The notes under the pieces: generated by a model
What the model was told of the DNA's origin: nothing
Database searches by the model: none
What the model saw: the letters and a program-made list of their open reading frames with translations, nothing else
IMG/VR virus record: IMGVR_UViG_3300047496_000334
Location: 1-64,000 of that record
Strand: one strand, 5' to 3'
Length of the DNA stretch: 64,000 bases
From: a virus
Shown here: positions 1-64,000 of the stretch, one piece after another
Layout of the letters: every line of letters starts with the position of its first letter
Numbering within the stretch: position 1 is the stretch's first letter
Translations under genes and position numbers: made by a program

Positions 1-831
1 AGCGGATATCACTCGAAAAGCGCGTCTAGCGGAGATTCCTCGAAAAGCGCGTCTAGCGGAGATTCCTCGACAAGCGGGTCTAACGGAGATTACTCGAAAA
101 GCGCGTCTAGCGGAAATTACTCGACAAGCGCGTCTAGCGGAGATTACTCGAAAAGCGGGTCTAGCGGAGATTACTCGACAAGCGGGTCTAGCGGAAATTA
201 CTCGACAAGCGCGTCTAGCGGAAATTACTCGACAAGCGGGTCTAGCGGAGATTACAGCGCTTGCACAGCCTTAGGTTATCGCGCTGCTGTCAAAGGAGAT
301 AAGGGAAATCTTCTGATGGCCTCAGAATACATCATTAAAGATAATAAATACATTCCTGTAGGAGGAAAGGCTGATATTGTTGATGGAGAGAAACTTAAGG
401 CCAATTGCTGGTATATTGTAGAAAATGGCAAATGGGTTGAAGTTGATTTTTCGGATAACATCTTTTCGCGTGTCATATCCAACAAATCAGGCGTTAAAAA
501 GGTAAAGACTGACAATGGTAAAATCCTGTTTGTCGTTAGCGATGAGAATGGAAACTCTGCCCATGGAGCGACAATAAAAGAAGCCCGTGAGGATCTTATT
601 TATAAATCCGTAGCAAAATTCGAGGGTGAATTGCCTAAATCAGCTACTGGAAAAGAATGGATCGGCATCTATCGTTCAGTCACAGGTGCCTGCGCTGCTG
701 GGGTAAAAAACTTTGTAGAGCAGACCGGTAAAAACTTAGACGATACTTATACAGCAAAGGAAATTTCCAAGCTTGTTAGTGGACAGTATGGCGCTGATAA
801 ATTCGCTGAGAAACTCAAGAAATCGGATTAA
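1..831 (+). CDS. Repeat-rich phage protein, 5' end outside window
   Basis: The reading frame is open from base 1 and continues without a stop to the TAA at 829-831, so the first ATG in the window (316) is internal and the true start lies to the left. The first ~82 residues are nine copies of a 9-residue Ser/Gly-rich unit of the form SGDYS(K/T)S(A/G)S. Then comes a short linker with a Cys (SACTALGYRAAVKGD) and a ~170-residue globular region. Ser/Gly repeats of this kind followed by a compact C-terminal domain occur in phage proteins annotated as DUF7666-like; that assignment is from memory of the family pattern. The C-terminal part has a helical tail rich in Lys. Function unknown. Confidence 0.75.
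   Translation, partial: SGYHSKSASSGDSSKSASSGDSSTSGSNGDYSKSASSGNYSTSASSGDYSKSGSSGDYSTSGSSGNYSTSASSGNYSTSGSSGDYSACTALGYRAAVKGDKGNLLMASEYIIKDNKYIPVGGKADIVDGEKLKANCWYIVENGKWVEVDFSDNIFSRVISNKSGVKKVKTDNGKILFVVSDENGNSAHGATIKEAREDLIYKSVAKFEGELPKSATGKEWIGIYRSVTGACAAGVKNFVEQTGKNLDDTYTAKEISKLVSGQYGADKFAEKLKKSD
4..246 (+). repeat. Nine tandem 27-nt coding repeats
   Basis: Nine consecutive 27-nt units of the type GGA-GAT-TAC-TCG-A(A/C)A-AGC-G(C/G)G-TCT-AGC start at 4, 31, 58, 85, 112, 139, 166, 193 and 220, and a partial tenth begins at 247. The period is a multiple of three and the array is in frame with the downstream coding sequence, so each unit adds nine residues. Units differ at only a few positions (GAT/AAT, AAA/ACA, GCG/GGG), consistent with recent expansion or homogenisation. 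The array probably continues to the left of the window. Confidence 0.95.
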
Positions 832-854
832 CCAAGTAAATTAAGGATAACCGT

Positions 855-962
855 ATGGAGTGGCAACCAATAGAAGCGGAAGCTACCGCGCAGACGTTTG
901 GGCCGGATACGATGGTCGGGATGGAGGCGCTTAAAGTAATATCCAAAGCCAGGGCGTCATGA
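855..962 (+). CDS. 35-residue DUF551-like N-terminal fragment
   Basis: A short ORF starts at ATG 855 behind AAGGAT and ends TGA 960-962, overlapping the next start by ATGA. It begins MEWQPIEAEAT, like the start of the DUF551-type protein encoded at 5266 (MMEWQPIETIP), but lacks the rest of that domain. It looks like the N-terminal stub of a DUF551 gene whose remainder was lost and replaced by a short unrelated tail. Translation is plausible from the overlap and ribosome-binding site; function is unknown. Confidence 0.5.
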   Translation: MEWQPIEAEATAQTFGPDTMVGMEALKVISKARAS

Positions 963-1345
963 CTGATACTTTGATTTATTGCTGCGGCTGCAAAAAAGAC
1001 GTTGCCGCGCGCCTAACCGATGGCAAGGAAATCTATCCGTATAGGGATGACCTGTTTTCCCTGCCATTCTGGAAATGCGATACTTGCGGCAATCATGTCG
1101 GATGCCACCATAAGACGGCAGACCGCACCAGGCCCCTGGGCAACATTCCCACTAAGGCGATCCGCGATGCGCGCGAGCACATCCATAGGATTCTTGACCC
1201 TATATGGAAACAGAAGATTATGCCGCGCGGCAAGCTGTATGCGCGCATATCAAAGGAATTAGGCTACCAATACCACACGGCAGAAATAAAGAGCGTAGAG
1301 GATGCCCGTAAGGTCTACGCCATAATAAAGGAAATCGCGCCATGA
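959..1345 (+). CDS. DUF3268-like zinc-finger protein
   Basis: This 128-residue protein has an N-terminal CxxC pair (YCCGCKK) and a second pair (CDTCGNHVGCH) about 35 residues on, then the conserved block HKTADRTRPLG and a helical C-terminus. This pattern is that of the zinc-finger-containing DUF3268 family common in phages and prophages, where the role is unknown. The start overlaps the previous stop (ATGA) and its own stop overlaps the next start in the same way, so it sits in a translationally coupled run of early genes. Confidence 0.7.
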   Translation: MTDTLIYCCGCKKDVAARLTDGKEIYPYRDDLFSLPFWKCDTCGNHVGCHHKTADRTRPLGNIPTKAIRDAREHIHRILDPIWKQKIMPRGKLYARISKELGYQYHTAEIKSVEDARKVYAIIKEIAP

Positions 1346-1440
1346 CTGACAGCAAACAAACTCTGATTTATAAACTTAAAAAACAAGCATTTCACGATGC
1401 AGGAAGATTCGGGACTATTATCCAATTGGATGATGAGTAA
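1342..1440 (+). CDS. 32-residue hypothetical protein
   Basis: A short ORF coupled to the zinc-finger gene by an ATGA overlap, ending TAA at 1438-1440. The peptide is basic at the N-terminus and acidic at the C-terminus (QLDDE). No family recognised. The overlap and lack of intergenic space support translation, but the length makes this tentative. Confidence 0.45.
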   Translation: MTDSKQTLIYKLKKQAFHDAGRFGTIIQLDDE

Positions 1441-1463
1441 ATTTTAACAACAAGGAGATGACG

Positions 1464-1862
1464 ATGGAAGGCGCAGGATGGATTTTTTCAGCAATAGTGG
1501 TGGTTATAATGACTGTTGGTTTAGGTTTATGGGGTTGTCCGCAATATGGAGTGTATTCGCAGCGCTTAAATGGCGAGGCCGAGCTTGCCAACGCTGAGTA
1601 TAGCAAAAAGGTGGCCGTGCAGACGGCGCAAGCTAAGAAGGACTCCGCCCAGCTATTAGCGGATGCTCAGATCATTCAGGCTTCCGGCGTCGCCCAGGCT
1701 AATAAGATTATTGGCGATAGTCTTAAGGGTAACGAGGCTTATCTGAAATATCTGTGGATCGATAAGTTGGACACTGAGCATTCCAGCATCATCTATGTGC
1801 CAACGGAAACCAATATGCCAGTTATGGAGGCTGGCCGTGGTTTAACTCAGTCAACCAAGTAA
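1464..1862 (+). CDS. Membrane-anchored SPFH/band-7-like short protein
   Basis: The start is placed at ATG 1464 because AAGGAG (1451-1456) is 7 nt from it; the in-frame ATG at 1458 is too close to the ribosome-binding site. The ~132-residue product has one N-terminal membrane segment (residues ~5-23), then an Ala/Lys/Gln-rich coiled coil, then GxAxANKIIGDSLKGNEAYLKYLWIDKL. That last block resembles the C-terminal end of SPFH (stomatin/prohibitin) proteins, where a coiled coil is followed by a short oligomerisation segment. The globular SPFH domain itself is absent. Likely an oligomeric inner-membrane protein of unknown role. Confidence 0.6.
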   Translation: MEGAGWIFSAIVVVIMTVGLGLWGCPQYGVYSQRLNGEAELANAEYSKKVAVQTAQAKKDSAQLLADAQIIQASGVAQANKIIGDSLKGNEAYLKYLWIDKLDTEHSSIIYVPTETNMPVMEAGRGLTQSTK

Positions 1863-1875
1863 ATGTAGGTAGACC

Positions 1876-2025
1876 ATGAAAGTAACCCTTATCACCAAAT
1901 TTGTAAATCCGCCAATAGGTTCGCGCCTGTTTGATTGGTGCGCTTTTCCAGAAGAATATGAATTGCCGGAAGATATTAAAACTTGCCCGATATGCGGCAA
2001 AGAAACATTGGAGAACATAGAATGA
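1876..2025 (+). CDS. 49-residue CxxC protein
   Basis: ATG 1876 to TGA 2023-2025. The sequence ends with a single zinc-knuckle-like CPIC motif (TCPICGKETLE) after a Phe/Trp-rich middle (LFDWCAFPEEYELP). Small proteins of this look (WCAFPEEY...CPxCG) are frequent in phage early regions with no known function. Its stop overlaps the ATG of the following gene (ATGA). Confidence 0.6.
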   Translation: MKVTLITKFVNPPIGSRLFDWCAFPEEYELPEDIKTCPICGKETLENIE

Positions 2026-2266
2026 TTGCCATGACACAACCAGTAGCCCCAATGGGTAACAACCGGATAGGCATGAAGGGGTTTATAAATTAACGGGTCA
2101 TGAAACAGTTTTATGGTGTGGGTGTCCAAAGTATCAGGTGGTTTGCAACCATTCGAGAAATAGCCAGAACGGTAAGCTACCGTGCCCACACCGCCAACTA
2201 ACAACTACCGGTACAGATAACAGGATAGATTATGGCGACACAATTATCGAGAGAGAACAAAACTAG
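2022..2266 (+). pseudogene. Frameshifted small zinc-binding protein
   Basis: The ORF starting at ATG 2022 (MIAMTQPVAPMGNNRIGMKG) stops after 23 residues at 2091-2093. From just before that stop, the -1 frame is open to TAG 2264-2266 and encodes a much more protein-like, Cys/His-rich sequence (WCGCPKYQVVCNHS ... PCPHRQ) without any start codon of its own. The two frames meet at a GGGG run (2078-2081); one added G would join them into a single ~82-residue protein. Either this is a natural indel, a sequencing undercall of a G5 run, or -1 frameshifting. The zinc-binding reading is inferred from the Cys/His spacing. Confidence 0.55.
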
Positions 2267-2282
2267 ATAGAGGATAGGGATA

Positions 2283-2519
2283 ATGGCAAAAGTAGACTGT
2301 AGAAAATTACGAGCTGGCGACACTGTTCATTTTCGCTGTGGTGGTTCATGTTTAGTAGATGTAGCAAGCGATAGTATTGCTTATCCATTTGACGGTATAT
2401 TCATAAATTTTGTTGGAACAAATCATGGCATCAACGTCAAGAAGGATGGAAAACTCATTAGTCGTGCAATAAATCAGACAATTAAGAATTGTCCTTTTGA
2501 CATTGTAAAAGTAACTTGA
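2283..2519 (+). CDS. Hypothetical 78-residue protein
   Basis: ATG 2283 is preceded by GAGGATAGGGAT. The product opens MAKVDCRKLRAGDTVHFRCGG and is predicted mostly beta, with a short hydrophobic DGIFINFVG strand. The RAGDTVHFRCGG opening resembles small phage beta-barrel-like proteins that place a GD-turn near the N-terminus. No function can be assigned. Confidence 0.6.
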   Translation: MAKVDCRKLRAGDTVHFRCGGSCLVDVASDSIAYPFDGIFINFVGTNHGINVKKDGKLISRAINQTIKNCPFDIVKVT

Positions 2520-2535
2520 ACAAAGGATAGAGATA

Positions 2536-2763
2536 ATGGCTGATGGTAAGGGATGTACCTGTTGCGCTTGGAATGCCAATGAGTGCGCTTGTGATGCTGA
2601 TTGGACTCCGCAAGAAACTTATGATCTGCGTAAAGCTCTAAAAGCGGCACGGCATTTTATCCTTTATCGGCATAATATGGGTACAAAAACACGTGCTAAA
2701 AATCGTATTCACGCTCTGCAATTAATAAATAAAGTTTTATCAACAAAGGGTTCAGAACAATGA
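2536..2763 (+). CDS. Cys-rich hypothetical protein
   Basis: 75 residues with an N-terminal Cys cluster (CTCCAWNANECACD) that could bind zinc, followed by a basic helical region (RKALKAARHFILYRH ... KTRAKNRIHALQLINKVL). Start ATG 2536 follows AAAGGATAGAGAT. The TGA overlaps the next ATG (ATGA). Function unknown. Confidence 0.6.
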   Translation: MADGKGCTCCAWNANECACDADWTPQETYDLRKALKAARHFILYRHNMGTKTRAKNRIHALQLINKVLSTKGSEQ

Positions 2764-2951
2764 AAGTATATCCTAATCCTCCATCAGAATTCTTGCCAGA
2801 TGGTGGCTTCACAGCACAAGACATTCGGCTTGGCAACCATTGGCTTAGAACGGATGTAGAATGCACAGAGTGCAAGCATGTGATGCCGCTTGCTATGGCT
2901 GGCTCTACTGACAATGGCGTTTGCACCCGGTGTGGAGGAAAAACATCATGA
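2760..2951 (+). CDS. Zinc-ribbon-like small protein
   Basis: 63 residues with two CxxC knuckles about 20 residues apart (VECTECKH ... VCTRCGGKTS), the spacing of a zinc ribbon. An N-terminal Pro-rich lead (PNPPSEFLPDGGFTAQD) is typical of phage small proteins. It is coupled on both sides by ATGA overlaps. No specific role can be given. Confidence 0.6.
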   Translation: MKVYPNPPSEFLPDGGFTAQDIRLGNHWLRTDVECTECKHVMPLAMAGSTDNGVCTRCGGKTS

Positions 2952-3163
2952 CCAACGAATCGCTGAATCTGAAACCGTGTCCCTTTTGCGGAGAAAGCAA
3001 GATTATGATTCATCATAATGGTATTGGGGGATCTGAAACACCAGAAGATAGTTATAACGTTACCTGTCTTTATCCTGACTGTCATGGGACGATATTTGCT
3101 TTAGGGCATCATCAATTTAAGACAAAAAGCGAAGCTGTTGAAGCTTGGAACAGGAGGGTATAA
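2948..3163 (+). CDS. Lar family restriction alleviation-like protein
   Basis: With ATG 2948 (overlapping the previous TGA) the product is 71 residues. It has the full Lar-type layout: LKPCPFCGESK near the N-terminus, a second metal-binding pair (VTCLYPDCHG) in the middle, and the C-terminal signature EAVEAWNRRV. Lar of the Rac prophage relieves EcoKI type I restriction by stimulating DNA modification; most phage relatives are untested. Placement among other early small zinc proteins fits an anti-restriction role, but that is family inference. Confidence 0.8.
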   Translation: MTNESLNLKPCPFCGESKIMIHHNGIGGSETPEDSYNVTCLYPDCHGTIFALGHHQFKTKSEAVEAWNRRV

Positions 3164-3738
3164 TGACTGAAACTCTTATTGATAAAATAAAATCCAGCAT
3201 TTACGCGAAGCGTTTAACCCACATGATAGATCCAGGAGGCAATATGTGGATTGCTGCGCCTGAGATTTATGATCTTATCCGCCAGCACGAGCTTATGGAG
3301 ACCCCTGCAATACCAGTTCCTCTGGAAACGGGGGAATTTGCCGAATATCCAAATAAGGCAAAGGCAGGGGCCTCCGCCAATCAAACATTGATTGATTTAT
3401 TGCATGAAATTACTGGGGTTGTTTTAGCTAGGAAGAACGATAGAGCATGGTCCGATAATACACCATATTACGATGGGCTGATTACACGCCTTCAAGCGGC
3501 ACAATCAACCCTTAAATCTATTGAGATTTCAGACAATGAGCCATCCGGCTATCATTACGATAATTTCAGGTATGAGAATAAATCAATACCAAGTGAGATT
3601 TCTGATAACACGACAGAAGTGCTATGGGTAAAGCAACCCGTCACTGAAATGACTGAGGAAGAGGCCGAATATTGGCGACAGCATCAGCCAACTAATGAGC
3701 TATCCAAAGCTAAAGGCGATAAACATGATCGAGATTAG
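3163..3738 (+). CDS. Hypothetical protein, 191 residues
   Basis: The start at ATG 3163 overlaps the preceding TAA (TAATG). The N-terminal segment reads like a modular phage early protein (LIDKIKSSIYAKRLTHMIDPGGNMWIAAPEI...). The middle (TLIDLLHEITGVVLARKND) and acidic C-terminus (MTEEEAEYWRQHQP) are helical. The part around DGLITRLQAAQSTL looks like a coiled coil. No family recognised with confidence. Confidence 0.6.
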   Translation: MTETLIDKIKSSIYAKRLTHMIDPGGNMWIAAPEIYDLIRQHELMETPAIPVPLETGEFAEYPNKAKAGASANQTLIDLLHEITGVVLARKNDRAWSDNTPYYDGLITRLQAAQSTLKSIEISDNEPSGYHYDNFRYENKSIPSEISDNTTEVLWVKQPVTEMTEEEAEYWRQHQPTNELSKAKGDKHDRD

Positions 3739-4090
3739 ATGGCTTGTAAACAAAGACGGAACAAAAGTTCTTCAGTACAGCGAGTACGAGATGGACGAAG
3801 AGGGTGCGCGCAAAATCCCCGCCTTAATGCGCAGGCTTGGAGATAAGGGAATTGATATCAAAGACTTAGGCGTGCGCGCTAATAATCCTATTCAGTTTAT
3901 TACGCCGTCTGGGAATATCGCGGACGGATATGATGCACGTATGTTGCCAGACTTATGTGCCGTGCTAATTGAGGCCGATAGAAAAAGGGCACTTGATAAA
4001 CGTTATACGCATTTAGCAGACCGTGCCGCGCGGCGTGGAATTCCCTGCCATAACTGTAACGAATCAACCGATGGTTCACAGAATGCCTGA
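3725..4090 (+). CDS. Hypothetical protein with a P63C-like C-terminal segment
   Basis: ATG 3725 overlaps the previous gene end by 14 nt. The N-terminal half (IEIRWLVNKDGTKVLQYSEY) is beta-rich. The C-terminal part, NIADGYDARMLPDLCAVLIEAD...HLADRAARRG, recalls the start of the P63C domain found at the C-terminus of some phage antirepressor-like proteins (GYDAxLLPDxC), but the rest of P63C is missing. It ends with a CHNC pair. This may be a degraded or shortened relative; the resemblance is weak. Confidence 0.5.
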   Translation: MIEIRWLVNKDGTKVLQYSEYEMDEEGARKIPALMRRLGDKGIDIKDLGVRANNPIQFITPSGNIADGYDARMLPDLCAVLIEADRKRALDKRYTHLADRAARRGIPCHNCNESTDGSQNA

Positions 4091-4274
4091 TTTTAGCATG
4101 TGCCAAGACATTCAATGTCCCGATGCTCGACGCTGCAAGCGTAGCATCATGATAACAAAAGCATCTGGATGGCAGTCTTTTACAGATTTCAAGCGCGAGC
4201 ATGGAATGGTGAACTGTTCCTATTTCTGGGACATCGCCCCACCATACGAGTATTCAGACGTGAAAACTAAATAG
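4083..4274 (+). CDS. Small Cys-rich hypothetical protein
   Basis: Starting at ATG 4083 (overlapping the previous stop) gives 63 residues: MPDFSMCQDIQCPDARRCKR then a Phe/Trp-rich end with a last Cys (NCSYFWDIAPP). An ATG at 4071 is an alternative start. The CxxxxCxxxxxC spacing followed by a late CSYF recurs in small phage proteins of unknown function. Confidence 0.6.
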   Translation: MPDFSMCQDIQCPDARRCKRSIMITKASGWQSFTDFKREHGMVNCSYFWDIAPPYEYSDVKTK

Positions 4275-4303
4275 TTGACATTGTAAACCAAACATATTAC
4301 ACA
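4275..4303 (+). promoter_or_regulatory. Candidate promoter before the HTH gene
   Basis: A consensus TTGACA lies at 4275-4280, and AT-rich sequence with TATTAC (4295-4300) and TACACA (4298-4303) follows before the GTG at 4310. The -10 is weak or mis-spaced, so this is a tentative call. Its position just before a Cro-like gene makes a regulated promoter reasonable. Confidence 0.35.
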
Positions 4304-4309
4304 TAAGGC

Positions 4310-4507
4310 GTGAAAACAGATGAAGACCTACAAGCCGAGCTTTACGAGCTATGCAAAGACCGCCAAGGCAAATGGGCGAAAGAGCATGGATTCACCCGTG
4401 AGTACATCAATCAGGTGTGCAACGGTAAAAAGCCTATGACGAACGCGCTGGCGAAGATTCTTGGGTACAAGCGTGCCGAAGGCTGGGTAAAGAGAAAACC
4501 GAAGTAA
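4310..4507 (+). CDS. Small HTH DNA-binding protein, Cro-like
   Basis: 65 residues from GTG 4310. The middle carries a helix-turn-helix pattern: GKWAKEHGFTREYINQVCNG, then KKPMTNALAKILGYKRAEGW. The KIAGILGYKR-type ending is typical of short Cro/XRE-like phage proteins. It is likely a transcriptional regulator of the early region acting on the nearby TTGACA region, which is inference from position. Its stop overlaps the next ATG (TAATG). Confidence 0.6.
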   Translation: MKTDEDLQAELYELCKDRQGKWAKEHGFTREYINQVCNGKKPMTNALAKILGYKRAEGWVKRKPK

Positions 4508-4719
4508 TGATATGGACGACAAAGATGGGGAAAGCAATGTGGGGTAAAATCAAATCATGCTGGATGATACTTAGGGGCCAAGGCGTTGTTATTCCTTACG
4601 CCACGCCTCATCAATACCGCGTATGGTACAATGAGAATAAGCAACAGATTGAAGCCATGAATATTCCTAACAAAGATTTCTATATAGCAGAGTTAACAAA
4701 GGCGAAGGAAAATTTATGA
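4507..4719 (+). CDS. Hypothetical 70-residue protein
   Basis: The ATG at 4507 overlaps the HTH gene stop and the TGA overlaps the next start (ATGA). The protein is basic with aromatic residues (QYRVWYNENKQQIEAMNIPNKDFYIAEL would be one helix-strand unit). No family recognised. Confidence 0.55.
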   Translation: MIWTTKMGKAMWGKIKSCWMILRGQGVVIPYATPHQYRVWYNENKQQIEAMNIPNKDFYIAELTKAKENL

Positions 4720-4933
4720 ACGGTACAGATTTGAATGATATTACGCCCTGCTGCAATTATAAAATTGACTATGCTGGCGGGGATAGGGGCCGATATTTTG
4801 GAATGGCTTCAATAATGTTGTGCAATGCCACAATTGCGGGCATGTTTTTGATATGCGAAAGGCAAAAGATAAGAGGATTATGATTGAATATACCATGCCT
4901 ATCCGCTTAACACCCAACCAGACTAGGGATTGA
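4717..4933 (+). pseudogene. Frameshifted zinc-ribbon protein
   Basis: From ATG 4717 the frame reads MNGTDLNDITPCCNYKIDYAGGDR and then turns into unlikely sequence. The -1 frame from the GGGG run at 4786-4789 reads GPIFWNGFNNVVQCHNCGHVFD, a clear CxxC zinc-ribbon end, and runs to TGA 4931-4933. Joining the frames needs one extra G, giving a ~71-residue protein with paired CC/CxxC metal sites. This is the second small gene in this region disrupted at a GGGG run. The last 13 residues (MPIRLTPNQTRD region) are shared with the ORF at 63114. Confidence 0.6.
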
Positions 4934-4934
4934 T

Positions 4935-5252
4935 ATGCAGGTTGCTGCTTTATTCGTACAAACTGATGGATGCTATTTCGGATTGTCTGGTGTTGACCCT
5001 TGGGACGAGAAACGCGATGCGCGTAAATATCCAGGCCCACACCCTGTAATTGCCCACCCTCCATGCCAACGATGGGGTAAAATGTGGATGGGTTCGCCTT
5101 CTTACGTTGCCAAAACAGGCATAAGGAAAAAGAAGGGCGATGACAACGGGTGCTTTGGCTCCCCTAGAGAGTTTCGGTATATGCATCCTCCCGCAAAGAT
5201 GAATGCATATATGACGCAGATGTGTTCGATCTGCCTGTGGTCACCAACCTGA
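4935..5252 (+). pseudogene. Truncated phage protein (HPPCQRW family)
   Basis: The first ~80 residues (VAALFVQTDGCYFGLSGVDPWD ... AHPPCQRWGKMW ... DDNGCF) match from memory a widespread phage protein of roughly 200-260 residues of unknown function; the PPC motif is reminiscent of methyltransferase-like proteins but is not proof. After DDNGCF the expected sequence is missing. The +1 frame briefly continues it (ALAPLESFGICIL) before a stop, and the remaining in-frame tail is unrelated. The gene looks damaged by a frameshift plus a deletion. Confidence 0.55.
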
Positions 5253-5265
5253 TAATTTGGAGTAG

Positions 5266-5523
5266 ATGATGGAATGGCAACCGATAGAAACAATACCGCA
5301 TGGTGAAGCCGTGCTAGTTCACCGACCGGGGATGAGGGATGGAGTGGATGTAGCTTCGTTCTACCCTGCTGAAGATGGTATGGAAGAACATTGGTGGACA
5401 TCTGGTGGCCCTAATGCTGGGAGCGATTACACCCTCTCACCAGAAGAGAAATACACCCATTGGATGCCCCTGCCTGAATTACCAGTAACCGAAGCAAAGC
5501 ATGGAGTGAAGTATGACAATTAG
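5266..5523 (+). CDS. DUF551-like protein
   Basis: 85 residues from ATG 5266 or 5269 (GGAG lies just upstream). It has the DUF551 outline: MEWQPIETIPHGEAVLVH at the start, an aromatic metal- or ligand-binding-like middle (EHWWTSGG) and the terminal THWMPLPELP. DUF551 proteins are common in phages and prophages with no established function. A stub of the same family lies at 855 and another related protein at 63442. Confidence 0.75.
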   Translation: MMEWQPIETIPHGEAVLVHRPGMRDGVDVASFYPAEDGMEEHWWTSGGPNAGSDYTLSPEEKYTHWMPLPELPVTEAKHGVKYDN

Positions 5524-5635
5524 AGAGTGTTTTATATTTGCATTTGGCGCGGCATTAACAGGCTTCGGGGTTATTTTCGGAATCGGCGCAGCGGCGGTTG
5601 CTCTTGTTAGTATAATCAGATTCATTAACGGATAA
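5513..5635 (+). CDS. 40-residue membrane peptide
   Basis: ATG 5513 overlaps the end of the DUF551 gene by 11 nt. The product is almost one long hydrophobic segment (FIFAFGAALTGFGVIFGIGA then AAVALVSIIRF), enough for one or two membrane passes, with a short charged N-terminus (MTIRE). Function unknown. Confidence 0.5.
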   Translation: MTIRECFIFAFGAALTGFGVIFGIGAAAVALVSIIRFING

Positions 5636-5647
5636 CTGGTAGGGAAC

Positions 5648-5980
5648 ATGCCACAGCAGAAACCGATTAAACCCGAATATCAGGCATGGCGCAGGCGCGT
5701 TGAAGGCCAAATAAGGCATACTATTAACGAGCATCCAGAATGGTTCAACCTTCCGAATGAAAAAATCTATGATCGTTGCGTTCGCTCTATGGCGAAACGT
5801 ATAATAGGAGAGATTGTTGCTGGAACTAATCCTGGCGACAAATCCAAGGGAAATGCAATAACGAGTGTCTTTCTTTGGACAAGATTACTGTGCAACTTTT
5901 GGAGTGCAGTAACACGGGCGGTTGGTGGAACTCCGACTGCTGACCGTCCGTCTTCAACCAACAACGGGGAAAGCAAATGA
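5648..5980 (+). CDS. Hypothetical 110-residue protein
   Basis: ATG 5648 follows GGTAGGGAAC. The protein is basic, with a helical core (YQAWRRRVEGQIRHTINEHP ... IYDRCVRSMAKRIIGEIVAG) and a low-complexity Ser/Thr-rich C-terminal tail. No family recognised. The stop overlaps the next ATG. Confidence 0.6.
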   Translation: MPQQKPIKPEYQAWRRRVEGQIRHTINEHPEWFNLPNEKIYDRCVRSMAKRIIGEIVAGTNPGDKSKGNAITSVFLWTRLLCNFWSAVTRAVGGTPTADRPSSTNNGESK

Positions 5981-6141
5981 ACTGGCAAACAAAAGAAATC
6001 CTCGAAAAAGCCGTGAAGACAATAGCCGATGAAGGGGTTTTTACCCTTGATCAGATAACCCTTTTGTCAAAAATGTTATCTTGTATAGCCGCTGCCATTG
6101 AGAAAGAGGCAGATATGAACAAGCCATCAGTAACACTCTAA
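5977..6141 (+). CDS. 54-residue helical protein
   Basis: ATG 5977 overlaps the previous TGA (ATGA); stop TAA 6139-6141. Predicted as two amphipathic helices (TKEILEKAVKTIADEGVF; LSKMLSCIAAAIEKEA) joined by a short turn. No family recognised. Confidence 0.5.
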   Translation: MNWQTKEILEKAVKTIADEGVFTLDQITLLSKMLSCIAAAIEKEADMNKPSVTL

Positions 6142-6153
6142 CCGCGTGGTAAT

Positions 6154-6375
6154 ATGATGACCGAATGGTATTTAAAGCAAAGATGGTTCGCAGTGATACC
6201 CGATAAGGGATTTATTCATGAGATGATGCCTATGCAAAAAGAGGGCAAGATGATGGATTTATTAAACGACCCAGTTACCTATAATATCCGTGGCATACCG
6301 TCATACTATGACGAAAAAGGACGCGTTTGGCCGCTTCCCTGCAATGACGTTATAATCACAAAAACAGATCAATAG
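6154..6375 (+). CDS. Hypothetical 72-73-residue protein
   Basis: Two consecutive ATGs (6154, 6157) could start it. The sequence is rich in aromatics (EWYLKQRWFAVIP) with several Met residues. It is the last plus-strand gene before the convergent primase gene, whose stop lies one base beyond. Unknown function. Confidence 0.55.
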   Translation: MMTEWYLKQRWFAVIPDKGFIHEMMPMQKEGKMMDLLNDPVTYNIRGIPSYYDEKGRVWPLPCNDVIITKTDQ

Positions 6376-6376
6376 C

Positions 6377-8623
6377 CTAAGATGCCAGACTAATATCCTG
6401 TATTATTTTATAATATGTTTTAGGTCTGCCGCCTTCTGATAATTTTTCCACATCCAGCACTTCCTGTTCGATTAGACTATTCAGTATTTCATCGAGCTCG
6501 CGCTTTTTAAGTTTTCTGAATTTGCGCATAATATCCCTGCGCCCCATCTTTCCGCCTTCTGCGATAATGGCGTTGACAATATCGTTGTTGCTTTCTTCCT
6601 GCTGGTTTTCGCTCATATGATTGCCGGCAAGCGAGGTAAGATATTCAACAGATGATTCCACTATCATCTGCGCTATGTCAAAATCCTCTTTTTCAAATTG
6701 CGGCGAGTCCATGTTCCTTGCAATGGCAAAAATCATGGCAATCTTTACAGTATTTTCAAAAAGACGACCCCATAAGTGGCGCAGCGGTGAATTTCCAGAA
6801 ACCTTGTCTACCTGCCTGCATTGAATGGCATATTGGATATCGTCGCATTTGCCCCAGGGGATTAAAATGGGATCTGGCGCTATTTGAGAATTGTTTATCA
6901 TTACACCTATGCTATCTCCCAATTTAGCAGAAAATGCCCCCCATCTATCAAGCAAATTCTGATCTATTTCATATTCCGGCATTTTACGATCCGGATATTC
7001 CTTATCCGGGCGACCTCGAATGGTTATGAATCTGTTTAACTCTCCGCTTTCTATTGCAGATTTTTTAAGAGACTTGGCATATTTCTCTTCTGTAGAAGTT
7101 CCATAAATACATAAATTCGGATAATGGATTATAATAGGCTCTGCTTTTGCATCTGCATAATCGCCATGATTATAAATACTGTTAGAAGAGCTGTATAGCT
7201 TCAAAAGAATCTTGGCTTGTGACCGGATATAATGCGGGGATTTTTCATCAGAAATGCCTTGTAAAAAATGCCCAAATTCGTCCAGCATCATAATCTGACT
7301 GGAATTGTTCATAAGCCCGCGCAGCATACCTGAATCAGAGCGAATGTCATCCGCTCCAATCCGTGCGTCCAGCCCGCAGGCATGTGCAAGGTCTTTTATA
7401 GATTTGCGCGAGTGATCTTTTCCGTCGCCTGTATTTGCTATGCCAACCGCATATAAATTAGTGCGCGTGTTAAGCGGGGACTTATATCTGCGTCCGAATA
7501 CAGCGCCTGCAAAGGCAAGTGTGTTTATCAAGGCAAGTTCCGGCTGCTTTCTTATTGCATACTTGGTAATCCATCTTACGGTATCGCCAATAAGACCTGG
7601 CGTTTCTATAGCATTGAAGCATAAAGACAGGGCAGATGATTTTTTTTCTGCAGGATTTAATATAGCCTGAGCTTTTCGGACTAAAGGCTCTACATTTGAC
7701 GTATCGACAGCAGGTCGCTCTTTAAGCGATGGCTTCCATCCATTCAGGGTTGCGCGATTAACCAGTGTGCCCATGGTAATGCCGTGATTGGCTGTAAATC
7801 CATGCCAGCGTTTTTCGCAATCCCCGTTTTCAAATTTTTCGCCCGTGCGGCTCCATGAATCCCATATACTGAGTGGAAAGCCGCCTGAATGAAGCGCCAT
7901 GCCTGTTTTAAGCCATTCATCGTAAGGCGTGTCAGGATCTATGGTGTCCAGCATTTTCTGGACATCCTCAATGCTCCATTCCGATCGAGCACCTGTTGAA
8001 TGATCTCTGGACAGCGGCTTTCTATCTTCTTTTTTAGGAGCCTGAATTATATCCAGCAGCCATTGAGAAGCATCTGCTGTTTTTGACGTGCTGGTTTCAG
8101 TGAATTTGTATACCTTGCCAGATACATGATTTGAAGGGGGCGCTACGACATAGCCATTTTGCCCCCTGATATCGAGGCCTGGCATAAATTCAGTGCGGTT
8201 TTTTATCTCAATGTCTTTGGGATAATTAAACCACAAATGCACTCCTGAATTAGTTTCCACTATAACAGTTGGAGGCAAGTCACCGTAAGTATTTATAAGC
8301 TTATCGAGCGATTCAAATCCACCTTTATTGCCATCCACATCCAGTGCAAAAAATCCTGATACAGAGCCGGTCACAACGCCAATGTTTAAATCTGCGCGAT
8401 ACTGAAAAAGAGCGGCTATTTCTTCAATATTGGTACTGGCGTCCTTAAGTCCGTTTTTAGTAAACGGATGCTTACCGGCAGATTTGGAACAATCTGACTT
8501 TTTGCAGGTGCATTTGCCATTCACGATGCCATGCAGAGGGATAATGGCACAGCCCTTATAAGCTGCAGCATATTGCCCAATAGGTGAAGCAAGCCACGCA
8601 ACCAGCGCGTCATCCATAAGCAC
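6377..8623 (-). CDS. Prim-Pol/PriCT-2/helicase-like replication protein
   Basis: 748 residues. Residues ~10-190 match the bifunctional primase-polymerase domain: GKHPF near the start, the acidic pair in FFALDVDGNKGG, and HLWFNYP plus GLDIRGQNGYVVAPPS. Next, at ~205-290, comes a PriCT-2-like segment (WSIEDVQKMLDTID ... YDEWLKTGMALHSGG). The C-terminal half resembles DUF3987-type ATPases, with a P-loop-like NTGDGKDHSRKS and an acidic LDEFG motif. The end looks like a winged helix. It most likely primes phage DNA synthesis and may unwind DNA. It is the only minus-strand gene in this block with its downstream neighbour convergent. The start codon is GTG or the ATG two codons later. Confidence 0.85.
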   Translation of the reverse strand: MLMDDALVAWLASPIGQYAAAYKGCAIIPLHGIVNGKCTCKKSDCSKSAGKHPFTKNGLKDASTNIEEIAALFQYRADLNIGVVTGSVSGFFALDVDGNKGGFESLDKLINTYGDLPPTVIVETNSGVHLWFNYPKDIEIKNRTEFMPGLDIRGQNGYVVAPPSNHVSGKVYKFTETSTSKTADASQWLLDIIQAPKKEDRKPLSRDHSTGARSEWSIEDVQKMLDTIDPDTPYDEWLKTGMALHSGGFPLSIWDSWSRTGEKFENGDCEKRWHGFTANHGITMGTLVNRATLNGWKPSLKERPAVDTSNVEPLVRKAQAILNPAEKKSSALSLCFNAIETPGLIGDTVRWITKYAIRKQPELALINTLAFAGAVFGRRYKSPLNTRTNLYAVGIANTGDGKDHSRKSIKDLAHACGLDARIGADDIRSDSGMLRGLMNNSSQIMMLDEFGHFLQGISDEKSPHYIRSQAKILLKLYSSSNSIYNHGDYADAKAEPIIIHYPNLCIYGTSTEEKYAKSLKKSAIESGELNRFITIRGRPDKEYPDRKMPEYEIDQNLLDRWGAFSAKLGDSIGVMINNSQIAPDPILIPWGKCDDIQYAIQCRQVDKVSGNSPLRHLWGRLFENTVKIAMIFAIARNMDSPQFEKEDFDIAQMIVESSVEYLTSLAGNHMSENQQEESNNDIVNAIIAEGGKMGRRDIMRKFRKLKKRELDEILNSLIEQEVLDVEKLSEGGRPKTYYKIIQDISLAS

Positions 8624-8640
8624 GCTCCCCGGTAGTCTTA

Positions 8641-8793
8641 TTATTTTTTAGTCGTGGTGTTATTCTGCTTGGTTTCCAGGAGCAGCTCCGTCAATATGCT
8701 GCTTGCAGAACGCCGCTTCTTTTTGGCTATGGCATCCAGCCATTTTACGATATCATGCGGAAGGCAGTAGCACTTTGAAATAACCTGTCTCAT
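8641..8793 (-). CDS. Small ribbon-helix-helix-like regulator
   Basis: From ATG 8793 the product is 50 residues: MRQVISKCYCLPHDIVKWLD then AIAKKKRRSASSILTELLLE. The short N-terminal strand followed by two helices, with the xSASSIL turn, is the ribbon-helix-helix layout. It lies just upstream of the primase gene and faces a divergent promoter region containing a small palindrome, so autoregulation and control of the replication operon is a reasonable inference. Confidence 0.55.
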   Translation of the reverse strand: MRQVISKCYCLPHDIVKWLDAIAKKKRRSASSILTELLLETKQNNTTTKK

Positions 8794-8822
8794 CTTTTTT
8801 CCCGTTGCTGTTAAAATTATTA

Positions 8823-8873
8823 TTGACATTCCATAACGACTACATTATAGTCTTCAAACAAATTAGTCAATAA
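8823..8873. promoter_or_regulatory. Divergent promoters with central palindrome
   Basis: On the plus strand TTGACA (8823-8828) and TATAGT (8846-8851) are separated by exactly 17 nt and point at the recombination operon starting at 8904. On the minus strand TTGACT (8868-8873) and TATAAT (8844-8849) are 18 nt apart and point at the RHH/primase genes. The two -10 boxes overlap inside GACTA-CATTA-TAGTC (8838-8852), a 5-bp-arm palindrome well placed as an operator for both directions. Confidence 0.7.
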
Positions 8874-8903
8874 CTTTTTCAAACCCAAACAAGGAAATAT
8901 GCT

Positions 8904-9347
8904 ATGCCATGCCAATCCCCCGATTTAACCAAACTTAGTGATGCAGAAATCATTGAACATTTATTAGAAGCAGAAACAGATAAGACTGCTGCCGATTTAG
9001 CAATGAAAAAGCTAAAAAACGAGATTCTGAACCGTCATGCTGTCTTAATCAAAGCAGCTTACAGTAACAAATCTGAGCCATTTGGTGTAATTAATCTTCC
9101 TGTTGGTGGAAAGATTGTTAAATTTGACACTCCCAAAAAGGTAAAATGGGCGCAAGACAAGCTTGAGTCTCTGTGGAAACAAATGGAAGCAGATGGCGCC
9201 GACCCCAAATCTTATATCAAAGTCGAGTATAGCGTCAGTGAAACTGCATTCAAGGAATGGGGCAATAATTTGAAATCATATTTTACTGCGGCGCGAACTG
9301 TCGAGGCGGGGAATGTGTCTATTAAAATCGAAGAGGAAAAAGCATAA
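8904..9347 (+). CDS. Hypothetical protein of the recombination operon
   Basis: 147 residues from ATG 8904, after AAGGAA. Helical throughout, with LSDAEIIEHLLEAE at the start and a charged middle; the end FTAARTVEAGNVSIKIEEEKA is a likely strand. It is the first gene after the strong plus promoter and precedes the Sak4-like ATPase by a one-base overlap (TAATG), a position often occupied by accessory proteins of phage recombinases. No domain recognised. Confidence 0.6.
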   Translation: MPCQSPDLTKLSDAEIIEHLLEAETDKTAADLAMKKLKNEILNRHAVLIKAAYSNKSEPFGVINLPVGGKIVKFDTPKKVKWAQDKLESLWKQMEADGADPKSYIKVEYSVSETAFKEWGNNLKSYFTAARTVEAGNVSIKIEEEKA

Positions 9348-10231
9348 TGGCCATATCGTTAAAATCTATTCAAACCGGCATTACGGCAGATCCGCCTGTA
9401 ATTACGATTCATTCAGACGAGGGAATAGGCAAGTCTACCTTTGCTGCCAATGCTCCAAATCCTGTTTTTATCCCTACGGAAAACAGTTTGGGAAATCTTA
9501 ATGTTTCAAGGTTTCCACTGGCAAAGACATATGAAGATGTCATGATGAGCATTCAGGCGCTTTTATCGGAGGAGCATGATTATAAATGCGCCGTATTTGA
9601 TACGCTGGACTGGTTTGAGCCCATGGTATGGAATTACCTAATGCGCCAGCAGCCAACCAATGAGAAGGGTATGCCGGTCAAAAATGTGGAAGATTATGGC
9701 TATGGGAAGGGCTATAAGCTGGCTATTGATTACTGGAATGATTTTATTGCATTTACCGATCGCCTGCGTTTTGAAAAAGATATGATGATTATCTATGTTA
9801 TTCATTCTGCTATTCGTAAGGTAACGCCTCCCGATATGGACAGCTTCGATTGTTATATGCCCAAGCTCCAGGACGCAGAAAAAACCAGCGCCAAGGATAA
9901 GCTGGTAGAGCATAGCGATATTGTTATGTTCGCTAACTGGCGTACCGCTTTAACGGGTGAAAAGCTAGGGTTTGGCGCTTCACGCAATCGCGCTGTAGGC
10001 TCTGGAGAGCGTATCGTATACACAGAGGCGCGCCCTGCATGGTCAGCAAAGAACCGTTACAGCTTGCCGCCGCAGATTGAAGTAAAAGACCCTAATTGGC
10101 AGGATGTCTGGGGAGTGCTGGCCGCCAATATCCCTTGGTTCAAGCAATTCATGCCGCCTGCCATTGCCGTGCCTACGCCTGAACAGACCGCTAATATCGT
10201 AGAATTAACCAATCAATCAAAAGGACAATAA
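9347..10231 (+). CDS. Sak4-like AAA ATPase, phage recombinase
   Basis: 294 residues with a Walker A motif at ~28-36 (HSDEGIGKSTFA) and a Walker B-like AVFDTLDW at ~83-90; later IIYVIHSAIRKV and EHSDIVMFANWRT match the sensor-like region. This is the phage nucleotide-binding (AAA_24) family that includes Sak4 single-strand annealing recombinases. Association with the DUF669 protein next door is the usual Sak4 arrangement. It probably supports recombination-dependent replication. The start overlaps the previous stop. Confidence 0.8.
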   Translation: MAISLKSIQTGITADPPVITIHSDEGIGKSTFAANAPNPVFIPTENSLGNLNVSRFPLAKTYEDVMMSIQALLSEEHDYKCAVFDTLDWFEPMVWNYLMRQQPTNEKGMPVKNVEDYGYGKGYKLAIDYWNDFIAFTDRLRFEKDMMIIYVIHSAIRKVTPPDMDSFDCYMPKLQDAEKTSAKDKLVEHSDIVMFANWRTALTGEKLGFGASRNRAVGSGERIVYTEARPAWSAKNRYSLPPQIEVKDPNWQDVWGVLAANIPWFKQFMPPAIAVPTPEQTANIVELTNQSKGQ

Positions 10232-10232
10232 C

Positions 10233-10799
10233 ATGGCCTATATCGGAATTGACAGCACACAATATGAACGTACCGCACCGCAGGGCGGTCCACTGCCTCC
10301 CGGCGTGTATACCATGACTGTTGTGCGTGTTCAGCAGAAGGAAACAAATGACAAGACCGGGGTATACGAGGAAGTAGAGTTCGATATTTCGCAACCTACC
10401 CAATTCAGCAATCGTAAATTCTGGGATCGCTTTAATATTATCAATAAAAGTGTAGTGGCTACGCGCATTGGCAAAGAAGCGATTGCTGATTTGGCCAAGG
10501 CTTGTGGCATTCACGGCCTTCTTAACTATGAGGGGGAATTGCTTGGCAAGACAGTTCAGGCACGGCTTATTGTAAAGCCTTCTAACAATCTCAAATATCC
10601 TAAGCCAAAAAATGAGTGCCGTAAATACTATCCGGTAGGCGTGGATGCTGATGCTGAGGATAAAAAGGGTAAGGGCGCTGTAGTAACGGTACAGGCTACT
10701 GCCACGGCAAATCCAAGTTGGAATACAGCCGGGACTCCGCCAGTTCAGGCAGAAACAGTTGCGACACCATCTTCTGCAGCGCCATGGCTGAAAAAGTAG
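10233..10799 (+). CDS. DUF669 protein, probable ssDNA-binding partner
   Basis: 188 residues. The DUF669 hallmark PLPPGVYTMTVVRVQQKETND is at the N-terminus, followed by KFWDRFNIINKS and KACGIHGLLNYEGELLGKTVQARL. Relatives form the single-strand-binding partner of Sak4 recombinases in many phages, with an OB-type fold suggested. The C-terminus is a low-complexity Ala/Pro/Thr linker ending SAAPWLKK, resembling the acidic/hydrophobic tip of SSB-like proteins but basic at the end. Confidence 0.75.
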   Translation: MAYIGIDSTQYERTAPQGGPLPPGVYTMTVVRVQQKETNDKTGVYEEVEFDISQPTQFSNRKFWDRFNIINKSVVATRIGKEAIADLAKACGIHGLLNYEGELLGKTVQARLIVKPSNNLKYPKPKNECRKYYPVGVDADAEDKKGKGAVVTVQATATANPSWNTAGTPPVQAETVATPSSAAPWLKK

Positions 10800-10824
10800 A
10801 TTAATAGATTCCGCCCCATAACTT

Positions 10825-10878
10825 GGCAAAGGAAGTGGGGATGCAAACGGAAATGAGGTTGCACTCTATTCCTTTGCC
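10825..10878 (+). ncRNA. Nested hairpin, possible structured RNA element
   Basis: A perfect 10-bp inverted repeat GGCAAAGGAA (10825-10834) / TTCCTTTGCC (10869-10878) encloses a second one, TGCAA (10842-10846) / TTGCA (10859-10863). It lies in the only sizeable gap of the recombination operon (10800-10901). No T-run follows, so it is not an obvious intrinsic terminator; it could set mRNA stability, processing or translation of the gene at 10902. Confidence 0.5.
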
Positions 10879-10901
10879 GTATTTATTTTGAGGAAAATTT
10901 C

Positions 10902-11294
10902 ATGAGCATCCATTCAACGATTAAATCTCTTTATGCCATTATGTGCGAAGCACAGGCGCAGCCGGAAAAGTCTAGCAATATGTATGCGCTACTTCGCACC
11001 ATATCTGACGAAGAGGTTAATATATCTATCAATCAGCTAGAACATTTGCTTGGGATGCTTAATGAGGTGAGCGATAATTTAAAAAAAATGTATATACTTC
11101 ATTATACGACTGGCACTGACAGGGAAAATAAGTGCGTTCTTTTTCAGACTGAAGTGGTTTTTGGCAATAGCACGGTAAAATTCACTACTCAATTTGATAA
11201 GAAGGCAACGCAAAGTCTTATTGATGCTTTAAGCATGTCACTGAGCATGGTCAAAGCAGGCGATAAGCTGAGTCGGAAAGAGGGGAATGCGTGA
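10902..11294 (+). CDS. Hypothetical 130-residue protein
   Basis: ATG 10902 follows TTGAGGAAAATTTC. Helical, with repeats of the form LLRTISDEEV / LEHLLGMLNEVSDNLKKM and a terminal FDKKATQSLIDALSMSLSM helix. No family recognised. Its stop overlaps the GTG of the nuclease gene (GTGA), so the two are likely coupled. Confidence 0.6.
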   Translation: MSIHSTIKSLYAIMCEAQAQPEKSSNMYALLRTISDEEVNISINQLEHLLGMLNEVSDNLKKMYILHYTTGTDRENKCVLFQTEVVFGNSTVKFTTQFDKKATQSLIDALSMSLSMVKAGDKLSRKEGNA

Positions 11295-12244
11295 CCGCCA
11301 TTCCTGTTAACGACCCTACCCTTGAAGCTGCCGATGCTGCGCTTTGCGCTAAAGCGGCGCAAGAGAAGCCGCGTGAGTATGTCGGCATGTCGTCCATCGG
11401 GGAATCTTGCCTGCGAAAGACGTGGTACAGGTTTCGTTTTGCAGCGCGTGAAACATTTGATGCGGCCACTCTCAAACGCTTTGCAGACGGCCATGCTTCG
11501 GAAGCTGTGCAGGCTGACAGATTGCGTCTTGTTCAGGGGGTATCGCTTAAAACCCATATGGCAGACGGCAATCAGTTTCGCTATGTGGATCATAATGGGC
11601 ATTTTTCAGGGCATTGCGATGGTAAAATAACAGGCATATTACAAGCGCCAAAAGTTTTACATATATGGGAGCATAAGTCAGTTGGGGAGAAAAAATTCAA
11701 TGAGTTTAAGAAAATCAAAGCCGAAATCGGTGAAAAGCAAGCGCTCAGAAAGTGGAATTTCCAGTACTGGATACAAGGTATCCTGTATATGTTTTACGAA
11801 GGGGCAAGTAGACACTATCTTACGGTTTCTACCCCAGGTGTGCGAGATACAGCTAGCTGCCGTACAGAATCTGACAGCGCAACAGCTATTAAATATATTG
11901 CGAAAGGCAAAGAGGTCATAAATTCAGATAAGCCGTTTGACAGGCTAAGCAATGATTCATCGTATTTCGAGTGCCGATATTGCTCTTTTGCCGGTATCTG
12001 CCATGGCAGCGATATGCCAGAGCGCAACTGCAGGACATGTGTCCACGCTTCTCCCATAGAAAACGGGATCTGGCATTGTAGCAGATGGGGTAAAAAACTG
12101 ACTCTGGATGAGCAATTGGCAGGATGTCCGGCTCAGCTTTTGCTACCGGGGCTCGTTCCGGGCGAGGTAATTGAGGCTACGGAAAGCTCCATTACATATC
12201 GTCTGAAAAACGGAAATATGTGGACGGATAGTGAAGTAAAATGA
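11291..12244 (+). CDS. PD-(D/E)XK exonuclease, RecB/Cas4-like
   Basis: 317 residues from GTG 11291. The N-terminus has SSIGESCLRKTWYRFRFA, the fold then gives GHCDGKITG followed by HIWEHKSVGEKKF, i.e. the D and ExK catalytic motifs of the PD-(D/E)XK superfamily, and a helix with YWIQGILYMFYEG. Four Cys near the C-terminus (FECRYCSFAGIC ... NCRTCVH) could hold an Fe-S cluster or zinc as in Cas4/AddB-type nucleases. It probably resects DNA ends for the Sak4-type recombinase encoded upstream. Confidence 0.8.
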   Translation: MTAIPVNDPTLEAADAALCAKAAQEKPREYVGMSSIGESCLRKTWYRFRFAARETFDAATLKRFADGHASEAVQADRLRLVQGVSLKTHMADGNQFRYVDHNGHFSGHCDGKITGILQAPKVLHIWEHKSVGEKKFNEFKKIKAEIGEKQALRKWNFQYWIQGILYMFYEGASRHYLTVSTPGVRDTASCRTESDSATAIKYIAKGKEVINSDKPFDRLSNDSSYFECRYCSFAGICHGSDMPERNCRTCVHASPIENGIWHCSRWGKKLTLDEQLAGCPAQLLLPGLVPGEVIEATESSITYRLKNGNMWTDSEVK

Positions 12245-13848
12245 TGTCCAATCTTTTCTCTCCGGTTCCGGTTCGCAAACAGCTTCGTGACTATCAGTGT
12301 GAAGCTGTTGTCTCTATCTTTGCTTATTTCAAAAAGAAAAAGGGAAATCCACTTGTAGTTATCCCCACGGCTGGGGGCAAAAGCCTTGTACTGGCCGATT
12401 TCATAGGACAGGCGATTGATTTGTATCCTGGCACACGTATAACACTTGTTTCGCATGTTTCAGAGCTTATTGTCCAGAATGCACAGGAATTGGCTGAACA
12501 CTGTCCACATCTACGCATTTCATTTTGCAGCGACAAGCTTGGCAGCAAGGATTTGTCTGGCGATGTAGTCATGGGAACTATTCAAAGCATGTATAAACGC
12601 GCCCTTCAATACCCTGTCGCGCCAGAACTTCTTCTAATCGATGAGGCGCATTTGCTCAGCCCCACGGACAGCACCATGTACCGAAGATTCATTGAGGATC
12701 TCAAAATCATTAATCCTTATTTAAAGGTAGTGGGATTCACAGCAACTCCATTCAGAGCCAATACCGGATATTTGCATAAGGGAAAAAACAGGCTTTTTAC
12801 CGATATATGCTATGAAATAGGAATTATTGATCTTATCAATCGTGGATATCTTGTGCCGCTCGTTACCCCTCAAATTCAGACGCGAATGGACGTACATGGT
12901 GTAAAAATGAGCGGTGGCGATTATGCTGGTGGCGAATTAGAGCGTGCCGTTGATGTGGATATGCTAACGCGGTCATGCGTAAGAGAGCTTATCGAATTTG
13001 GGCAGGATCGAAACAAATGGCTGGTCTTTACTGCTGGTCTGAATCATTGCCTGCATGTACGCGATGAAATAAGAAAATATGGGATAGTATGCGAAATGGT
13101 GACAGGCGATACTCCGACTCCTGAGCGCAATTCTATTCTGTCCCGGTTTAAAAGCGGTGATATAAAATGTGTTGTTAATGTGGGCGTAATGACAACAGGC
13201 TTTAATAACCCTGCCATTGATTTAATGGCATTTATGCGCCCTACGCGCTCACCAGTGCTATATGTACAAATGGCCGGACGCGGAATGCGTCTGTCTCCTA
13301 ATAAGCATGACTGTCTGCTTCTGGATTTTGGCCAAGTGGTAGAAACTTTGGGCCCGATTGATCAGGTGCATATTAAAGAGAAGAAAAAAAGCAAGGGTGA
13401 TGCGCCGGTTAAATATTGCCCGGAATGCGGAGCGGAATGTCATGCTGCAGTAGCAAGATGCGGGGATTGCGGTTTTGAATTTCCTACAAACGAACTGGAA
13501 ATTGACAAAGAGGCGTCTGGCGCTGCCGTCCTCTCTACCCAGCTTCAAACGGAAACCTATGATGTCAGCACTGTGTTATATTATCGCCATGTCAAAGAAG
13601 GTCGCCCTGATTCTTTGCGCATAGAATACCTTTGTGGCCCCACCAAGTCTTTTAGGCAATGGATGCTATTTGAAGCAACCGGAGGACTGCGAGAGCAGGC
13701 TTGCAACTGGTGGCGCACTCATGCCAGCACTACGCCACCCAATACCGTTACCGATGCCTTAGCGCGGTCACATGAGCTTAAAAAGCCTTCAAAGATAGAT
13801 GTTCGCCGATCAGGAAAATATTATCCCGTGGTAAGAGAGTATTTATGA
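12241..13848 (+). CDS. SF2 DEAH-box helicase with zinc ribbon
   Basis: 535 residues: RDYQCEAV (Q-like motif), Walker A IPTAGGKSLV (~41-50), DEAH box LLIDEAHLL (~132), motif III GFTATPFR, and motif VI QMAGRGMRL in the second RecA-like lobe. Near residue ~390 a zinc ribbon CPECGAECHAAVARCGDCGF follows, and the last ~110 residues are unassigned. This architecture occurs in phage replication helicases/resolution enzymes of the UvsW/RecG-like group. It overlaps the nuclease gene by ATGA and probably acts with it. Confidence 0.85.
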   Translation: MMSNLFSPVPVRKQLRDYQCEAVVSIFAYFKKKKGNPLVVIPTAGGKSLVLADFIGQAIDLYPGTRITLVSHVSELIVQNAQELAEHCPHLRISFCSDKLGSKDLSGDVVMGTIQSMYKRALQYPVAPELLLIDEAHLLSPTDSTMYRRFIEDLKIINPYLKVVGFTATPFRANTGYLHKGKNRLFTDICYEIGIIDLINRGYLVPLVTPQIQTRMDVHGVKMSGGDYAGGELERAVDVDMLTRSCVRELIEFGQDRNKWLVFTAGLNHCLHVRDEIRKYGIVCEMVTGDTPTPERNSILSRFKSGDIKCVVNVGVMTTGFNNPAIDLMAFMRPTRSPVLYVQMAGRGMRLSPNKHDCLLLDFGQVVETLGPIDQVHIKEKKKSKGDAPVKYCPECGAECHAAVARCGDCGFEFPTNELEIDKEASGAAVLSTQLQTETYDVSTVLYYRHVKEGRPDSLRIEYLCGPTKSFRQWMLFEATGGLREQACNWWRTHASTTPPNTVTDALARSHELKKPSKIDVRRSGKYYPVVREYL

Positions 13849-14054
13849 CGCCTCATGAAAAATACAGCGCCCTTAAATACCTTGAGATGGCATGGGAGGA
13901 AGTTAACAAAATAGCAACCCCCACGCCATGCACAGCCTGCGTCAATTGGGAGTTTCCAGGACTTTGTAAATTGTGTAAAATGGCTATACCGGCAGATATT
14001 CTTTATGAAGGATGCAAGTCATGGAAGTTCGACCCAACCAGCCCGCCTTTTTAA
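13845..14054 (+). CDS. Cys-rich 69-residue protein
   Basis: ATG 13845 overlaps the helicase stop (ATGA). A CTAC knuckle and CKLCK knuckle (TPCTACVNWEFPGLCKLCK) followed by a further Cys give a zinc-binding look. Ends SWKFDPTSPPF. Small proteins of this kind sit after helicase/resolvase genes in several phages; function unknown. Confidence 0.6.
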   Translation: MTPHEKYSALKYLEMAWEEVNKIATPTPCTACVNWEFPGLCKLCKMAIPADILYEGCKSWKFDPTSPPF

Positions 14055-14248
14055 AGACATGGCAACGCGACAGGCTGTTTGTGAGAATGGCAACTGATAG
14101 TTGCACAGAATTTCCGCATATTATGCTTTACCCGTGCGGCTTGGGGAGTACTCAGAATATTAAAGATTTGATTGGGATGCGGGCCATAAAAATAGGGGCA
14201 CTTCTGGCTACGTTGAATGCCTTACACGCGCTTCTGGCAGAGGGGTGA
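14021..14248 (+). CDS. Possible 75-residue protein, tentative
   Basis: An ORF from ATG 14021 overlaps the end of the previous gene by 34 nt and the convergent RusA gene by 41 nt. Sequence: MEVRPNQPAFLKTWQRDRLF then a mixed region ending KIGALLATLNALHALLAEG, a plausible helix. Whether it is translated is uncertain; overlap on both sides argues for caution. Confidence 0.4.
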   Translation: MEVRPNQPAFLKTWQRDRLFVRMATDSCTEFPHIMLYPCGLGSTQNIKDLIGMRAIKIGALLATLNALHALLAEG

Positions 14249-14570
14249 CAACCACATGAGCGCCAGTCACATCAGCCCATTCCATCGTTATTTTGTGAAT
14301 CCAGCAGTCGTCTGCAATAACGTTCATATGTACTAAAAAATCGCTAATAGCTTTTTCCAGATTGGCTAAGTCACGGGTTCGCATATCGGGCCTGCCGAAC
14401 TGATAATGCGCTTCTAATGGGATTTTTCCCAAAGGAGTAAACGACTGGCTTCTTAGCGCGTTTTGGGCTGTTGTTTCCCAGTATTTATAGCGGCTGCTTT
14501 TATAGCGCCTTCCCTTGCCAGCATAAAGCGCATTGACTGACGGAGGCATGGGAAGAATAAGGTAAATCAC
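14208..14570 (-). CDS. rusA: RusA-like Holliday junction resolvase
   Basis: 120 residues from GTG 14570. The RusA fold is visible: PMPPSVNALYAGKGRRYKS at the N-terminus, the catalytic block DLANLEKAISDFL and DDCWIHKI, containing the conserved acidic residues (D-N-K ... D-DD). RusA enzymes cut Holliday junctions during recombination and packaging. It follows the 14574-14717 gene at 3 nt, both from the minus promoter near 14760. Confidence 0.85.
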   Translation of the reverse strand: MIYLILPMPPSVNALYAGKGRRYKSSRYKYWETTAQNALRSQSFTPLGKIPLEAHYQFGRPDMRTRDLANLEKAISDFLVHMNVIADDCWIHKITMEWADVTGAHVVVTPLPEARVRHST

Positions 14571-14573
14571 TTG

Positions 14574-14717
14574 TCAACCCTCATCCTCTTTATTGGCCAT
14601 AGCGCGCAAGGCCCGTATATCGCACTGCAATATTTCTATAATTTTTTCCAGTTTGGAAACCCGGTTTTCTATGGTGGGAAGCGGGATAACTGACGTTTCT
14701 TCATCTAATGGGCGCAT
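14574..14717 (-). CDS. 47-residue coiled-coil protein
   Basis: ATG 14717 preceded by AAAAGGAGAT, an ideal ribosome-binding site. The product contains one heptad-like helix, IENRVSKLEKIIEILQCDIR, which could dimerise. It is the first gene after a strong minus-strand promoter and is followed directly by RusA. Role unknown. Confidence 0.65.
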   Translation of the reverse strand: MRPLDEETSVIPLPTIENRVSKLEKIIEILQCDIRALRAMANKEDEG

Positions 14718-14740
14718 AACATCTCCTTTTTATTTTATGC

Positions 14741-14787
14741 TTGACTTTTTATGGGTTTTTTATATCATCATAGTTATGAACTGTCAA
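14741..14787. promoter_or_regulatory. Divergent promoter pair
   Basis: Minus strand: TTGACA (14782-14787) and TATAAA (14759-14764) with 17 nt between, a near-consensus promoter for the 14717/RusA genes. Plus strand: TTGACT (14741-14746) and TATCAT (14763-14768) with 16 nt between, directed at the 14800 gene. The two overlap, so firing one likely hinders the other. Confidence 0.65.
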
Positions 14788-14799
14788 TAGAAAAAGCCA

Positions 14800-14967
14800 A
14801 TGGCGAGAAAGCCAAAACAATCTGCTGAAGATGCAGAAGATACGGCGCCTGAATGGCCCGTAATTGATTCCTACACTACAAAAGAAGGTCTTTTTGTGAA
14901 GATATACAAAGAGGCATATTGCGTCCCGACCAGCAACCCATTCAGCGCGCGCGGACGACACCTTTAG
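14800..14967 (+). CDS. 55-residue hypothetical protein
   Basis: ATG 14800 to TAG 14965-14967, convergent with the endolysin gene with a 4-nt overlap. An N-terminal basic/acidic lead (ARKPKQSAEDAED) precedes a compact region (WPVIDSYTTKEGLFVKIYKE). Ribosome-binding site weak. It is supported mainly by the promoter upstream and its fit between neighbours. Confidence 0.5.
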   Translation: MARKPKQSAEDAEDTAPEWPVIDSYTTKEGLFVKIYKEAYCVPTSNPFSARGRHL

Positions 14968-15353
14968 CCGGATAATTCCATGTGATCCCAGTCCCGGAAT
15001 CCTTCGGTCCAGTCTCCTCCCCAATTTAAGCCCAATGCCTTGCCTATTGCAGCAAAATCAGCATAATAAGGATGTTCTCCATTTGCTATATAATGCCCGT
15101 CATCCGTAAAAACAGCAAAGTCAAAGGCGCGGGAAGCCGGTTTCCCGTCTATAGTGACGTTGTGCTTCCCTTCACCTGATTTGCACCTGGACAAGCCTGC
15201 GTCATAGGCAGCCTGCTGGTCGGCATCTGAGCGCCATGTAACTATTATAGCGGCAGTTCTTCGTTCCGGGTAAGTAGATTTATAGGTATCAAGGCAGTCC
15301 TGGGCAATAGGCTGAAGCACGGGGTCTAAATCTGATAAATTTCTATCTGCCAT
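14964..15353 (-). CDS. M15-type peptidoglycan endopeptidase, endolysin
   Basis: 129 residues. Metal-binding motifs of the VanY/CwlK-like M15 family are present: GKHNV ... ASRAFDFAVF (SxHxxGxAxD-like; His and Asp ligands) and DWDHMELSG (catalytic D and His). M15 phage endolysins cut peptide cross-bridges (L-Ala-D-Glu endopeptidase or DD-carboxypeptidase). AAGGATC precedes the ATG. It has no signal peptide, so a holin is needed; the TM protein encoded divergently at 15391 is a candidate. Confidence 0.85.
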   Translation of the reverse strand: MADRNLSDLDPVLQPIAQDCLDTYKSTYPERRTAAIIVTWRSDADQQAAYDAGLSRCKSGEGKHNVTIDGKPASRAFDFAVFTDDGHYIANGEHPYYADFAAIGKALGLNWGGDWTEGFRDWDHMELSG

Positions 15354-15390
15354 ATGGATCCTTTATACTGAGTATGACACGGTAACGTTC

Positions 15391-15573
15391 ATGGACTTGA
15401 TTCAGCTTATCCTCATTTTAGCAGTACTTGGCTTCGTGTGGTATTTAGTTACCACTTTTATTCCGATGCCAGCTCCCATAAAAACAGTAATCACCGTTAT
15501 TGCTGTTCTGGCACTTTGTCTTGTACTTCTTAATTTATCGGGGATAGGAAACTATCGAATCGGGCATTTTTAA
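15391..15573 (+). CDS. Two-TM small membrane protein, holin candidate
   Basis: 60 residues with two hydrophobic segments (LIQLILILAVLGFVWYLVT; VITVIAVLALCLVLLNLSGI) joined by IPMPAP. It resembles the Thivi_2564-type small membrane proteins found in phages and bacteria. Divergent from the endolysin and convergent with the gene at 15953 (4-nt overlap). A holin role is inferred only from topology and the neighbouring endolysin. Confidence 0.6.
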   Translation: MDLIQLILILAVLGFVWYLVTTFIPMPAPIKTVITVIAVLALCLVLLNLSGIGNYRIGHF

Positions 15574-15953
15574 TGGTGCATAAAATTCAATATACCGTTG
15601 ATTCCAATCAAAATGCCCATGCCAATATACACATTTTTTTGCAATGATTTTATGTTGGCGTTAATTTCTGACTTTATTGTTTCCTGCGCTTCTGTATTAT
15701 CATCTCTGGTCTTTTCCATAATTTCAAATAGCCGTGGGATTCCGGCAAGCCGGTCTTTAATGTTGGTATATCGCTCTGCGCATACGAGTTCATGTGAGCT
15801 GATGCCAGTCATTGCCTGATCCGCCATTTTTTGTGCTGCCATTGCCATATCGCGTACCGCTAAAATCTCATTGTCCATCACATCACCTAAAATCTCTATC
15901 GTTTTTTTAAGCTGCTCTGCCAGCTTGTGTTTTTTTAACCAGTTTATTAACAC
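15570..15953 (-). CDS. Coiled-coil protein with C-terminal membrane anchor
   Basis: 127 residues from GTG 15953, which overlaps the ejection gene by 47 nt; an ATG at 15878 would give 102 residues. A long helical region (ETIKSEINANIKSLQKNVY) is followed by a C-terminal TM segment IGMGILIGINGILNFM. This layout, coiled coil plus C-terminal anchor, is that of XhlA/haemolysin-like lysis accessory proteins, though the sequence link is weak. Located between ejection and lysis genes. Confidence 0.55.
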   Translation of the reverse strand: MLINWLKKHKLAEQLKKTIEILGDVMDNEILAVRDMAMAAQKMADQAMTGISSHELVCAERYTNIKDRLAGIPRLFEIMEKTRDDNTEAQETIKSEINANIKSLQKNVYIGMGILIGINGILNFMHH

Positions 15954-17787
15954 TTACTCTTTGTCTGGGTGTAATGACAGCGCCGCCACGCTTTTTTCCG
16001 CTAGCCAGATTTTGCAAAGTGCTGACTGCTGCATCATATTCAGGGTTATGCACCTTGCTGCCAACTTGCTCCATGGATGTTGCATTTTGAAACTGCTTAA
16101 TGGGAACCCCGGCATTCTGGGCTGCAAATTGGCCAAGTTCAGATCCGCCACGCATTTGGGATCCGCGCACATCAACACCGCCACTGTCTGGCGCGCCTAT
16201 ACCAGCAACGGGGGATTTGACCTCAGATATGGGGCTGACAGAATTAGGTATAGGCGCGGGAGCAGTAGTTCCCACTTTATTGGTATAATAATTAGGGGGA
16301 GCTGGAAGTAGCTTTTGAGAGGGGACCGGCGAGAAACCCTTATTTCCAAGGGTAGGATCAACAGGCTGCACGGGAACGCTCTTGCTTTCAATGTCTTTCA
16401 AAATATTATCAGCCATGCCTCGGACAACTTGCGCACGAATAGCATTTGCAGCAGTCCCGGCCACAACGGGGGCAGCAATAGCTGCGGCGGTAATAGGATT
16501 GCCCAATGCCAGTGCAGTTAAAGATGAACCAGATTCAAAAACAGGGACTGTGGTTCCACTCCCCATAAAACCTGCTTTTCCGACAGTCTCCAATGCCTTA
16601 TTTATTCCGGTAGGATGGGCTAAAATCTTAATAGCGTTTTGCTGATCAGGGGTAAATCTACTTAGAGAATCCGTGTCGTCAAAAAGATCTTTAAATTTAG
16701 ATTGTATGGCGTTGGGATTGCCATTGGCCTGTCTTAGCATCTCTGCTATATCACTATGATTTTGCTCTAACGCGCTGGCAGCTCTGGCAGCTTTTATAGC
16801 TGGCACTGCATCTGCTGTTCCGCCTGTTAATGCAGCAGGATTGGATTCAATGCCGTCAAGCATTTTATCTATACTTTTAATACCTTGTTTTGCAGCGTAA
16901 ATATCTTCTGCCCCTGCATTAGAGTCATATGCAATACGGCCAAGTTGTTTTCGTGTATTATCTATAGATTCAAGATTAAGACCGCTCTCAGCTTTTTTAT
17001 CAAATATGTTTAATGCGCCGATAGTCTTTGGATGTAAGCCTGGATCTACAGTCCCCACATCATTGCGCAGGGTTTGCGCAGCCGCATCACTGGCATCAGG
17101 CGATAGTACAACGCCTAATTGGTGGGCCTTTTCATAGGCAGACGAAGTATTAGAAGACAATGCATTGTTTGCCGATTTTATATCATCATAGGGGCGTGGC
17201 TTTAAGGGAAAATTATCACCAGACTGGTTGTTGGCAAATATATTTCTGGAAGCATTTTCTTCGCCAAGACTAGCAGCAGCATTTGCACCTTTTCCAATTA
17301 AAGATGCGCCATCCACTGCACCGGCTATTGTCCCGGAGCCTGCAATAATATTGCCAATATCCTGAGCGCCCTTAACTATATTGGGATGATTCTGATTAAG
17401 AGAATTTCCCACTTGCCCTGCATCAATTGCGGCTTGCTCTGTTGCAGGACTGTCTATGGCATTAGCAATTTTCTGTGCACCCGATTGAGCAGCATTTCCC
17501 GCTGCATTCGCTGCTGTTGAATATCCAGGTATTTTTTGAATTACATCGCTAGTAATATCAGCGGGAATTTTATATAGAGAGCCCACAGTGTCAAGACCAG
17601 CCATTAATGGATTGGAATCTTGCAATCCAGATTTTGCAGAATTCCAATCTTTACTCACATCACTTTTTATTTGAGAACCCAGTGAAGGAGTAAGATAAGA
17701 TTTGATAGCATCATCTACTACGCCATCTGGCGTGCCATCCGGAAATTCATGGATTGTACCATCAGGGGTTTGAGCTTGAATGGTCAT
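15907..17787 (-). CDS. Internal virion/ejection protein
   Basis: 626 residues. The N-terminal strand pattern TIQAQTPDGTIHEFPDGTPD is common at the start of large phage internal proteins of podoviruses. The rest is Ala/Ser/Asn-rich and helical, with a possible membrane-active stretch (GNPITAAAIAAPVVAGTAANAI), and the C-terminus has the KRGG motif (ASGKKRGGAVITPRQ) seen in other virion proteins here. Likely injected with the DNA. Overlaps the upstream SLT-bearing gene by ATGA. Confidence 0.6.
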   Translation of the reverse strand: MTIQAQTPDGTIHEFPDGTPDGVVDDAIKSYLTPSLGSQIKSDVSKDWNSAKSGLQDSNPLMAGLDTVGSLYKIPADITSDVIQKIPGYSTAANAAGNAAQSGAQKIANAIDSPATEQAAIDAGQVGNSLNQNHPNIVKGAQDIGNIIAGSGTIAGAVDGASLIGKGANAAASLGEENASRNIFANNQSGDNFPLKPRPYDDIKSANNALSSNTSSAYEKAHQLGVVLSPDASDAAAQTLRNDVGTVDPGLHPKTIGALNIFDKKAESGLNLESIDNTRKQLGRIAYDSNAGAEDIYAAKQGIKSIDKMLDGIESNPAALTGGTADAVPAIKAARAASALEQNHSDIAEMLRQANGNPNAIQSKFKDLFDDTDSLSRFTPDQQNAIKILAHPTGINKALETVGKAGFMGSGTTVPVFESGSSLTALALGNPITAAAIAAPVVAGTAANAIRAQVVRGMADNILKDIESKSVPVQPVDPTLGNKGFSPVPSQKLLPAPPNYYTNKVGTTAPAPIPNSVSPISEVKSPVAGIGAPDSGGVDVRGSQMRGGSELGQFAAQNAGVPIKQFQNATSMEQVGSKVHNPEYDAAVSTLQNLASGKKRGGAVITPRQRVSVNKLVKKTQAGRAA

Positions 17788-20700
17788 TGGATGCGATTCC
17801 CATTTGCATCATAACGAATAACAGTTGATGGCGCCGAAGCTGCTGATGATGATTGTGTGGGTATCTTGGCCAACCTTTGTTGCTCAGGAGATTGATAGGA
17901 CGGCAGGTATGCCTTGCCAGAATGGATATCCTGCGCGCGCTGTGTTTCATTTTGGATAAGGTCATTAAGTTTGGATTGAATATGGGCGACAACAACTGCT
18001 TTCTGCTCAGGAGAGGCCGATTTATTGACGCTCAGCTCATTTTGCAGCCCTTCAAATTCTTTAGACAAAACGCGGCCAGTTCCGCCGAATGTTGAACGTA
18101 TGTTATCCAGCACATTGCCCATAGAATCATAGTTTTGCAAAACAGTAGCCTTAGCACGATCAGGGTCTGAAAAAACAGGCAACTGGTTTCTGTCGGCAAA
18201 ATCTTTAAGTGTGTGCATATCGCCGCTGGATGCGGTGGGAATCTGATTCACAAGGTCATCCACCTTTGATTTTTGATCAATTAAACTGGGCAATACCATA
18301 TTTTCTGCAGCAATATCTTTTGGTTGCTGCTTAGTTATCAAATTTTTATATGCATACATCTGAAACGGAGTAAGCGGCGTTCCATCAACATCTTTAGGAG
18401 CGCTATTGCTCTGCGCGCCCTGCGCCCCAGCACCCCCGGAATTTCCTGTAAAATCCATGGGGATGAATTTTCCAGTTGTTTTGTTGAACGTCCCTGTTGG
18501 ATTGCCAAACATATCTTTGATAACTTCATTGCGGTTTTGCTGAAGCTCCTGTTGGCGAACGCCAAGCTCACCTTGTTGATACTGCGCCTGATTAGCATCC
18601 TTTAATTTCTCTTCGCCAAACTGGTTCTTGGTATTTTCAGCTTCATCCATCAGTTTTTGCGCATTCTGGTGAAATGACCCCTGCTGATAATTTTCCTGAT
18701 CAGCATTTTTTTGCTGTTCAGCATAATTATTAATGCCAATCAATCCACCTTGGCCAATATCAACAAGGGGATTGCGCGAGCGACCCGCCAGTGTGCCAAG
18801 AACGCCTGCGGCAACGGAAAGCCATGGATTAGCCTGATGCGGCTGAGGCATGTCTTCAAGGTATCCGGATGTATTGGCAGGATGGTCAGGAGCATTGGTA
18901 GGGGGAGTGGGGGGCGGCATATTATCATTTTTTGCTGAAGTCTGACCATCGCCCATTGCGGCCATTACCTTGTCTGGGTATGCCTGTGTCTCAGATGGCA
19001 AGTCAGAGACTGATGAATTGCCGTTAGCGACATTATCGAGTCTTCCTGGGCCGCCATTATAAGCCATTAAGGCCATATTTTCATCGCCGTTAAAATGATT
19101 AAGCATGGCATTATGGTAATCGCTGGCAAATCGCCTTTCATCTCCTGGACCCTGATACGGAGTCACACCATACCCAGGGTCTGCTGCCGTTGCTGGCATA
19201 ATTCCATAAGCGCTGAACGCACCTGCGGGAGAAACTGCATCAGGATTATTACCACTTTCTACTTGAGCGATAGCTGGCATAATGCCCCCGCTATTGCTAT
19301 CATCGCTGCCGCCTGCGTCAAAATGTTTAGGCACAATGCCGCCGCGCGCCATAGCGCCGCTGCCAACGTTTGGCATATATTCTTTTTGCTTAAGCGCAGC
19401 CTGCACGGCCTGTCCCTGCGGAGTGCCGGGCGGCAGACGTTGAGCAAGTTGCTGGAGTTGCTGCAGAGTCATTTGTGAATAATTGCTTGTTTGGTTATTT
19501 TGCAGCGGATTGGTTGTCTGGGTAAAAGGGGTGACACCTCCGGCATCTCTCTTTGGTATAATGCCGCCGCCTTTTGCAGCTTTTGCGCTATAGATATTGT
19601 TCAAATCAGCCTGATTTGCTGAATTTAACCCAGCAACAATCCCTCCGGTATATGCTTTGCCTGAATTGCCCGCTCCACTTGCCAGAAATTGAGCATAGGT
19701 TGGCGCAGTTGGCATCGATATCGAAGCTGGTGCAGCCGCAGCTGTAGGCGCAGTTGCTGCTGCCTGCGGCTGTAAATCTGCGGGCAAGTCCCCGGACCAG
19801 CCTACGCCGTTAGGGGTGTTTACCGTAGCGCCAGAAGGAATATCGCCTGCACTATAAACACCTACAGAGCCCGGCGAAGCATTGTTAAAGTAGGTTCCGC
19901 TTTCCGGGTCATAGGTGTAAGATGCCGCGCCTCCGGAGTCATAATGCTTCTTGCCAGTGATTCCGCCGCCACGTTTAAATAATCCCTCTGAAGGCTGAGT
20001 AGTGGAGCTTGTGCTGGAGCCGCCCTCATTGCTTCCGATGCCTTCAGCGATATTGCCAAGCCATCCTGTAGTCTGGAAGGGATAAGCCTGCTCCTGCAGG
20101 AACTGCTCATAGGGGACATTAAGCTCAGCCTGAGCCTGCTGTTGCTGCAATTGACCGGCATTTAACTGGGCGCTTGCTCCGGTGAGGCCATTGCTGAGGG
20201 CTGAAGTTCCAAGCTGGTTTTCTCCAAGTCCGGCGCTTTCCTGCAAATACTGGCTAGCTTCCTGAGCGCCAAGGCCAGCTTGCTGCTCAGTATTGGCTTC
20301 CTGCTCTGCTGTAGTATAGCCTGCATTTTCAATACCGGCATTAGTAGCATTATTTGCAAGCGCCTGTTGGCCGCCTAAGATGCCCTGCGCGACAGCAGAA
20401 CGATCGCCGCCCCACGCGCCGCTGGATATAGCATTGCCCTGAAGCTGTGCTTGTTGTTGCGCATCCTGGTTGTTTTCAGCGGCCATCGTTGTATTGAGCA
20501 CGCTTTGAGTATAGGGACTTTCATAGCTCTGTATTTGCGATCCGGTGACAGTCTGCGGATTGATAGTCTGGCTTGCCTGCCCCAGCAGATTGCTGGCCTG
20601 CTGAGTATAGGGCGCAGTAATGCCCTGCATATTGTCAATAGTATTGTATGCACTCTGTTCTTCAGGAGTAGTGCCCGCGACAATTTGACCGCCATATTGA

Positions 20701-20819
20701 TTGAGCGGTTGACTGGCAACCTGATTGGCCTGCTGAGTTACTTGATTGTACTCAGCCAACACGTCCGGAGGGACTGTGCTGCTAGTATTTGAGGTTGTAG
20801 TTCCACCGCCGCCTGACAA
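17784..20819 (-). CDS. Large virion protein with lytic transglycosylase domain
   Basis: 1011 residues. The first ~280 are Gln/Ala/Ser-rich. Around residues ~510-600 is an SLT-type domain: IAQVESGNNPDAVSPAGAFS with the likely catalytic Glu, then AYGIMPATAADPG and ENMALMAYNGGPGRLDNV. It would cleave peptidoglycan glycan strands during DNA entry. Three KGG-type motifs sit before the domain (KRGGGITGKK, KGGGIIPKRDAGG, ARGGIVPKHFDAGG). The C-terminal ~300 residues are helical. Most likely an ejection protein making a channel through the envelope. Confidence 0.75.
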   Translation of the reverse strand: MSGGGGTTTSNTSSTVPPDVLAEYNQVTQQANQVASQPLNQYGGQIVAGTTPEEQSAYNTIDNMQGITAPYTQQASNLLGQASQTINPQTVTGSQIQSYESPYTQSVLNTTMAAENNQDAQQQAQLQGNAISSGAWGGDRSAVAQGILGGQQALANNATNAGIENAGYTTAEQEANTEQQAGLGAQEASQYLQESAGLGENQLGTSALSNGLTGASAQLNAGQLQQQQAQAELNVPYEQFLQEQAYPFQTTGWLGNIAEGIGSNEGGSSTSSTTQPSEGLFKRGGGITGKKHYDSGGAASYTYDPESGTYFNNASPGSVGVYSAGDIPSGATVNTPNGVGWSGDLPADLQPQAAATAPTAAAAPASISMPTAPTYAQFLASGAGNSGKAYTGGIVAGLNSANQADLNNIYSAKAAKGGGIIPKRDAGGVTPFTQTTNPLQNNQTSNYSQMTLQQLQQLAQRLPPGTPQGQAVQAALKQKEYMPNVGSGAMARGGIVPKHFDAGGSDDSNSGGIMPAIAQVESGNNPDAVSPAGAFSAYGIMPATAADPGYGVTPYQGPGDERRFASDYHNAMLNHFNGDENMALMAYNGGPGRLDNVANGNSSVSDLPSETQAYPDKVMAAMGDGQTSAKNDNMPPPTPPTNAPDHPANTSGYLEDMPQPHQANPWLSVAAGVLGTLAGRSRNPLVDIGQGGLIGINNYAEQQKNADQENYQQGSFHQNAQKLMDEAENTKNQFGEEKLKDANQAQYQQGELGVRQQELQQNRNEVIKDMFGNPTGTFNKTTGKFIPMDFTGNSGGAGAQGAQSNSAPKDVDGTPLTPFQMYAYKNLITKQQPKDIAAENMVLPSLIDQKSKVDDLVNQIPTASSGDMHTLKDFADRNQLPVFSDPDRAKATVLQNYDSMGNVLDNIRSTFGGTGRVLSKEFEGLQNELSVNKSASPEQKAVVVAHIQSKLNDLIQNETQRAQDIHSGKAYLPSYQSPEQQRLAKIPTQSSSAASAPSTVIRYDANGNRIQ

Positions 20820-20824
20820 ATTTT

Positions 20825-21349
20825 CTACTCCTTATTAATTGCAGGCCCGCCTGCTAAATGCATATTATACACGAAAAGCGCCCCGACTTGCGGCATTTTT
20901 CTACGATACAATTCTATCTTCGGCGTAAGACGCTCTGTCGTGTAAATCTGCATACCAAGCGGGCGCTGCGTGGAATCGGACACCCATTTGCCAAATTTGA
21001 TTAAATCCTGGGCATAGGTAGATTTGCGGTAATCTTTATGAACATTATTCCAAAGTTCATAGAGAACCCAGTCATCGCTGTACCATGGCTGGGTATATTC
21101 CACTGCAAGACTTGCAGCTATCCCCTTGTTATCAGGCGCGTCAATAATGCCAATCATAACCAGATGGACAACGCTGCCATTGCCATCTCTGGGTGGATTT
21201 ATTCCATGGTCAATAACACGTCTGACCTTTTCATCGCTAAGAGTGAACATGGCGCTTTCATCATGGCCAGCGCGAACAAAAGCCAAAAGATTATCCCTGT
21301 CGCCTTCATTGCAGAATCTGACATTGGAAACGGGGCTAGGGAATGTCAT
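20825..21349 (-). CDS. GNAT-like protein in the virion module
   Basis: 174 residues; NLLAFVRAGHDESAMFTLSD and VEYTQPWYSDDWVLYELWNN ... YAQDLIKFGKWVSDSTQ fit a GNAT N-acetyltransferase fold as found in many phage structural operons. The acetyl-CoA P-loop (Q/RxxGxG/A) is not evident, so enzymatic activity is doubtful. It ends HLAGGPAINKE, echoing the HLAGGGIANAEN stretch of the next gene. ATGA overlap with the following ORF. Confidence 0.5.
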   Translation of the reverse strand: MTFPSPVSNVRFCNEGDRDNLLAFVRAGHDESAMFTLSDEKVRRVIDHGINPPRDGNGSVVHLVMIGIIDAPDNKGIAASLAVEYTQPWYSDDWVLYELWNNVHKDYRKSTYAQDLIKFGKWVSDSTQRPLGMQIYTTERLTPKIELYRRKMPQVGALFVYNMHLAGGPAINKE

Positions 21350-22650
21350 ATTTTTACCTTGCTGCCCACAGGATGGGCCAATGATAGCATTTCTTTGGCT
21401 ATTTTCTGCCTTTGCAATACTACCCAGTGGTCAAGGATTTTATGCCCTCTTTTTAAGCTGCCAAACTTGTTGATAATCTGCTGAGGCGAGAGCACGTGTT
21501 CGCCGCCCGCAACCACGACAGGAGCCTTGCCATCGTCAGTCTTGCCACCCTTTGCATAGGTTCCGGCACTATTAATGGCCGCAGTATTCACTGTTGGGCC
21601 AGATTGCACACCTGTGGGAGGTTGCCTAGGTTCAGAAGACGGGGGATTGGGAATTTTTACACCGCGGCCTTCACGAATGTTCGGCGCTTTGACGCCATGC
21701 GGTTGAGAGCTAAACATACGATCAATTACAGCAGACCCGGCAAGCGTATTTCCTTCGCCAAGACCAGAAACCACATCTGCAGGGATGACATACGCACCTG
21801 TTGGAACATTAGTATTTATGGTATCAGTGCGTCCCGGCCCCGCGCTATTAAGCAGGCCGCCGGGATGATAAGTCTCACCTGCTTCACGGCGCATGAGGGA
21901 GTTGGTTAAATCATTTACCTCGCCGCCATCTGCGCGTTCAGTAATTGCACCTCCTTTAGCTGCAAGCATAAATAAGGTTTCCAAAGCCTCTGCGCCTCCG
22001 TCTGCTGCCGCCGCATCTGTAGTGGCCGCCGCTGCAGTTTCTGCCGCAGCAGGAAGAGCAGCATCTGCAGCAGCAGAGCTGCTTCCAAGAGTATCAAGAG
22101 ACATGCCGGGTGCGAAGCTGTTCGTGCTCATAAATGGGTCAGCAGACTGAGCATTTGCCCCGCTTAATACCCCGCCATAGCCATTGCCAGCTAATCCACT
22201 CTGAATGCTTCCTGCCAAACTGGGGTTAGCTCCTGAAAAGAACTGGCCGATTCCGCCATACGCAGATTTAGCTGCGTCCGATAGACCGCTTCCTGCATTA
22301 ACAAGGCTGTTAGCTGCTGCGCCTGTCTGCGCAATATCCTGTATGCCGCTTGATTGCTTTTGCGGTTGCGGAGATTGCTCCTTAGGAGGCCCTTGACCGA
22401 CACTAAGTTGTGGCGACGTTATAAAACTAACATCAGCATTCGGGATTGCGCTATTGGCGCCGATAGGCTGGAACATATTGGCGCCAATGTTTTCAGCGTT
22501 GGCTATGCCGCCGCCTGCCAGATGCATACGCGGTGCGGCAATGCCGGTCTTTGCGCCCATTACCTTGCCAATGGCAGAAGGATGGGGAACAAGGCTTCCT
22601 AGCGTTCGCTTGACGTTTAACGGGGCATCTCCAGGTATTGCTATTGGCAT
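21346..22650 (-). CDS. Virion-associated protein with KGG motifs
   Basis: 434 residues, Ala/Gly-rich in the middle (AAADAALPAAAETAAAATTDAAA region), with KGGAITERADGG, AKGGKTDDGKAP and a C-terminal GGEHVLSPQQIINKFGSLKRG segment. The last resembles the GGEFVxNP-type end of phage internal/tail proteins. Gene order between the GNAT-like and fibre genes suggests a tail or ejection component. No enzyme motif seen. Confidence 0.5.
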   Translation of the reverse strand: MPIAIPGDAPLNVKRTLGSLVPHPSAIGKVMGAKTGIAAPRMHLAGGGIANAENIGANMFQPIGANSAIPNADVSFITSPQLSVGQGPPKEQSPQPQKQSSGIQDIAQTGAAANSLVNAGSGLSDAAKSAYGGIGQFFSGANPSLAGSIQSGLAGNGYGGVLSGANAQSADPFMSTNSFAPGMSLDTLGSSSAAADAALPAAAETAAAATTDAAAADGGAEALETLFMLAAKGGAITERADGGEVNDLTNSLMRREAGETYHPGGLLNSAGPGRTDTINTNVPTGAYVIPADVVSGLGEGNTLAGSAVIDRMFSSQPHGVKAPNIREGRGVKIPNPPSSEPRQPPTGVQSGPTVNTAAINSAGTYAKGGKTDDGKAPVVVAGGEHVLSPQQIINKFGSLKRGHKILDHWVVLQRQKIAKEMLSLAHPVGSKVKI

Positions 22651-22659
22651 GTCAATGTC

Positions 22660-24132
22660 CTAGTCAAAAACAGCAAAATTTACACCAGCAGGGTCCGTTC
22701 CTGCGCTATTTGTCACAATTACCGTTGTAATAGTAAATTGGGAAGAACTGCTTCTGCTAGTGGCATAACTTACTATGGCAGCAGTGGCGCCTGCATCGGG
22801 CGACACCAGAACCGCATAATTAGAATCTGACAATGGATTGGTCATAGTCACCACATAAATGCCAGGGCCGCTGCGAATTATAGATGTTATGTTTAAGCTC
22901 TTTATTACACTTAATGAGCTGCCGTTCCATGTAAAATACCCCCATGCTTTTGGAGAGACAAAAGCAGTGGTGGCAACTTTTGTGGAGCTGTCTGCAGCAG
23001 TTTGGGTAACAGCTGTAGATCCGCTGGCAAGCGTAAGAGCCGTGCTATTCACAAAAGCGGTAGTAGCAAGCAAATTAGTGCTTGTTCCTGCTGGCGCGGT
23101 TAATCCATACATTGAAGATGTGGATAGCGAAGAAAGGTTGTTGTTGATGACAGAAAGATAAATATTGCCATTAGCATCCGTGACAAAATAAGAAACAGAA
23201 CCCTTGGGCTGAACATAACTTCCGCCTGCTGGCAATGCAAACCCGTTAATCCATATAACGTCAGTACTGTATGGTATCCACGTGACAGGCCCCCCTCCCG
23301 CCGTGACACTGCAGGAAAAATAATAAGCCAGATTGATTGAAACCTGCGGCAGCGTTATATTAATTGCAGAAGTTGCGATTATTGGCTCAAAGAGATTCGC
23401 AAAACTCAAAGAAACATTAGCAGATGTCTGAGTCGGAGTTCCGTAGAAAATAACGTTTAAAAGCACCCAGACGGAGCCATTCCAATAAGCTAAATTGGGA
23501 GTTCCTGCAAATATCTGATTGGCGACAAGATTAACCAACCCTACCGCCCCAAGAGTTTGTAGCGGATATGCAGTTCCGCCATTAATAGCAAGTGTAGCGG
23601 AACCTGTATTGTCTGCAGTAGGGGTAAACGTTATAAGAGTTCCGGGGTTTAGCTGAAAATTGGATGGGTAGGTAACGCTACAGGCTAAGGCGTTCGCAGT
23701 TCCTGCGATAGTTCCAAGCGAATATACATACTGCGTGCCTGTCAACCCTCCAACAGTAGGCGGCCCAGATGAGTTATCTACATAAACAGGCGATTGCGTT
23801 CCCTGCGGGACAACAAGTCCTGCAGTGCTGTTGCCAGCCTGTATAGTAATCGTATAGCTTCCTGTAGTCTGATTGTTGATAAAATAAAATCCACCCTGCG
23901 CAGGAAATATGACATTAATGTTTCCAGTCAACGCTCCGGTAAAATTATAAATAAGATTTTGCGCCTGTGAGGTGGTAAGCGTTACATTGGAACTGCCAGC
24001 AACACTAAGAGACAATGTTCCGCCTAAATTGCTGTCAATAGCAGATAGAATACTGTTGAGGACAACCCCCCATGTGCCGGAATTGGTTCCGGTCTGTTGC
24101 AGTGTATACCCCTTATTTGGTGTGCTCGTCAT
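22660..24132 (-). CDS. Tail fibre protein
   Basis: 490 residues. N-terminal TSTPNKGYTLQQTGTNSGTWG anchor, then beta-rich repeats of the type GxxxINNQTTGSYTITIQ, a TAFV-type motif (VATTAFVSPKAWGYFTWNG) and a receptor-binding-like C-terminus (NITSIIRSGPGIYVVTM ... NYAVLVSP). Such fibre tips bind host surface glycans or proteins. It follows the 72-residue gene in the operon. Confidence 0.7.
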   Translation of the reverse strand: MTSTPNKGYTLQQTGTNSGTWGVVLNSILSAIDSNLGGTLSLSVAGSSNVTLTTSQAQNLIYNFTGALTGNINVIFPAQGGFYFINNQTTGSYTITIQAGNSTAGLVVPQGTQSPVYVDNSSGPPTVGGLTGTQYVYSLGTIAGTANALACSVTYPSNFQLNPGTLITFTPTADNTGSATLAINGGTAYPLQTLGAVGLVNLVANQIFAGTPNLAYWNGSVWVLLNVIFYGTPTQTSANVSLSFANLFEPIIATSAINITLPQVSINLAYYFSCSVTAGGGPVTWIPYSTDVIWINGFALPAGGSYVQPKGSVSYFVTDANGNIYLSVINNNLSSLSTSSMYGLTAPAGTSTNLLATTAFVNSTALTLASGSTAVTQTAADSSTKVATTAFVSPKAWGYFTWNGSSLSVIKSLNITSIIRSGPGIYVVTMTNPLSDSNYAVLVSPDAGATAAIVSYATSRSSSSQFTITTVIVTNSAGTDPAGVNFAVFD

Positions 24133-24150
24133 GCGCGTATAGCCCTATAT

Positions 24151-24369
24151 TCAATCGCCATAATATCCTAATTTTACCGTGCCGATTCCCGGTAAATTCA
24201 CTGTTGCATATCCCTTTAAATTTAAGGGTATTATGCCGCCTGACGTCACGCTGGCAGCCGTGCCTATAAATTGCGGGAATACATTGTTTATCGTTTTTGT
24301 TTGCTGCGCTAATTGCAATGAAATCTGGTTGAGGGCGTTTACCGCATTTTGATTAGGATTGTCTGTCAT
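24151..24369 (-). CDS. Small fibre/tail-associated protein
   Basis: 72 residues starting at ATG 24369, one base after the upstream stop; a longer reading start at 24441 would overlap the propeller gene by 71 nt and is less likely. Helical first half (NAVNALNQISLQLAQQTKTI), then Gly-rich strands (SGGIIPLNLKGYATVNLP). Probably an adaptor for the downstream tail fibre. Confidence 0.55.
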   Translation of the reverse strand: MTDNPNQNAVNALNQISLQLAQQTKTINNVFPQFIGTAASVTSGGIIPLNLKGYATVNLPGIGTVKLGYYGD

Positions 24370-24370
24370 G

Positions 24371-26398
24371 TTACGGGCGTCTTCCAGATCCGGTTCCAAT
24401 CCATAAAAACTCTCCCAGCCTCCAAAAGCTTCCCGAATCACTGCTGCTCATGCTGATTTGGGCAAATCGCCCGCGTCCACGCACAATAATATATTCAGTC
24501 GTTCCGGCTATCCATGTAAAAGTCTTGGAAAACAGAGGAGTATCGTCAGGATAGTTTACCATATTAACTGTTATCTGTATAGAGGCTCCGGTCGTAGCCA
24601 CAAAGTCAGGAATCATGCGCTCAAGAAAGATGATAACCAGACCTTCCGCCAGCTTAAAAAAACCGGTCGTTATAGATGATGTCATGGGCGAGCCATCAGC
24701 ATCATTGGTGTTTTCATGCTGCTGAATCAGAGCATTGCCGTCAACCCCGATGGGATTATTGGACAATACGTCATTCTGGTCAAACCACGCAGTCCTTATC
24801 AACGTTCCATAATCCCACGCGCTATCCACCTGATTGAATTTGATATAAGAATCTATTTCCCCGCTTCCCGATAAAGAAACAAAGAAGTAAAAGAATTCAT
24901 TAAAGTGGCTATTGGGGGCAAGTAAAAACTTATCCTGTTCGGAAAAATTTGCATTCTGGAAAAAGAAATCCCATACGGCGCAGGATAACGGGGAAACAGC
25001 AGCGCCATTAAATAAATAAAACTGGTTAATTGAGCACCAGTAGACAACGCCGCCAAGCACACCAGCCGACCGCATGGAAATAAGGCCGCACCCCTGCGCT
25101 ATTTCATTAAATCCATAAACAAGCGGAAATCCGATATACTGCTGCAGCCATACACCAAGATCAGTCCAGTGCATTGCATATTGCGGACCTTGCAATGCGC
25201 CGACAATACGACTCCCCCTTGAAAGCCGGAACGTGCCAGCCTGATTGGTAGCTGTGGCTGTCCAGCTATTGAAATTAGCCACGTCGCACCAGCCGATAAG
25301 CATAGGGTCCTGTGCCATGGTATTGGGATCTATAATTCCATAGGCGATAATCTGCTGTTGGGCCATGGCAACAAAAATTCCGGTGGCTATGGCGGGAGCC
25401 CCAGATAAAATAACAGCTTGATTTTCAAAGAAGCCAGAAGCTGGATTCCATTCGTAAATAGATCCGCCAATGGGGCAGGCAATTAATATCTGGCCAAACT
25501 GGCCAAAAGTCCATTGTCGCAGTTGCGTTCCTATATTGGATGATGCTCCTATGCCGTAGGGGCCAAGGCCATACCCTCCCTCTCCCCATCCCATAGCTGG
25601 AGTGCTGGACACTGCTCCCGTCTGTAAGAGATATTGAATTCTTACATAGCCACCGTTTTCATATCCAATAGTAGTGGAGTTGGCGGCAACCACCTGAGAT
25701 ATGGTAAAAGTGCTGGAATTCAGCACAGACTGAACAATATAAGGTCCGCTTAATGTAATACCTGCAATTGTAGTGGAAACATAGACTGTATATATCGAAG
25801 TAGTTGCCGTATAGCCATGATTTGCAAGGGTAACGACAATTGTGCTTTGGCCGTTGTACGTATGAAATTGCGATGTCACGCCACCCGCTATCACATGCGA
25901 GGTAGCGGCAGATGCTGCAGTGATAGTGTAATGAGTGCCATCAATGACACTTTGCACCTGATAGAGTCCCTGCAGGACAATGCCACCAATAGCCACATCG
26001 GATGCAATATTTACCCAATCGCCAGATGACGGGCTGGTATTGGGGTCATAAACAATTATCGTCGCCTGGCCGCTATAAGTGGAGAAAGGCGCAGGATAAC
26101 CTAAATTATTAGTCGCATAAATAGGAGTAATATCGTAAATCGCGCCTTCATTCCAGACTTCTAAACGCTGCTCAGTACCTGCTGCTATATAGCCATCGCC
26201 GTTAAGGGATGCCCATGCGAATAATCCCCGGCAAGTTCCTATAAGGGCGGTGGATGAAAGACGTGACCACCCGCCTAATTTCTGAGCCATCTTTTGAAAA
26301 AAGCGTATAAGCTGCGATGATGAAAAGCCTGCCTCATTCAAGGTTTTTGATTTTTCCGCATTAACCCCTGGGAGCATATTTAACGGTGTTTGCGGCAT
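24371..26398 (-). CDS. Beta-propeller-like tail protein with FCCH-like modules
   Basis: 675 residues. The start, NMLPGVNAEKSKTLNEAGFS then LIRFFQKMAQKLGGWSRLS, is typical of a conserved podovirus tail protein group; a later region (PQYAMHWTDLGVWLQQYIGF, VVYWCSINQFYLF) suits blades of a propeller. In the middle ~120-230, at least two repeats of the kind GIVLQGLYQVQSVIDGTHYTI and GITLSGPYIVQSVLNSSTFTI match FCCH-like modules in phage tail proteins. It may be a tail hub/nozzle component. Confidence 0.6.
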   Translation of the reverse strand: MPQTPLNMLPGVNAEKSKTLNEAGFSSSQLIRFFQKMAQKLGGWSRLSSTALIGTCRGLFAWASLNGDGYIAAGTEQRLEVWNEGAIYDITPIYATNNLGYPAPFSTYSGQATIIVYDPNTSPSSGDWVNIASDVAIGGIVLQGLYQVQSVIDGTHYTITAASAATSHVIAGGVTSQFHTYNGQSTIVVTLANHGYTATTSIYTVYVSTTIAGITLSGPYIVQSVLNSSTFTISQVVAANSTTIGYENGGYVRIQYLLQTGAVSSTPAMGWGEGGYGLGPYGIGASSNIGTQLRQWTFGQFGQILIACPIGGSIYEWNPASGFFENQAVILSGAPAIATGIFVAMAQQQIIAYGIIDPNTMAQDPMLIGWCDVANFNSWTATATNQAGTFRLSRGSRIVGALQGPQYAMHWTDLGVWLQQYIGFPLVYGFNEIAQGCGLISMRSAGVLGGVVYWCSINQFYLFNGAAVSPLSCAVWDFFFQNANFSEQDKFLLAPNSHFNEFFYFFVSLSGSGEIDSYIKFNQVDSAWDYGTLIRTAWFDQNDVLSNNPIGVDGNALIQQHENTNDADGSPMTSSITTGFFKLAEGLVIIFLERMIPDFVATTGASIQITVNMVNYPDDTPLFSKTFTWIAGTTEYIIVRGRGRFAQISMSSSDSGSFWRLGEFLWIGTGSGRRP

Positions 26399-27153
26399 CA
26401 GGGTCTCGGAGGCTGACTCTCCGGTGCAGGAGAATAGTTGGACCAGTTCTGGCCTTGATTTTTCTGGCGTTGAATTTCACTGAGCACAGAAGCTTTAACT
26501 TTTTGATATTCCGTTTCCCACTTCGTCACGTCTGCGCCTGCAGGCGCCCCTTGTGGCAAATCAGCATCTTTCTGATACAGCATACCAAATACCATGCAGG
26601 CATTGAGAAACAGATCGGGATAGGTAGTGCCAAGGTAAGTAGTTGTATTGGTAGACGACATGGCAGGTGGACGCGTAATTCCTGTATATTCCAACACATA
26701 GTTAGCATTGGGAGTCGGGGCGACCAGAAGCGTATTCGTATTTAAAAGGCATCCATAAGTAGGTATGGCATTATACGTTGCGCCGCCCTGCTCAACGGGC
26801 CAGATAATGTCCATCACATCTTTAGAAATCATTTCCAGTCGATTGCGACTTCCGGATGAAGGCTGGGCACCGGCAGGAGTAATAACGTTTACCCCTTGCA
26901 CCACAACGAAGGTGTTTGCAGTAGGTAGCGCCATAGAACGACTGTTGGACTGCAGGGATGTGCTGGAATCTGTAGTGCGGTCGTAGAGGAAATCCAGTTC
27001 GCGGTAGATACGCTGCTCTGCCGCTTCAATAATGCGTGGGAGAATATTGTTGAAATTAGTATCATTAGATGGCGTGGCTGAAGCTGAGTTGGTAATTGTC
27101 ACTACCATCAGCTCACCCAGTGCAGTCGTTAAATCCGAATATGCTATGCTCAT
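26398..27153 (-). CDS. Head-tail adaptor, SU10-type
   Basis: 251 residues. Features of the phage adaptor family: N-terminal SDLTTALGELM, ILPRIIEAAEQRIYRELDFL, then beta strands and YPDLFLNACMVFGMLYQKD ... AGADVTKWETEYQKVKASVL. Such proteins connect portal and tail in SU10-like podoviruses. Its stop and the next start share a base (TGATG). Confidence 0.75.
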   Translation of the reverse strand: MSIAYSDLTTALGELMVVTITNSASATPSNDTNFNNILPRIIEAAEQRIYRELDFLYDRTTDSSTSLQSNSRSMALPTANTFVVVQGVNVITPAGAQPSSGSRNRLEMISKDVMDIIWPVEQGGATYNAIPTYGCLLNTNTLLVAPTPNANYVLEYTGITRPPAMSSTNTTTYLGTTYPDLFLNACMVFGMLYQKDADLPQGAPAGADVTKWETEYQKVKASVLSEIQRQKNQGQNWSNYSPAPESQPPRP

Positions 27154-27162
27154 TTTCTGTCC

Positions 27163-30120
27163 CTATGGCTCCAGCCATTCAAGTGTATATCCTTCGAGGG
27201 TAATTGTATCTGTTCCCGATGCCAGCACCCCATCAATGTTGAAATACATTGCCTGCGTTGAAGTATTATAGCTCGTTGTAACGTTTGCAGCACCAGAATT
27301 ACTAAAGCCAGAATTAGGCGATCCGGCCCCCACCTGAGAACTTACTGAATTTCTATTGCTTATTTGCTGCTGGAATCTCCCGCTGGCAATGGCAGTTACG
27401 GTAGTCCCAAGGAATAAGCTGCCCTGTCCGGCACCTGAAACATTGCCAAAGCGTATATTAATGGTTTTATTATCTGCATTATTGGTTACCGTCCATATGC
27501 TGGTCAGTCGCAATGATCCATTGGCAGATAATAATGCAGCGGGAATAGTAACGTTGGCAAGAGATACTTCGGCAGTAGTTCCTGTAAGGCTATTGCTCAC
27601 ATAGTTTTGCGCAATAACCGCTTCTCCGGTTGCTGGCTTCCATAAAGAGCCGTTAGAGATAAGAAGTACTCCGGAAGTGCCGAGATCTGTAGCATAGTAG
27701 ATTTGCGCATTGGAAGCAGAAGGCTTGGCGGCAAATGTGCCGCTGGGCACCAATCCGCTTTTTTGTGAAGTCCATAACGGACTTGCCGCTGTTCCTGTAT
27801 TAATATATTTTATGCCAGCATTGCTATCAGTGTATTCACTCCCGGTTCCAGCCTTAAGATATCCTGTGCCGTAGGAGCCGCTCGATGGAGCGCCGCTGCC
27901 CGTTATTTTATACACCCCCCCGGAAATAAGCGTCCCGCCTGAAATGCTGCCACTCATTGCCCCTGAGTTGGAAACTGTAATTGTTTCAGTCCCTGCTCCC
28001 ACTACAGACCCGGCAAAAGTAGTGTTATTGGCATCAGCCCCAAATTGCTGGATAGTAATAATAGCTCCGGAATTTGAAGCGGTCATGCCGGTAGAAGTCA
28101 CCATCGAATCAGAATTTATCGCAGCAACCAATGCAGCAGCCATATTTGCCGTAGTTGCCCCGGATGTAACCGTTGAAGTTATTGTGCGTGGGTAATTATA
28201 GGTATAGGATAGCACCGGATTGCTGATAATCAATTTCAGCACGTCATTATTAGTTGCTGTGCCGCCAATAGTGACTGTGATGCTTCCCGGCGTTATATTC
28301 ACATCAGAGTCCCAGACATCCAGTTCACAGGTGGATGGTATGACGCCGGACGTAATGGAATTATATGTCAGCTCAATAGACCCCTTTACCCTTCCATAGC
28401 CAACGCCAGATCCGAAAGTCGCTATTTTATTTATTACCGAAAATACGCTTCCATAACCAGCATCACGATTGCTTGCGGGGATGTCAATGTCATAGCAACT
28501 TACGTAAGCAAGCGAAATAGCAGGGGCTCCAATACTTGAAACATGGCTTGCATCTCCACCGCTGCCTGCAGAAAGCATACTGAAACTTAGTCGTATATTC
28601 TCGCTTACAGTTGTAAGAATACTGCCTATAGCAATCGCCGCAGGCCCCTGAGATCCTAAATTCGACAAACTATGAAAAAATATAGTGCCACGCAAATCTA
28701 TTAACGAACTTGCGTCAATTAACATCGCCGAAGACGCGCCCGTTGGCGTATCTATAATTACCTGGGGGCAGTGAATATTTGAGCTATTTTCCATATACAC
28801 CCCGGCCTCACATTGCACCGGATTAAGCTTGGTAATATGAAGATCAGAGCAAAAGTTAAATATGAATCCATAAAAAGCCAACTGAACCTCAAACTCACCC
28901 AATTTTCCATTCAATCCGTAAAATTGGCAATTAAATGTCGGGCCATAGGTAGAGTCAAAACTGCGCGCTGACTGAACGATATTTACATGATCAATAATAT
29001 AATCGGAAATGACGCTGCCATACCCCATAAGGTAGGTTTTTCCTCCAGAGACAGTCCAGTCAGCCACCCATGTATTGGAAATAGAAGCCCCGGATCCAGT
29101 TCCGCCTGTAACACTAATATTCCCATTAGCGTCAAAGACCGAGAACCCATTGGCCGCTGTCCATTGGTATGCCTGGAGAACCGGAGGAAGCGCATAAGCC
29201 CCAGCGACAGTTAGGTTTATTCCTGTTATCGTCCCGCTTCCATTAACACTTGCTACTGTTGCAGTGGCAGCTACATAGGGTGCAACTGATGGCCGGCTAA
29301 ACGTCAGAACGTCATTCACTGAGTACCCAGTTCCTCCGCTCGTAATTCCAAGTGCTGCCATGGTCCAGTTCTTGCCCACCGCCATGCCTGAACCCCGATC
29401 ACTACCATTGCTGTTGCAGATAATATTAAGTCTTCGAGCGTGCGAACGGGGGACGAGAATGACAGTGGGCTGGTAAAGATTTGCCAATGCTTTGGTAGTT
29501 GTGTCTCCAGTGTAAAAGCCAGTAACCGTTCCGCTCGAACCGGTGCGGACCCAAAAACCATCCATAACCATATTGACATATTCAGGAATGATAACAGGAC
29601 AGGAAACCGGATAAGAACCACGTGGGAAATAGGCATTGACCGAAGCGCGTTGAATCAATCCGTCCGTACCGCTCCCTGCTTTCATAGTTAACGCGACAAG
29701 CTGGCAGTATAAAAGAAACTGCTGGACGGAAGTGGTTACATCCGAAGACGTGATTTTACTTATATTCGCCCATGTAAAATAGTTTATGGAATCTGTATAA
29801 GTCGGATAACTTGGAAAAACATTTGCAGGCAAAACATTTGTACCGCTATTGCCAACAACATTCTGGGCATTTACAGACGGAACCTGTGGGTAGTATTGCG
29901 AGCCATTGTAAGCCAATATCTGACCGGTCAATGGAACAGTTGACGACACAGGGATATTCTGTATAGCAGTAGCATTGCCGGAGGTATTGGCAATGCTGGC
30001 GCCAAGTGCATTAATATCATTAAATGCTGCTAAAAAATTATTACGTATGACGCTGGATGAAACCGGATTACCGGGCAACGGGACGTTTGGATTTATAGTG
30101 CTGGTACTCACGGTTCCCAC
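27163..30120 (-). CDS. Large tail spike/fibre with beta-helix-like region
   Basis: 985 residues. N-terminal anchor (NVPLPGNPVSSSVIRNNFLA), a Gly/Ser-rich pectate-lyase-like middle (STYGPTFNCQFYGLNGKLGEFEV ... AFYGFIFNFCSDLHITKLNP: short strands with Asn/Asp turns), an inserted GTGYSVNDVLTFSRP-type repeat and a C-terminal domain ending EGYTLEWLEP. This is the usual form of a podovirus spike that recognises or degrades surface polysaccharide. No catalytic residues can be assigned. Confidence 0.7.
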   Translation of the reverse strand: MGTVSTSTINPNVPLPGNPVSSSVIRNNFLAAFNDINALGASIANTSGNATAIQNIPVSSTVPLTGQILAYNGSQYYPQVPSVNAQNVVGNSGTNVLPANVFPSYPTYTDSINYFTWANISKITSSDVTTSVQQFLLYCQLVALTMKAGSGTDGLIQRASVNAYFPRGSYPVSCPVIIPEYVNMVMDGFWVRTGSSGTVTGFYTGDTTTKALANLYQPTVILVPRSHARRLNIICNSNGSDRGSGMAVGKNWTMAALGITSGGTGYSVNDVLTFSRPSVAPYVAATATVASVNGSGTITGINLTVAGAYALPPVLQAYQWTAANGFSVFDANGNISVTGGTGSGASISNTWVADWTVSGGKTYLMGYGSVISDYIIDHVNIVQSARSFDSTYGPTFNCQFYGLNGKLGEFEVQLAFYGFIFNFCSDLHITKLNPVQCEAGVYMENSSNIHCPQVIIDTPTGASSAMLIDASSLIDLRGTIFFHSLSNLGSQGPAAIAIGSILTTVSENIRLSFSMLSAGSGGDASHVSSIGAPAISLAYVSCYDIDIPASNRDAGYGSVFSVINKIATFGSGVGYGRVKGSIELTYNSITSGVIPSTCELDVWDSDVNITPGSITVTIGGTATNNDVLKLIISNPVLSYTYNYPRTITSTVTSGATTANMAAALVAAINSDSMVTSTGMTASNSGAIITIQQFGADANNTTFAGSVVGAGTETITVSNSGAMSGSISGGTLISGGVYKITGSGAPSSGSYGTGYLKAGTGSEYTDSNAGIKYINTGTAASPLWTSQKSGLVPSGTFAAKPSASNAQIYYATDLGTSGVLLISNGSLWKPATGEAVIAQNYVSNSLTGTTAEVSLANVTIPAALLSANGSLRLTSIWTVTNNADNKTINIRFGNVSGAGQGSLFLGTTVTAIASGRFQQQISNRNSVSSQVGAGSPNSGFSNSGAANVTTSYNTSTQAMYFNIDGVLASGTDTITLEGYTLEWLEP

Positions 30121-30449
30121 TCCGCATCACCCTCATCCCAATAAAGTCCTGGCTGATTATAAACCGGAGTAGGTCCGCCCGCGTTTTCTTCAATGGCAAA
30201 GGGTTCCACACGAGGATCTAAAACCGGCACCGGGTCGGGAGGCAGCTTAACAGGGCGATAGCCCTCATACGGTTTATCCATGCAAGGCGGGCATACGCGG
30301 AAGCGCGTATTGGTCAGGGTATCGCCACGATACTCATATTGATATTGAAGCTTGCTGAGCTCCCATTGCTGAGTACAGCGATCACATGAGCCATGGGCTC
30401 TGCCCGCATATGGATCGGGCGAATAGGAACCGTGATAGCGCCATGCCAT
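30108..30449 (-). CDS. Small zinc-binding virion-cluster protein
   Basis: 113 residues with CDRCTQQWELSKLQYQYEYRG then VCPPCMDKP, i.e. two CxxC pairs about 28 residues apart, and a Pro-rich C-terminus. Proteins of this kind, with a WELSxLxxQYEYRG-like block, occur in podovirus tail clusters. The 3' end overlaps the spike gene by 13 nt. Confidence 0.65.
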   Translation of the reverse strand: MAWRYHGSYSPDPYAGRAHGSCDRCTQQWELSKLQYQYEYRGDTLTNTRFRVCPPCMDKPYEGYRPVKLPPDPVPVLDPRVEPFAIEENAGGPTPVYNQPGLYWDEGDAEWEP

Positions 30450-30450
30450 G

Positions 30451-31650
30451 CTATCCTCCTATATTCCAAAATGGGCTCAAATTTGGCGCCAAAAAAACTT
30501 CTGCGCGCTCTCTGTTCTCTTCAATGAAGTTGTCCCACGCTTCTTTAGCCAGTGGCTGCAATACTGGCAACATCGCTTTAGCATATTTTACTGCAAGTCT
30601 TGCTGCCATACGCGCGCATATTGCATCCAATGCAAGAAAATGGATATCAGGTATCTCCCCCATACCAACACCCGCATTCTGAATGCGGCGCATCAGATAA
30701 GTGCAAAGCACGTATGGCCCATTGCCATCGGGGACCTGATAAAGTGTGACCGTAGGATTCACATTGCGCATGAATAAATATTGCGAGGGGATGGTCTGTG
30801 TAAACTTGTCGGGAAACTGCGCATAGTCCGTTCGGCCAATCGGCGTCAATATCCTGTCAATGGGATCTACGCTGTAAGACTGCGCCTGCACTTGCAAAAG
30901 GCCGCCATTCTCAGATGCAAAGGTGCTGGACGATGCCGGAGTATAGGTTTGTATGGTAAAATTATTAAGATCTATAACACTAGTAATATTATATGCGCCA
31001 TAAAGTGTCAGACCATCTACCGATGTTGTGGCGCCGACATTAAATATCTGTCCTGCAGCATAGCCATGGTTATTGAGTGTAACCAGTACACTTGAGCTTG
31101 CAGAGGTGGTCGTAAATACGGCAAGCGTGCCACCGCCTGTTACGCCATAAGTCGCATTTCCTGAGGCCTGAAAAGTGAATGTATTGGCATTGTAGACATC
31201 AATGACCTGATAATATCCAAACAGTAAAAGCCCATCTATATAGACAGGAGTGACGATCTGGAACCAGTATCCCGGTAAGAGGCCACTGCTGCTTATTACA
31301 GCAGTGATAATATTGCTGCCTGCGGTTGTGGTAAAATAAGGAGCAACATTAAACTGATTGGAAAGCTGAAAGGTGCGGATATATGTGTCCAGCATGGTCA
31401 CGGTATCGGTCGGGAGATTATAGACTGACACACCTTGCTGAAGCGGTATAAGAGTTGGCGTGGAATCCACTTTCCACAAAAGAGGAACGTCCGAACCCCA
31501 TGATGCCATTTCAAGGTTGAGCGAGCGGCGACCGGATATAATATGTTCACCCGTCAGCGCAGGTGGGCGAAGTTCAATTCGGTCAAAACTTTCAATGAGG
31601 ATATCCGCATTAGAAAGAAAGTAATTGCTGGATCCACTGGTGCTTGCCAT
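30451..31650 (-). CDS. Virion protein with adaptor-like end and FCCH-like modules
   Basis: 399 residues. N-terminal LIESFDRIELRPPALTGEHI; the middle contains paired repeats YIDGLLLFGYYQVIDVYNAN and VDGLTLYGAYNITSVIDLNN, FCCH-like as in the propeller-like protein; the C-terminus DAICARMAARLAVKYAKAML ... FIEENRERAEVF resembles the helical end of podovirus adaptors/connector proteins. A head-tail or tail tube component is likely. Confidence 0.6.
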   Translation of the reverse strand: MASTSGSSNYFLSNADILIESFDRIELRPPALTGEHIISGRRSLNLEMASWGSDVPLLWKVDSTPTLIPLQQGVSVYNLPTDTVTMLDTYIRTFQLSNQFNVAPYFTTTAGSNIITAVISSSGLLPGYWFQIVTPVYIDGLLLFGYYQVIDVYNANTFTFQASGNATYGVTGGGTLAVFTTTSASSSVLVTLNNHGYAAGQIFNVGATTSVDGLTLYGAYNITSVIDLNNFTIQTYTPASSSTFASENGGLLQVQAQSYSVDPIDRILTPIGRTDYAQFPDKFTQTIPSQYLFMRNVNPTVTLYQVPDGNGPYVLCTYLMRRIQNAGVGMGEIPDIHFLALDAICARMAARLAVKYAKAMLPVLQPLAKEAWDNFIEENRERAEVFLAPNLSPFWNIGG

Positions 31651-31691
31651 TGCGCTCTCTCAGTTTGCGGCCTCGCCGCCGAGGCGCAATG

Positions 31692-32000
31692 TTATTTTTT
31701 CCATTTAGCTGCATTGGCAGCAAAATTGGCTTCCTTGCCCAGAGTGCCGCCAGCATCTTTCTTTTCTTCAGCATATTCATGCACAGTCTTGCCAGCCGCC
31801 TTCGCCTTCGCGGTAAACTTGCCTTTATTCTCCGGCTTAATATGAATACTTCCGCCACGCGCCTTTTTATCTAGCCTGTGCTTAGGCTTTTCGCCATGAA
31901 CCTTGCCGCCTTTTTTCTTTTTCTGTGGCGGTTTTTTATCGGCATCAATACCTTCATCGTCAGGCTCACTGCTACCGATATCATCAGGTTCATCGGCCAT
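31692..32000 (-). CDS. Basic KGG-motif protein
   Basis: Start ATG 32000 (one base after the upstream stop; TTG 32021 is the longer alternative) gives 102 residues. Acidic N-terminus (ADEPDDIGSSEPDDEG), then a Lys-rich body with KKKKGGKVHGEKPKHRLDKKARGG. The block KHRLDKxARGG is shared with the gene upstream at 32002. Probably a virion or DNA-associated protein. Confidence 0.5.
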   Translation of the reverse strand: MADEPDDIGSSEPDDEGIDADKKPPQKKKKGGKVHGEKPKHRLDKKARGGSIHIKPENKGKFTAKAKAAGKTVHEYAEEKKDAGGTLGKEANFAANAAKWKK

Positions 32001-32001
32001 G

Positions 32002-32298
32002 TTAATCGTTCTGTTTGCCAATCTTTTGCTTTTCGCTAAAACCGCTGCGCATTTTCGTTGGAGCTGCGCCAGAAAGAGGATGGCTGGGCGAAGTTACCTT
32101 GCCACCGCGCGCACGCTTATCAAGACGATGTTTTGCAGCGCCGCCATGAGCGTGATGAGCTTTTTTTACTTTGCCACCTTTTTTTAGCGGTTCATCAGGA
32201 GTTTCGCCATCTTCACCGGTATCAATTTTTTTCTTATCTTCTTTTTCTTCATGATAATCATGTTCTTCTACTTTTCCGCCCTTTTTGCACGCTTTCAT
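32002..32298 (-). CDS. Basic KGG-motif protein, paralogue
   Basis: 98 residues beginning MKACKKGGKVEEHDYHEEKE; later PLKKGGKVKKAHHAHGG and AAKHRLDKRARGGKVTSP. The shared KxGGxV and RLDKxARGG blocks make it a paralogue of the 31692 gene and of the first half of the 41726 gene. Lys/His/Gly-rich, strongly basic. Likely a minor virion protein. Confidence 0.5.
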   Translation of the reverse strand: MKACKKGGKVEEHDYHEEKEDKKKIDTGEDGETPDEPLKKGGKVKKAHHAHGGAAKHRLDKRARGGKVTSPSHPLSGAAPTKMRSGFSEKQKIGKQND

Positions 32299-32369
32299 CG
32301 CAATTCTCCTTAAGAATTATAGACTAAATAATATGCTATTTTAACACTGTTTCCCGCTATTTGCATTAT

Positions 32370-32867
32370 CTAATTTATGCCGCCAAAGCTTGGCATATTA
32401 GCCATTTTTCCCACCCAACCCGCACTTGCACTGCGATTGACAGTTAAAACAGGGATGCCATGGGCCTGCAAATGGTTATTAACTTCCTCGAAAAATTTCG
32501 GCTCCATTTCTGAGGTTTTTATCTTTCCCAAAGCTACCATCTGATGGGCTATTCTGGCCGATTTAGCCAGCGTATCGGGGTAGGTTATTATCACAGTAGG
32601 AGTCTTGCCGGACTGCATAATCTTTAGCGGAACATGGGGGAGGCAGGAAAGCGACAAAAATATTTCACCGTCCTTATTTTCTTCCGGACCGATAGAAACA
32701 TGCGTCATAACAAATTCAGAATTTTCCAGCACTTCAGGAAATTTTAATTGTATATACAATGACCCAATTTCGCAGTCTGCCGGAATACGACAGTACCCCT
32801 CATATTCCACCTCATTGTCGGATTGAGAGGAAGGCCTGGCGCTGTGAATTGATGCAAATGCCTTCAT
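32370..32867 (-). CDS. Hypothetical protein, structural cluster
   Basis: 165 residues of mixed alpha/beta character: YCRIPADCEIGSLYIQLKFP, then a strand-rich middle (IFLSLSCLPHVPLKIMQSG) and a helical ending. Coupled to the Tad2-like gene upstream by an ATGA overlap. No family recognised. Confidence 0.55.
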   Translation of the reverse strand: MKAFASIHSARPSSQSDNEVEYEGYCRIPADCEIGSLYIQLKFPEVLENSEFVMTHVSIGPEENKDGEIFLSLSCLPHVPLKIMQSGKTPTVIITYPDTLAKSARIAHQMVALGKIKTSEMEPKFFEEVNNHLQAHGIPVLTVNRSASAGWVGKMANMPSFGGIN

Positions 32868-33058
32868 AATACCACTTCCCAGTCTTCTGCAAAAATATCA
32901 TTATGCATAGGATGGTAATGCTGCGAGGCATGATCCCGTGATTGCCAGAGCAAATCTCCATTGCCAAAGCTTACGCACGCATGATTTTCGTGCCATATTT
33001 TTCGCCTGACACTTTCGCCTTCATTTTTCGCTATAACCATAGATTCAAGAAAGTTCAT
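32864..33058 (-). CDS. DUF2829/Tad2-like small protein
   Basis: 64 residues with the DUF2829 outline: MNFLESMVIAKNEGESVRRKIW at the start and NDIFAEDWEVV at the end, the latter with the xDxxAxDWxVV signature. DUF2829/Tad2 proteins include Thoeris anti-defence proteins that sponge the signalling cyclic ADPR isomer; the middle here is short (length is at the low end of the family). Overlaps the following gene (ATGA). Confidence 0.65.
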   Translation of the reverse strand: MNFLESMVIAKNEGESVRRKIWHENHACVSFGNGDLLWQSRDHASQHYHPMHNDIFAEDWEVVL

Positions 33059-33061
33059 TGT

Positions 33062-33487
33062 TCAGCTCAAGGTCAAAATTGAGGCGGTTGTGATAGACGG
33101 AGTTACCCCGCTTGACACGGCGATGGTCGGAGATATGGAGCCTGCAAAGAATAAAAGTCCGTTACCGCTGGAAACTGCTCCAATTCCAGCATAGGCCTCT
33201 GTTTCGCTTCCGCCGGTAGCAGCAGGAAAGTTGATATTGGCCACTGGAATAGCTGTGTTGGTGCTGACAGTCCATCCGCCCGCTGAGCGCGCCACTGCTT
33301 GCCGGGAATAGCTTACATACTGAGCTTCGCTTGTGCTCTGAGTCCCCGAAGTAGGATCTGCTGTATGCAGGGAAATATAAAGATTGGTAATGGGAGCCGC
33401 AGCATTTTGCGCCACGCCTGCTATTGCAGTTCCTTCAAATATCAAATTAAGTATATCATTAGCAAAAGTAGTGTTAGTGCCGGTCAT
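33062..33487 (-). CDS. Conserved virion beta protein
   Basis: 141 residues: LILIFEGTAIAG-type start, NLYISLHTADPTSGTQSTSE in the middle and INFPAATGGSETEAYAGIGA, ending in Gly/Ser-rich strands. This block order is widespread in tail-associated or decoration proteins of phages. A structural role is likely; site in the virion not determined. Confidence 0.6.
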   Translation of the reverse strand: MTGTNTTFANDILNLIFEGTAIAGVAQNAAAPITNLYISLHTADPTSGTQSTSEAQYVSYSRQAVARSAGGWTVSTNTAIPVANINFPAATGGSETEAYAGIGAVSSGNGLLFFAGSISPTIAVSSGVTPSITTASILTLS

Positions 33488-33497
33488 TTATTAGCAC

Positions 33498-33848
33498 CTA
33501 TGTTGGTCCGCCAGCACTGCCAGCCTGGATGGAAGTCATTTTTACAGATTCGGCTCCGGAAGTGCCAATAGAATTTACAAAAATTCTTGATGCAGACACA
33601 GGGAAAGTAAAGTTATCATTCTGGCTGGTCGTTGCGTTTACCAAATCACTATTATCATGCGGGAACCATGTGCAGGCTACAGCGCCAATATTGGTAATGT
33701 CATCGCCGGTATGCTGTATGGTGTAGTTAATATTCCCCGTTCCTACGACGCAAAACAAGCTGACATTAAATGGGCTGTGGAAGATGTCATAAACAACAGG
33801 AATACTGGCTCCTGAAGCAAGACTCATGCTTGTAATCTGAGGGCGCAT
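33498..33848 (-). CDS. Hypothetical virion-cluster protein
   Basis: 116 residues, beta-rich (SIPVVYDIFHSPFNVSLFCV ... NINYTIQHTGDDITN, FTFPVSASRIFVNS). Sits between fibre-like genes. No family recognised. Confidence 0.55.
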   Translation of the reverse strand: MRPQITSMSLASGASIPVVYDIFHSPFNVSLFCVVGTGNINYTIQHTGDDITNIGAVACTWFPHDNSDLVNATTSQNDNFTFPVSASRIFVNSIGTSGAESVKMTSIQAGSAGGPT

Positions 33849-33949
33849 TGCTTGTCTCTTTTAATAAATTATTTATCAATAATACAGCATTATATAAAGA
33901 ATGTCCAATATCACTATCCTGCTCAGTAAAGACATTTCAAACCCTTAAA

Positions 33950-34189
33950 TTAAGCCCATACGCCCAGCACCAGCGGGCCATTAATATCATCTTCCGCCAC
34001 GCCGGTTGGAAGGGTTATCACGCTGCCGTCGGTTATCCGTATAGCCACATACCAAAGGTTGTTTGCCTGCATGGGGCCGATAACATTCTGATAGGCGAGC
34101 TGTATGAAACCGCCCTGTACGGTGGTGAGCATCCCTGCCAGCAGGTCATAGCTTGCAGCGCATAGGTAGTAATCCGTTCCATTTATCAT
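33950..34189 (-). CDS. Small structural-cluster protein
   Basis: Starting at ATG 34189, which overlaps the previous TGA (ATGA), gives 79 residues: INGTDYYLCAASYDLLAGML and VIGPMQANNLWYVAIRITDG. It is coupled to the head-fibre-like gene. Unknown role, likely virion associated. Confidence 0.55.
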   Translation of the reverse strand: MINGTDYYLCAASYDLLAGMLTTVQGGFIQLAYQNVIGPMQANNLWYVAIRITDGSVITLPTGVAEDDINGPLVLGVWA

Positions 34190-35532
34190 GTCGTTATACT
34201 CGCTAATTGTGAGGGGGTTAGCTGATAATTCCAGTAGCTGGCCTTGCGAATCCACATATTGGGCAGAGTCTGGTAATGCATTGCGCCGGAAGCGATATTG
34301 AACTGCACTATAGTAGGGGTGGCTGATACTGTAGAAGAGCCTGTATAATTAGTGGCGTTTACCGCAAAATTAATGACCTGCCCCACTGCCCATGAAGAAG
34401 CCATTTTATAGACTTTTCCGGTGACAACGGATAAGGGTGATGAACCGCTGCTTGTAGTGACCCCCGCTACCGCAACCCCTGCCGCCGATATAGATGGATT
34501 CTGGCCTGCCGGGATACTAAACTCGCCGCCGTCGATAAAATCCGTTCCTGTGCTTGAACCGACAAAGCAGGCGGTGCTGGGAAAGGCATTGACAGTGCCT
34601 TCCATGATCCATTCGGTCTGAAGCGTGCCTTTGGTGGTATTATAGAAAGACAGGTTTGTCGTATAAAGGCTATCCGCCGCCCGCGTGACGGTGCTGCCGG
34701 TCGTAGGCAGGTAAGAACTTGCAGAGGGGGCGGCCTCGCATTGCACGCCGAAAACATAGACACCGGTTCCCGTGCCACCGGAATAAACCGCAAGCCGCGC
34801 CGCACTGGTAACATTGTTGACAAGCCCTAGTGCCACCACAGCGGCAGCGCTTGCGTTGGCCGTAGCCGTCAGCGAGCAGCGATACCAGCCATTGGAAAGC
34901 GCCTGTATGCTTTGCGCAACGTTTGTGCTTCCCGTACCCCCTACCGTGCCGTTGGCGAGGTTGAAGTTGGCATACTGCGTAGAAGCAAAGCCGCTCACGC
35001 CATAGGTAAGCTGGACTACGCTTTGCCCATTAGCTTTTGCAAAACAGGATAAAGTATAGGTAGTGCCCGAAGCAAAGCTCGTGCCCGGCGTATACTGGGT
35101 GTAATGGCGATCGTTTGCGGCGTTATCGATAAGCGAAGTGGCGTCCATCAGGCCATCAGGTGAAATCGTTGCCGCCGTGGTTGCGCTCGCAGAGTTGAAC
35201 GACCAGTAAGTGCCGCTGTCCGGAATGGAATGCTCCACCAGATTAGTGGTTGCATTGGGTTCCATCAGCAGGCCATTGAGCACCAGCGTGGACGGGTTAT
35301 AATCAAAGCGCGGTACATTATTTGCCGCACTTACCAACACTCCCGCAGAATTATAATAAGTGGCATTGGAAGCACGGGAATACGTCAAAGAGGGGGGAAT
35401 GGAACTTAACAAAAAATTATAATTAATGACAGGTGAATATGCACTTACCCCCAAAGAGCCGCTTACGCCCTTGGGGACACTGGACAATCCCTTGTACCCC
35501 GAAACGCCTTTTAGGGGTTGCGAGACTGCCAT
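34186..35532 (-). CDS. Head-spike/fibre-like protein
   Basis: 448 residues. Contains the pattern of the phage head spike fibre domain: GTSFASGTTYTLSCFAKANG, then GTGTGVYVFGVQCEA ... SYLPTTGSTVTRAADSLY, followed by a LamG-like lectin part (TLQTEWIMEG; KMASSWAVGQVINFAV). The N-terminus KGVSGYKGLSSVPKGVSG has short repeats. It may decorate the head or bind carbohydrate. Confidence 0.65.
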   Translation of the reverse strand: MAVSQPLKGVSGYKGLSSVPKGVSGSLGVSAYSPVINYNFLLSSIPPSLTYSRASNATYYNSAGVLVSAANNVPRFDYNPSTLVLNGLLMEPNATTNLVEHSIPDSGTYWSFNSASATTAATISPDGLMDATSLIDNAANDRHYTQYTPGTSFASGTTYTLSCFAKANGQSVVQLTYGVSGFASTQYANFNLANGTVGGTGSTNVAQSIQALSNGWYRCSLTATANASAAAVVALGLVNNVTSAARLAVYSGGTGTGVYVFGVQCEAAPSASSYLPTTGSTVTRAADSLYTTNLSFYNTTKGTLQTEWIMEGTVNAFPSTACFVGSSTGTDFIDGGEFSIPAGQNPSISAAGVAVAGVTTSSGSSPLSVVTGKVYKMASSWAVGQVINFAVNATNYTGSSTVSATPTIVQFNIASGAMHYQTLPNMWIRKASYWNYQLTPSQLASITT

Positions 35533-35543
35533 TGCATTTTACC

Positions 35544-36761
35544 TTATACCGGAGTTGTGCCGTAGAGGTACTGCGGAGTCTGCGGCGATGCTTTTCCAGA
35601 ATTGCTAAACGGAAGCGTTTGATAAAAGGCAAGCCTGTTAATCCCCTGCGAAGAAGTCTGAAGCGCATAGGTTCCGCGCGGATCGCCAGTTGACGTAGTG
35701 GCGGGACTGGTCTGGTCGCCCGCGGTCCAGCCTACGTTTGAAATAATAAAGCTTCCGGCATAGAAAATAGAAAGATTTTCCCATAAATCCGAGCGGAACA
35801 TGAAGCCAAACAAGTCTTGCGTAGTCACAGAATAAGTATGGGTGCTATCCACAAAGCCGGGAGTTACCGAATTAATAATCTTATAGCATTTCTTTGATTT
35901 ACCCGTTGTCGCGCCAGATGCAATGGTGATTATTTCACTCTGCGTCTGGCCGTAAATGTCAGCACCTCTTACCGTGAAAGATCCGCCCGTTGCTGCCACC
36001 GTCCCCGTCACGGCAATGCCACGCTCCAAAGCCTGCGTTTCATCCCAGATAAGGGCAGCGCCACCTGCAACATAAGGAGCGTAAAAAGTGGGGCGGATAG
36101 CAGGAGTAGCGCCATTAAGATTGGCCCATCCAGGCAATCCAGAACAGATACGAGCGGTCGTAGAATTGCTGGCAAGCGGAGAGTCTGCAATGGTAATAGT
36201 CGTGGGGGTCGGCGTGCCGGTAACATAAGTAAACAAATGAGTGGTGCCAGCAGCGTTACCCACATTGGTTATAATAATCGGCTGGCCATTGCGGTAAATA
36301 GAGCTATTGGCGACAGTTACCGTCTTATTGGCAGAAGTAACAGTCGGAGTCTCAATTCCCAGATCCATGGCAAGCGCACCCGTCTGCACAAGACCGGTCG
36401 CAAAATTGCGGTAAGGAACATTCAACGTTATGCCGACCGAAGCATTGGTGGCAAGCGTCATTGCCGTGCCGTTAATAGCGGGCTGCGGACTCGCCACATT
36501 CGCCGGACCGCCTGCAGTGCCAACTGTAGATGGAATGCAATTCACCGAAAGAATTTCAGGCGTATTAAAAAATGTCGGTATTACTCCGGGATTATCGAGC
36601 GCATCTTTAGGCATGGGATAATAGCGAACGTCGGGAAATCCATCAGCCTGATAAGTAATATCAGGGCCAGCAAGAGGGTCTGTATTTTGCGGCGCACCTG
36701 ATAAAGCGTCCAGCATATTGCCAGCGCTAATCATCGGTCCTGCATTTACTGTGGCTGACAT
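35544..36761 (-). CDS. Hypothetical major virion component
   Basis: 405 residues, beta-rich with Ser/Thr/Asn-rich loops. N-terminal VNAGPMISAGNMLDALSGAP, then AMTLATNASVGITLNVPYRN and a late LFGFMFRSDLWENLSIFYAG. Its size and place directly downstream of the capsid gene suggest a decoration or tail component. No family recognised. Confidence 0.5.
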   Translation of the reverse strand: MSATVNAGPMISAGNMLDALSGAPQNTDPLAGPDITYQADGFPDVRYYPMPKDALDNPGVIPTFFNTPEILSVNCIPSTVGTAGGPANVASPQPAINGTAMTLATNASVGITLNVPYRNFATGLVQTGALAMDLGIETPTVTSANKTVTVANSSIYRNGQPIIITNVGNAAGTTHLFTYVTGTPTPTTITIADSPLASNSTTARICSGLPGWANLNGATPAIRPTFYAPYVAGGAALIWDETQALERGIAVTGTVAATGGSFTVRGADIYGQTQSEIITIASGATTGKSKKCYKIINSVTPGFVDSTHTYSVTTQDLFGFMFRSDLWENLSIFYAGSFIISNVGWTAGDQTSPATTSTGDPRGTYALQTSSQGINRLAFYQTLPFSNSGKASPQTPQYLYGTTPV

Positions 36762-36794
36762 GGGCTATTTCCTAATTTTAATATACACAAAACC

Positions 36795-37703
36795 TTAGAG
36801 AAGCGGCGCAGTGCCCCAGAGTGCGCGCCAGTCATTGTACCCGAATGAATAACGCTGATAACCTTTCACCAGAACGTTGTCAGTCGTGTCGTCCGTCCAG
36901 ATGGAAGTTTCAAACGGAATGCGCTCAAGATAAATGAGCCCCTTAATATTGGAGAGTACAAACCATGCGTAATTGGACGTAAAGAAGTCCATCACCTCAT
37001 AGCCTTCGGGAAGCTGACCGGTGGCAATAAGTGCATTCACATCGTTATCTGCCGTACCGGGGCGAAGCTCTGTTTTGGTGAGGCGCGATGCCACATATTC
37101 CAAAGAAGGCGGCACCAGAAGCTTACGGCCACGCGCAAAGATTTTGAGGTTAGCGTTGTTACGGAAAGCGCGAATGGCAATAAGGGCATTATAAAGCGAT
37201 GTCTCGTTAAGATCTACATCAGTCGTAGGCTGATTGGCAACCGTGCCGCCGTCAACTGGATGAGCCGTATTGATGAGCGATACGCCATCTCCGCCAATCT
37301 GAGTCTGATAGGTGGTCGCCGTATTAAACAGGTTGGCGCCAAGGATTTCCTGACCCTGCTGGAATGATTCCAGAAGACCAAGATTCATCGGGTCAAAGGC
37401 AGTTTTGTAAAGGTTGTCATCAATAGATTTGCGCGTCAGTGAGTAACCAAGCGCAATTTCCAGATGTTCCTGCGTATAAACATAACGCTGACCGGAATTG
37501 TTGTCAAAGGTGGTTGCCTGACCCTCTGCTTTGATGTACGGCAGACCGACATAGCGCATACTGACCGAGCGCTCGACCGCCATCTGCGATGTGCCTTTGC
37601 TGTAGACTTTCGACCACTGCATCGGAATCTGTTCATACATGCCCGGAAGTTCCATGACGCCCGGCAGGAGGAGATCTTTAATATAGGCAAGTGATATGGC
37701 CAT
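36795..37703 (-). CDS. Major capsid protein
   Basis: 302 residues with the layout of a Mu gpT/HK97-fold capsid subunit: N-terminal PGVMELPGMYEQIPMQW, then VGLPYIKAEGQA, EHLEIALGYSLTRKSIDD, the block LFNTATTY...DGVSLINTAHPVDGG and the C-terminal NVLVKGYQRYSFGYNDWRAL. There is no delta domain before it, but a scaffold-like gene lies upstream. Self-assembly forms the head. Confidence 0.75.
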   Translation of the reverse strand: MAISLAYIKDLLLPGVMELPGMYEQIPMQWSKVYSKGTSQMAVERSVSMRYVGLPYIKAEGQATTFDNNSGQRYVYTQEHLEIALGYSLTRKSIDDNLYKTAFDPMNLGLLESFQQGQEILGANLFNTATTYQTQIGGDGVSLINTAHPVDGGTVANQPTTDVDLNETSLYNALIAIRAFRNNANLKIFARGRKLLVPPSLEYVASRLTKTELRPGTADNDVNALIATGQLPEGYEVMDFFTSNYAWFVLSNIKGLIYLERIPFETSIWTDDTTDNVLVKGYQRYSFGYNDWRALWGTAPLL

Positions 37704-37718
37704 AGGTCTCTATTCCCC

Positions 37719-38333
37719 TTATACGCCGGTTGCGTTAGTTGCCGACCAAGCAGTAGGATTGGCAATAACTTCGATAGTGTTGTTAGCCTGTGTATTGTCA
37801 TAACCAAGGTTCCCAATGGGGCCGAGGTAATTGTTATAACCGATACCCAGAATGCGGAACGGATAAGTGCTGGCTGTAGAAACAGTAGCAAAATCTACAT
37901 AGGCCGTGCTGAGTCCGGTCGTTGTATTGGGAGCCGCATTGGCTGCAAAGTTAATATTCAGGCCAACGTTTGCCTGAACCACCGGGCCGCCATCGCCTGA
38001 CTGGACAGCGAACACTGCCTGTGGATCGGTAATAACTGAAGCAAAAACACTGTTTGCAAGGGCAGTGCCAGGAGCAAGCCATGCGAGTGTGCGAATTTTT
38101 TTCTGCTGGACGGTGTCGTAATACTCGACCCAGTCAATAACGCCAAAAACGGGGTTATCCGTGGTAAGCGCGCGGTCAATAAAACCAGTATTGAGAAGTT
38201 TTACTACATCGCCCTTGCCAAAGGAATTGGCATTGGTGCTGGCAATTTCAGCGATCGTAGTCTGATAAGTAGGGGCACCGCTATAATAGTTGCGAACGAA
38301 GCTAAAGCCGTTCGGAGCGAAAGTATTAGCCAT
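37719..38333 (-). CDS. Head decoration-like protein
   Basis: 204 residues: MANTFAPNGFSFVRNYYSG at the start, GDVVKLLNTGFIDRALTT and TYPFRILGIGYNNYLG further on. This family is found directly upstream of the capsid gene in numerous phages and is usually assigned as a decoration or head-stabilising protein. Beta-rich. Confidence 0.6.
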   Translation of the reverse strand: MANTFAPNGFSFVRNYYSGAPTYQTTIAEIASTNANSFGKGDVVKLLNTGFIDRALTTDNPVFGVIDWVEYYDTVQQKKIRTLAWLAPGTALANSVFASVITDPQAVFAVQSGDGGPVVQANVGLNINFAANAAPNTTTGLSTAYVDFATVSTASTYPFRILGIGYNNYLGPIGNLGYDNTQANNTIEVIANPTAWSATNATGV

Positions 38334-38399
38334 ATGAACAAACTCTTTTGTTCTATGAGTAACACATCCGGCGCGGAGGGTTGGTCTCGTTCAATTTAC

Positions 38400-38418
38400 C
38401 ACTTGCGGCGCGCAAGTG
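38400..38418. other. Perfect hairpin in the capsid-operon leader
   Basis: CACTTGCG (38400-38407), loop GCG, CGCAAGTG (38411-38418): an 8-bp perfect stem in the 144-nt gap between the spanin-like genes and the capsid cluster. No T-run follows on the minus strand. It could be an mRNA processing or stability element at the 5' end of capsid transcripts; this is inference. A TATAAC at 38436-ish on the minus strand is too weak to call a promoter. Confidence 0.45.
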
Positions 38419-38477
38419 AACTTCATTAATGGTTATAATAACATTTTATGCCATTAAGGCAAAGATTTTTTTATGGT

Positions 38478-38585
38478 CTATTTATTAGGCGGGATGTGCA
38501 GAGGTGTATAGCGGAACCATAGCGCATCCCATTTATCGTCTTCGGCGCATCCTGATAGCAAAAGAATCAGGATGACTATCCTCAT
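38478..38585 (-). CDS. 35-residue micro-lipoprotein of the lysis cluster
   Basis: MRIVILILLLSGCAEDDKWD followed by 15 more residues. The signal peptide is nearly the whole N-terminal half and LLSGC is a proper lipobox, giving a mature lipopeptide of about 23 residues. The ATG (38583-38585) overlaps the TGA of the Rz1-like gene (ATGA). A second tiny lipoprotein after an Rz/Rz1 pair is unusual. It may help outer-membrane disruption, by inference. Confidence 0.6.
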   Translation of the reverse strand: MRIVILILLLSGCAEDDKWDALWFRYTPLHIPPNK

Positions 38586-38794
38586 TTTGGAGGTGCCCAT
38601 CCGCAATGCGATATCCCATAAACATCGACTATCTTTAATTTGCGCGCATTCATATCGCTCAAAAACTCGGAAGAATCTAAATAAACAGGGCTGGCGACTA
38701 AACAAAAATCATTATTATTGCTTTGTTTCGTGCAGCCACTTATTTGCATCGCCATCAGGCTCAGACATAATCTTATCACGAATTGTTTTTGCAT
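38582..38794 (-). CDS. Rz1-like outer-membrane spanin lipoprotein
   Basis: 70 residues from ATG 38794. Signal peptide VIRLCLSLMAMQISGC ends in a lipobox (ISGC). After it come PVYLDSSEFLSD and the C-terminal SHCGW, resembling small Rz1-like phage lipoproteins with conserved D and C. It starts inside the 38715 gene in another frame, the typical nested spanin layout. Confidence 0.7.
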   Translation of the reverse strand: MQKQFVIRLCLSLMAMQISGCTKQSNNNDFCLVASPVYLDSSEFLSDMNARKLKIVDVYGISHCGWAPPK

Positions 38795-38939
38795 CACAAG
38801 CTGCCCTTAAAGACTGTTCGCTATCAGAATTCTGCTGTTTTAATTCACCCATTTCCTGCATCTGATCATCATGAGTCTTTTGCTTCTCTTTTACAAAAAA
38901 ACTAATTACCCATTCGATAACAGATGCAAGAAATGACAT
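38715..38939 (-). CDS. Inner-membrane spanin-like (Rz) protein
   Basis: 74 residues with one N-terminal membrane anchor (LASVIEWVISFFV) and a charged periplasmic helix (KEKQKTHDDQMQEMGELKQQ ... LRAACDAKTIRDKI). Overlapped by the lipoprotein gene in a different frame for 80 nt, the arrangement of Rz/Rz1. It would span the periplasm to fuse inner and outer membranes at lysis of a Gram-negative host. Confidence 0.65.
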   Translation of the reverse strand: MSFLASVIEWVISFFVKEKQKTHDDQMQEMGELKQQNSDSEQSLRAACDAKTIRDKIMSEPDGDANKWLHETKQ

Positions 38940-38943
38940 AAAA

Positions 38944-39312
38944 TTAAGATGCAGCCGTTACGGAAGCAGCGGTGCCATTGACAGCCGCCTGCGCGGCTGA
39001 AATCTTGGCAGACACCATCGCAGATAGCGTTACAGCCGCTTCCTGCGATAGCGAAACTCCCTGTGAAGCAAGGACTGGCAAAAGAGATTCGGCACCAGCT
39101 ACAATGCCTGCAATAGGATCCCCCCCAGTCGTGATTGCCGTTGTGATTCCAGTCAGCAACGCAGATCCATCGGCAAGTAAATCTTTTTCAAACACAGGCG
39201 AAAGTTCGTCAATAATACTTTTTGCATTTGACACAACAACAGCGGCAGATGTGCCAAACCAGTTTAGAAAACCTGCCCAGCCGTTCTTAAAGAAAATAAA
39301 GATAGCGTTCAT
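38944..39312 (-). CDS. Hypothetical protein with possible N-terminal membrane helix
   Basis: From ATG 39312, where GGAG sits 6 nt upstream, it is 122 residues. N-terminus NAIFIFFKNGWAGFLNWFGTSAAVVV is hydrophobic; the remainder is Ala/Ser/Thr-rich and amphipathic (ITTAITTGGDPIAGIVAGAE). It lies immediately upstream of the spanin genes, so a holin or lysis accessory is a fair guess, but no motif supports it. Confidence 0.5.
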   Translation of the reverse strand: MNAIFIFFKNGWAGFLNWFGTSAAVVVSNAKSIIDELSPVFEKDLLADGSALLTGITTAITTGGDPIAGIVAGAESLLPVLASQGVSLSQEAAVTLSAMVSAKISAAQAAVNGTAASVTAAS

Positions 39313-39336
39313 TTTAATCTCCATTAAATAGTTAAT

Positions 39337-39930
39337 TTATTCAGGCACGGACACAGCAGCAGGATTGCCGCCTTGTAGTTTTTCCTCAAAGCCACGTTCA
39401 AGCACAAATCTTTTTCCGGGAATATCCTTATGTTCCGACGTCATTCCCATTTCAGCCATCTTGTCCTGGACAAGAGCGCCAGCCTTGCGACCTTCTTCTT
39501 TTTTAGCCGCATCGCTCATAGTTTTGGGCCGATACATGAGAACCAGACCTTCATATTCAAATATGTCGCCCGTGACAAAAGAGGCAAAATGCTCTGCAAA
39601 TCCATCAGAATTGCTGGGAAGAAAACGCCACCCGGCGCGCCATACTTCCGCGCTATGCTTTTTATCGGCTTTATTTAAAACGCTGGAGCGCTTCCATTCA
39701 ATGGCAATGCCATCGGGGATAAGCTCTTTAGGGACATATAAAAAGTCCTTAGCCTCATCCACTTCACGTTTAATTCCAGAAAAATCCGCAAGTGAAATAG
39801 CCTTACGCGGCACAGAAGCTGTGCTTATTTCTGCCTCCGGAAGCGGTTTGCCGCGATGGACTGCCAGCGCATCAGGCGCTTGTGTTGCTTGCTGACCCCA
39901 AGGCTTGGCTGCTGTCGGAATATCTACCAT
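39337..39930 (-). CDS. Hypothetical head-cluster protein
   Basis: 197 residues; N-terminal half with AISLADFSGIKREVDEAKDF, middle YVPKELIPDGIAIEWKRSS, and a C-terminal helix EEGRKAGALVQDKMAEMGM ... KRFVLERGF. Adjacent to the scaffold-like gene with a one-base overlap. Perhaps a capsid assembly factor. No family recognised. Confidence 0.5.
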   Translation of the reverse strand: MVDIPTAAKPWGQQATQAPDALAVHRGKPLPEAEISTASVPRKAISLADFSGIKREVDEAKDFLYVPKELIPDGIAIEWKRSSVLNKADKKHSAEVWRAGWRFLPSNSDGFAEHFASFVTGDIFEYEGLVLMYRPKTMSDAAKKEEGRKAGALVQDKMAEMGMTSEHKDIPGKRFVLERGFEEKLQGGNPAAVSVPE

Positions 39931-40958
39931 TATATTTTCTCCCCGTTAGCGCGTTTATCTTTAATTTCTAACTGACGAGCTGCATAGCGCTTGTACGCCT
40001 CTCCATCAGAAAGCTTGAACATTGAATTTTTGCCGTAAATCTTAATAGCCTGTTCACGCATATTGCCGTCAAGCTTAAAGGTTCTTCGCCCTGTGCGCTG
40101 TTCCTCGGCAGCATTACCGCCGCGCGCACCAGCTCCGGTCGAATCATGGCTGGCAGGGGCTGCCATCGAAGTCCCGGAGGCGGTTTTACGCACGGATGCA
40201 ACAACGGTGGAAGAAGAATTTTCATCGTCATATCCAGCTTCAGCTAAAGCTGAATTTATGCGGCGAAAATACTCGGAACTATCCGCAGGAACCCCATCTT
40301 CAATAGCATCTTCATGGGCTGCCACTGCAATGCGCTTATATTTTTTATCCGTATTAAATTTAGGATGGGAGTCGACCCATTCACGCGCTTTTGGACTCAT
40401 GTCATCATTGGCAGTCTTAACTTGCGGCTTATTTTTCTCTTTTTCTTTCCAGTTGTCAAAATGGGCCTTGGCTCCCTCTGCGCCTTTTTGCTTATAGACA
40501 GCTTCAGCCAGCTTCTTTTGCAGTGCAATTTGCTCTTTAGCGGGTTTGCCCGTATCAATGGCCTCTTCAAGCGCGCGTTCCGCATTTTCCACTTCAGCTT
40601 TGGCGGTTTCTACGCGATTTAAAATAGCAGCTTCCTGCGCCACCACTTTTTCGCTTTCAGCTTTTGTCAGCGTGTCCCTCGTGGCATTAACCTGAGCGCG
40701 GGCAGTATCACGCTCCCGTTCTGCCGCTAAGCGACGCTCTTTTTCGTCTGCCAATGCCCTTTCGGCAGATTCCTGATTTTTGCGCAATTCTGCAATCGGA
40801 TCATCCTTGGGCTTTCTGGCAGTATTCGCGCCAATAGGCGTACCTTCCGGCTCACCGGCATGTTCAATAACAACATCTTCAGGCTTAACCTGTGGCGATG
40901 ACATTATGACAGTATTGTTTTCAGCTAATTTAGACTCGTCTTTGGGAACTTCTACCAT
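39930..40958 (-). CDS. Scaffold-like protein
   Basis: 342 residues, rich in Glu, Ala and Lys, with a long central coiled coil (RKNQESAERALADEKERR; AQEAAILNRVETAKAEVENA) and a helical C-terminal segment (LADEYFRRINSALAEAGYDD region). This is the typical composition of phage capsid scaffolds, and it lies just upstream of the capsid block in transcription order (portal, ..., scaffold-like, ..., capsid). Confidence 0.65.
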   Translation of the reverse strand: MVEVPKDESKLAENNTVIMSSPQVKPEDVVIEHAGEPEGTPIGANTARKPKDDPIAELRKNQESAERALADEKERRLAAERERDTARAQVNATRDTLTKAESEKVVAQEAAILNRVETAKAEVENAERALEEAIDTGKPAKEQIALQKKLAEAVYKQKGAEGAKAHFDNWKEKEKNKPQVKTANDDMSPKAREWVDSHPKFNTDKKYKRIAVAAHEDAIEDGVPADSSEYFRRINSALAEAGYDDENSSSTVVASVRKTASGTSMAAPASHDSTGAGARGGNAAEEQRTGRRTFKLDGNMREQAIKIYGKNSMFKLSDGEAYKRYAARQLEIKDKRANGEKI

Positions 40959-40962
40959 TTTC

Positions 40963-41403
40963 TTACCATACTAAAGTTGGATCTTCGATGACCGCGTCGA
41001 TATGAATGTCCTGTAGAAATCTGCAATGAAGACCGGCAATCTCACGAGCAGAGCCATGCACCGGCCTATAGGTAATCCACTCAAGCGGCTCAGCCTTAAA
41101 TCCTGCAAAGCTAGTGCTTGCATCGTCTTTAAATGCAGCAGCGCCAATTTTTAACACTAAGCCAGCCGCTCCTTGAAATTTATCCTCTTCCATGGACGCA
41201 TCGGTACGATAAAGACCGCCTTCAGTCTTTTCAGGCTGACGATAAGTTGCAACCAGCATTTTATCAGCCGATAAGCGGACACTATCCAGATATGGAGATA
41301 TAAAATCAAGAATAGCCTTATGTGGATTGGCTGAGTATTCATTGGTTTTATGAATATTCTTCCCATAATTATCACGCTCACGTCGATTGGCAAAGTCAGG
41401 CAT
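40963..41403 (-). CDS. GroES-like protein
   Basis: 146 residues. From about residue 35 it shows a co-chaperonin-like pattern: LDSVRLSADKMLVATYRQPEKTEGGLYRT, EDKFQGAAGLVLKIG, then WITYRPVHGSAREIAG and CRFLQDIHI. The GGLYRT mobile-loop-like part and GLVLKIG match Cpn10. Phage GroES relatives (as T4 gp31) help fold capsid proteins, and this gene sits in the head block next to the scaffold-like gene. Confidence 0.75.
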   Translation of the reverse strand: MPDFANRRERDNYGKNIHKTNEYSANPHKAILDFISPYLDSVRLSADKMLVATYRQPEKTEGGLYRTDASMEEDKFQGAAGLVLKIGAAAFKDDASTSFAGFKAEPLEWITYRPVHGSAREIAGLHCRFLQDIHIDAVIEDPTLVW

Positions 41404-41584
41404 CGTTTAATTTCCTTTCAATTTCCTGAGACCATGTAAGAACTTCTTTTAACGCCATAAGAAATCCGCGCTGAATTCCGTTTTCATGCGGATCGCCATT
41501 ACGCATATTGACAAAATTGTCACCACGCTCAAGAGCCTCTTCCTTGATGCGGTTTTCCAGAATATCTCTAAATTTAGAACTCAT
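41396..41584 (-). CDS. Small helical head-cluster protein
   Basis: 62 residues: FRDILENRIKEEALERGDNF then GIQRGFLMALKEVLTWSQEI. Two amphipathic helices. It overlaps the GroES-like gene by 8 nt and recurs as a small protein in phage head operons. No function known. Confidence 0.55.
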   Translation of the reverse strand: MSSKFRDILENRIKEEALERGDNFVNMRNGDPHENGIQRGFLMALKEVLTWSQEIERKLNDA

Positions 41585-41609
41585 TCATCTCCATTCGGAG
41601 ATATCAAAA

Positions 41610-41632
41610 TTCATCAACATTGCATTGATGAA
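41610..41632 (-). terminator. Hairpin between head genes, possible terminator
   Basis: TTCATCAA (41610-41617) and TTGATGAA (41625-41632) form an 8-bp perfect stem with a 7-nt loop. On the minus strand it is followed by ATTTTGAT. It lies just after the KGG-rich gene and before the 41584 gene, in a 140-nt gap that otherwise holds nothing recognised. A weak or partial terminator is the best reading. Confidence 0.4.
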
Positions 41633-41725
41633 ACCGGGCCAGCCGGGCGATTATCGCTTTAATATCTCTACTTTATGCTTTGCAGTATGCAGTTCGTAGA
41701 AAAATCTTAGCCCTTTACATTAATA

Positions 41726-42334
41726 TTAAGGAGCAGCCTCAGCATTGTTACGTTTTTCCAGCCTTCCCTTACCGCCGCCAGCGCCAAATTGCATTTTAGA
41801 GACCTTACCGCCCTTGGCGCGCATCGGCATACCAGCACCCGGAGGCAATGGAGTGCCTGGCCCCATCGGAGGCGGACCGCCTGCACCCGGAGGCGGCATT
41901 GCAGGGCGCGGAGCTGGCATCGGAGCAGCCATAGCAGGCGCAGGGGCTGCAATTGGACCGCCAGAAGCAGGCTGTGGACCATGGCCTCCCACAATAACAT
42001 TAATCTGAGTCTTGCCCTTAGCTTTCACCTTGCCGCCCTTGGCAAATTTTTCTTTGCCAGCAGGGAATGGCTGCGTTGTATTGGCGTCACCCTTAGCAGT
42101 CTGACGGCTGATTTTATCAAGACGCTTTTTGGGCATTCCGCCATGGACAAAGCCACCTTCAGCCTTCTTTTCCTTCAAATCCTTTTTTTTTACCATTTTT
42201 TTGATGAGCTTTTTGTCTTCTGCCTCATCCTTATGAACGGCGCCACCTTTTGCATAGGTGCCAATTTTAGTGGAATATCCAGCCTGCTTCAAAATGCGAT
42301 GTGCATTTTCCCGCTTATGTTCATCATGTTTCAT
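41726..42334 (-). CDS. KGG-motif virion protein with Pro-rich tail
   Basis: 202 residues from ATG 42334, overlapping the previous stop (ATGA). Basic first half with repeated motifs: YAKGGAVHKDEAEDKKLIKK, KAEGGFVHGGMPKKRLDK, KFAKGGKVKAKGKTQINVIV; second half a Pro/Ala/Met-rich linker. The Met/Pro part may be low-complexity spacer. The RLDK block links it to the two basic proteins at 31692-32298. Confidence 0.5.
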   Translation of the reverse strand: MKHDEHKRENAHRILKQAGYSTKIGTYAKGGAVHKDEAEDKKLIKKMVKKKDLKEKKAEGGFVHGGMPKKRLDKISRQTAKGDANTTQPFPAGKEKFAKGGKVKAKGKTQINVIVGGHGPQPASGGPIAAPAPAMAAPMPAPRPAMPPPGAGGPPPMGPGTPLPPGAGMPMRAKGGKVSKMQFGAGGGKGRLEKRNNAEAAP

Positions 42335-42762
42335 AAGCAAAGCCTTTTAATAATAGTTTTCATTTTCAAAGCATATGACTCGCATTCAGAAACAAGTTCC
42401 TGATTGTCTTCTTTAGATCCATAGTGCGCCAGAAGAACAAGAATCGAATTGGCAATATGAATTTTTTCCCTGATTTTATCTTCTTTATGAGAGCGCAGAC
42501 TGTCCACTGTCTGTAACGGCGGTAAATCCGCAATATCAAGAAAGGAAAAAGAAAGATTGAGCGCCCAATTTAAAAAATCACCGCTGGAAACTGCCTCTGC
42601 AACAGCAGGGGGCAAAATATAAGATACAGCCTCAGAAGAAACGGTCACTGAGGCCGAAGATTGAGGTTCAGAAAGGCCCTGTATCTCTTGCTCAAGATTA
42701 TTAGCAGCAACATGAGCAGATGATAGTGCATCGTCTTCTGAATTGAGATTTTCATTTTTCAT
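42331..42762 (-). CDS. Hypothetical portal-adjacent protein
   Basis: 143 residues. Acidic/helical N-terminus (LSSAHVAANNLEQEIQGLSE), then FLNWALNLSFSFLDIADLPP and KEDKIREKIHIANSILVLLA, ending YALKMKTIIKRLCL. Sits directly downstream of portal in transcription order. No family recognised. Confidence 0.5.
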   Translation of the reverse strand: MKNENLNSEDDALSSAHVAANNLEQEIQGLSEPQSSASVTVSSEAVSYILPPAVAEAVSSGDFLNWALNLSFSFLDIADLPPLQTVDSLRSHKEDKIREKIHIANSILVLLAHYGSKEDNQELVSECESYALKMKTIIKRLCL

Positions 42763-42779
42763 ATTTCAATATAATACCA

Positions 42780-44936
42780 TTATTCTGCTGGAGCCTCAAG
42801 CGGCTTTTGCGCCTGCTGAACCCTGTCCTGCTCTGCATTATGCAAATCAGCGCCCACTTTCAGCTTCGCCTCTTCAAGCTTCATCTGTTCAATTCTTTCG
42901 CGTGAATCGCGGTCAGCCTGAGCACTCTGATCTTCCATTTGCTGCTCATTTTCACGCGCCTGCGTTTCCATAATCGCTGTTGCCGCCTCACGCTGCTCTT
43001 GCTTGGCCTTAACCTGAACAAGCGCCATTTTAGACGGGTCGGGAGGAGGGGGCGGAGGAGGTTGTGGGGGCGGAGCGGGCGGATTAATAGCGCCTTGAGA
43101 AGGATAGCCAAGGGTAGAAAGAATAATCTCCAAAGCCCATGTTTTATTAAGCTCAGGTTCAAAGATATTAACCAGCTGAGAAAGAGCAGTCGCCATCATC
43201 ACGCGATGGACATGAGACGGAACATTGGGATCTGAAACTGGCACCAAGTCCAAGTCGTTAAACTCTTCGGCTTCTTCCCATTTACGACGCGGATTTTTAG
43301 CATAGCGCGAAAGAGCGGTCGGATCTTCAGCAAACAATTCCTTGAGCTTCTCAAATTCTTCCTGCTGCGAAGAATGGTTCTGCTTATGAAGCGCGGCCAT
43401 GGGCTTAGTAGCCTGCTCAATTAACGCCATCATAGTTCCCACCGGGACATCCGCGCGACCTTCACCCACTTGCACCTGAGCCGTCATGGCAAGGCGACGC
43501 GCATTATCAGATACATTCTTAGCTAGTGTCATCAAAACCTGACTAGGTTCCTTGTAGGGAAGCGCCATCACCACATCAGTAATTTTCATGCCACCGGTTT
43601 TTATGGTTTTCATGCCGCCCGGATTTACCCGGATTTGCGTAGTCTCTTGCCGCCCTCCAACATCAGATGACAGCAATCCCGGAAAGTTGGCGAATTGTCC
43701 GGCATCAAGTAGCTGTCGGCCAAGAGCTGTAAGGGCTCGCGCAGTATTTCCAAGAATGTGTATGAAACCATAGTGGTAAAATCCGAGCCCAGGAATGAAC
43801 CCGTAATGGACAAAGCGGATGATGGGAGTAAAATCTTCATCATCTTCCCTCCAGTTGCGCCTGATTTCCAAGATTTCACGGCTATCCTTGTCAATAGTTA
43901 TGCGATAAGGCAATGGCAAGCCGTCCGGCGCGCCGGGCTCATAAAAGCCATATTCAGATAAATCAACTTCAACATAGCTTTCATAGACTGTATGTCGCTC
44001 GTCCTCATAACGAGGCTGAGGCATAATGCCTTCAATCTTCTTAATCTTGCGTTCAGTTGTGGTCGGCTGCTCATGCGGATGAACCAGGTCTACGTCACGA
44101 TACACACCGGCAAGCATCATGCGCTTCATAACCGAAGGCCGCAGGGCGGTTTTATGTGTCATGCGCCCGCAATTGGCAAGACTTACTGTGTCATTCGATA
44201 CAATAAAATCCTGCATTGATACATAATCTGAAACGGGAGCCTTGCGAATAGGACAACGATATATCTTTTTAAAACCATTCCCGCAAAAACCCTGAGCAAA
44301 TAACATACGACGTGTATCGGGGTAATATTCCTTGCGCACCGATGTAAGATAGTAATTCATGTCGTTTTCAAGATCATCCGCAAGGCGAAGGCGATCATCC
44401 GTTATGTCACGCGTATAATCCTTAACCTTGACTGGCCCGGTAGATGGCAATAATTCGGCGCTGGTAGTGCATTGGTAATTAATAACCGCCTCAAGAAGAG
44501 TGGAGTCGTAAGTTTTGGACACCGTCCCCTCAGCAGTTGCCTCACTTGAGGCCTCTTCAAGCGTCAGGCCAAGCAGATCAATGCCGCGATCATACGTCTT
44601 TTCAAGCTGAGCGCGTGTTTCAATATCATTATTGATACCGCGAAGAATATCATCGCATAAACCGGACAATTCATAGTCATTGACCTTTTCAGCAAGATTG
44701 GCAGAAAAAGATGTGTCTTTCGCAGCCATTTTTTTTCTGGCATCAAAGTCCACCTCGACATCACCATTTTCAGACACAGTAATGCTTATACCTGTCAATG
44801 GATCGTAGGATGATTTTTCAGCATCCGCCGCCTCGCCATCGTCAAGCACAACATCAATGCCTGAAACAGGCGACGCAGCGGGCTCCTGATTATCAGGCAA
44901 TGTAGCGGGAGAAATCGGCATTTTCTCATTATACAT
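42780..44936 (-). CDS. Portal protein
   Basis: 718 residues from ATG 44936, preferred over 44981 because GGAAAAGG lies ~10 nt upstream and the longer start would overlap the divergent fibre gene. Large podovirus-type portal with INNDIETRAQLEKTYDRGID (clip/stem approach), TKALRPSVMKRMMLAG-like blocks, FTPIIRFVHYGFIPGLGFYHYG with the wing, and a C-terminal coiled/Pro-rich barrel region (NPPAPPPQPPPPPPPDPSK). It forms the ring for DNA packaging. Related in layout to SU10/T7-like portals. Confidence 0.8.
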   Translation of the reverse strand: MYNEKMPISPATLPDNQEPAASPVSGIDVVLDDGEAADAEKSSYDPLTGISITVSENGDVEVDFDARKKMAAKDTSFSANLAEKVNDYELSGLCDDILRGINNDIETRAQLEKTYDRGIDLLGLTLEEASSEATAEGTVSKTYDSTLLEAVINYQCTTSAELLPSTGPVKVKDYTRDITDDRLRLADDLENDMNYYLTSVRKEYYPDTRRMLFAQGFCGNGFKKIYRCPIRKAPVSDYVSMQDFIVSNDTVSLANCGRMTHKTALRPSVMKRMMLAGVYRDVDLVHPHEQPTTTERKIKKIEGIMPQPRYEDERHTVYESYVEVDLSEYGFYEPGAPDGLPLPYRITIDKDSREILEIRRNWREDDEDFTPIIRFVHYGFIPGLGFYHYGFIHILGNTARALTALGRQLLDAGQFANFPGLLSSDVGGRQETTQIRVNPGGMKTIKTGGMKITDVVMALPYKEPSQVLMTLAKNVSDNARRLAMTAQVQVGEGRADVPVGTMMALIEQATKPMAALHKQNHSSQQEEFEKLKELFAEDPTALSRYAKNPRRKWEEAEEFNDLDLVPVSDPNVPSHVHRVMMATALSQLVNIFEPELNKTWALEIILSTLGYPSQGAINPPAPPPQPPPPPPPDPSKMALVQVKAKQEQREAATAIMETQARENEQQMEDQSAQADRDSRERIEQMKLEEAKLKVGADLHNAEQDRVQQAQKPLEAPAE

Positions 44937-44979
44937 GATTTTAGTGCCTTTTCCAGTGAAAGGACGTATAATTGGCTGC

Positions 44980-46026
44980 ATGGCAATTTCCTTCTATGAC
45001 AGGGTAAAAGAGACCTCTGCAACCACTGGACTTGCCTCCATAGCTCTTGGAGGCGCCGTAACTCAGTTTCGCTCCTTTGCAAGCGTCTATTCCAATGCTG
45101 TTCAATCTTATTACTGTGCCGCAGATCAATCCGGACCCAACTGGGAGGTGGGGATTGGGACATACCTAAGCTCAGGAAATGTCCTTGGGCGCACCTCTAT
45201 TCTGGCTTCCAGCAATTCAGGCAATATCGTTAACTTTACCTCTGGCTCTCTGTTCGTATTTAACACGATTCCAGCTATAAGCGCCCCCAATTCGATAGCG
45301 GGAAGTGGCAGGAATATAGTAGTAAGGCAAGCGAGCACAACAACTGCAACAGTAACGGCTGATGAATTTATAGTAGAAAATTCGCTTGGAAGCGGAGCTG
45401 TAAAACTAGCCAATATAAATCTTACTTTAAACGCAGGCACCAATGGAGCAAATGGGCTTGATACTGGCGCGTTGGCGGCAACTCAATTTTACTGGGTATA
45501 CATTATATACAATCCTTCTTCCAATACCCAGGCCGGATTGCTGCAAGTTGCATCTGGGTCGCCCCCTACGGTTTATAGCGGAGCACATATGCCATCCGGA
45601 TATCAAATGTCAGCATTAGTAGGAATTTTAGCAACAAATGGTTCATCGCAATTTATTGTCACAACGCAAATTGACAGAGAAGTATTTTATCAATCCGCTC
45701 AAGTTGTATTCAGCAATCAGGCTAATTCAACAGGGTTCACCGCTCAAACAATTACGCAAATACCCAATGGAGCTAAAAATGCCAGCGGGTATTATGATTG
45801 CGCACCAATACTCAGCACATTATTAGAATTAGGGGTCGCAGCAGATGCAACTGGCACAGGGGCGCAATATTCCAATCAGACCACTTCGGTGGTAACAGGA
45901 TTATCATTACTATTGCTTAATTTTAGGCAAGTGCCAGTTATTACCTCTCAATTGCTGTATATATTGGCAAGTGATTCTACCGCCTCCCCCACTAATTCAT
46001 TAGCAATACAAAGTTTTACTTTTTAA
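44980..46026 (+). CDS. Tail fibre-like protein on the opposite strand
   Basis: 348 residues from ATG 44980, 43 nt from the divergent portal start. N-terminal AISFYDRVKETSATTG and GAVTQFRSFASVYSNAVQSY are typical of phage tail-fibre anchors; WEVGIGTYLSSGNVLGRTSI continues it. The C-terminal ~200 residues are Ser/Asn-rich and beta. TATAATTG is at 44967-44974 just before the ATG, so transcript start may be very near or at the ATG. Confidence 0.65.
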   Translation: MAISFYDRVKETSATTGLASIALGGAVTQFRSFASVYSNAVQSYYCAADQSGPNWEVGIGTYLSSGNVLGRTSILASSNSGNIVNFTSGSLFVFNTIPAISAPNSIAGSGRNIVVRQASTTTATVTADEFIVENSLGSGAVKLANINLTLNAGTNGANGLDTGALAATQFYWVYIIYNPSSNTQAGLLQVASGSPPTVYSGAHMPSGYQMSALVGILATNGSSQFIVTTQIDREVFYQSAQVVFSNQANSTGFTAQTITQIPNGAKNASGYYDCAPILSTLLELGVAADATGTGAQYSNQTTSVVTGLSLLLLNFRQVPVITSQLLYILASDSTASPTNSLAIQSFTF

Positions 46027-46032
46027 TATAAA

Positions 46033-46488
46033 ATGCTTGGCTTCACCGCAATATCGGAAGATCCCATTGATGCTCTGAATGCGAACATTCAGCAATCTAT
46101 AGCTACATGGATGGCATCAGCTTCATTTTCTGCCGCAGGAAAGCTTACAGAAAAAACCATTGCAACATGGTCCGGACACTCTGCATTCTCTGCGCAAGGA
46201 AAGGCACTGGAAAAAGGCGTGGCAGCGTGGACAGCGTCCGGAACATTTAATCCCAAGGGGGCAATCGCAAGAAAGTCTCAAGCCACATGGCTTGCCCATA
46301 CAACTTTTTTAAGTAAAAGCCCCTCACTCAGGGCAAGCAAAGTAAACTGGAAGTCTGGCATCGTCTTTCAGGCTGTCGGATCTTCCAAAATGGGGAAAAT
46401 AGGCTATCCATTCCCCGCTCAACATCTTCTTGGCGATCCATTTCCTAAAAAAATACGTCCACTTTACCAAAGAATGCGAATTCAATAA
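46033..46488 (+). CDS. Protein with five ~20-residue repeats
   Basis: 151 residues. Five tandem units, each of the form (I/V)ATWxxxxxFxxxGKxxxK, occupy residues ~15-118: e.g. IATWMASASFSAAGKLTEKT and IATWSGHSAFSAQGKALEKG. Each has a Trp at position 4-5 and a Phe nine later. It follows the fibre gene by 6 nt and converges with the minus gene at 46482. Likely an accessory of the fibre. Confidence 0.55.
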   Translation: MLGFTAISEDPIDALNANIQQSIATWMASASFSAAGKLTEKTIATWSGHSAFSAQGKALEKGVAAWTASGTFNPKGAIARKSQATWLAHTTFLSKSPSLRASKVNWKSGIVFQAVGSSKMGKIGYPFPAQHLLGDPFPKKIRPLYQRMRIQ

Positions 46489-46721
46489 CCTGAAAGCACC
46501 TGGACAAGAAAATTACGCTGATCCCGGCTTGCATGGCACCTGTTTTCATCATGTTGAAGCAATATTTCCAACTCAGACAAACGCTTTTTACATGCGACAA
46601 CCTGCTCTGGGTCATTTTTTAAACGATCCATAAGGTCGCTACGCCCGAAAGGAGTTGTTAGGTAGAATTTCTGGTACAAATCCGACTTTTGATCGGGAAC
46701 ATTTAATTTATTATATGCCAT
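46482..46721 (-). CDS. Hypothetical protein after the 46711 gene
   Basis: 79 residues from ATG 46721 (a TTG two codons earlier is the longer alternative). Helical: KSDLYQKFYLTTPFGRSDLM and VACKKRLSELEILLQHDENR. Its start overlaps the 46711 gene by 11 nt. Its 3' end overlaps the plus-strand repeat gene by 7 nt. No family recognised. Confidence 0.55.
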   Translation of the reverse strand: MAYNKLNVPDQKSDLYQKFYLTTPFGRSDLMDRLKNDPEQVVACKKRLSELEILLQHDENRCHASRDQRNFLVQVLSGY

Positions 46722-46890
46722 AGTCAATCTTAGCTATAATTTTACCATCAACTTTTACTTTGTGGTTTTTATCAATATCATCTGACCACACTTCTATCTC
46801 GGCAGGAAGGGGATATTTCTCCCTATATTGTATAGCCAAGGTCAGTCGCATAATCTTTCTATCCTTTTCTTCACATTTGCTACACGTCAT
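46711..46890 (-). CDS. 59-residue hypothetical protein with CxxC
   Basis: ATG 46890 overlaps the terminase end by 11 nt; stop TAA 46711-46713. Sequence starts MTCSKCEEKDRKIMRLTLAI and ends IIAKIDYGI; a CSKC knuckle and a beta-rich second half. Overlaps at both ends suggest it is part of the same translation-coupled chain. Unknown function. Confidence 0.6.
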   Translation of the reverse strand: MTCSKCEEKDRKIMRLTLAIQYREKYPLPAEIEVWSDDIDKNHKVKVDGKIIAKIDYGI

Positions 46891-48508
46891 AAATCGCCCC
46901 TTCCCTTGGTCTAAACTCTTTTATCTCTGTTTCTTCCTCATATTCATTTGTTCGCAATGCCCATCCGGTGTCACGCAGGAATTTAACTCCCTGGGTAAGC
47001 GCATCTGGCAGATCGTCATGCTTACCACGAGGGAAAATACTCATCTCATCAATACAAAGCTGCGCCCACCACCTGTCTGGTGCCGCTATTATACCATTTT
47101 CAAATAAATTTGAAACAGCATGTACACGTGCGATCTTGTCGCCCTTCGGAGTAATACCCTGAACACCAAATTTTTCATTGCTATAAAGGCGTATTAGCTC
47201 CTGAATAAGCGGTATGCCTGAAGCCGTCTTCTCCACAATAACCTTGTCAGCATGCATCTCGTGAGCCGTATAGGCGACAAGTTCGACAAGCCCCCATTCT
47301 TCACGGTCAAGATAATCCCTGCGCGATTCTCCCTTACGCCTTTCAGGAACTGCGCCATGAAAGCTCATTCGTTTTTGCCACGCATCCATAAGGATAATGC
47401 GCGGTTGCCCATCATCGCGGTACAGCCCCAGTACTACGCAGGCGGAATAGTCATTCGCACGCTTCTCAGTAAATGCCGGGTCAACTGATGCAATAATAAA
47501 ATCCATGACCGGATACTCAAGGGCGCGAAGCGGGTTGCCAGACTCATCAAATGCTTCACCCTGCTTAGGCCACATCTTCCACCACGATGATTTTATAATT
47601 CCGCCACCACGCGGAGCAGGAGATTGCATATATTGTCCGGCATATGCATAACTGGACATTTCCTTATCAGATTTTAGCTTATCTACTGCAATCTGATTAT
47701 AAACTTCTGGCCAAAGAAGTTCACCATCCTCTTCGCGCCAGTCTTCCCACCCTATTGATGTGATACATTTACGCCCTGAATCATATTCCATAGGGAGGCA
47801 AAGATGCTCATACCCCATATCGCGTGACAATATAAGCCCGGAAACATCATCCTCATTGGAGCGCTGCTGAATGTTTACAAAAACAGATTCATTAGGATCA
47901 ATAACGCGGCTGGGAAGAACCTCCATATACCAGCGGTTTGTTTCATCACGCGTAGTTTTTGATTCGACATCTTTAATATTGTTAGCGTCATCAATTATAA
48001 GGCGGTTTCCGCGTTCGCCTGTGCCTGTACCGCCTACAGACGATGCAATTTTCCATCCTGTCCGGCTATTTTCCAGTTTTACCTGGTTATCTTTGGTAAT
48101 TTCAAAAGAAGTACCCCAAAGCGTGCGATACAGATCTGATTTAACAAGTGTGCCAAAGCGCCCATTATCACGCTCTGTCAGGCTGGATGCATATGAAAAT
48201 GTAAGATAGCGTAAATGCGGTTTTTCTATCCACTCCCATGCAGGCCAGAAAACATTAACCACGATACTTTTGGCAAAGCCGGGGGGAATATTAATAAGCA
48301 ATTTTCGTATCTCGCCGCGAGATACCGCTTCGAGATGTTCGCACATTGCGCGGATGTGGCGCGCCTCCCGAAACTCACGCCCCGGCTCCAGATACTCCCA
48401 CATAAGTTTGATAAAATCATACAAGCTGCGCTCAGCACTTGCCTGATAAATAAGCCCCTTGGCAAGCATAGGATTCTGTTTAAACAGCGTTTCAATCGCT
48501 TTTGGCAT
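46880..48508 (-). CDS. terL: Terminase large subunit
   Basis: 542 residues. ATPase half: Walker A LLINIPPGFAKSIVVN (~70-85), Walker B LIIDDANNIKD. Nuclease half: IIASVDPAFTEKRANDYSAC with the first acidic residue, KVIVEKTASG, and HDDLPDALTQGVKFL with further Asp residues. This enzyme cuts and pumps phage DNA into heads. The start overlaps the end of the sugar operon gene 48492 by 17 nt, so packaging and sugar genes are transcribed together. Confidence 0.9.
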   Translation of the reverse strand: MPKAIETLFKQNPMLAKGLIYQASAERSLYDFIKLMWEYLEPGREFREARHIRAMCEHLEAVSRGEIRKLLINIPPGFAKSIVVNVFWPAWEWIEKPHLRYLTFSYASSLTERDNGRFGTLVKSDLYRTLWGTSFEITKDNQVKLENSRTGWKIASSVGGTGTGERGNRLIIDDANNIKDVESKTTRDETNRWYMEVLPSRVIDPNESVFVNIQQRSNEDDVSGLILSRDMGYEHLCLPMEYDSGRKCITSIGWEDWREEDGELLWPEVYNQIAVDKLKSDKEMSSYAYAGQYMQSPAPRGGGIIKSSWWKMWPKQGEAFDESGNPLRALEYPVMDFIIASVDPAFTEKRANDYSACVVLGLYRDDGQPRIILMDAWQKRMSFHGAVPERRKGESRRDYLDREEWGLVELVAYTAHEMHADKVIVEKTASGIPLIQELIRLYSNEKFGVQGITPKGDKIARVHAVSNLFENGIIAAPDRWWAQLCIDEMSIFPRGKHDDLPDALTQGVKFLRDTGWALRTNEYEEETEIKEFRPREGAIYDV

Positions 48509-49253
48509 CCATGAATTCCTTGGCAGATTTCTTTGCCGCTATATAGGTTTCATCGGGTTCGGATTTGTCACCCATAACAGATTCCCAGTTACGCCATTCC
48601 TTATCCCACAGATCCTCATTGAGTCTAAACCAGTGATTGATTGGCCCCATGTCTGGCTCAGGCAAGCCTAATATTCCGCGTATTTTTTCAGCATGTGCAA
48701 TACGCTCTGGACGCTTGGCAATAAAAAAATCCATCCAGAACCGCAAATCGCGCATACGCTTTGTCATTGGGTTTTTCTTTGCTATAAAACATGCAGCCTG
48801 AATGCCATAAATCGGCAAACCATGAACCAATGCAGATAATTCCTGCAGCCATGTATCGTCAAACCAGAATGGAAAATAATCTGTGTATAGCTGACCCGCG
48901 GCCGCCAGCCATTTGCGCGGGACGATAGGTATAACAGGGCCGATATTGGTGTTCCACCATACTACCCGCTCATCATCTTTGCTGTAAACATCTGCGATAT
49001 GTAAATCCCAGTGAGGGGTAATGCACACAGAGCGGTCAGTAACAAGCGCATAAATTTCTGACGGCTTAGCCTCATCTGCTATCGCATTCCAGATGGCGCC
49101 AAGGCTAGGGCGCAATTCATCGCTATGCAAAAACTCAATATCATTCTTACCGCTCGCCAACGCATCCAGAACGCTAAGGGCCGCCTGAAATCCAGTCGGG
49201 TTTCCGCGAGAAGCGCAAAGAACTGCTATCTTAAGTCGTCTTTTTTCTTCCAC
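48492..49253 (-). CDS. Glycosyltransferase-like protein
   Basis: 253 residues from GTG 49253. A Rossmann-like start (RLKIAVLCASRGNPTGFQAA), then YALVTDRSVCITPHWDLHIA, WWNTNIGPVIPIVPRKWLAA and FPFWFDDTWLQEL. The arrangement is that of GT-A glycosyltransferases but the DxD is only suggested (TDRS). Overlaps the 49231 gene by 23 nt and the terminase by 17 nt. Transfer of a phage-made sugar is likely. Confidence 0.55.
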   Translation of the reverse strand: MEEKRRLKIAVLCASRGNPTGFQAALSVLDALASGKNDIEFLHSDELRPSLGAIWNAIADEAKPSEIYALVTDRSVCITPHWDLHIADVYSKDDERVVWWNTNIGPVIPIVPRKWLAAAGQLYTDYFPFWFDDTWLQELSALVHGLPIYGIQAACFIAKKNPMTKRMRDLRFWMDFFIAKRPERIAHAEKIRGILGLPEPDMGPINHWFRLNEDLWDKEWRNWESVMGDKSEPDETYIAAKKSAKEFMDAKSD

Positions 49254-50268
49254 TGCTCATTTCCCTGTCATTAAAGGCAATATAACGTTTTCCAGCAGAT
49301 TCCCTATTGGCTGCATACCACTCAATTGTCTCCTTAATGCCTTTTTCCAAATCATAAATCGGCTGATATCCATAATTTTGTGCACGGCTTATATCCATAA
49401 GGCGTCTTGCATCACCCTTTGGCTTATTTTTATCCCAAATAATCTCAACAGGACCGCCAGGCGCATTGCGCGCTACAATCTCCGCCACCTCTTTTATTGT
49501 CACCGGCTTTCCAGACGCAATATTAAGTGGTTTGGTTATACCCTGCTCAACAGCCATCATCATACCGCGCGCCACATCTTTCGCATGCACAAAATCACGT
49601 ATTGCAGAGCCATCGCCCCATACAGTCAAAGGATTTTCCCCATTCACCACGCGCGCTATGAGTGATGGCAGCACCATGGCAGTGCTGGAATCAAACCAGT
49701 CATATGGTCCGTATACATTAGCCGGTCGCACAATGGAGCATTTCCAATCATATTCTACCGCATAAGCATCTGCCTGCAATTCAGCCATGCGCTTTGCCCA
49801 TCCCGCGAACCAGTCATTTGGCGATGGATTTCCTTTCCACATATCATCTTCATGAAAAACTTCTGCCGGAGGATAGACCCCAACAGTGCTGGTATGCAGA
49901 TAATGCTTTACCCCGGCGCGCCGGGCCGCCTCCATCATATTGATAGAAGTCTGTATAGTTGGAACAAAAAAGGAGGCGGGATATTTTAATGTAGCAGATG
50001 GCGATCCCTTGACCCCCACAAGATTAAAAACGATATCCATGCTTTTACACATATCCTCGCAGTTATTAAAGTAACGCAAATCACGGACAAAACTATCCCC
50101 CTCACTGCCGCTTTTGTATCTAATCTTCATATCGGAATGAGAGCCATATTTATCCATCGAAATTATTCTCACTGAAGCCCCCTTATCAGCAAGCATTTCC
50201 ACTAGCGGAGTTCCTATTAATCCGCTCCCCCCCGCAACCAAAACTTTTTTACCCCTATAGAAACTCAT
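49231..50268 (-). CDS. SDR epimerase/reductase lacking the usual Tyr
   Basis: 345 residues. NAD(P) motif VAGGSGLIGTPLVEM at the start, then TSTVGVYPP and SIVRPANVYGPYDWF with VWGDGSAIRDFVH. It resembles GDP-fucose synthase-type SDRs. The expected YxxxK is AGWAK in NDWFAGWAKRMAE: Ala replaces Tyr while Lys is retained. That removes the standard general acid, so a changed reaction or inactive enzyme is possible. Overlaps the kinase gene by ATGA. Confidence 0.65.
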   Translation of the reverse strand: MSFYRGKKVLVAGGSGLIGTPLVEMLADKGASVRIISMDKYGSHSDMKIRYKSGSEGDSFVRDLRYFNNCEDMCKSMDIVFNLVGVKGSPSATLKYPASFFVPTIQTSINMMEAARRAGVKHYLHTSTVGVYPPAEVFHEDDMWKGNPSPNDWFAGWAKRMAELQADAYAVEYDWKCSIVRPANVYGPYDWFDSSTAMVLPSLIARVVNGENPLTVWGDGSAIRDFVHAKDVARGMMMAVEQGITKPLNIASGKPVTIKEVAEIVARNAPGGPVEIIWDKNKPKGDARRLMDISRAQNYGYQPIYDLEKGIKETIEWYAANRESAGKRYIAFNDREMSSGRKKTT

Positions 50269-51311
50269 ATACCCTCCTGAAGATGGTGAAAATCGCGCCT
50301 GTCGAACTTGCCATAAAGATAATGTGCCGGATCTGAAAAAATTATGCCGGACCCTGCATTTTCAAACTTAAACGGAACCCAGAGAAGTTCTTTCAGCTCT
50401 TCAAGAATTCTGCCGTGATCTTCCAGTCGGGCAAAAATAAGAATAAATCCGCCGCCGCCCGCTCCTAATAATTTGCCGCCCTGCGCACCAGCTTTCAATG
50501 CGCGCTCATAAATGTCATCTACAAATGCAGGCGATATATTTTTAGCAAGTGTGCGTTTAATTTTCCACGATTCATGCAACAATTTTCCAAAATCATCAAG
50601 ACTGCCGTTATGCAATAGCCTCAAAGCGTCATCCACCAGCGACTGCATCTCTTTAAGTTCAGCCTTTTTCTCTCCGCGCTCCTGAGATTTTATTTGTTCA
50701 GACGCAATATCAGAAGCTGTGCGGGAAACGCCTGTAAAAAAAAGAAGGCAGCGACGCTGTAGCTTATCAAGACGCGATGCGGGTAGCATTACCGGTTGCA
50801 CGGAAAAATCACCATCTGGCGAAATGGTAGTCTTATTAAAGCCGCCATAAGAGGCTGCAATCTGATCCTGAATGCCGACATTCTCTTTTAAAACCTCTCG
50901 CTCAATATAGATAGCCTCTTTAGCCAAATCATATTTATTCGTCATCCTGTCCTTCAACCCATGCAGAGCATTAAGCAGTCCCACTGTGAAGGTGGAACTT
51001 GAGCCAAGGCCTGACCGGGCAGGCAGATCGCCTGTATGATGAATTTCTACGCCATGATCGATATTAAGATGTTTAAGCACTTCACGAACTGAGGCGTGCT
51101 GAATATCGCCGTGGCTAAGAACAGATTCAATTTGCGACCATACAATGCGGGATTTTTCAGGGAAAAAAGGAGGAAGATAGCGTACCGTTATATAGCAGTA
51201 ATGATTTATAGTCGTTGAAAGAACGCAGCCGCCATTTTCCTGATACCATGGGGCATAATCTGTGCCTCCTCCAAAAAAGGAAATACGGAATGGAGTCCTA
51301 GAAATTATCAC
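50265..51311 (-). CDS. GHMP kinase, heptose-kinase-like
   Basis: 348 residues from GTG 51311, since VIISRTPFRISFFGGGTDY is the usual start of D-glycero-D-manno-heptose 7-phosphate kinase (HddA-like) proteins; an earlier start would overlap the preceding gene by 100 nt. GHMP motif 2 is LPARSGLGSSSTFTVGLL and motif 3 LGAGGGGFILIFA. It phosphorylates a sugar or sugar phosphate at C1. Overlaps the SDR upstream by 14 nt. Confidence 0.75.
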   Translation of the reverse strand: MIISRTPFRISFFGGGTDYAPWYQENGGCVLSTTINHYCYITVRYLPPFFPEKSRIVWSQIESVLSHGDIQHASVREVLKHLNIDHGVEIHHTGDLPARSGLGSSSTFTVGLLNALHGLKDRMTNKYDLAKEAIYIEREVLKENVGIQDQIAASYGGFNKTTISPDGDFSVQPVMLPASRLDKLQRRCLLFFTGVSRTASDIASEQIKSQERGEKKAELKEMQSLVDDALRLLHNGSLDDFGKLLHESWKIKRTLAKNISPAFVDDIYERALKAGAQGGKLLGAGGGGFILIFARLEDHGRILEELKELLWVPFKFENAGSGIIFSDPAHYLYGKFDRRDFHHLQEGI

Positions 51312-52230
51312 TATACCATCCCAAAGTTTTCTTGATACCATCAACCAATGATGTTTTTGGAGTCCACCCCAGATCAGATTCCGCCCGCTTGCAATCAAGC
51401 GATGTGCTGACCTGAATAGAGGGCTTGCTGGTATCGTAATTTATAGCAAGAGACTTGCCAGAGGCCACCACTATCTCCGTTACAATTTCCCTGATAGTAA
51501 AAGACGTTCCATATCCGCAATTATACAGGCCAAATTTCGATTCCTGTTTATCAAGCGCACATTCTACAAAATCTACAAGGTCGTCAATATAACAAATGTC
51601 ACGCGCTTCCGATCCATTGCCCCAGACATCAATATGATCCCCCGCCAGCTTCACCTTAGTTACAGTGGCTCCAAAAACATGGGCGCGGTCAAGCGCATAT
51701 TTATCCCATGGGCCATAAAAATTGCTTCCGCGAATGGCCGTGAATTTTGTTTCGCCCTGATCCGCAAAAAAAGCTGCCATTTTTTCAAGATATAGTTTGG
51801 TACTTACCATGCCGAAATAGCGTGAATTCGGATTAACAGGCGTTTCCTCGCTACAATGGCCGCCGCCATACATCGTCGAGCAACTGAACCAGATAACATG
51901 CTTCACCTTACGCAGCATCGCCGCACGGAAAATGTAAGAATTCATCACCGCGTTGTCCGTAACATGCAGCCACGGGCGCTCAAAGGTGTCCTTGCACCCG
52001 GAAGTAACTGCCGCCGCCTGCACAACAATGTCCATGCCGTTAATCAGCGAATCCACCATAGCGTCATTGCAGGAATCAACATTGTACCATTCAATATGAG
52101 GATGGTCCCATGGCTGCCGCGTAAAAAAAGTAGCATAGACCTGATATTCAGGATTATCCGCAAAACGCTGTGCAATATTGCGACCTACAAAACCCGTTCC
52201 GCCAAATATTAAAACCTTTTTCTTTTTCAT
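51298..52230 (-). CDS. SDR sugar-nucleotide enzyme lacking the usual Tyr
   Basis: 310 residues. Nucleotide motif IFGGTGFVGRNIAQRF, IWFSCSTMYGGG with the Ser, and AIRGSNFYGPWDKY. The site of YxxxK reads GMVSTK, with Met in place of the Tyr. The end ESDLGWTPKTSLVDGIKKTL is typical for epimerase/dehydratase SDRs. It forms a pair with the 49231 enzyme in the same operon. Confidence 0.65.
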   Translation of the reverse strand: MKKKKVLIFGGTGFVGRNIAQRFADNPEYQVYATFFTRQPWDHPHIEWYNVDSCNDAMVDSLINGMDIVVQAAAVTSGCKDTFERPWLHVTDNAVMNSYIFRAAMLRKVKHVIWFSCSTMYGGGHCSEETPVNPNSRYFGMVSTKLYLEKMAAFFADQGETKFTAIRGSNFYGPWDKYALDRAHVFGATVTKVKLAGDHIDVWGNGSEARDICYIDDLVDFVECALDKQESKFGLYNCGYGTSFTIREIVTEIVVASGKSLAINYDTSKPSIQVSTSLDCKRAESDLGWTPKTSLVDGIKKTLGWYSDNF

Positions 52231-52740
52231 TTAATAAACTTCCACTAAAATTGTTGATTCTTCGCAATCAAGTGCCGCCCTGTACTCCGGTAAAATCTGA
52301 TCCGCTTTTTCGAGTTTTACCACTTTCACGGCAGATAGCATGGCACGCACAGCATCCGTATAATCACCAAGATGTTGAATGCCTGGATCAAGCGGGACAG
52401 GTGTCGCAATCGCGGTGCGGATGATGACCTTCGGCCTGTAATCGCTGAAAAGAGGTATTTTGTCCAGATGCTGCACAAGTTGCGACATGGCTTCCAGCAT
52501 AAAATTAATACGGGGAAAGATTGTGCACACTTTTCCGCCTGCCATCGCAATGCCTGTTGCCATGCCCATCTGCATATTTTCTGCGACAGGGATCTCCATG
52601 CGCTGATTAATGGGAATGTCCGCAAGAGTTTTGCTCATAAATGTGCCATCGCAGGCCACGGCCTGCCCCATAAAAATATATCCATCATCGGCAAGAAGCT
52701 TCATTGCATCACATAATGCTTTCTCATATTCTGGTGTCAA
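52231..52740 (-). CDS. ThDP enzyme, E1 beta/transketolase C-half-like
   Basis: 169 residues: FMGQAVACDGTFMSKTLADI, MEIPVAENMQMGMATGIAMAG, CTIFPRINFMLEAMSQLVQH and VPLDPGIQHLGDYTDAV. These belong to the Pyr (thiamine-pyrimidine) domain, including the conserved Glu in PVAENM. It lacks the third domain, so it is shorter than E1 beta. It pairs with the PP-domain protein at 52737, coupled by ATGA. Confidence 0.75.
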   Translation of the reverse strand: MTPEYEKALCDAMKLLADDGYIFMGQAVACDGTFMSKTLADIPINQRMEIPVAENMQMGMATGIAMAGGKVCTIFPRINFMLEAMSQLVQHLDKIPLFSDYRPKVIIRTAIATPVPLDPGIQHLGDYTDAVRAMLSAVKVVKLEKADQILPEYRAALDCEESTILVEVY

Positions 52741-53324
52741 AATTGAATTCGCCTCCCCGCGCCGCTATGGGGAAATGGCAAATCATATTTAAAATAATAT
52801 TTCTCACCCAGAGAATGGCAGAATGGCCGACCCCACACATCTGCTGTTTTAGTGCAAACACTTTTACCATTGTCTTCAATTACAATTTGCATGGGAAGCT
52901 TATTCCAATAAGCATAATTAGCACATTCATGCGCAAGTCCAGACATTCCCGCCATATCGCCAAGAAATAACCAAACCTTCTCACTTCCGCCACTTCGCTT
53001 AATCTGCCATGCCACCCCAAGCGCAATCGGACAACACCCTGCAAATATGGCGGAAGAAAAAAACCGGTGGTCCGGCCAGCATAACGTCATTGAGCGGCCA
53101 GCCATAATAGCAATTTTGACCTTTTGAGCGGGTACGCCAGCCAGAAGCGCATGGTAATGAGAGCGCCAAGTAGAGAATACCCAATCACCTGGTTTAAAAT
53201 CTTTAAAGATATTTATTAGTACATCCTCATTGTTTCCAGAAAGGTGAATGGGGGCTTTAATTTTTCCCGCGTTAAATTCTTCTGCTATGTCTTTTTCAAA
53301 GGCAATCAGGTCTTTTTTATTCAT
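52737..53324 (-). CDS. ThDP enzyme, E1 alpha-like subunit
   Basis: 195 residues with the PP-domain of ThDP enzymes: WVFSTWRSHYHALLAGVPAQ, SSAIFAGCCPIALGVAWQI, and the ThDP/metal motif FLGDMAGMSGLAHECANYAY then VIEDNGKSV (GD...N). The canonical GDG is GDM here. It is an E1 alpha-like half of a split ThDP enzyme that could transfer a two-carbon unit onto a sugar, as AviB1/AviB2 do in avilamycin synthesis; the substrate is unknown. Confidence 0.75.
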   Translation of the reverse strand: MNKKDLIAFEKDIAEEFNAGKIKAPIHLSGNNEDVLINIFKDFKPGDWVFSTWRSHYHALLAGVPAQKVKIAIMAGRSMTLCWPDHRFFSSAIFAGCCPIALGVAWQIKRSGGSEKVWLFLGDMAGMSGLAHECANYAYWNKLPMQIVIEDNGKSVCTKTADVWGRPFCHSLGEKYYFKYDLPFPHSGAGRRIQF

Positions 53325-53742
53325 ATGCCAACTTCCTTGCTACAGCCCATGCCATCTCTGTGCTGGATGCCCTTTTGCCGCCGCCGACATTGAACAATTC
53401 CGTTATCCCTAAATCTTTGCACAATCCGGATTCAGAATTATTTTTAGTCTTGTCTGAGCGATCGCCGCCATTGGCAAAATAATCTGGCTTTATGGCACGT
53501 ATCGCCTCGCACACCGAATCATCTTTATCGTCAACCGGCCATACTTCAGAAACAGAGCGCATCTCGCGCAGAATATCCGCGCGCTGCTTCCAGCCCATAA
53601 AGAAAAAATTCTTCTTGCGTATAAGCCAGTCATCAGAATTAAGTATAACGTAGACACGTCCATATTGCGCTGCTTCCCTGATATAATCCAGATGACCGGA
53701 ATGAACAGGATCGAACCCGCCGCTCACACATACTATTGCCAT
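53317..53742 (-). CDS. HxGH nucleotidyltransferase, sugar activation
   Basis: 141 residues. GGFDPVHSGHLDYIREAAQY with HSGH, YVILNSDDWLIRKKNFFFMG, and a late ANGGDRSDKTKN plus GKRASSTEMAWAVAR (the ISSTxxR-like motif). This is the cytidylyltransferase/adenylyltransferase family that includes HldE-C and TagD. With the GHMP kinase it can convert a sugar phosphate to an NDP-sugar. Overlaps both neighbours. Confidence 0.8.
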   Translation of the reverse strand: MAIVCVSGGFDPVHSGHLDYIREAAQYGRVYVILNSDDWLIRKKNFFFMGWKQRADILREMRSVSEVWPVDDKDDSVCEAIRAIKPDYFANGGDRSDKTKNNSESGLCKDLGITELFNVGGGKRASSTEMAWAVARKLAYE

Positions 53743-54926
53743 GATGTCTCCGCCATGAAATCATCAAAACATTGTTCCACATACTCAACGGCAGTCTTGC
53801 CCATATCCTGATGGCATCCAATGGCGAACCCATTACGCATTATCCTGTCGCAATTTTCAAGGCTGCCGTGAACCTCATGCCGGAACATTTTAAGCGCAGG
53901 CTGCCTTGCCATATTACCGGCAATAACAGGACGGGTTTCTACACCTTTTTTTTGCAAGAATGAGGTGATGGATTTTACAGTAAATTTGCAATTATCTTTA
54001 AGCACAATTCCGAATCCGAACCAGCTACTATGGCCTAACTCAGTTTCTTCCTGAAATTGAAAAAATGCACTGTATTTATCCAGCGCATGGCGAAGCATCA
54101 TCTGTGCATCGCGGCGCCTGTGCACAAAGCGGTCAAGTTTTGGCAATTGCTTCATACCAATAACCGCCTGCACCTCGGTAGGGCGAAGATTATAGCCGAT
54201 ATTGACAAACAGAAAGCGCGGGTCGATATTACTGTGCTCCTGTTCATAAGCCTTGGGATTGTTTGATTCCCTTGACCAGCCATGCGCGCGCAAAATCCGC
54301 ATCAGATCGGCCATTTCATAACTATTGGTCAGGCAAATGCCACCCTCAAAAGTGGTGATGTGATGGGAAAAGTAAAAGCTCATAGTGTTGACAAGGCCAA
54401 AGCCTCCAACAAACTTATTATGATATTTAGCACCCATCGCTTCACAGCAGTCCTCAATGATAATAAGCCCGCGCCTGAGCGCAATCATGCGTATAGTATC
54501 CATGTCGCAGGGATTGCCGTACACATGCACCAGCATTATCGCTTTGGTTTTTGAAGTAATAGAATCTTCCAGCTTCTGAACATCGATATTGTAAGTTGCC
54601 AGATCGCAATCCACAAACACCGGAACCAGACCGCACTGGATAATAGGCCAGACCGTCGTGGCCCATGACAGGGCCGGAACAATTACATCATCGCCAGCCT
54701 TCAGATTCCTGTTCCATGCCGGGTTAGTAATTGCTGCCAAGGCAAGTAAATTGGCAGAAGACCCCGAATTGCACATCACTGCGTATTTAACGCCAAAATA
54801 CCTGGCGCATTGTTCCTCGAACTCGCGCACCTTTGGACCCATGGTCACGTGGGTCGTGCGCATCTGTTCGCAGGCAGCCTGAATTTCCTCTTCGCCAAAC
54901 GTAGGTTCGTGGAGCCTTACCTTCAT
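53733..54926 (-). CDS. DegT-fold sugar enzyme, ColD-type 3-dehydratase candidate
   Basis: 397 residues of the DegT/DnrJ/EryC1 family: MCNSGSSANLLALAAI (PLP phosphate site), VFVDCDLATYNID, IIIEDCCEAMGAKYHNK with the PLP-binding Asp, and NIGYNLRPTEVQAVIG. The Schiff-base Lys position reads SFYFSHHITTFEGG, with His where aminotransferases have Lys. That swap is the mark of ColD, GDP-4-keto-6-deoxymannose 3-dehydratase. Together with the GMD next door it points to a 3,6-dideoxy-4-keto sugar. Confidence 0.8.
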   Translation of the reverse strand: MKVRLHEPTFGEEEIQAACEQMRTTHVTMGPKVREFEEQCARYFGVKYAVMCNSGSSANLLALAAITNPAWNRNLKAGDDVIVPALSWATTVWPIIQCGLVPVFVDCDLATYNIDVQKLEDSITSKTKAIMLVHVYGNPCDMDTIRMIALRRGLIIIEDCCEAMGAKYHNKFVGGFGLVNTMSFYFSHHITTFEGGICLTNSYEMADLMRILRAHGWSRESNNPKAYEQEHSNIDPRFLFVNIGYNLRPTEVQAVIGMKQLPKLDRFVHRRRDAQMMLRHALDKYSAFFQFQEETELGHSSWFGFGIVLKDNCKFTVKSITSFLQKKGVETRPVIAGNMARQPALKMFRHEVHGSLENCDRIMRNGFAIGCHQDMGKTAVEYVEQCFDDFMAETSWQ

Positions 54927-55942
54927 CGCGTTAAAAACCTTTCACCACTCATGGCTCTTTTCCTCCAGTATTCCAATAAATCTTGCATTGTTTGAGTAAA
55001 ATGTATTTCAGGCTTCCATCCTGTGTGATGAACAAATTTTTCAACGCATGGCACCTGATTGTCTGCATCAATGGGGCGTAGCCTATCTTTATCGACTTCA
55101 AATCTTAATGGAAGTCTTGCAAATCGCTTAGCAGATAATGATGTAAGATACTGTAGCATTTCTTCGATAGAGCAAGTGTAGTTTCCACCAATATTATACA
55201 CTTCTCCGGCTTTTGGATTGACAGTAAGAAGCATATGATAAGCACGAACAGCATCACGCACGTCTGCATAAGTGCGTGTAGAATAAAGATTGCCCCCTTT
55301 TATGACCGGATCAATTTGTCCAGATTCAATCATGGCAATCTGCTTGGCAAAGGAAGATTCGGCAAAGACATCGCCGCGACGGGGGCCGGTATGGGTAAAC
55401 ATACGCGTGACCATCACCGTCATGCCATACGCCTCAGCGTAATGACGGCCAATGAGGTCTGTTCCTACTTTAGAAATGGCGTAAGGACTGGCAGGATGAA
55501 AGTTGCAATCTTCCATTATCGGAGTCTTTTCCTTCGGAACTCTACCATACACTTCCGATGAACTGCACACATGGATAATCGCATCTTTTTTATACTGTCT
55601 CAGCGCTTCGAGAACGCGGTGCGTGCCGTTAATGTTAGTATCATACGTATCAAGTGCAGACGTGAAACTCGTTTTGGGATAACTCTGCGCAGCCAGATGG
55701 AATACATAATCAGGCTGAGAAGCCTTGACCACTTCGTTAATGGAATCCGAGTCGCGTAATTCACCGTAGACGAGTTTAATTCGTCCACCACTATTAATTT
55801 CGGGCAAAAGGTGCGAGATGTTGTCAAGGGGACTTCTCCATCTGCAGAGTCCATAAATATCCCAATCGGTGTGCTCTAAGAGGTAATCGGCTAAGTGGCT
55901 GCCGACAAAGCCAGTGATGCCCGTAATTAAGCAGCGCGTCAT
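54923..55942 (-). CDS. gmd: GDP-mannose 4,6-dehydratase
   Basis: 339 residues. TGITGFVGSHLADYLL binds NADP; HVCSSSEVYGRV supplies catalytic Ser/Glu; SPYAISKVGTDLIGRHY has the intact YxxxK; MFTHTGPRRGDVFAESSFAK is a GMD signature. Converts GDP-mannose (probably host-made) to GDP-4-keto-6-deoxymannose. It is coupled by ATGA to both neighbours and gives the substrate expected for the ColD-like enzyme. Confidence 0.85.
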   Translation of the reverse strand: MTRCLITGITGFVGSHLADYLLEHTDWDIYGLCRWRSPLDNISHLLPEINSGGRIKLVYGELRDSDSINEVVKASQPDYVFHLAAQSYPKTSFTSALDTYDTNINGTHRVLEALRQYKKDAIIHVCSSSEVYGRVPKEKTPIMEDCNFHPASPYAISKVGTDLIGRHYAEAYGMTVMVTRMFTHTGPRRGDVFAESSFAKQIAMIESGQIDPVIKGGNLYSTRTYADVRDAVRAYHMLLTVNPKAGEVYNIGGNYTCSIEEMLQYLTSLSAKRFARLPLRFEVDKDRLRPIDADNQVPCVEKFVHHTGWKPEIHFTQTMQDLLEYWRKRAMSGERFLTR

Positions 55943-56097
55943 TTCCGCACCTCAGTAACCTGCGCCAAAAAGTCTTTCTGCTCCTGCGGCGTCAGAAGTT
56001 TACCCGTCCATATATTCCAGAGCAGCGTTGCAAAGACCAGCATGAGAACAAAAGTGGCGGAATTAAAGATGATAATCGCCGTCCTGATATGATTCAT
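55939..56097 (-). CDS. 52-residue single-TM protein in the sugar operon
   Basis: ATG 56097, TGA 55939-55941 overlapping the GMD start (ATGA). NHIRTAIIIFNSATFVLMLV and FATLLWNIWTG form one membrane segment, then a short polar tail (KLLTPQEQKDFLAQVTEV). Could anchor a sugar enzyme at the membrane; no family known. Confidence 0.6.
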   Translation of the reverse strand: MNHIRTAIIIFNSATFVLMLVFATLLWNIWTGKLLTPQEQKDFLAQVTEVRK

Positions 56098-56117
56098 ATA
56101 TTCACCACTTTGCCCGA

Positions 56118-57017
56118 TTATTGTATATACAACTTCCGCTTCAGAAAATCAACCGTCATTTTACCGTTGTTCCGCGCTTCCTGAACTTCATCCATTAATT
56201 TGTCAAAAACAGGTTTTTCGGCGGTATAGTGATAAAATCCACCTTCGCCAATCCACACATCAACGCCGTTATGGTGGTATACCCATGCGCGCGGGCACAG
56301 GCGCATCTTTCCACCCATGGCTTCTGCCATGTAGTAAAGGAATGATTCGGTAAAGCAGTTTCTGAATAAATCCATGTAGCCGCCATATTCCAGAAAGAAG
56401 TCATAACGGAAGATAATGGCGTAAGCGTTCAGGCAGGGGGCGCGCGCCGCAGCCATACCAACACAATCCATGTAATCAGCGGGATCTATTAAGTCCCTGT
56501 TGTCCGGCCCTGCCGCCACCTGTATGGGGATAGCCATGTCGCCGCGATTGACCGTTGGAAAGAGAATCTGCAGTTTGGGGTCTTTTTCAAATTCCTTAAC
56601 GGCCTCTGCCACCCAGTCCATCGGCCAGATGATATCGGATGACGTATAAACAATATACCGGGTGTCTCCCGCGGCGTAACGGCGGAGAATATCATTCATC
56701 AGTTCCCATTGAGACATTTTATCAGGATAAAAACAAAGTTCATAACCGCCCGCATTTTTATGGTGCCGCGCTAACGTGGAGCGCACAATGTCAGAAGATT
56801 TTGCATCGCCAACGACCAGCTGAATGTCAGGGCGCGAACCAATGATCGAATCAATCGCGTCCATATAAACATAAGGCCTGGTCCTGCTTCCCTCTCCCAG
56901 TGTGTTGATGCGATCAGATATCTGCTGAAGCGTAAGTCTGTCAGGCGGCCTTCCGTTTGAGGGCTCTTCTGCAGCATCAGGAGCATAGGTTGGCATGAAT
57001 GCTAATATTTTACTCAC
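56118..57017 (-). CDS. Glycosyltransferase
   Basis: 299 residues from GTG 57017, which overlaps the previous TGA (GTGA); the longer reading frame to 57137 would add 40 unlikely residues. VSKILAFMPTYAPDAAEEPS, then YIVYTSSDIIWPMDWVAEAV (SSD in the DxD place), PTVNRGDMAIPIQVAAGPDN, and YIFRYDFFLEYGGY-type segment. A GT2-like transferase; acceptor unknown. Confidence 0.6.
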   Translation of the reverse strand: MSKILAFMPTYAPDAAEEPSNGRPPDRLTLQQISDRINTLGEGSRTRPYVYMDAIDSIIGSRPDIQLVVGDAKSSDIVRSTLARHHKNAGGYELCFYPDKMSQWELMNDILRRYAAGDTRYIVYTSSDIIWPMDWVAEAVKEFEKDPKLQILFPTVNRGDMAIPIQVAAGPDNRDLIDPADYMDCVGMAAARAPCLNAYAIIFRYDFFLEYGGYMDLFRNCFTESFLYYMAEAMGGKMRLCPRAWVYHHNGVDVWIGEGGFYHYTAEKPVFDKLMDEVQEARNNGKMTVDFLKRKLYIQ

Positions 57018-57766
57018 CTGTTCCCCCTTATGGCCAGAGCCAGCGCTCCGGAATTCATCCATGCCATGTTCTGCATATGATCGCTGAACAGCGCAGATTC
57101 CATACGGCGAATCTGCCATTTCCTTGTCCCGTTCCACCGCTCGTCATCTCCCTGTTCATCGGGGCCGCGTTTTATATCCAGCGGGCAAAAGGTGCGGTAC
57201 TCCGCTTTATTTATTTTAAATCCGCGCTCCAGGTTATAACACAACAGCCCCGTCCATCCGTCCGTATTAAAACTATAGCCGAATCCGGCGACAGATATCC
57301 ATTCGCGGTTCCATGCCGGATAGGTATCCACATGCCCTATACATGAACCATTCGACAGGGTTGCCGTATCGATGTCAGACACGGTATTGATAATATGCGG
57401 CCATCCCTTGTGTCTGACCGCTATGTTCAGAAGTTTTTCATCCCACCCTTTCGTGCCGATAATGGCGTCATCCGACATCACCATAAATAATCCGGACTCC
57501 TGCGATGCCTCACGCATTAAATCCATGTATGCCTTATGCAGGTCAGCATATCCTCCCGCGCGCGGCGTAACTATCGTTTTTACTGAAACAGGGTAATCAA
57601 TTCCGCCCCTGGCGAGCGGGTGATCCTTATCATCATCGTCCGTCTTAACCAGTATTTCAATACTGCGTGGACAGGATGAATTCTCAAGCAGCGAATCCAT
57701 AAATTCCATAAACTTCATGTTAAGATTCCCCCTGAGTCTGCTGGCCATGAGAACAGATAATTTCAT
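57014..57766 (-). CDS. GT2-like glycosyltransferase
   Basis: 250 residues. MKLSVLMASRLRGNLNMKF at the start, a KTDDDDKDHPLAR acidic region, then ESGLFMVMSDDAIIGTKGWD carrying a SDD motif (DxD-like) and GHVDTYPAWNREWISVAGFG. Family 2-type fold expected. Coupled by ATGA to both neighbours. Confidence 0.6.
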   Translation of the reverse strand: MKLSVLMASRLRGNLNMKFMEFMDSLLENSSCPRSIEILVKTDDDDKDHPLARGGIDYPVSVKTIVTPRAGGYADLHKAYMDLMREASQESGLFMVMSDDAIIGTKGWDEKLLNIAVRHKGWPHIINTVSDIDTATLSNGSCIGHVDTYPAWNREWISVAGFGYSFNTDGWTGLLCYNLERGFKINKAEYRTFCPLDIKRGPDEQGDDERWNGTRKWQIRRMESALFSDHMQNMAWMNSGALALAIRGNR

Positions 57767-58479
57767 TCCGCATGCCTCTGCCTTGGCAGCGCATCCGGCA
57801 ACTGGGCGTAAGGCTCACGGTTCCACAGCCGGAAATTATACCCCAGATCGCCCCAATGCTGCGTGTTGTTGGAAATCCCGTGGTCCACAAAGATGCGAAC
57901 GCCTGCCGCGCGTATCTTATCGGTAAAGTAACGGTCCTCACCCTGATAGGCACGGTGAACGTCGTTCCATACGATTTCAAAATGCGGCGATGGCAATCCG
58001 CGCAGCTTATCCAGCTTTACCAGCATCAGTCCCATCCCCACCTTCGCCACTTCCTCCAGACCAATCTTCCCCGCCGAATGCGTCATATGACCGTCCAGGC
58101 CTTCCGCCGTATATTGCAGCGTATCCTGCTTGCGGCAGTAATTGGCCGCGATAGCATCGATTTCAGGATGCTCCTTCATCGCCTGCAACATGCGAAGCAC
58201 GCAATCCGACGGCATCTCGATATCATCATCCCACCAGAGTTGGTGCGTACATTCATCCGCCAGAGCCTCATCCAGACATTCCTGCCGCGCCTGGGGCAGA
58301 AGGCTTGCCTGCAGCCTGCAGATAAGGCCAAAGGGGACTCCAAAGGCAGTGAGATGGTGCACCATCATCGACAGGCCCAGTGAGCAGCGCGGGGTTATGG
58401 GGCGGTTGGAACAAACCGAAATTGCCAGCTTTAACCCTTTAGCGCCCTCATACTGCTTTATTGCTATCGGCTCTTTCAT
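57763..58479 (-). CDS. Glycosyltransferase with DDD motif
   Basis: 238 residues from ATG 58479, behind AAGGA. KLAISVCSNRPITPRCSLGL, then HQLWWDDDIEMPSDCVLRML, in which WWDDD is the DxD metal site; FEIVWNDVHRAYQGEDRYFT and DKIRAAGVRIFVDHGI with the ED residues typical of a GT-A catalytic base. First large gene of the sugar operon. Confidence 0.7.
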   Translation of the reverse strand: MKEPIAIKQYEGAKGLKLAISVCSNRPITPRCSLGLSMMVHHLTAFGVPFGLICRLQASLLPQARQECLDEALADECTHQLWWDDDIEMPSDCVLRMLQAMKEHPEIDAIAANYCRKQDTLQYTAEGLDGHMTHSAGKIGLEEVAKVGMGLMLVKLDKLRGLPSPHFEIVWNDVHRAYQGEDRYFTDKIRAAGVRIFVDHGISNNTQHWGDLGYNFRLWNREPYAQLPDALPRQRHAE

Positions 58480-58489
58480 CAAAAATCCT

Positions 58490-58546
58490 TCATCTCGTAA
58501 ACCACATAAAAACGGCGATTAAAATACACAGGACTATTATGGTCAT
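58490..58546 (-). CDS. 18-residue membrane peptide
   Basis: ATG 58546 overlaps the stop of the 58543 gene (ATGA); stop TGA 58490-58492. The peptide, MTIIVLCILIAVFMWFTR, is a single hydrophobic span. Too short to be safely called from sequence alone, but the overlap and position before the glycosyltransferase are suggestive. Confidence 0.4.
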   Translation of the reverse strand: MTIIVLCILIAVFMWFTR

Positions 58547-58743
58547 TTCCATATCCTGGTGCGCCATTCCCCGCACCATTCTTTTTCGTCCATATTGGGG
58601 CTCGCCGACACCGGCCTTGGCGCAGGAGGATTGCCGATGGGTGCGATGATAACTACCGGGGGGAAGCGACGGCAGAAGCCTTCGGTCACGTTCTGCAGGT
58701 GACGGCGGAAGTAAGTGCAGGTGGCACAGGATTCGGTGGTCAT
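58543..58743 (-). CDS. Cys-rich small protein
   Basis: 66 residues from ATG 58743 (ATGA with the preceding gene). CATCTYFRRHLQNVTEGFCR then MDEKEWCGEWRTRIW: three or four conserved-looking Cys that may bind a metal. Similar small proteins (CxxCxYF...CRR.PP...EWCGEW) occur in alphaproteobacterial phages. Function unknown. Confidence 0.6.
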   Translation of the reverse strand: MTTESCATCTYFRRHLQNVTEGFCRRFPPVVIIAPIGNPPAPRPVSASPNMDEKEWCGEWRTRIWK

Positions 58744-58928
58744 TTTAAGGCATCTTCCGCTTTTTTTATTTCCTCTTTGGCAAATTGCTTCCAATCCTCG
58801 CCATTACTAGCCTTCACATGGATATTGGAAATCATCGTATCAAACCCTTTCTTATTCGCCGTAGTATCGGGGATTTTAGAGAGATACCATGGGAGAAGCA
58901 AATCGCGTATATATCCTTTTTTTATCAT
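58740..58928 (-). CDS. 62-residue hypothetical protein
   Basis: ATG 58928 overlaps the preceding TGA and its own TGA overlaps the next ATG. Sequence: MIKKGYIRDLLLPWYLSKIP, then KASNGEDWKQFAKEEIKKAE. Basic start and acidic/helical end. No family recognised. Confidence 0.55.
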   Translation of the reverse strand: MIKKGYIRDLLLPWYLSKIPDTTANKKGFDTMISNIHVKASNGEDWKQFAKEEIKKAEDALK

Positions 58929-59077
58929 TTATCCTTCTCCATGAAATCACGTAAAATCTGGTTGACGAGCGATTGCCACCCCCTTCCCTTTTTGCGAAAA
59001 AAGGCGAGGATCGCCGCGTCAATCCGTATGGATATAGCCTGCTTGCCAAACAGAATCTTAGCGGGTTTACGCGCCAT
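58925..59077 (-). CDS. 50-residue BrnA-like RHH protein
   Basis: ATG 59077 shares a base with the previous TAA (TAATG); TGA 58925-58927. KILFGKQAISIRIDAAILAF ... GRGWQSLVNQILRDFM follows the BrnA/DUF4415 antitoxin outline: a basic strand (KxxISIRID) then two helices ending in LRxFM. No BrnT toxin gene is nearby, so it may act as a stand-alone regulator. Confidence 0.65.
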   Translation of the reverse strand: MARKPAKILFGKQAISIRIDAAILAFFRKKGRGWQSLVNQILRDFMEKDK

Positions 59078-59250
59078 TATTTCTTTTTTTGCCCCGGCTT
59101 TTTCTGCTCTGGCTTTTTCTTCGCAGCCTTCGCGGTTTTCACAATGGAAGCCTTCACCGAAACCACCGGCCTGGCCGCTTTTGCCTTACCCTTTTCCGAC
59201 GCCGGACTTTTTTTCTTTTCCCTTGCCGGTTTATCTTTCGCCTTACCCAT
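59077..59250 (-). CDS. Lys/Ala-rich histone H1-like protein
   Basis: 57 residues from ATG 59250; nearly half are Lys or Ala (GKAKDKPAREKKKSPASEKG, KASIVKTAKAAKKKPEQKKP). The composition mirrors bacterial histone H1-like DNA-binding tails. Preceded by GACAGGAGAT. It may compact DNA or bind RNA. It begins a five-gene chain linked by stop-start overlaps. Confidence 0.6.
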   Translation of the reverse strand: MGKAKDKPAREKKKSPASEKGKAKAARPVVSVKASIVKTAKAAKKKPEQKKPGQKKK

Positions 59251-59267
59251 AACTATCTCCTGTCCGA

Positions 59268-59306
59268 TTGTTAAATAAAATTGTTAAATAAAATTGTTAA
59301 ATAAAA
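59268..59306. repeat. Three tandem 13-nt repeats
   Basis: Three exact head-to-tail copies of TTGTTAAATAAAA at 59268-59280, 59281-59293 and 59294-59306 fill the gap between the H1-like gene and the 59309 gene. On the minus strand they lie in the leader of the H1-like gene. They may be regulator sites or simple slippage. Confidence 0.9.
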
Positions 59307-59308
59307 TA

Positions 59309-59491
59309 TTACTCAGCATCTTTTTTAACTCGTGAAGAGTCAGAGGCTTTGTAATTCCTGAAAGGGTTATCAGTCCTGTAATCCGCCCTGCCGCGCTCGT
59401 AAGCTTCTCGCAGGGATTTGTGATATGCCACAAGCAGGGAGTCCGGTTTAGAATCCGGCGCGGATTCCATGTCAGAGTCCGGTTTATCCAT
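59309..59491 (-). CDS. Acidic/basic small protein
   Basis: 60 residues from ATG 59491, two bases after the upstream stop, with AGGAAGG as ribosome-binding site. MDKPDSDMESAPDSKPDSLL then a helix (AYHKSLREAYERGRADY) and a basic end. No family recognised. Confidence 0.55.
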   Translation of the reverse strand: MDKPDSDMESAPDSKPDSLLVAYHKSLREAYERGRADYRTDNPFRNYKASDSSRVKKDAE

Positions 59492-59493
59492 TT

Positions 59494-59688
59494 TCAAACC
59501 TTCCTGCGCTCATGAGCCGGGAACCTTTCAAGCTCCTCCATGGCGGCCTGCGCTATTTCCATCGCTTTCCTTACAAGAGGGGCCGCCTGCGTATCATGGC
59601 GCGTTGCCGCCGTTGCCGCCGACCCCACCAGGGAAGCACTTACCAGCTTAATAAACAAAGAACGGTACTCCGCCGCGTCAATATCCAT
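59494..59688 (-). CDS. 64-residue helical protein
   Basis: ATG 59688 behind AAAATG/GAGGATAAA. Sequence: AAEYRSLFIKLVSASLVGSA and LVRKAMEIAQAAMEELERFP. One mildly hydrophobic and one amphipathic helix. No family recognised. Confidence 0.55.
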   Translation of the reverse strand: MDIDAAEYRSLFIKLVSASLVGSAATAATRHDTQAAPLVRKAMEIAQAAMEELERFPAHERRKV

Positions 59689-59723
59689 TTTATCCTCATG
59701 CTTAAAAGGTAATTATACTTTAA

Positions 59724-60074
59724 TGTATATACACGGATGCATGGATTTGCAAGCAAAAAAATATGCGCGGCTTATGCGCTTGTATATATACACGTTTAGT
59801 TTTTTTATATTTTTAAAAATAATGTGCCCCATTATTACCCCCAAAAGGCAACGGCCGGAGAAATGGATTATGCATAAGCAATACTGGTCTAAAAAGAATA
59901 CGGACAAGAAGATGGATTATAATGAAGTGCTCAGGCGCGAGCTGGAGCGGTTCCGGCGCGAACGCGATATTCAGGTGCGCTCATGGCGCGGGCTTGAAGG
60001 GCGTGGGCCTGAAGAGAACTGCCCCGATGACTGATGTATATACAAATGTATATACAGTGTGGTTTGTATATACA
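59724..60074. promoter_or_regulatory. Cluster of TGTATATACA palindromes
   Basis: The 10-bp palindrome TGTATATACA occurs at 59724-59733, 60035-60044, 60047-60056 and 60065-60074; TGTATATATACA is at 59781-59792. The copies at 60047 and 60065 belong to an exact 18-nt tandem repeat (60047-60064, 60065-60082). They flank the small plus-strand gene at 59870. This looks like a set of operators for a dimeric repressor. Confidence 0.7.
59870..60034 (+). CDS. Basic coiled-coil small protein, tentative
   Basis: 54 residues from ATG 59870 with GGAG 13 nt upstream (an in-frame ATG at 59821 is the alternative). Contains MDYNEVLRRELERFRRERDI, a strongly charged helix. It lies between palindrome clusters, so it may be a regulator of its own region. 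Composition is more like a real protein than a chance ORF. Confidence 0.5.
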   Translation: MHKQYWSKKNTDKKMDYNEVLRRELERFRRERDIQVRSWRGLEGRGPEENCPDD

Positions 60075-60272
60075 GTGTGGTTTTGAGTTGCGGTTGGGTG
60101 AAATGTATTATGCCAAATCCACCGACGCGGCCCAAATCTAGCCCCCTACCCCCGCCGCCCCTCTTGCGCCGGTATAATCCTGCCCAGCTCCACCATCAGC
60201 TCGCGCGTTCATCGCTTCATCGTTTGCATTTAGTTATTGACAGCTCATGACTCTTGTGCAATTATCACCCGC

Positions 60273-60446
60273 ATGATAGCCACATGCGACCATTGCCATA
60301 CGCCGGTCAACACGGACAATGAGCCGCGCGCCTTACAGCGCAGCACGGTCTATGTGATATGTGATTTGTGTCACAGCCTGAGCGAGGCTCAGTTACTAGC
60401 GTTGCCGGATATCCAGCGCTGCGAGCGCGTTACTCGTTGTCAATAA
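60273..60446 (+). CDS. Two-CxxC zinc-ribbon-like protein, tentative
   Basis: 57 residues from ATG 60273: MIATCDHCHTPVNTDNEPRA, then VYVICDLCHSLSEAQLLALP. CDHC and CDLC pairs 27 residues apart fit a zinc ribbon. No clear ribosome-binding site. It overlaps the end of the small terminase candidate by 17 nt in the convergent direction. Confidence 0.5.
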   Translation: MIATCDHCHTPVNTDNEPRALQRSTVYVICDLCHSLSEAQLLALPDIQRCERVTRCQ

Positions 60447-60966
60447 CCCCATTGTCAATAACCAATGGCTCTTGTTTGTTTTCCAATATCTGTTTGATTG
60501 CCAGCAGATCATTCTTACTCATGTCACGCAGCTCCTTCATGGCATTCTGCAGCACCACGTTTACCGTGGTTTCCTGTTTGCTTTCCTGCTTGTCAGACTG
60601 GCCCAAGAACTGCTTTCCAAGCCAGATGAGCATGCCGGGATGACCACTGAGCGCCAGTCTGGCTTGCTTTGAACGCAGCGAGTGTTTGAAGTCGGCAATA
60701 CCATTGAGTATAGCCTCATTAATATCAAAGTAATCGGCAATGGCGACATTAAACCAATCCACGTCAACACCCAGCAAATGCGCTATTTCTTCACGGGTGC
60801 AACCCACCTGGCTCCATGCACGTATTTTTTTGAGGTCCAAAGCATTCGCGCGTTGGGAAGTGGTGTCACGCTTTCGCTTCGCCCGGAACCTTGGATTAAG
60901 CTTCGGAACATACGGATTGCCCTTTGGTTTTATGTCTGGGATGTCTTCCATCATTCTAATCAGCAT
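60430..60966 (-). CDS. Terminase small subunit candidate
   Basis: 178 residues if starting at ATG 60966; TTG 60993 and ATGs 60951/60954 are alternatives and no strong ribosome-binding site decides. An HTH block KKIRAWSQVGCTREEIAHLL is followed by GIADFKHSLRSKQARLALSG and MLIWLGKQFLGQSDKQES, the layout of small terminase-like proteins. It binds the packaging site and feeds the large terminase, 12 kb away across the sugar operon. Confidence 0.65.
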   Translation of the reverse strand: MLIRMMEDIPDIKPKGNPYVPKLNPRFRAKRKRDTTSQRANALDLKKIRAWSQVGCTREEIAHLLGVDVDWFNVAIADYFDINEAILNGIADFKHSLRSKQARLALSGHPGMLIWLGKQFLGQSDKQESKQETTVNVVLQNAMKELRDMSKNDLLAIKQILENKQEPLVIDNGVIDNE

Positions 60967-60993
60967 ATTAACATCAAATAACACCTCATGCAA

Positions 60994-61517
60994 TTATATC
61001 AATGCCAAGCCCCTTAATTTACCCGTACAGCATAGCTTACCGCCAATCATCATCAACATCATCAAAAAACATAAAAACTTCTATACGAAACCCTATCATG
61101 CTAATTTATGTCCCTGCCTATACGTCCTTAGCAATAATGTTATAAATCAGCATATTATTATTTTGTCCACCATATGTCACAACATAAAATATGGCTAATT
61201 ACAATTTAATATCAATAACTTGACTAAATACAGGCCATATGTCCAGTGTCCCTTTAAAGAAATACACCGACATGTGTGTATACAGCATGTGTGATATAAA
61301 TACAACAGATATATAAGTATACACACTCATAAAAGAGAATGACTATAAGAGACATATATATAAAGGACATATATATATATATATATATTAATATACTATT
61401 TTAATTGAATATTTTCTATTCAAACTTTTGTCCATACAACCATCTTACTTCCCGGAACTAATTGCCATTCTATGGCTCATGCGCTTTCTTCACTGCCATT
61501 TAAAGAATATAATTGCT
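60994..61517. other. AT-rich non-coding region
   Basis: No credible gene on either strand over about 520 bases. The stretch is AT-rich, with a run of alternating AT at ~61369-61388 and GTATACA-type near-palindromes around 61276-61327 (e.g. GTGTATACAG, AGTATACACA). It separates oppositely directed transcription units, so it may hold early promoters, operators or an origin; nothing decisive is seen. Confidence 0.5.
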
Positions 61518-61562
61518 GTTTATTGTAAACTTATATATTGTTTATTGGCAACAATTAAACAA
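61518..61562 (+). promoter_or_regulatory. Inverted-repeat operators before the RHH gene
   Basis: GTTTA-TTG-TAAAC (61518-61530) is a perfect inverted repeat. TTGTTTA (61538-61544) and TAAACAA (61556-61562) form a second, with an 11-nt spacer. Both contain the GTTTA/TAAAC half-site. They sit 15-60 nt before the start of the RHH protein gene, a layout typical of autoregulation. Confidence 0.6.
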
Positions 61563-61576
61563 TTGGAGTTTAGAAT

Positions 61577-62185
61577 ATGTCTAATAAGCTTATAAGAGTG
61601 GACGATGATGTCCATGCAAGGATTGCGAAGTTAGCGGACGTAAACAACAAGAGCGCTGGCGAGGTGGTAGCGTATTTGTTGCGCAAGGCCGACGAGGCAT
61701 TAGGTGGGGTTCCCCTTCCCGTGCTGCAGCGCAAGCGGACAAAGCCCTATGAAGAGCCAAGGTATGGCGTAAACCTTAAAACCATGCGCGATATACCTGT
61801 GCGTATGCCCGCCGGCAGGAAAGAAGGAATTTCCCTGCCGGACGATCTCTCAGGCGGCGTGGAAGCGATGGATGAGAACGGGTTCTGGCTGGAAGCTAAA
61901 AGCCATATGTGCAAGATTTTGGCCCACCTTGCCGGTGTAACGGGCGATATTAAAACCATGAGGATGTCGGTAGTCCCCTTCCTGCGTGAAATAAAAACCT
62001 TTATTATTTCCGTGTCGGAGGAAAGCACGGATGTGTTTATCCCGGCGGACATCGAGGCGCAGAAGATACTGCATATCATAAGCGCGGCACCAGGCGAGTA
62101 TAAGGAAAAACAGTATTACACCGCCGCCGATCTTTACCTTCTATGGCACTGCGGCTTTGAAATCCGCTATGTGGAAACTATCTAA
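61577..62185 (+). CDS. Ribbon-helix-helix regulator with C-terminal domain
   Basis: 202 residues, ATG 61577, ribosome-binding site TTGGAG. N-terminus LIRVDDDVHARIAKLADVNN then SAGEVVAYLLRKADEAL is a ribbon-helix-helix DNA-binding domain. The C-terminal ~110 residues (DENGFWLEAKSHMCKILAHL ... YLLWHCGFEIRYVETI) are unassigned and may sense a ligand or form oligomers. It likely binds the GTTTA sites upstream. Confidence 0.65.
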   Translation: MSNKLIRVDDDVHARIAKLADVNNKSAGEVVAYLLRKADEALGGVPLPVLQRKRTKPYEEPRYGVNLKTMRDIPVRMPAGRKEGISLPDDLSGGVEAMDENGFWLEAKSHMCKILAHLAGVTGDIKTMRMSVVPFLREIKTFIISVSEESTDVFIPADIEAQKILHIISAAPGEYKEKQYYTAADLYLLWHCGFEIRYVETI

Positions 62186-62265
62186 TAAAATAGTTATTGA
62201 CAATCCATAACCAAGGCGTATGATGCATGAAGTTAATCCCGAAATCAAACAAGGAGCATAAGACC

Positions 62266-62586
62266 ATGACAAAAGCACAACACACGCCGGGGCCTTGGCT
62301 TTACATGCAAGATATGATTGTCGCAGGTGATTGCTATGGAAAGGTAGTCGCGCATACAAACGTCATGATGCAGCATCCGCCAAAGAAATATGTGATTGTC
62401 GCGGAAGATAAAGCAAATGCCCGCCTTATCGCCGCCGCGCCGGATTTGCTGGAAACATTAAAATACTGCCAATCATGGTTCGAGAAGTTTGCGCCCGTAG
62501 CTGATTTAATCGACGGCAACAAATGTGAATTACCTATGTTGACGAGCGTGCGAGCAGCAATTAAGAAGGCTGAAGGACATGAGTAA
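62266..62586 (+). CDS. HTPGPW-type phage protein
   Basis: 106 residues from ATG 62266, after AAGGAGCATAAGACC. HTPGPWLYMQDMIVAGDCYG, EDKANARLIAAAPDLLETLK: the HTPGPW start and NARLIAAAPDLLE block identify a widespread phage early-protein family of unknown function. Confidence 0.75.
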   Translation: MTKAQHTPGPWLYMQDMIVAGDCYGKVVAHTNVMMQHPPKKYVIVAEDKANARLIAAAPDLLETLKYCQSWFEKFAPVADLIDGNKCELPMLTSVRAAIKKAEGHE

Positions 62587-62624
62587 TTAATGTCAATTCC
62601 TGTGAAACAAGAGGACTAAACTAT

Positions 62625-62915
62625 ATGACGAACGAAGTATCAAGGGAAATGCCGGTCTACAAATGCCATAAAGAGGTATGGGCGCTAAAAATCGCCGGAT
62701 TGCAATACACCAACGCCGAAGGTGACGATGCGGCGGAAAGTGATGGCAGTATGCTACTGACACCCGCAGATGATGGTTATGCGCCCTTTGTGGTTGATAA
62801 GGAATATGTGCAAAAGCATAAGCCGAAAGTAGGCGGCTATTATGTTGTTTATAGAGACGGATACAAATCTTTTTCGCCTGCGGAAGCGTTTGAGGAAGGA
62901 TATACGCGCTTATGA
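62625..62915 (+). CDS. Conserved phage hypothetical protein
   Basis: 96 residues: MPVYKCHKEVWALKIAGLQY, a middle DGSMLLTPADDGYAPFVVDK, and KPKVGGYYVVYRDGYKSFSP then AFEEGY. This is a common phage protein of unknown function, often near early regulators. The ATGA overlap links it to the next gene. Confidence 0.7.
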   Translation: MTNEVSREMPVYKCHKEVWALKIAGLQYTNAEGDDAAESDGSMLLTPADDGYAPFVVDKEYVQKHKPKVGGYYVVYRDGYKSFSPAEAFEEGYTRL

Positions 62916-63121
62916 AAGAGGAGCTGCTAAGACCCTATCGTGCGGGTGATAATGTGCTTTGCAAGGGGTATAATATCGTCGGAAAAATTATCCTTGTGGA
63001 TGGGGAGCGTTTACATGTTTCCAGCATCCTTGACGATGTGCCACTACCCCATAGAACTTTCGCGCCGGATGAGGTGGAATTTATCCCGCCAGCGAAAACC
63101 AAGGATAGCCCCAATGGGTAA
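62912..63121 (+). CDS. Hypothetical 69-residue protein
   Basis: ATG 62912 overlaps the previous TGA. YRAGDNVLCKGYNIVGKIIL, then RLHVSSILDDVPLPHRTFAP: a small beta-rich protein. The final codons lie in the 32-nt repeat shared with the left end (63106-63137). No family recognised. Confidence 0.6.
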   Translation: MKEELLRPYRAGDNVLCKGYNIVGKIILVDGERLHVSSILDDVPLPHRTFAPDEVEFIPPAKTKDSPNG

Positions 63122-63137
63122 CAACCGGATAGGCATG
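63106..63137. repeat. 32-nt dispersed repeat, right copy
   Basis: TAGCCCCAATGGGTAACAAC and the next 12 bases (ending GGATAGGCATG) are identical at 2044-2075. In both copies the sequence includes ATGGGTAACAACCGG in the same reading frame (MGNNRIGM). The right copy is followed by a second element (63171-63213) that matches 4892-4934. Confidence 0.85.
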
Positions 63138-63212
63138 GAAAATTTATACGCAAGCCACGTGAAGGAAGAAACCATGCCTATCCGCTTAACGCCCAACAAC
63201 GCTAGGGATTGA
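63114..63212 (+). CDS. 32-residue fusion-like ORF
   Basis: ATG 63114 to TGA 63210-63212. The peptide begins MGNNRIGM, identical to a segment of the frameshifted gene at 2022, and ends MPIRLTPNNARD, nearly identical to the end of the gene at 4717. A 13-bp inverted repeat (63126-63138 / 63172-63184, GGATAGGCATGG/CCATGCCTATCC) lies inside. It may be a fusion product of deletion between the two left-end genes' ancestors. Confidence 0.5.
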   Translation: MGNNRIGMENLYASHVKEETMPIRLTPNNARD

Positions 63213-63213
63213 T
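63171..63213. repeat. 43-nt dispersed repeat, right copy
   Basis: ACCATGCCTATCCGCTTAAC plus the next 23 bases match 4892-4934 at all but four positions. The right copy lies 33 nt from the end of the 32-nt repeat, whereas the left copies are 2.8 kb apart. Confidence 0.8.
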
Positions 63214-63214
63214 T

Positions 63215-63442
63215 ATGACATACATTATCGGACGAGTTTACAACAAATACGGCGCGGCTGATTACTACATGGGCAGGGATGAGAATGACATCCCCATGTT
63301 CACAGGGAAGAACAGCCCGTCACTTGTGAAATACACCAACCACAATACTGCTTACGGCATGACCATCAGGCTTAAAAAGCTACTTCCTACCATTATGGGA
63401 GGTGCGCCAGCATCTTATGAAGTTATTGAGATTGAGGGGTAA
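63215..63442 (+). CDS. Hypothetical 75-residue protein
   Basis: ATG 63215 (TTG 63209 possible). MTYIIGRVYNKYGAADYYMG and KLLPTIMGGAPASYEVIEIEG; a small beta/alpha protein. The TAA overlaps the next ATG (TAATG). No family recognised. Confidence 0.6.
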   Translation: MTYIIGRVYNKYGAADYYMGRDENDIPMFTGKNSPSLVKYTNHNTAYGMTIRLKKLLPTIMGGAPASYEVIEIEG

Positions 63443-63951
63443 TGATTATGGTAACGCACGAAGAATTATGCAAATCCGGTGAAATTCACGGCAGTCAATA
63501 TGACCGCCGCAAACTACCCGGCAACGTTTGGAGGCCGATATTGACCTCTCCCAGAGATGGTACGCCGATAATTGTAGCCAAGTTCGGTAAGAATGAAATA
63601 GGCGAAGATTGTGGATTCTGGTGGATTTCTAAAGGGCATTTTGACGCTGAAAGACAGTGTTGGCATGACGGCATCGAAAGACTTTCCTGGCCTACTCACT
63701 GGATGCCTGTGGCTTATCCGGTATCGGAAGGATTGGATGAACTGCTTAAAGAAGATGACGCCACCAAAGCGCGGCGTTATGCGACTGAACTGCACGATTT
63801 GCAATGTGCAATCAAAGATGTGGCGGTGGAAATGCAGGCATCTGCTTTTCCTCTCCCGCCAGAATTAATAACCGATGAACAACGTGGTTGGAATAAGGCA
63901 ACGGACTATATCATTGACCTGTTGAAAAAGCATTGCGGGGATATGGCATGA
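63442..63951 (+). CDS. DUF551-like/WRPI-type protein
   Basis: 169 residues. The first part contains NVWRPILTSPRDGTPIIVAK and GFWWISKGHFDAERQCWHDG, then LSWPTHWMPVAYPVSEGLDE, i.e. the W(R/Q)PI...PTHWMP outline related to DUF551. The C-terminal third is helical (LHDLQCAIKDVAVEMQASAF). Coupled to both neighbours by overlaps. Confidence 0.7.
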   Translation: MIMVTHEELCKSGEIHGSQYDRRKLPGNVWRPILTSPRDGTPIIVAKFGKNEIGEDCGFWWISKGHFDAERQCWHDGIERLSWPTHWMPVAYPVSEGLDELLKEDDATKARRYATELHDLQCAIKDVAVEMQASAFPLPPELITDEQRGWNKATDYIIDLLKKHCGDMA

Positions 63952-64000
63952 TTACCTTGGAAAAAATACAAGACGCTGTTCTGGCGCATTATGATGGCGT
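63948..64000 (+). CDS. Start of a gene cut by the window end
   Basis: ATG 63948 overlaps the preceding TGA (ATGA). The first 17 codons (MITLEKIQDAVLAHYDG) run into the edge without a stop. Too short to identify. Confidence 0.5.
   Translation, partial: MITLEKIQDAVLAHYDG

What the first reader, a model, noticed from the sequence alone, without database searches (positions are those of the whole stretch)
48492..58479. Sugar-biosynthesis and glycosyltransferase operon wired into the packaging genes
Twelve overlapping minus-strand genes, several joined by ATGA or GTGA, run from a DDD-motif glycosyltransferase (58479) to a gene whose last codons overlap the start of the large terminase (48508). 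They encode a GMD, a ColD-like enzyme, a nucleotidyltransferase, a split ThDP enzyme, two SDRs, a GHMP kinase, four glycosyltransferase-like proteins and a TM protein. A self-contained pathway of this size in a phage, between the two terminase genes, suggests virion glycosylation or late remodelling of the host surface.
Basis: partly seen in the sequence, partly recalled or inferred. Interest (0 to 1): 0.88.

Follow-up and report, generated by a model that had tools for sequence, protein, structure and literature searches.

The report
Phage pathway for a branched heptose
A tailed phage carries, between its DNA-packaging genes, a run of 13 genes that appears to make and attach an unusual seven-carbon sugar with an extra carbon branch, and the core of the same gene set recurs in unrelated phages, so it is probably a sugar that phages put on themselves or on their host.

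Summary
The 'GMD' is closer to GDP-heptose 4,6-dehydratase (PDB 7US5) than to GDP-mannose dehydratase, and the kinase is HddA-like. The ColD-like enzyme has His in place of the PLP lysine, so it is a 3-dehydratase. The 'split ThDP enzyme' is a minimal two-subunit E1-like pair with its catalytic residues kept. Together they read as a heptose version of the yersiniose pathway: NDP-heptose to 4-keto-6-deoxy, to 3,6-dideoxy-4-keto, to a C-acetyl branch, then reduction. Two other phage contigs (L062, L063) add GmhA and HddC, which supports heptose. Two podovirus-like contigs (L090, L107) carry the same core beside head and tail genes. In 61 dereplicated viral loci with the ThDP pair, 33 of 34 neighbouring DegT proteins are His-type. 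Legionellales-type bacteria hold the same enzymes in O-antigen-type loci. Glycosyltransferases sit between the terminase genes in two sister phages without the sugar genes. Virion glycosylation is the likelier use, host-surface remodelling the main rival; neither is shown. I found no report of this pathway in phages.

The parts
57763..58479 (-). GT-A-type glycosyltransferase (WWDDDIEMP motif)
   Evidence: PF00535 E 1e-3 (below cutoff); phrog_34859 glycosyltransferase, phrog_1574; 63-66% identical copies between TerS and TerL in L007 and L010
57014..57766 (-). probable GT-A-type glycosyltransferase (KTDDDD and MSDD motifs)
   Evidence: no profile hit; aligns with an L107 protein that matches phrog_14945 glycosyltransferase; 21-27% to proteins in bacterial O-antigen loci
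56118..57017 (-). glycosyltransferase-like protein (GTG start at 57017)
   Evidence: PF00535 E 2e-3, below cutoff; 60-68% copies in L007 and L010
55939..56097 (-). 52-aa protein with one predicted membrane helix
   Evidence: read directly from sequence; ATGA overlap with next gene
54923..55942 (-). NDP-heptose 4,6-dehydratase (GMD/DdahA family)
   Evidence: best PDB match 7US5, GDP-D-glycero-D-manno-heptose 4,6-dehydratase, 321 bits versus 127 for E. coli GMD 1DB3; 70-74% identical in Legionellales-type genomes next to gmhA and hddC
53733..54926 (-). ColD/RfbH-type PLP 3-dehydratase (DegT fold, His for Lys)
   Evidence: ColD 2GMS 298 bits, RfbH-type 3BCX 274 bits; motif SFYFSHHITTFEGG
53317..53742 (-). 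HldE domain II-like nucleotidyltransferase (HSGH and SST motifs)
   Evidence: PF01467 E 3e-11; TIGR02199 44 bits, below cutoff; phrog_7878
52737..53324 (-). minimal ThDP subunit alpha (PP domain only, 195 aa)
   Evidence: PF00676 E 1e-9; TIGR03182 E 3e-20; GD motif kept in 82 of 84 relatives
52231..52740 (-). minimal ThDP subunit beta (Pyr domain only, 169 aa)
   Evidence: PRK09212 E1-beta E 2e-6; catalytic Glu54 kept in 84 of 84 relatives
51298..52230 (-). SDR1, extended SDR with no Tyr at the usual YxxxK place
   Evidence: PF01370 E 2e-38; RYFGxxxTK conserved in phage and bacterial homologues
50265..51311 (-). HddA-type GHMP kinase (heptose 7-phosphate kinase family)
   Evidence: NF049969 HddA E 1e-42, below cutoff; PDB 3K85 E 1e-39
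49231..50268 (-). SDR2, extended SDR, FAGWAK in place of YxxxK
   Evidence: PF01370 E 2e-46; 60-76% identical in L008 and in bacterial O-antigen loci
48492..49253 (-). GT-A-fold glycosyltransferase, with about 26 residues of the N-terminal acidic loop missing relative to homologues
   Evidence: homologue from L007 modelled at pLDDT 88.7; PDB matches K4CP, SpsA, WrtF; deletion seen in alignments
46880..48508 (-). terminase large subunit (flank)
   Evidence: PF17289; tblastn to 1447 phage records
60430..60993 (-). probable terminase small subunit (flank)
   Evidence: phrog_309 E 1.8e-4; same position in L007 and L010

Best explanation
A phage pathway that makes a nucleotide-activated, C-branched 3,6-dideoxy-heptose, with four glycosyltransferases that attach it. 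Inferred steps: (1) host D-glycero-D-manno-heptose 7-phosphate is phosphorylated at C1 by the HddA-like kinase, loses its 7-phosphate by a host phosphatase, and is activated by the phage nucleotidyltransferase. (2) The 4,6-dehydratase gives the 4-keto-6-deoxy-heptose. (3) The ColD-like enzyme removes the C3 hydroxyl. (4) The minimal E1-like ThDP pair transfers an acetyl unit from pyruvate onto the C4 ketone, as YerE does for yersiniose and two-subunit alpha-keto-acid-dehydrogenase-like enzymes do in antibiotic sugars. (5) SDR1 and SDR2 reduce or epimerise the product. (6) The soluble GT-A enzymes transfer it, most likely to virion proteins as the particle is built, since the genes sit in the late morphogenesis block. 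Shown here: gene content, family assignments, key residues, recurrence, selection. Inferred: substrates, step order, the acetyl branch, the acceptor.
For: Heptose: the 4,6-dehydratase is nearest to the heptose enzyme 7US5 and the kinase nearest to HddA. Phage contigs L062 and L063 add GmhA and an HddC-like guanylyltransferase to the same core. Bacterial genomes with the ColD/SDR1/SDR2 homologues carry the dehydratase at 70-74%, beside gmhA and hddC in the four loci read. The GDP-3,6-dideoxy-heptose pathway is biochemically proven in C. jejuni (PMC10440746). Branching: DegT proteins within 2 kb of the ThDP pair are His-type in 44 of 45 cases, 33 of 34 after dereplication; Tb Glu is kept in 84 of 84. 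Two-subunit E1-like enzymes specialise in C2 branches on keto-sugars (PMC12247030), and yersiniose is built on a 3,6-dideoxy-4-keto sugar. Acceptor: glycosyltransferases are retained between the terminase genes in L007 and L010 without sugar genes; the module lies beside capsid, portal or tail genes in L062/L063 and L090/L107; no O-antigen flippase or polymerase was recognised in the cluster; no thymidylate-synthase-type DNA hydroxymethylase in the record.
Against: No GmhA in this record, and no HddC or GmhB recognised, so the pathway is not closed. The nucleotidyltransferase is HldE-like (beta-ADP type in bacteria) while HddA feeds the alpha-GDP route. The nearest sister with sugar genes, L008, lacks the kinase and nucleotidyltransferase between the shared genes (its contig ends upstream). 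The window's last glycosyltransferase has lost an acidic loop and may be impaired. Profile scores for HddA, RfbH and HldE-II are below the curated equivalog cutoffs. Both SDRs have atypical active sites. Nothing here shows the acceptor.
Confidence: 0.5

Rival explanations
1. Same sugar pathway, but the product goes onto host lipopolysaccharide late in infection, blocking superinfection or changing the receptor so that released virions are not trapped.
For: The closest bacterial homologues are in O-antigen-type clusters with wzm/wzt transporters. Authors of the pelagimyophage survey favour O-chain modification for phage glycosyltransferases (PMC7029224).
Against: No GtrA/GtrB-type membrane proteins, flippase or polymerase were recognised in the cluster; the glycosyltransferases look soluble and their genes are translationally coupled to the terminase. 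Relatives keep the glycosyltransferases without the sugar genes.
Confidence: 0.3
2. The pathway makes an unbranched 3,6-dideoxy-heptose as in C. jejuni HS:5, and the ThDP pair does something else, such as supplying a precursor or working on another ketose.
For: All other steps match the proven C. jejuni route (PMC10440746); the ThDP pair also occurs in viral loci where no DegT was found within 2 kb (27 of 61 dereplicated loci).
Against: Near-exclusive pairing with His-type 3-dehydratases where a DegT is adjacent; E1-like two-subunit enzymes have a precedent in sugar branching; the C. jejuni route needs no ThDP enzyme.
Confidence: 0.2
3. The glycosyltransferases and sugar modify phage DNA as protection against restriction.
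For: Phage DNA glycosylation is an established use of phage glycosyltransferases (own knowledge; mentioned in PMC7029224).
Against: No thymidylate synthase family gene (the base hydroxymethylase fold) in the record and no C5 methylase; genes lie in the late block, not with replication genes.
Confidence: 0.05
4. A bacterial O-antigen fragment carried by chance and decaying.
For: Bacterial homologues at 50-74% identity; one glycosyltransferase has an in-frame deletion.
Against: Purifying selection on every gene tested; same core in several phage lineages, and most of the module at the same site in L008; order differs from the bacterial loci.
Confidence: 0.03

Closest known systems
GDP-3,6-dideoxy-heptose pathway of Campylobacter jejuni capsule (HS:5, HS:11; PMC10440746)
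   Same: HddA kinase, GDP-heptose 4,6-dehydratase and PLP C3-dehydratase, then reductase/epimerase; GmhA and HddC present in phage relatives L062 and L063
   Different: The phage adds a ThDP pair, has HldE-like instead of HddC nucleotidyltransferase in the window, uses two extended SDRs, and lies in a virion gene block
Yersiniose A pathway (DdhB, DdhC, YerE) of Yersinia O-antigen
   Same: 4,6-dehydratase, His-type 3-dehydratase, then ThDP two-carbon branching at C4 and reduction
   Different: YerE is a single-chain flavoprotein of the decarboxylase superfamily on CDP-hexose; here a minimal two-subunit E1-like pair and a predicted heptose
Two-subunit alpha-keto-acid-dehydrogenase-2 enzymes of antibiotic sugars (AviB1/AviB2, KbDH-alpha/beta, aldgamycin; PMC12247030, PMC4753412)
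   Same: Two-subunit E1-like ThDP enzyme predicted to add a two-carbon branch to a keto-sugar
   Different: Phage subunits are 195 and 169 aa, a single core domain each; cyanophages S-SM2 and P-TIM68 have a fused form; known members are in actinobacterial antibiotic clusters
Heptose and LPS genes in cyanophages and pelagimyophages (PMC7378029, PMC7029224)
   Same: Phage-borne heptose kinase, isomerase and glycosyltransferases; S-SM2 and P-TIM68 carry a fused ThDP protein near phosphoheptose isomerase
   Different: Those reports describe LPS-related auxiliary genes; in the passages I read they do not describe a 3-dehydratase plus ThDP branching module
Legionellales-type O-antigen loci (L011-L023, L178-L181)
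   Same: wzm-wzt-HddA-ColD-SDR1-SDR2, plus a 4,6-dehydratase 70-74% identical to the window's in ten of eleven genomes; in the four read, it is followed by GmhA and HddC
   Different: Two loci instead of one; ThDP homologues are full length (over 320 aa) where present

Membership tests
GDP-3,6-dideoxy-heptose pathway (C. jejuni HS:5 type) | GDP-heptose 4,6-dehydratase | tested here: met
   321 bits to 7US5 versus 127 to GMD 1DB3; substrate itself not tested
GDP-3,6-dideoxy-heptose pathway (C. jejuni HS:5 type) | PLP C3-dehydratase with His for Lys | tested here: met
   SHHITT motif; ColD 298 bits
GDP-3,6-dideoxy-heptose pathway (C. jejuni HS:5 type) | HddA, HddC and GmhA present | tested here: not met
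   HddA-like kinase present, HldE-like nucleotidyltransferase instead of HddC, no SIS_2 domain in the record; all three are met in L062 and L063
GDP-3,6-dideoxy-heptose pathway (C. jejuni HS:5 type) | C4-reductase and C5-epimerase | tested here: inconclusive
   two extended SDRs, both without Tyr at the usual place; no cupin epimerase seen in the cluster
Two-subunit E1-like sugar-branching enzymes (alphaKADH2) | E1-alpha and E1-beta-like subunits encoded side by side | tested here: met
   profile hits to PDH E1 alpha and beta; both present in all 80 loci
Two-subunit E1-like sugar-branching enzymes (alphaKADH2) | ThDP/Mg motif and catalytic Glu intact | tested here: met
   GD in 82 of 84, Glu in 84 of 84
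Two-subunit E1-like sugar-branching enzymes (alphaKADH2) | full-length subunits including the C-terminal domain of beta | tested here: not met
   195 and 169 aa
Two-subunit E1-like sugar-branching enzymes (alphaKADH2) | pyruvate-dependent transfer of a C2 unit to a keto-sugar | not testable with these tools
   needs enzyme assay
YerE-like branching enzymes | single-chain decarboxylase-superfamily flavoprotein | tested here: not met
   two subunits with E1-type profiles
GT-A glycosyltransferases | GT-A fold | tested here: met
   for the 48492 family: model pLDDT 88.7 of the L007 homologue, PDB hits SpsA, K4CP; the other three by sequence only
GT-A glycosyltransferases | acidic metal/nucleotide motif | tested here: inconclusive
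   DDD or DDDD motifs seen in 57763 and 57014; not examined in 56118; the 48492 copy lacks the CDxDD loop that homologues have

The most novel reading that the evidence does not exclude
Phages of several lineages make their own nine-carbon, C-branched 3,6-dideoxy-heptose with a minimal two-subunit ThDP enzyme found mainly in viruses so far, and put it on their virions during assembly.
Probability: 0.3. Interest if true: 0.82.

Novelty: new variant of a known kind. Interest (0 to 1): 0.62.

Why it matters
If true, a phage-encoded route to a branched deoxy-heptose would link three known pieces (capsular dideoxy-heptose, yersiniose-type branching, phage glycosyltransferases) in one module that recurs next to capsid, portal and terminase genes. 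It gives a concrete, testable product for a class of phage genes that is usually filed only as 'LPS-related auxiliary genes', and a very small ThDP ligase pair of possible use in making tertiary alcohols.

Tried and rejected
Reading the 55942 gene as GDP-mannose dehydratase: rejected as the best name because the heptose enzyme scores far higher and gmhA/hddC travel with its homologues. ThDP pair as housekeeping PDH: rejected; subunits are far too short and co-occur with sugar genes. In host-like genomes the single hits were full-length E1-alpha; I first took these as housekeeping PDH, but in G004, G006 and G007 they lie beside the heptose locus, so their role is open. DNA glycosylation: no thymidylate synthase or C5 methylase family in the record. 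Direct nucleotide search of phage records: no match. Single-protein scans found only close relatives; the alignment scan was needed. First structure model of the window glycosyltransferase was too poor to use (pLDDT 43). The annotated TerS of MW202675 has no detectable similarity to the window's TerS candidate. Terminase family PF03237 gave no hit in the record. Literature searches for this module in phages gave nothing direct, but the library lacks most subscription journals.
Full report
The record is an IMG/VR virus contig of 66,105 bases. It encodes portal, terminase, primase, helicase, major head protein and tail proteins. No near DNA relative of the 20 kb around the finding exists among 50,697 phage records. 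Three other viral contigs are relatives of the same group by terminase (79-88% identical): L007, L008 and L010. A fourth contig is the same virus in another assembly, 99.98% identical over 16.5 kb.

Check of the observation. Thirteen genes run on the minus strand from 58479 to 48492. Most start inside or right at the stop of the gene before. The last one ends at 48492, inside the terminase large-subunit gene that starts at 48508. The kinase most likely starts at GTG 51311 and the third glycosyltransferase at GTG 57017, judged from homologues. The terminase small subunit at 60430-60993 is weakly identified but keeps its place in relatives.

What the enzymes are. The 4,6-dehydratase matches the GDP-heptose enzyme 7US5 at 321 bits and true GDP-mannose dehydratase 1DB3 at 127 bits. 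The kinase is nearest to heptose 7-phosphate kinase HddA. The DegT-fold protein matches ColD and RfbH and has His where aminotransferases have the PLP lysine, so it is a sugar 3-dehydratase. The nucleotidyltransferase resembles HldE domain II. The ThDP pair matches pyruvate dehydrogenase E1 alpha and beta but each subunit is cut down to one core domain of 195 and 169 residues. SDR1 and SDR2 are extended SDRs whose usual YxxxK tyrosine is not at its place, in phage and bacterial copies alike. Several of these hits lie below curated family cutoffs, so they name a family, not a proven reaction.

Glycosyltransferases. All four have only weak or indirect profile support. For the 48492 family I modelled the L007 homologue with 16 sequences: pLDDT 88.7, and it matches GT-A enzymes such as K4CP, SpsA and WrtF. 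The window's own copy lacks about 26 residues that hold an acidic loop in homologues and may be altered in function. In L007 and L010 three of the glycosyltransferases lie between TerS and TerL with no recognised sugar-synthesis genes. L008 has DegT, ThDP pair, SDR1, SDR2 and the last glycosyltransferase just before TerL, at 62-73% identity. So the glycosyltransferases are the constant part of this locus and the sugar module the variable part.

Distribution. All 80 loci tallied also have the beta subunit, and 52 have a DegT gene nearby (that tally is the 79 new viral loci plus the bacterial L060). Of DegT genes within 2 kb, 44 of 45 are His-type; after merging loci whose alpha subunits are over 90% identical, 33 of 34 in 61 loci. 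Lys-type queries were included, but the set was collected with viral copies related to this phage, so an unbiased base rate is still needed. The catalytic glutamate is present in 84 of 84 beta subunits and the GD of the ThDP motif in 82 of 84 alpha subunits. In sampled genomes the minimal alpha was found in 1 of 369 of the class and 1 of 399 of the phylum. Both bacterial cases carry phosphoheptose isomerase and HddA-like kinase close by.

Why heptose. Phage contigs L062 and L063, which carry a head-tail connector and a major head protein (and in L063 a terminase), hold GmhA, an HddC-like guanylyltransferase, the 4,6-dehydratase, the His-type DegT, the HddA-like kinase, an Fcl-like SDR and the ThDP pair. 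L090 and L107 hold ThDP pair, DegT, 4,6-dehydratase, nucleotidyltransferase and kinase in a row beside tail genes, and in L107 also a major head protein. Twelve bacterial loci of Legionellales-type gammaproteobacteria have HddA and ColD-like genes, most with SDR1 and SDR2, and in the three loci read in full they follow transporter genes that look like wzm and wzt (by eye). Ten of eleven such genomes searched also have a 4,6-dehydratase 70-74% identical to the window's, and in the four I read it is followed by gmhA-like and hddC-like genes. The C. jejuni HS:5 pathway with the same order of chemistry is proven in vitro (PMC10440746).

Why a branch. In yersiniose synthesis a ThDP enzyme adds an acetyl unit from pyruvate to C4 of a 3,6-dideoxy-4-keto sugar, and two-subunit E1-like enzymes do the same kind of reaction in antibiotic sugars and seem confined to two-carbon branches (PMC12247030; PMC4753412). 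The near-exclusive pairing of the phage ThDP genes with His-type 3-dehydratases fits this. It is inference; no assay was possible.

Destination. For the virion: the genes are built into packaging and head-tail blocks in at least three unrelated gene orders, the glycosyltransferases look soluble, and no O-antigen membrane machinery was recognised in the cluster. For the host surface: the nearest bacterial homologues are in O-antigen-type loci, and authors of the pelagimyophage survey favour O-chain modification (PMC7029224). DNA as acceptor is unlikely, as no thymidylate synthase-type gene is in the record. I put virion first, host surface second.

Limits. The window lacks GmhA, and no HddC or 7-phosphatase was recognised, so the host must provide the heptose phosphate. 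The HldE-like nucleotidyltransferase and the HddA-like kinase would belong to different anomer routes in bacteria, so the activating nucleotide is open. All neighbour counts are on fragments of up to about 20 kb. Selection tests use saturated synonymous sites, which still show strong constraint.

Novelty. Phage-borne heptose and LPS genes are known (PMC7378029, PMC7029224), glycosylated virions are known (own knowledge), and each enzyme type is known. I found no description of the combination, in an open-access library only. I therefore call it a new variant of a known kind.

Noticed in passing
L107:5498-6892, L090:1932-3449 and about 34 of 79 viral ThDP loci: A B12-binding radical SAM protein travels with the ThDP pair in many phages and in the bacterial genome G631; it may add a further C-methylation or epimerisation. 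It was not seen in the window's cluster.
   Followed up: partly
window 48492-49253: In-frame loss of about 26 residues with the acidic CDxDD loop, largely conserved in the 15 homologues aligned; the same in the second assembly of this virus.
   Followed up: partly
window 51298-52230 and 49231-50268: Both SDRs lack Tyr at K-4 of the YxxxK motif (RYFGMVSTK; WFAGWAK), conserved in phage and bacterial homologues, so an unusual active site.
   Followed up: partly
G004, G006, G007 (L181, L179, L178): Full-length E1 alpha/beta genes next to 4,6-dehydratase, gmhA, hddC and an Fcl-like SDR in Legionellales-type MAGs; possibly the bacterial counterpart of the phage ThDP pair.
   Followed up: partly
window 63165-63213, 4886-4934, 2044-2075: Short near-identical stretches repeated between the right end and the early region; might be regulatory repeats.
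   Followed up: no
window 44935-46488: Two plus-strand genes (one tail-fibre-like, phrog_11518) lie against the surrounding minus-strand genes between portal and terminase; content differs in L007, L008 and L010.
   Followed up: no
L071, L072, L104: Two different ThDP pairs in one phage contig (41% and 52-53% identical to the window's), suggesting two branched sugars.
   Followed up: no
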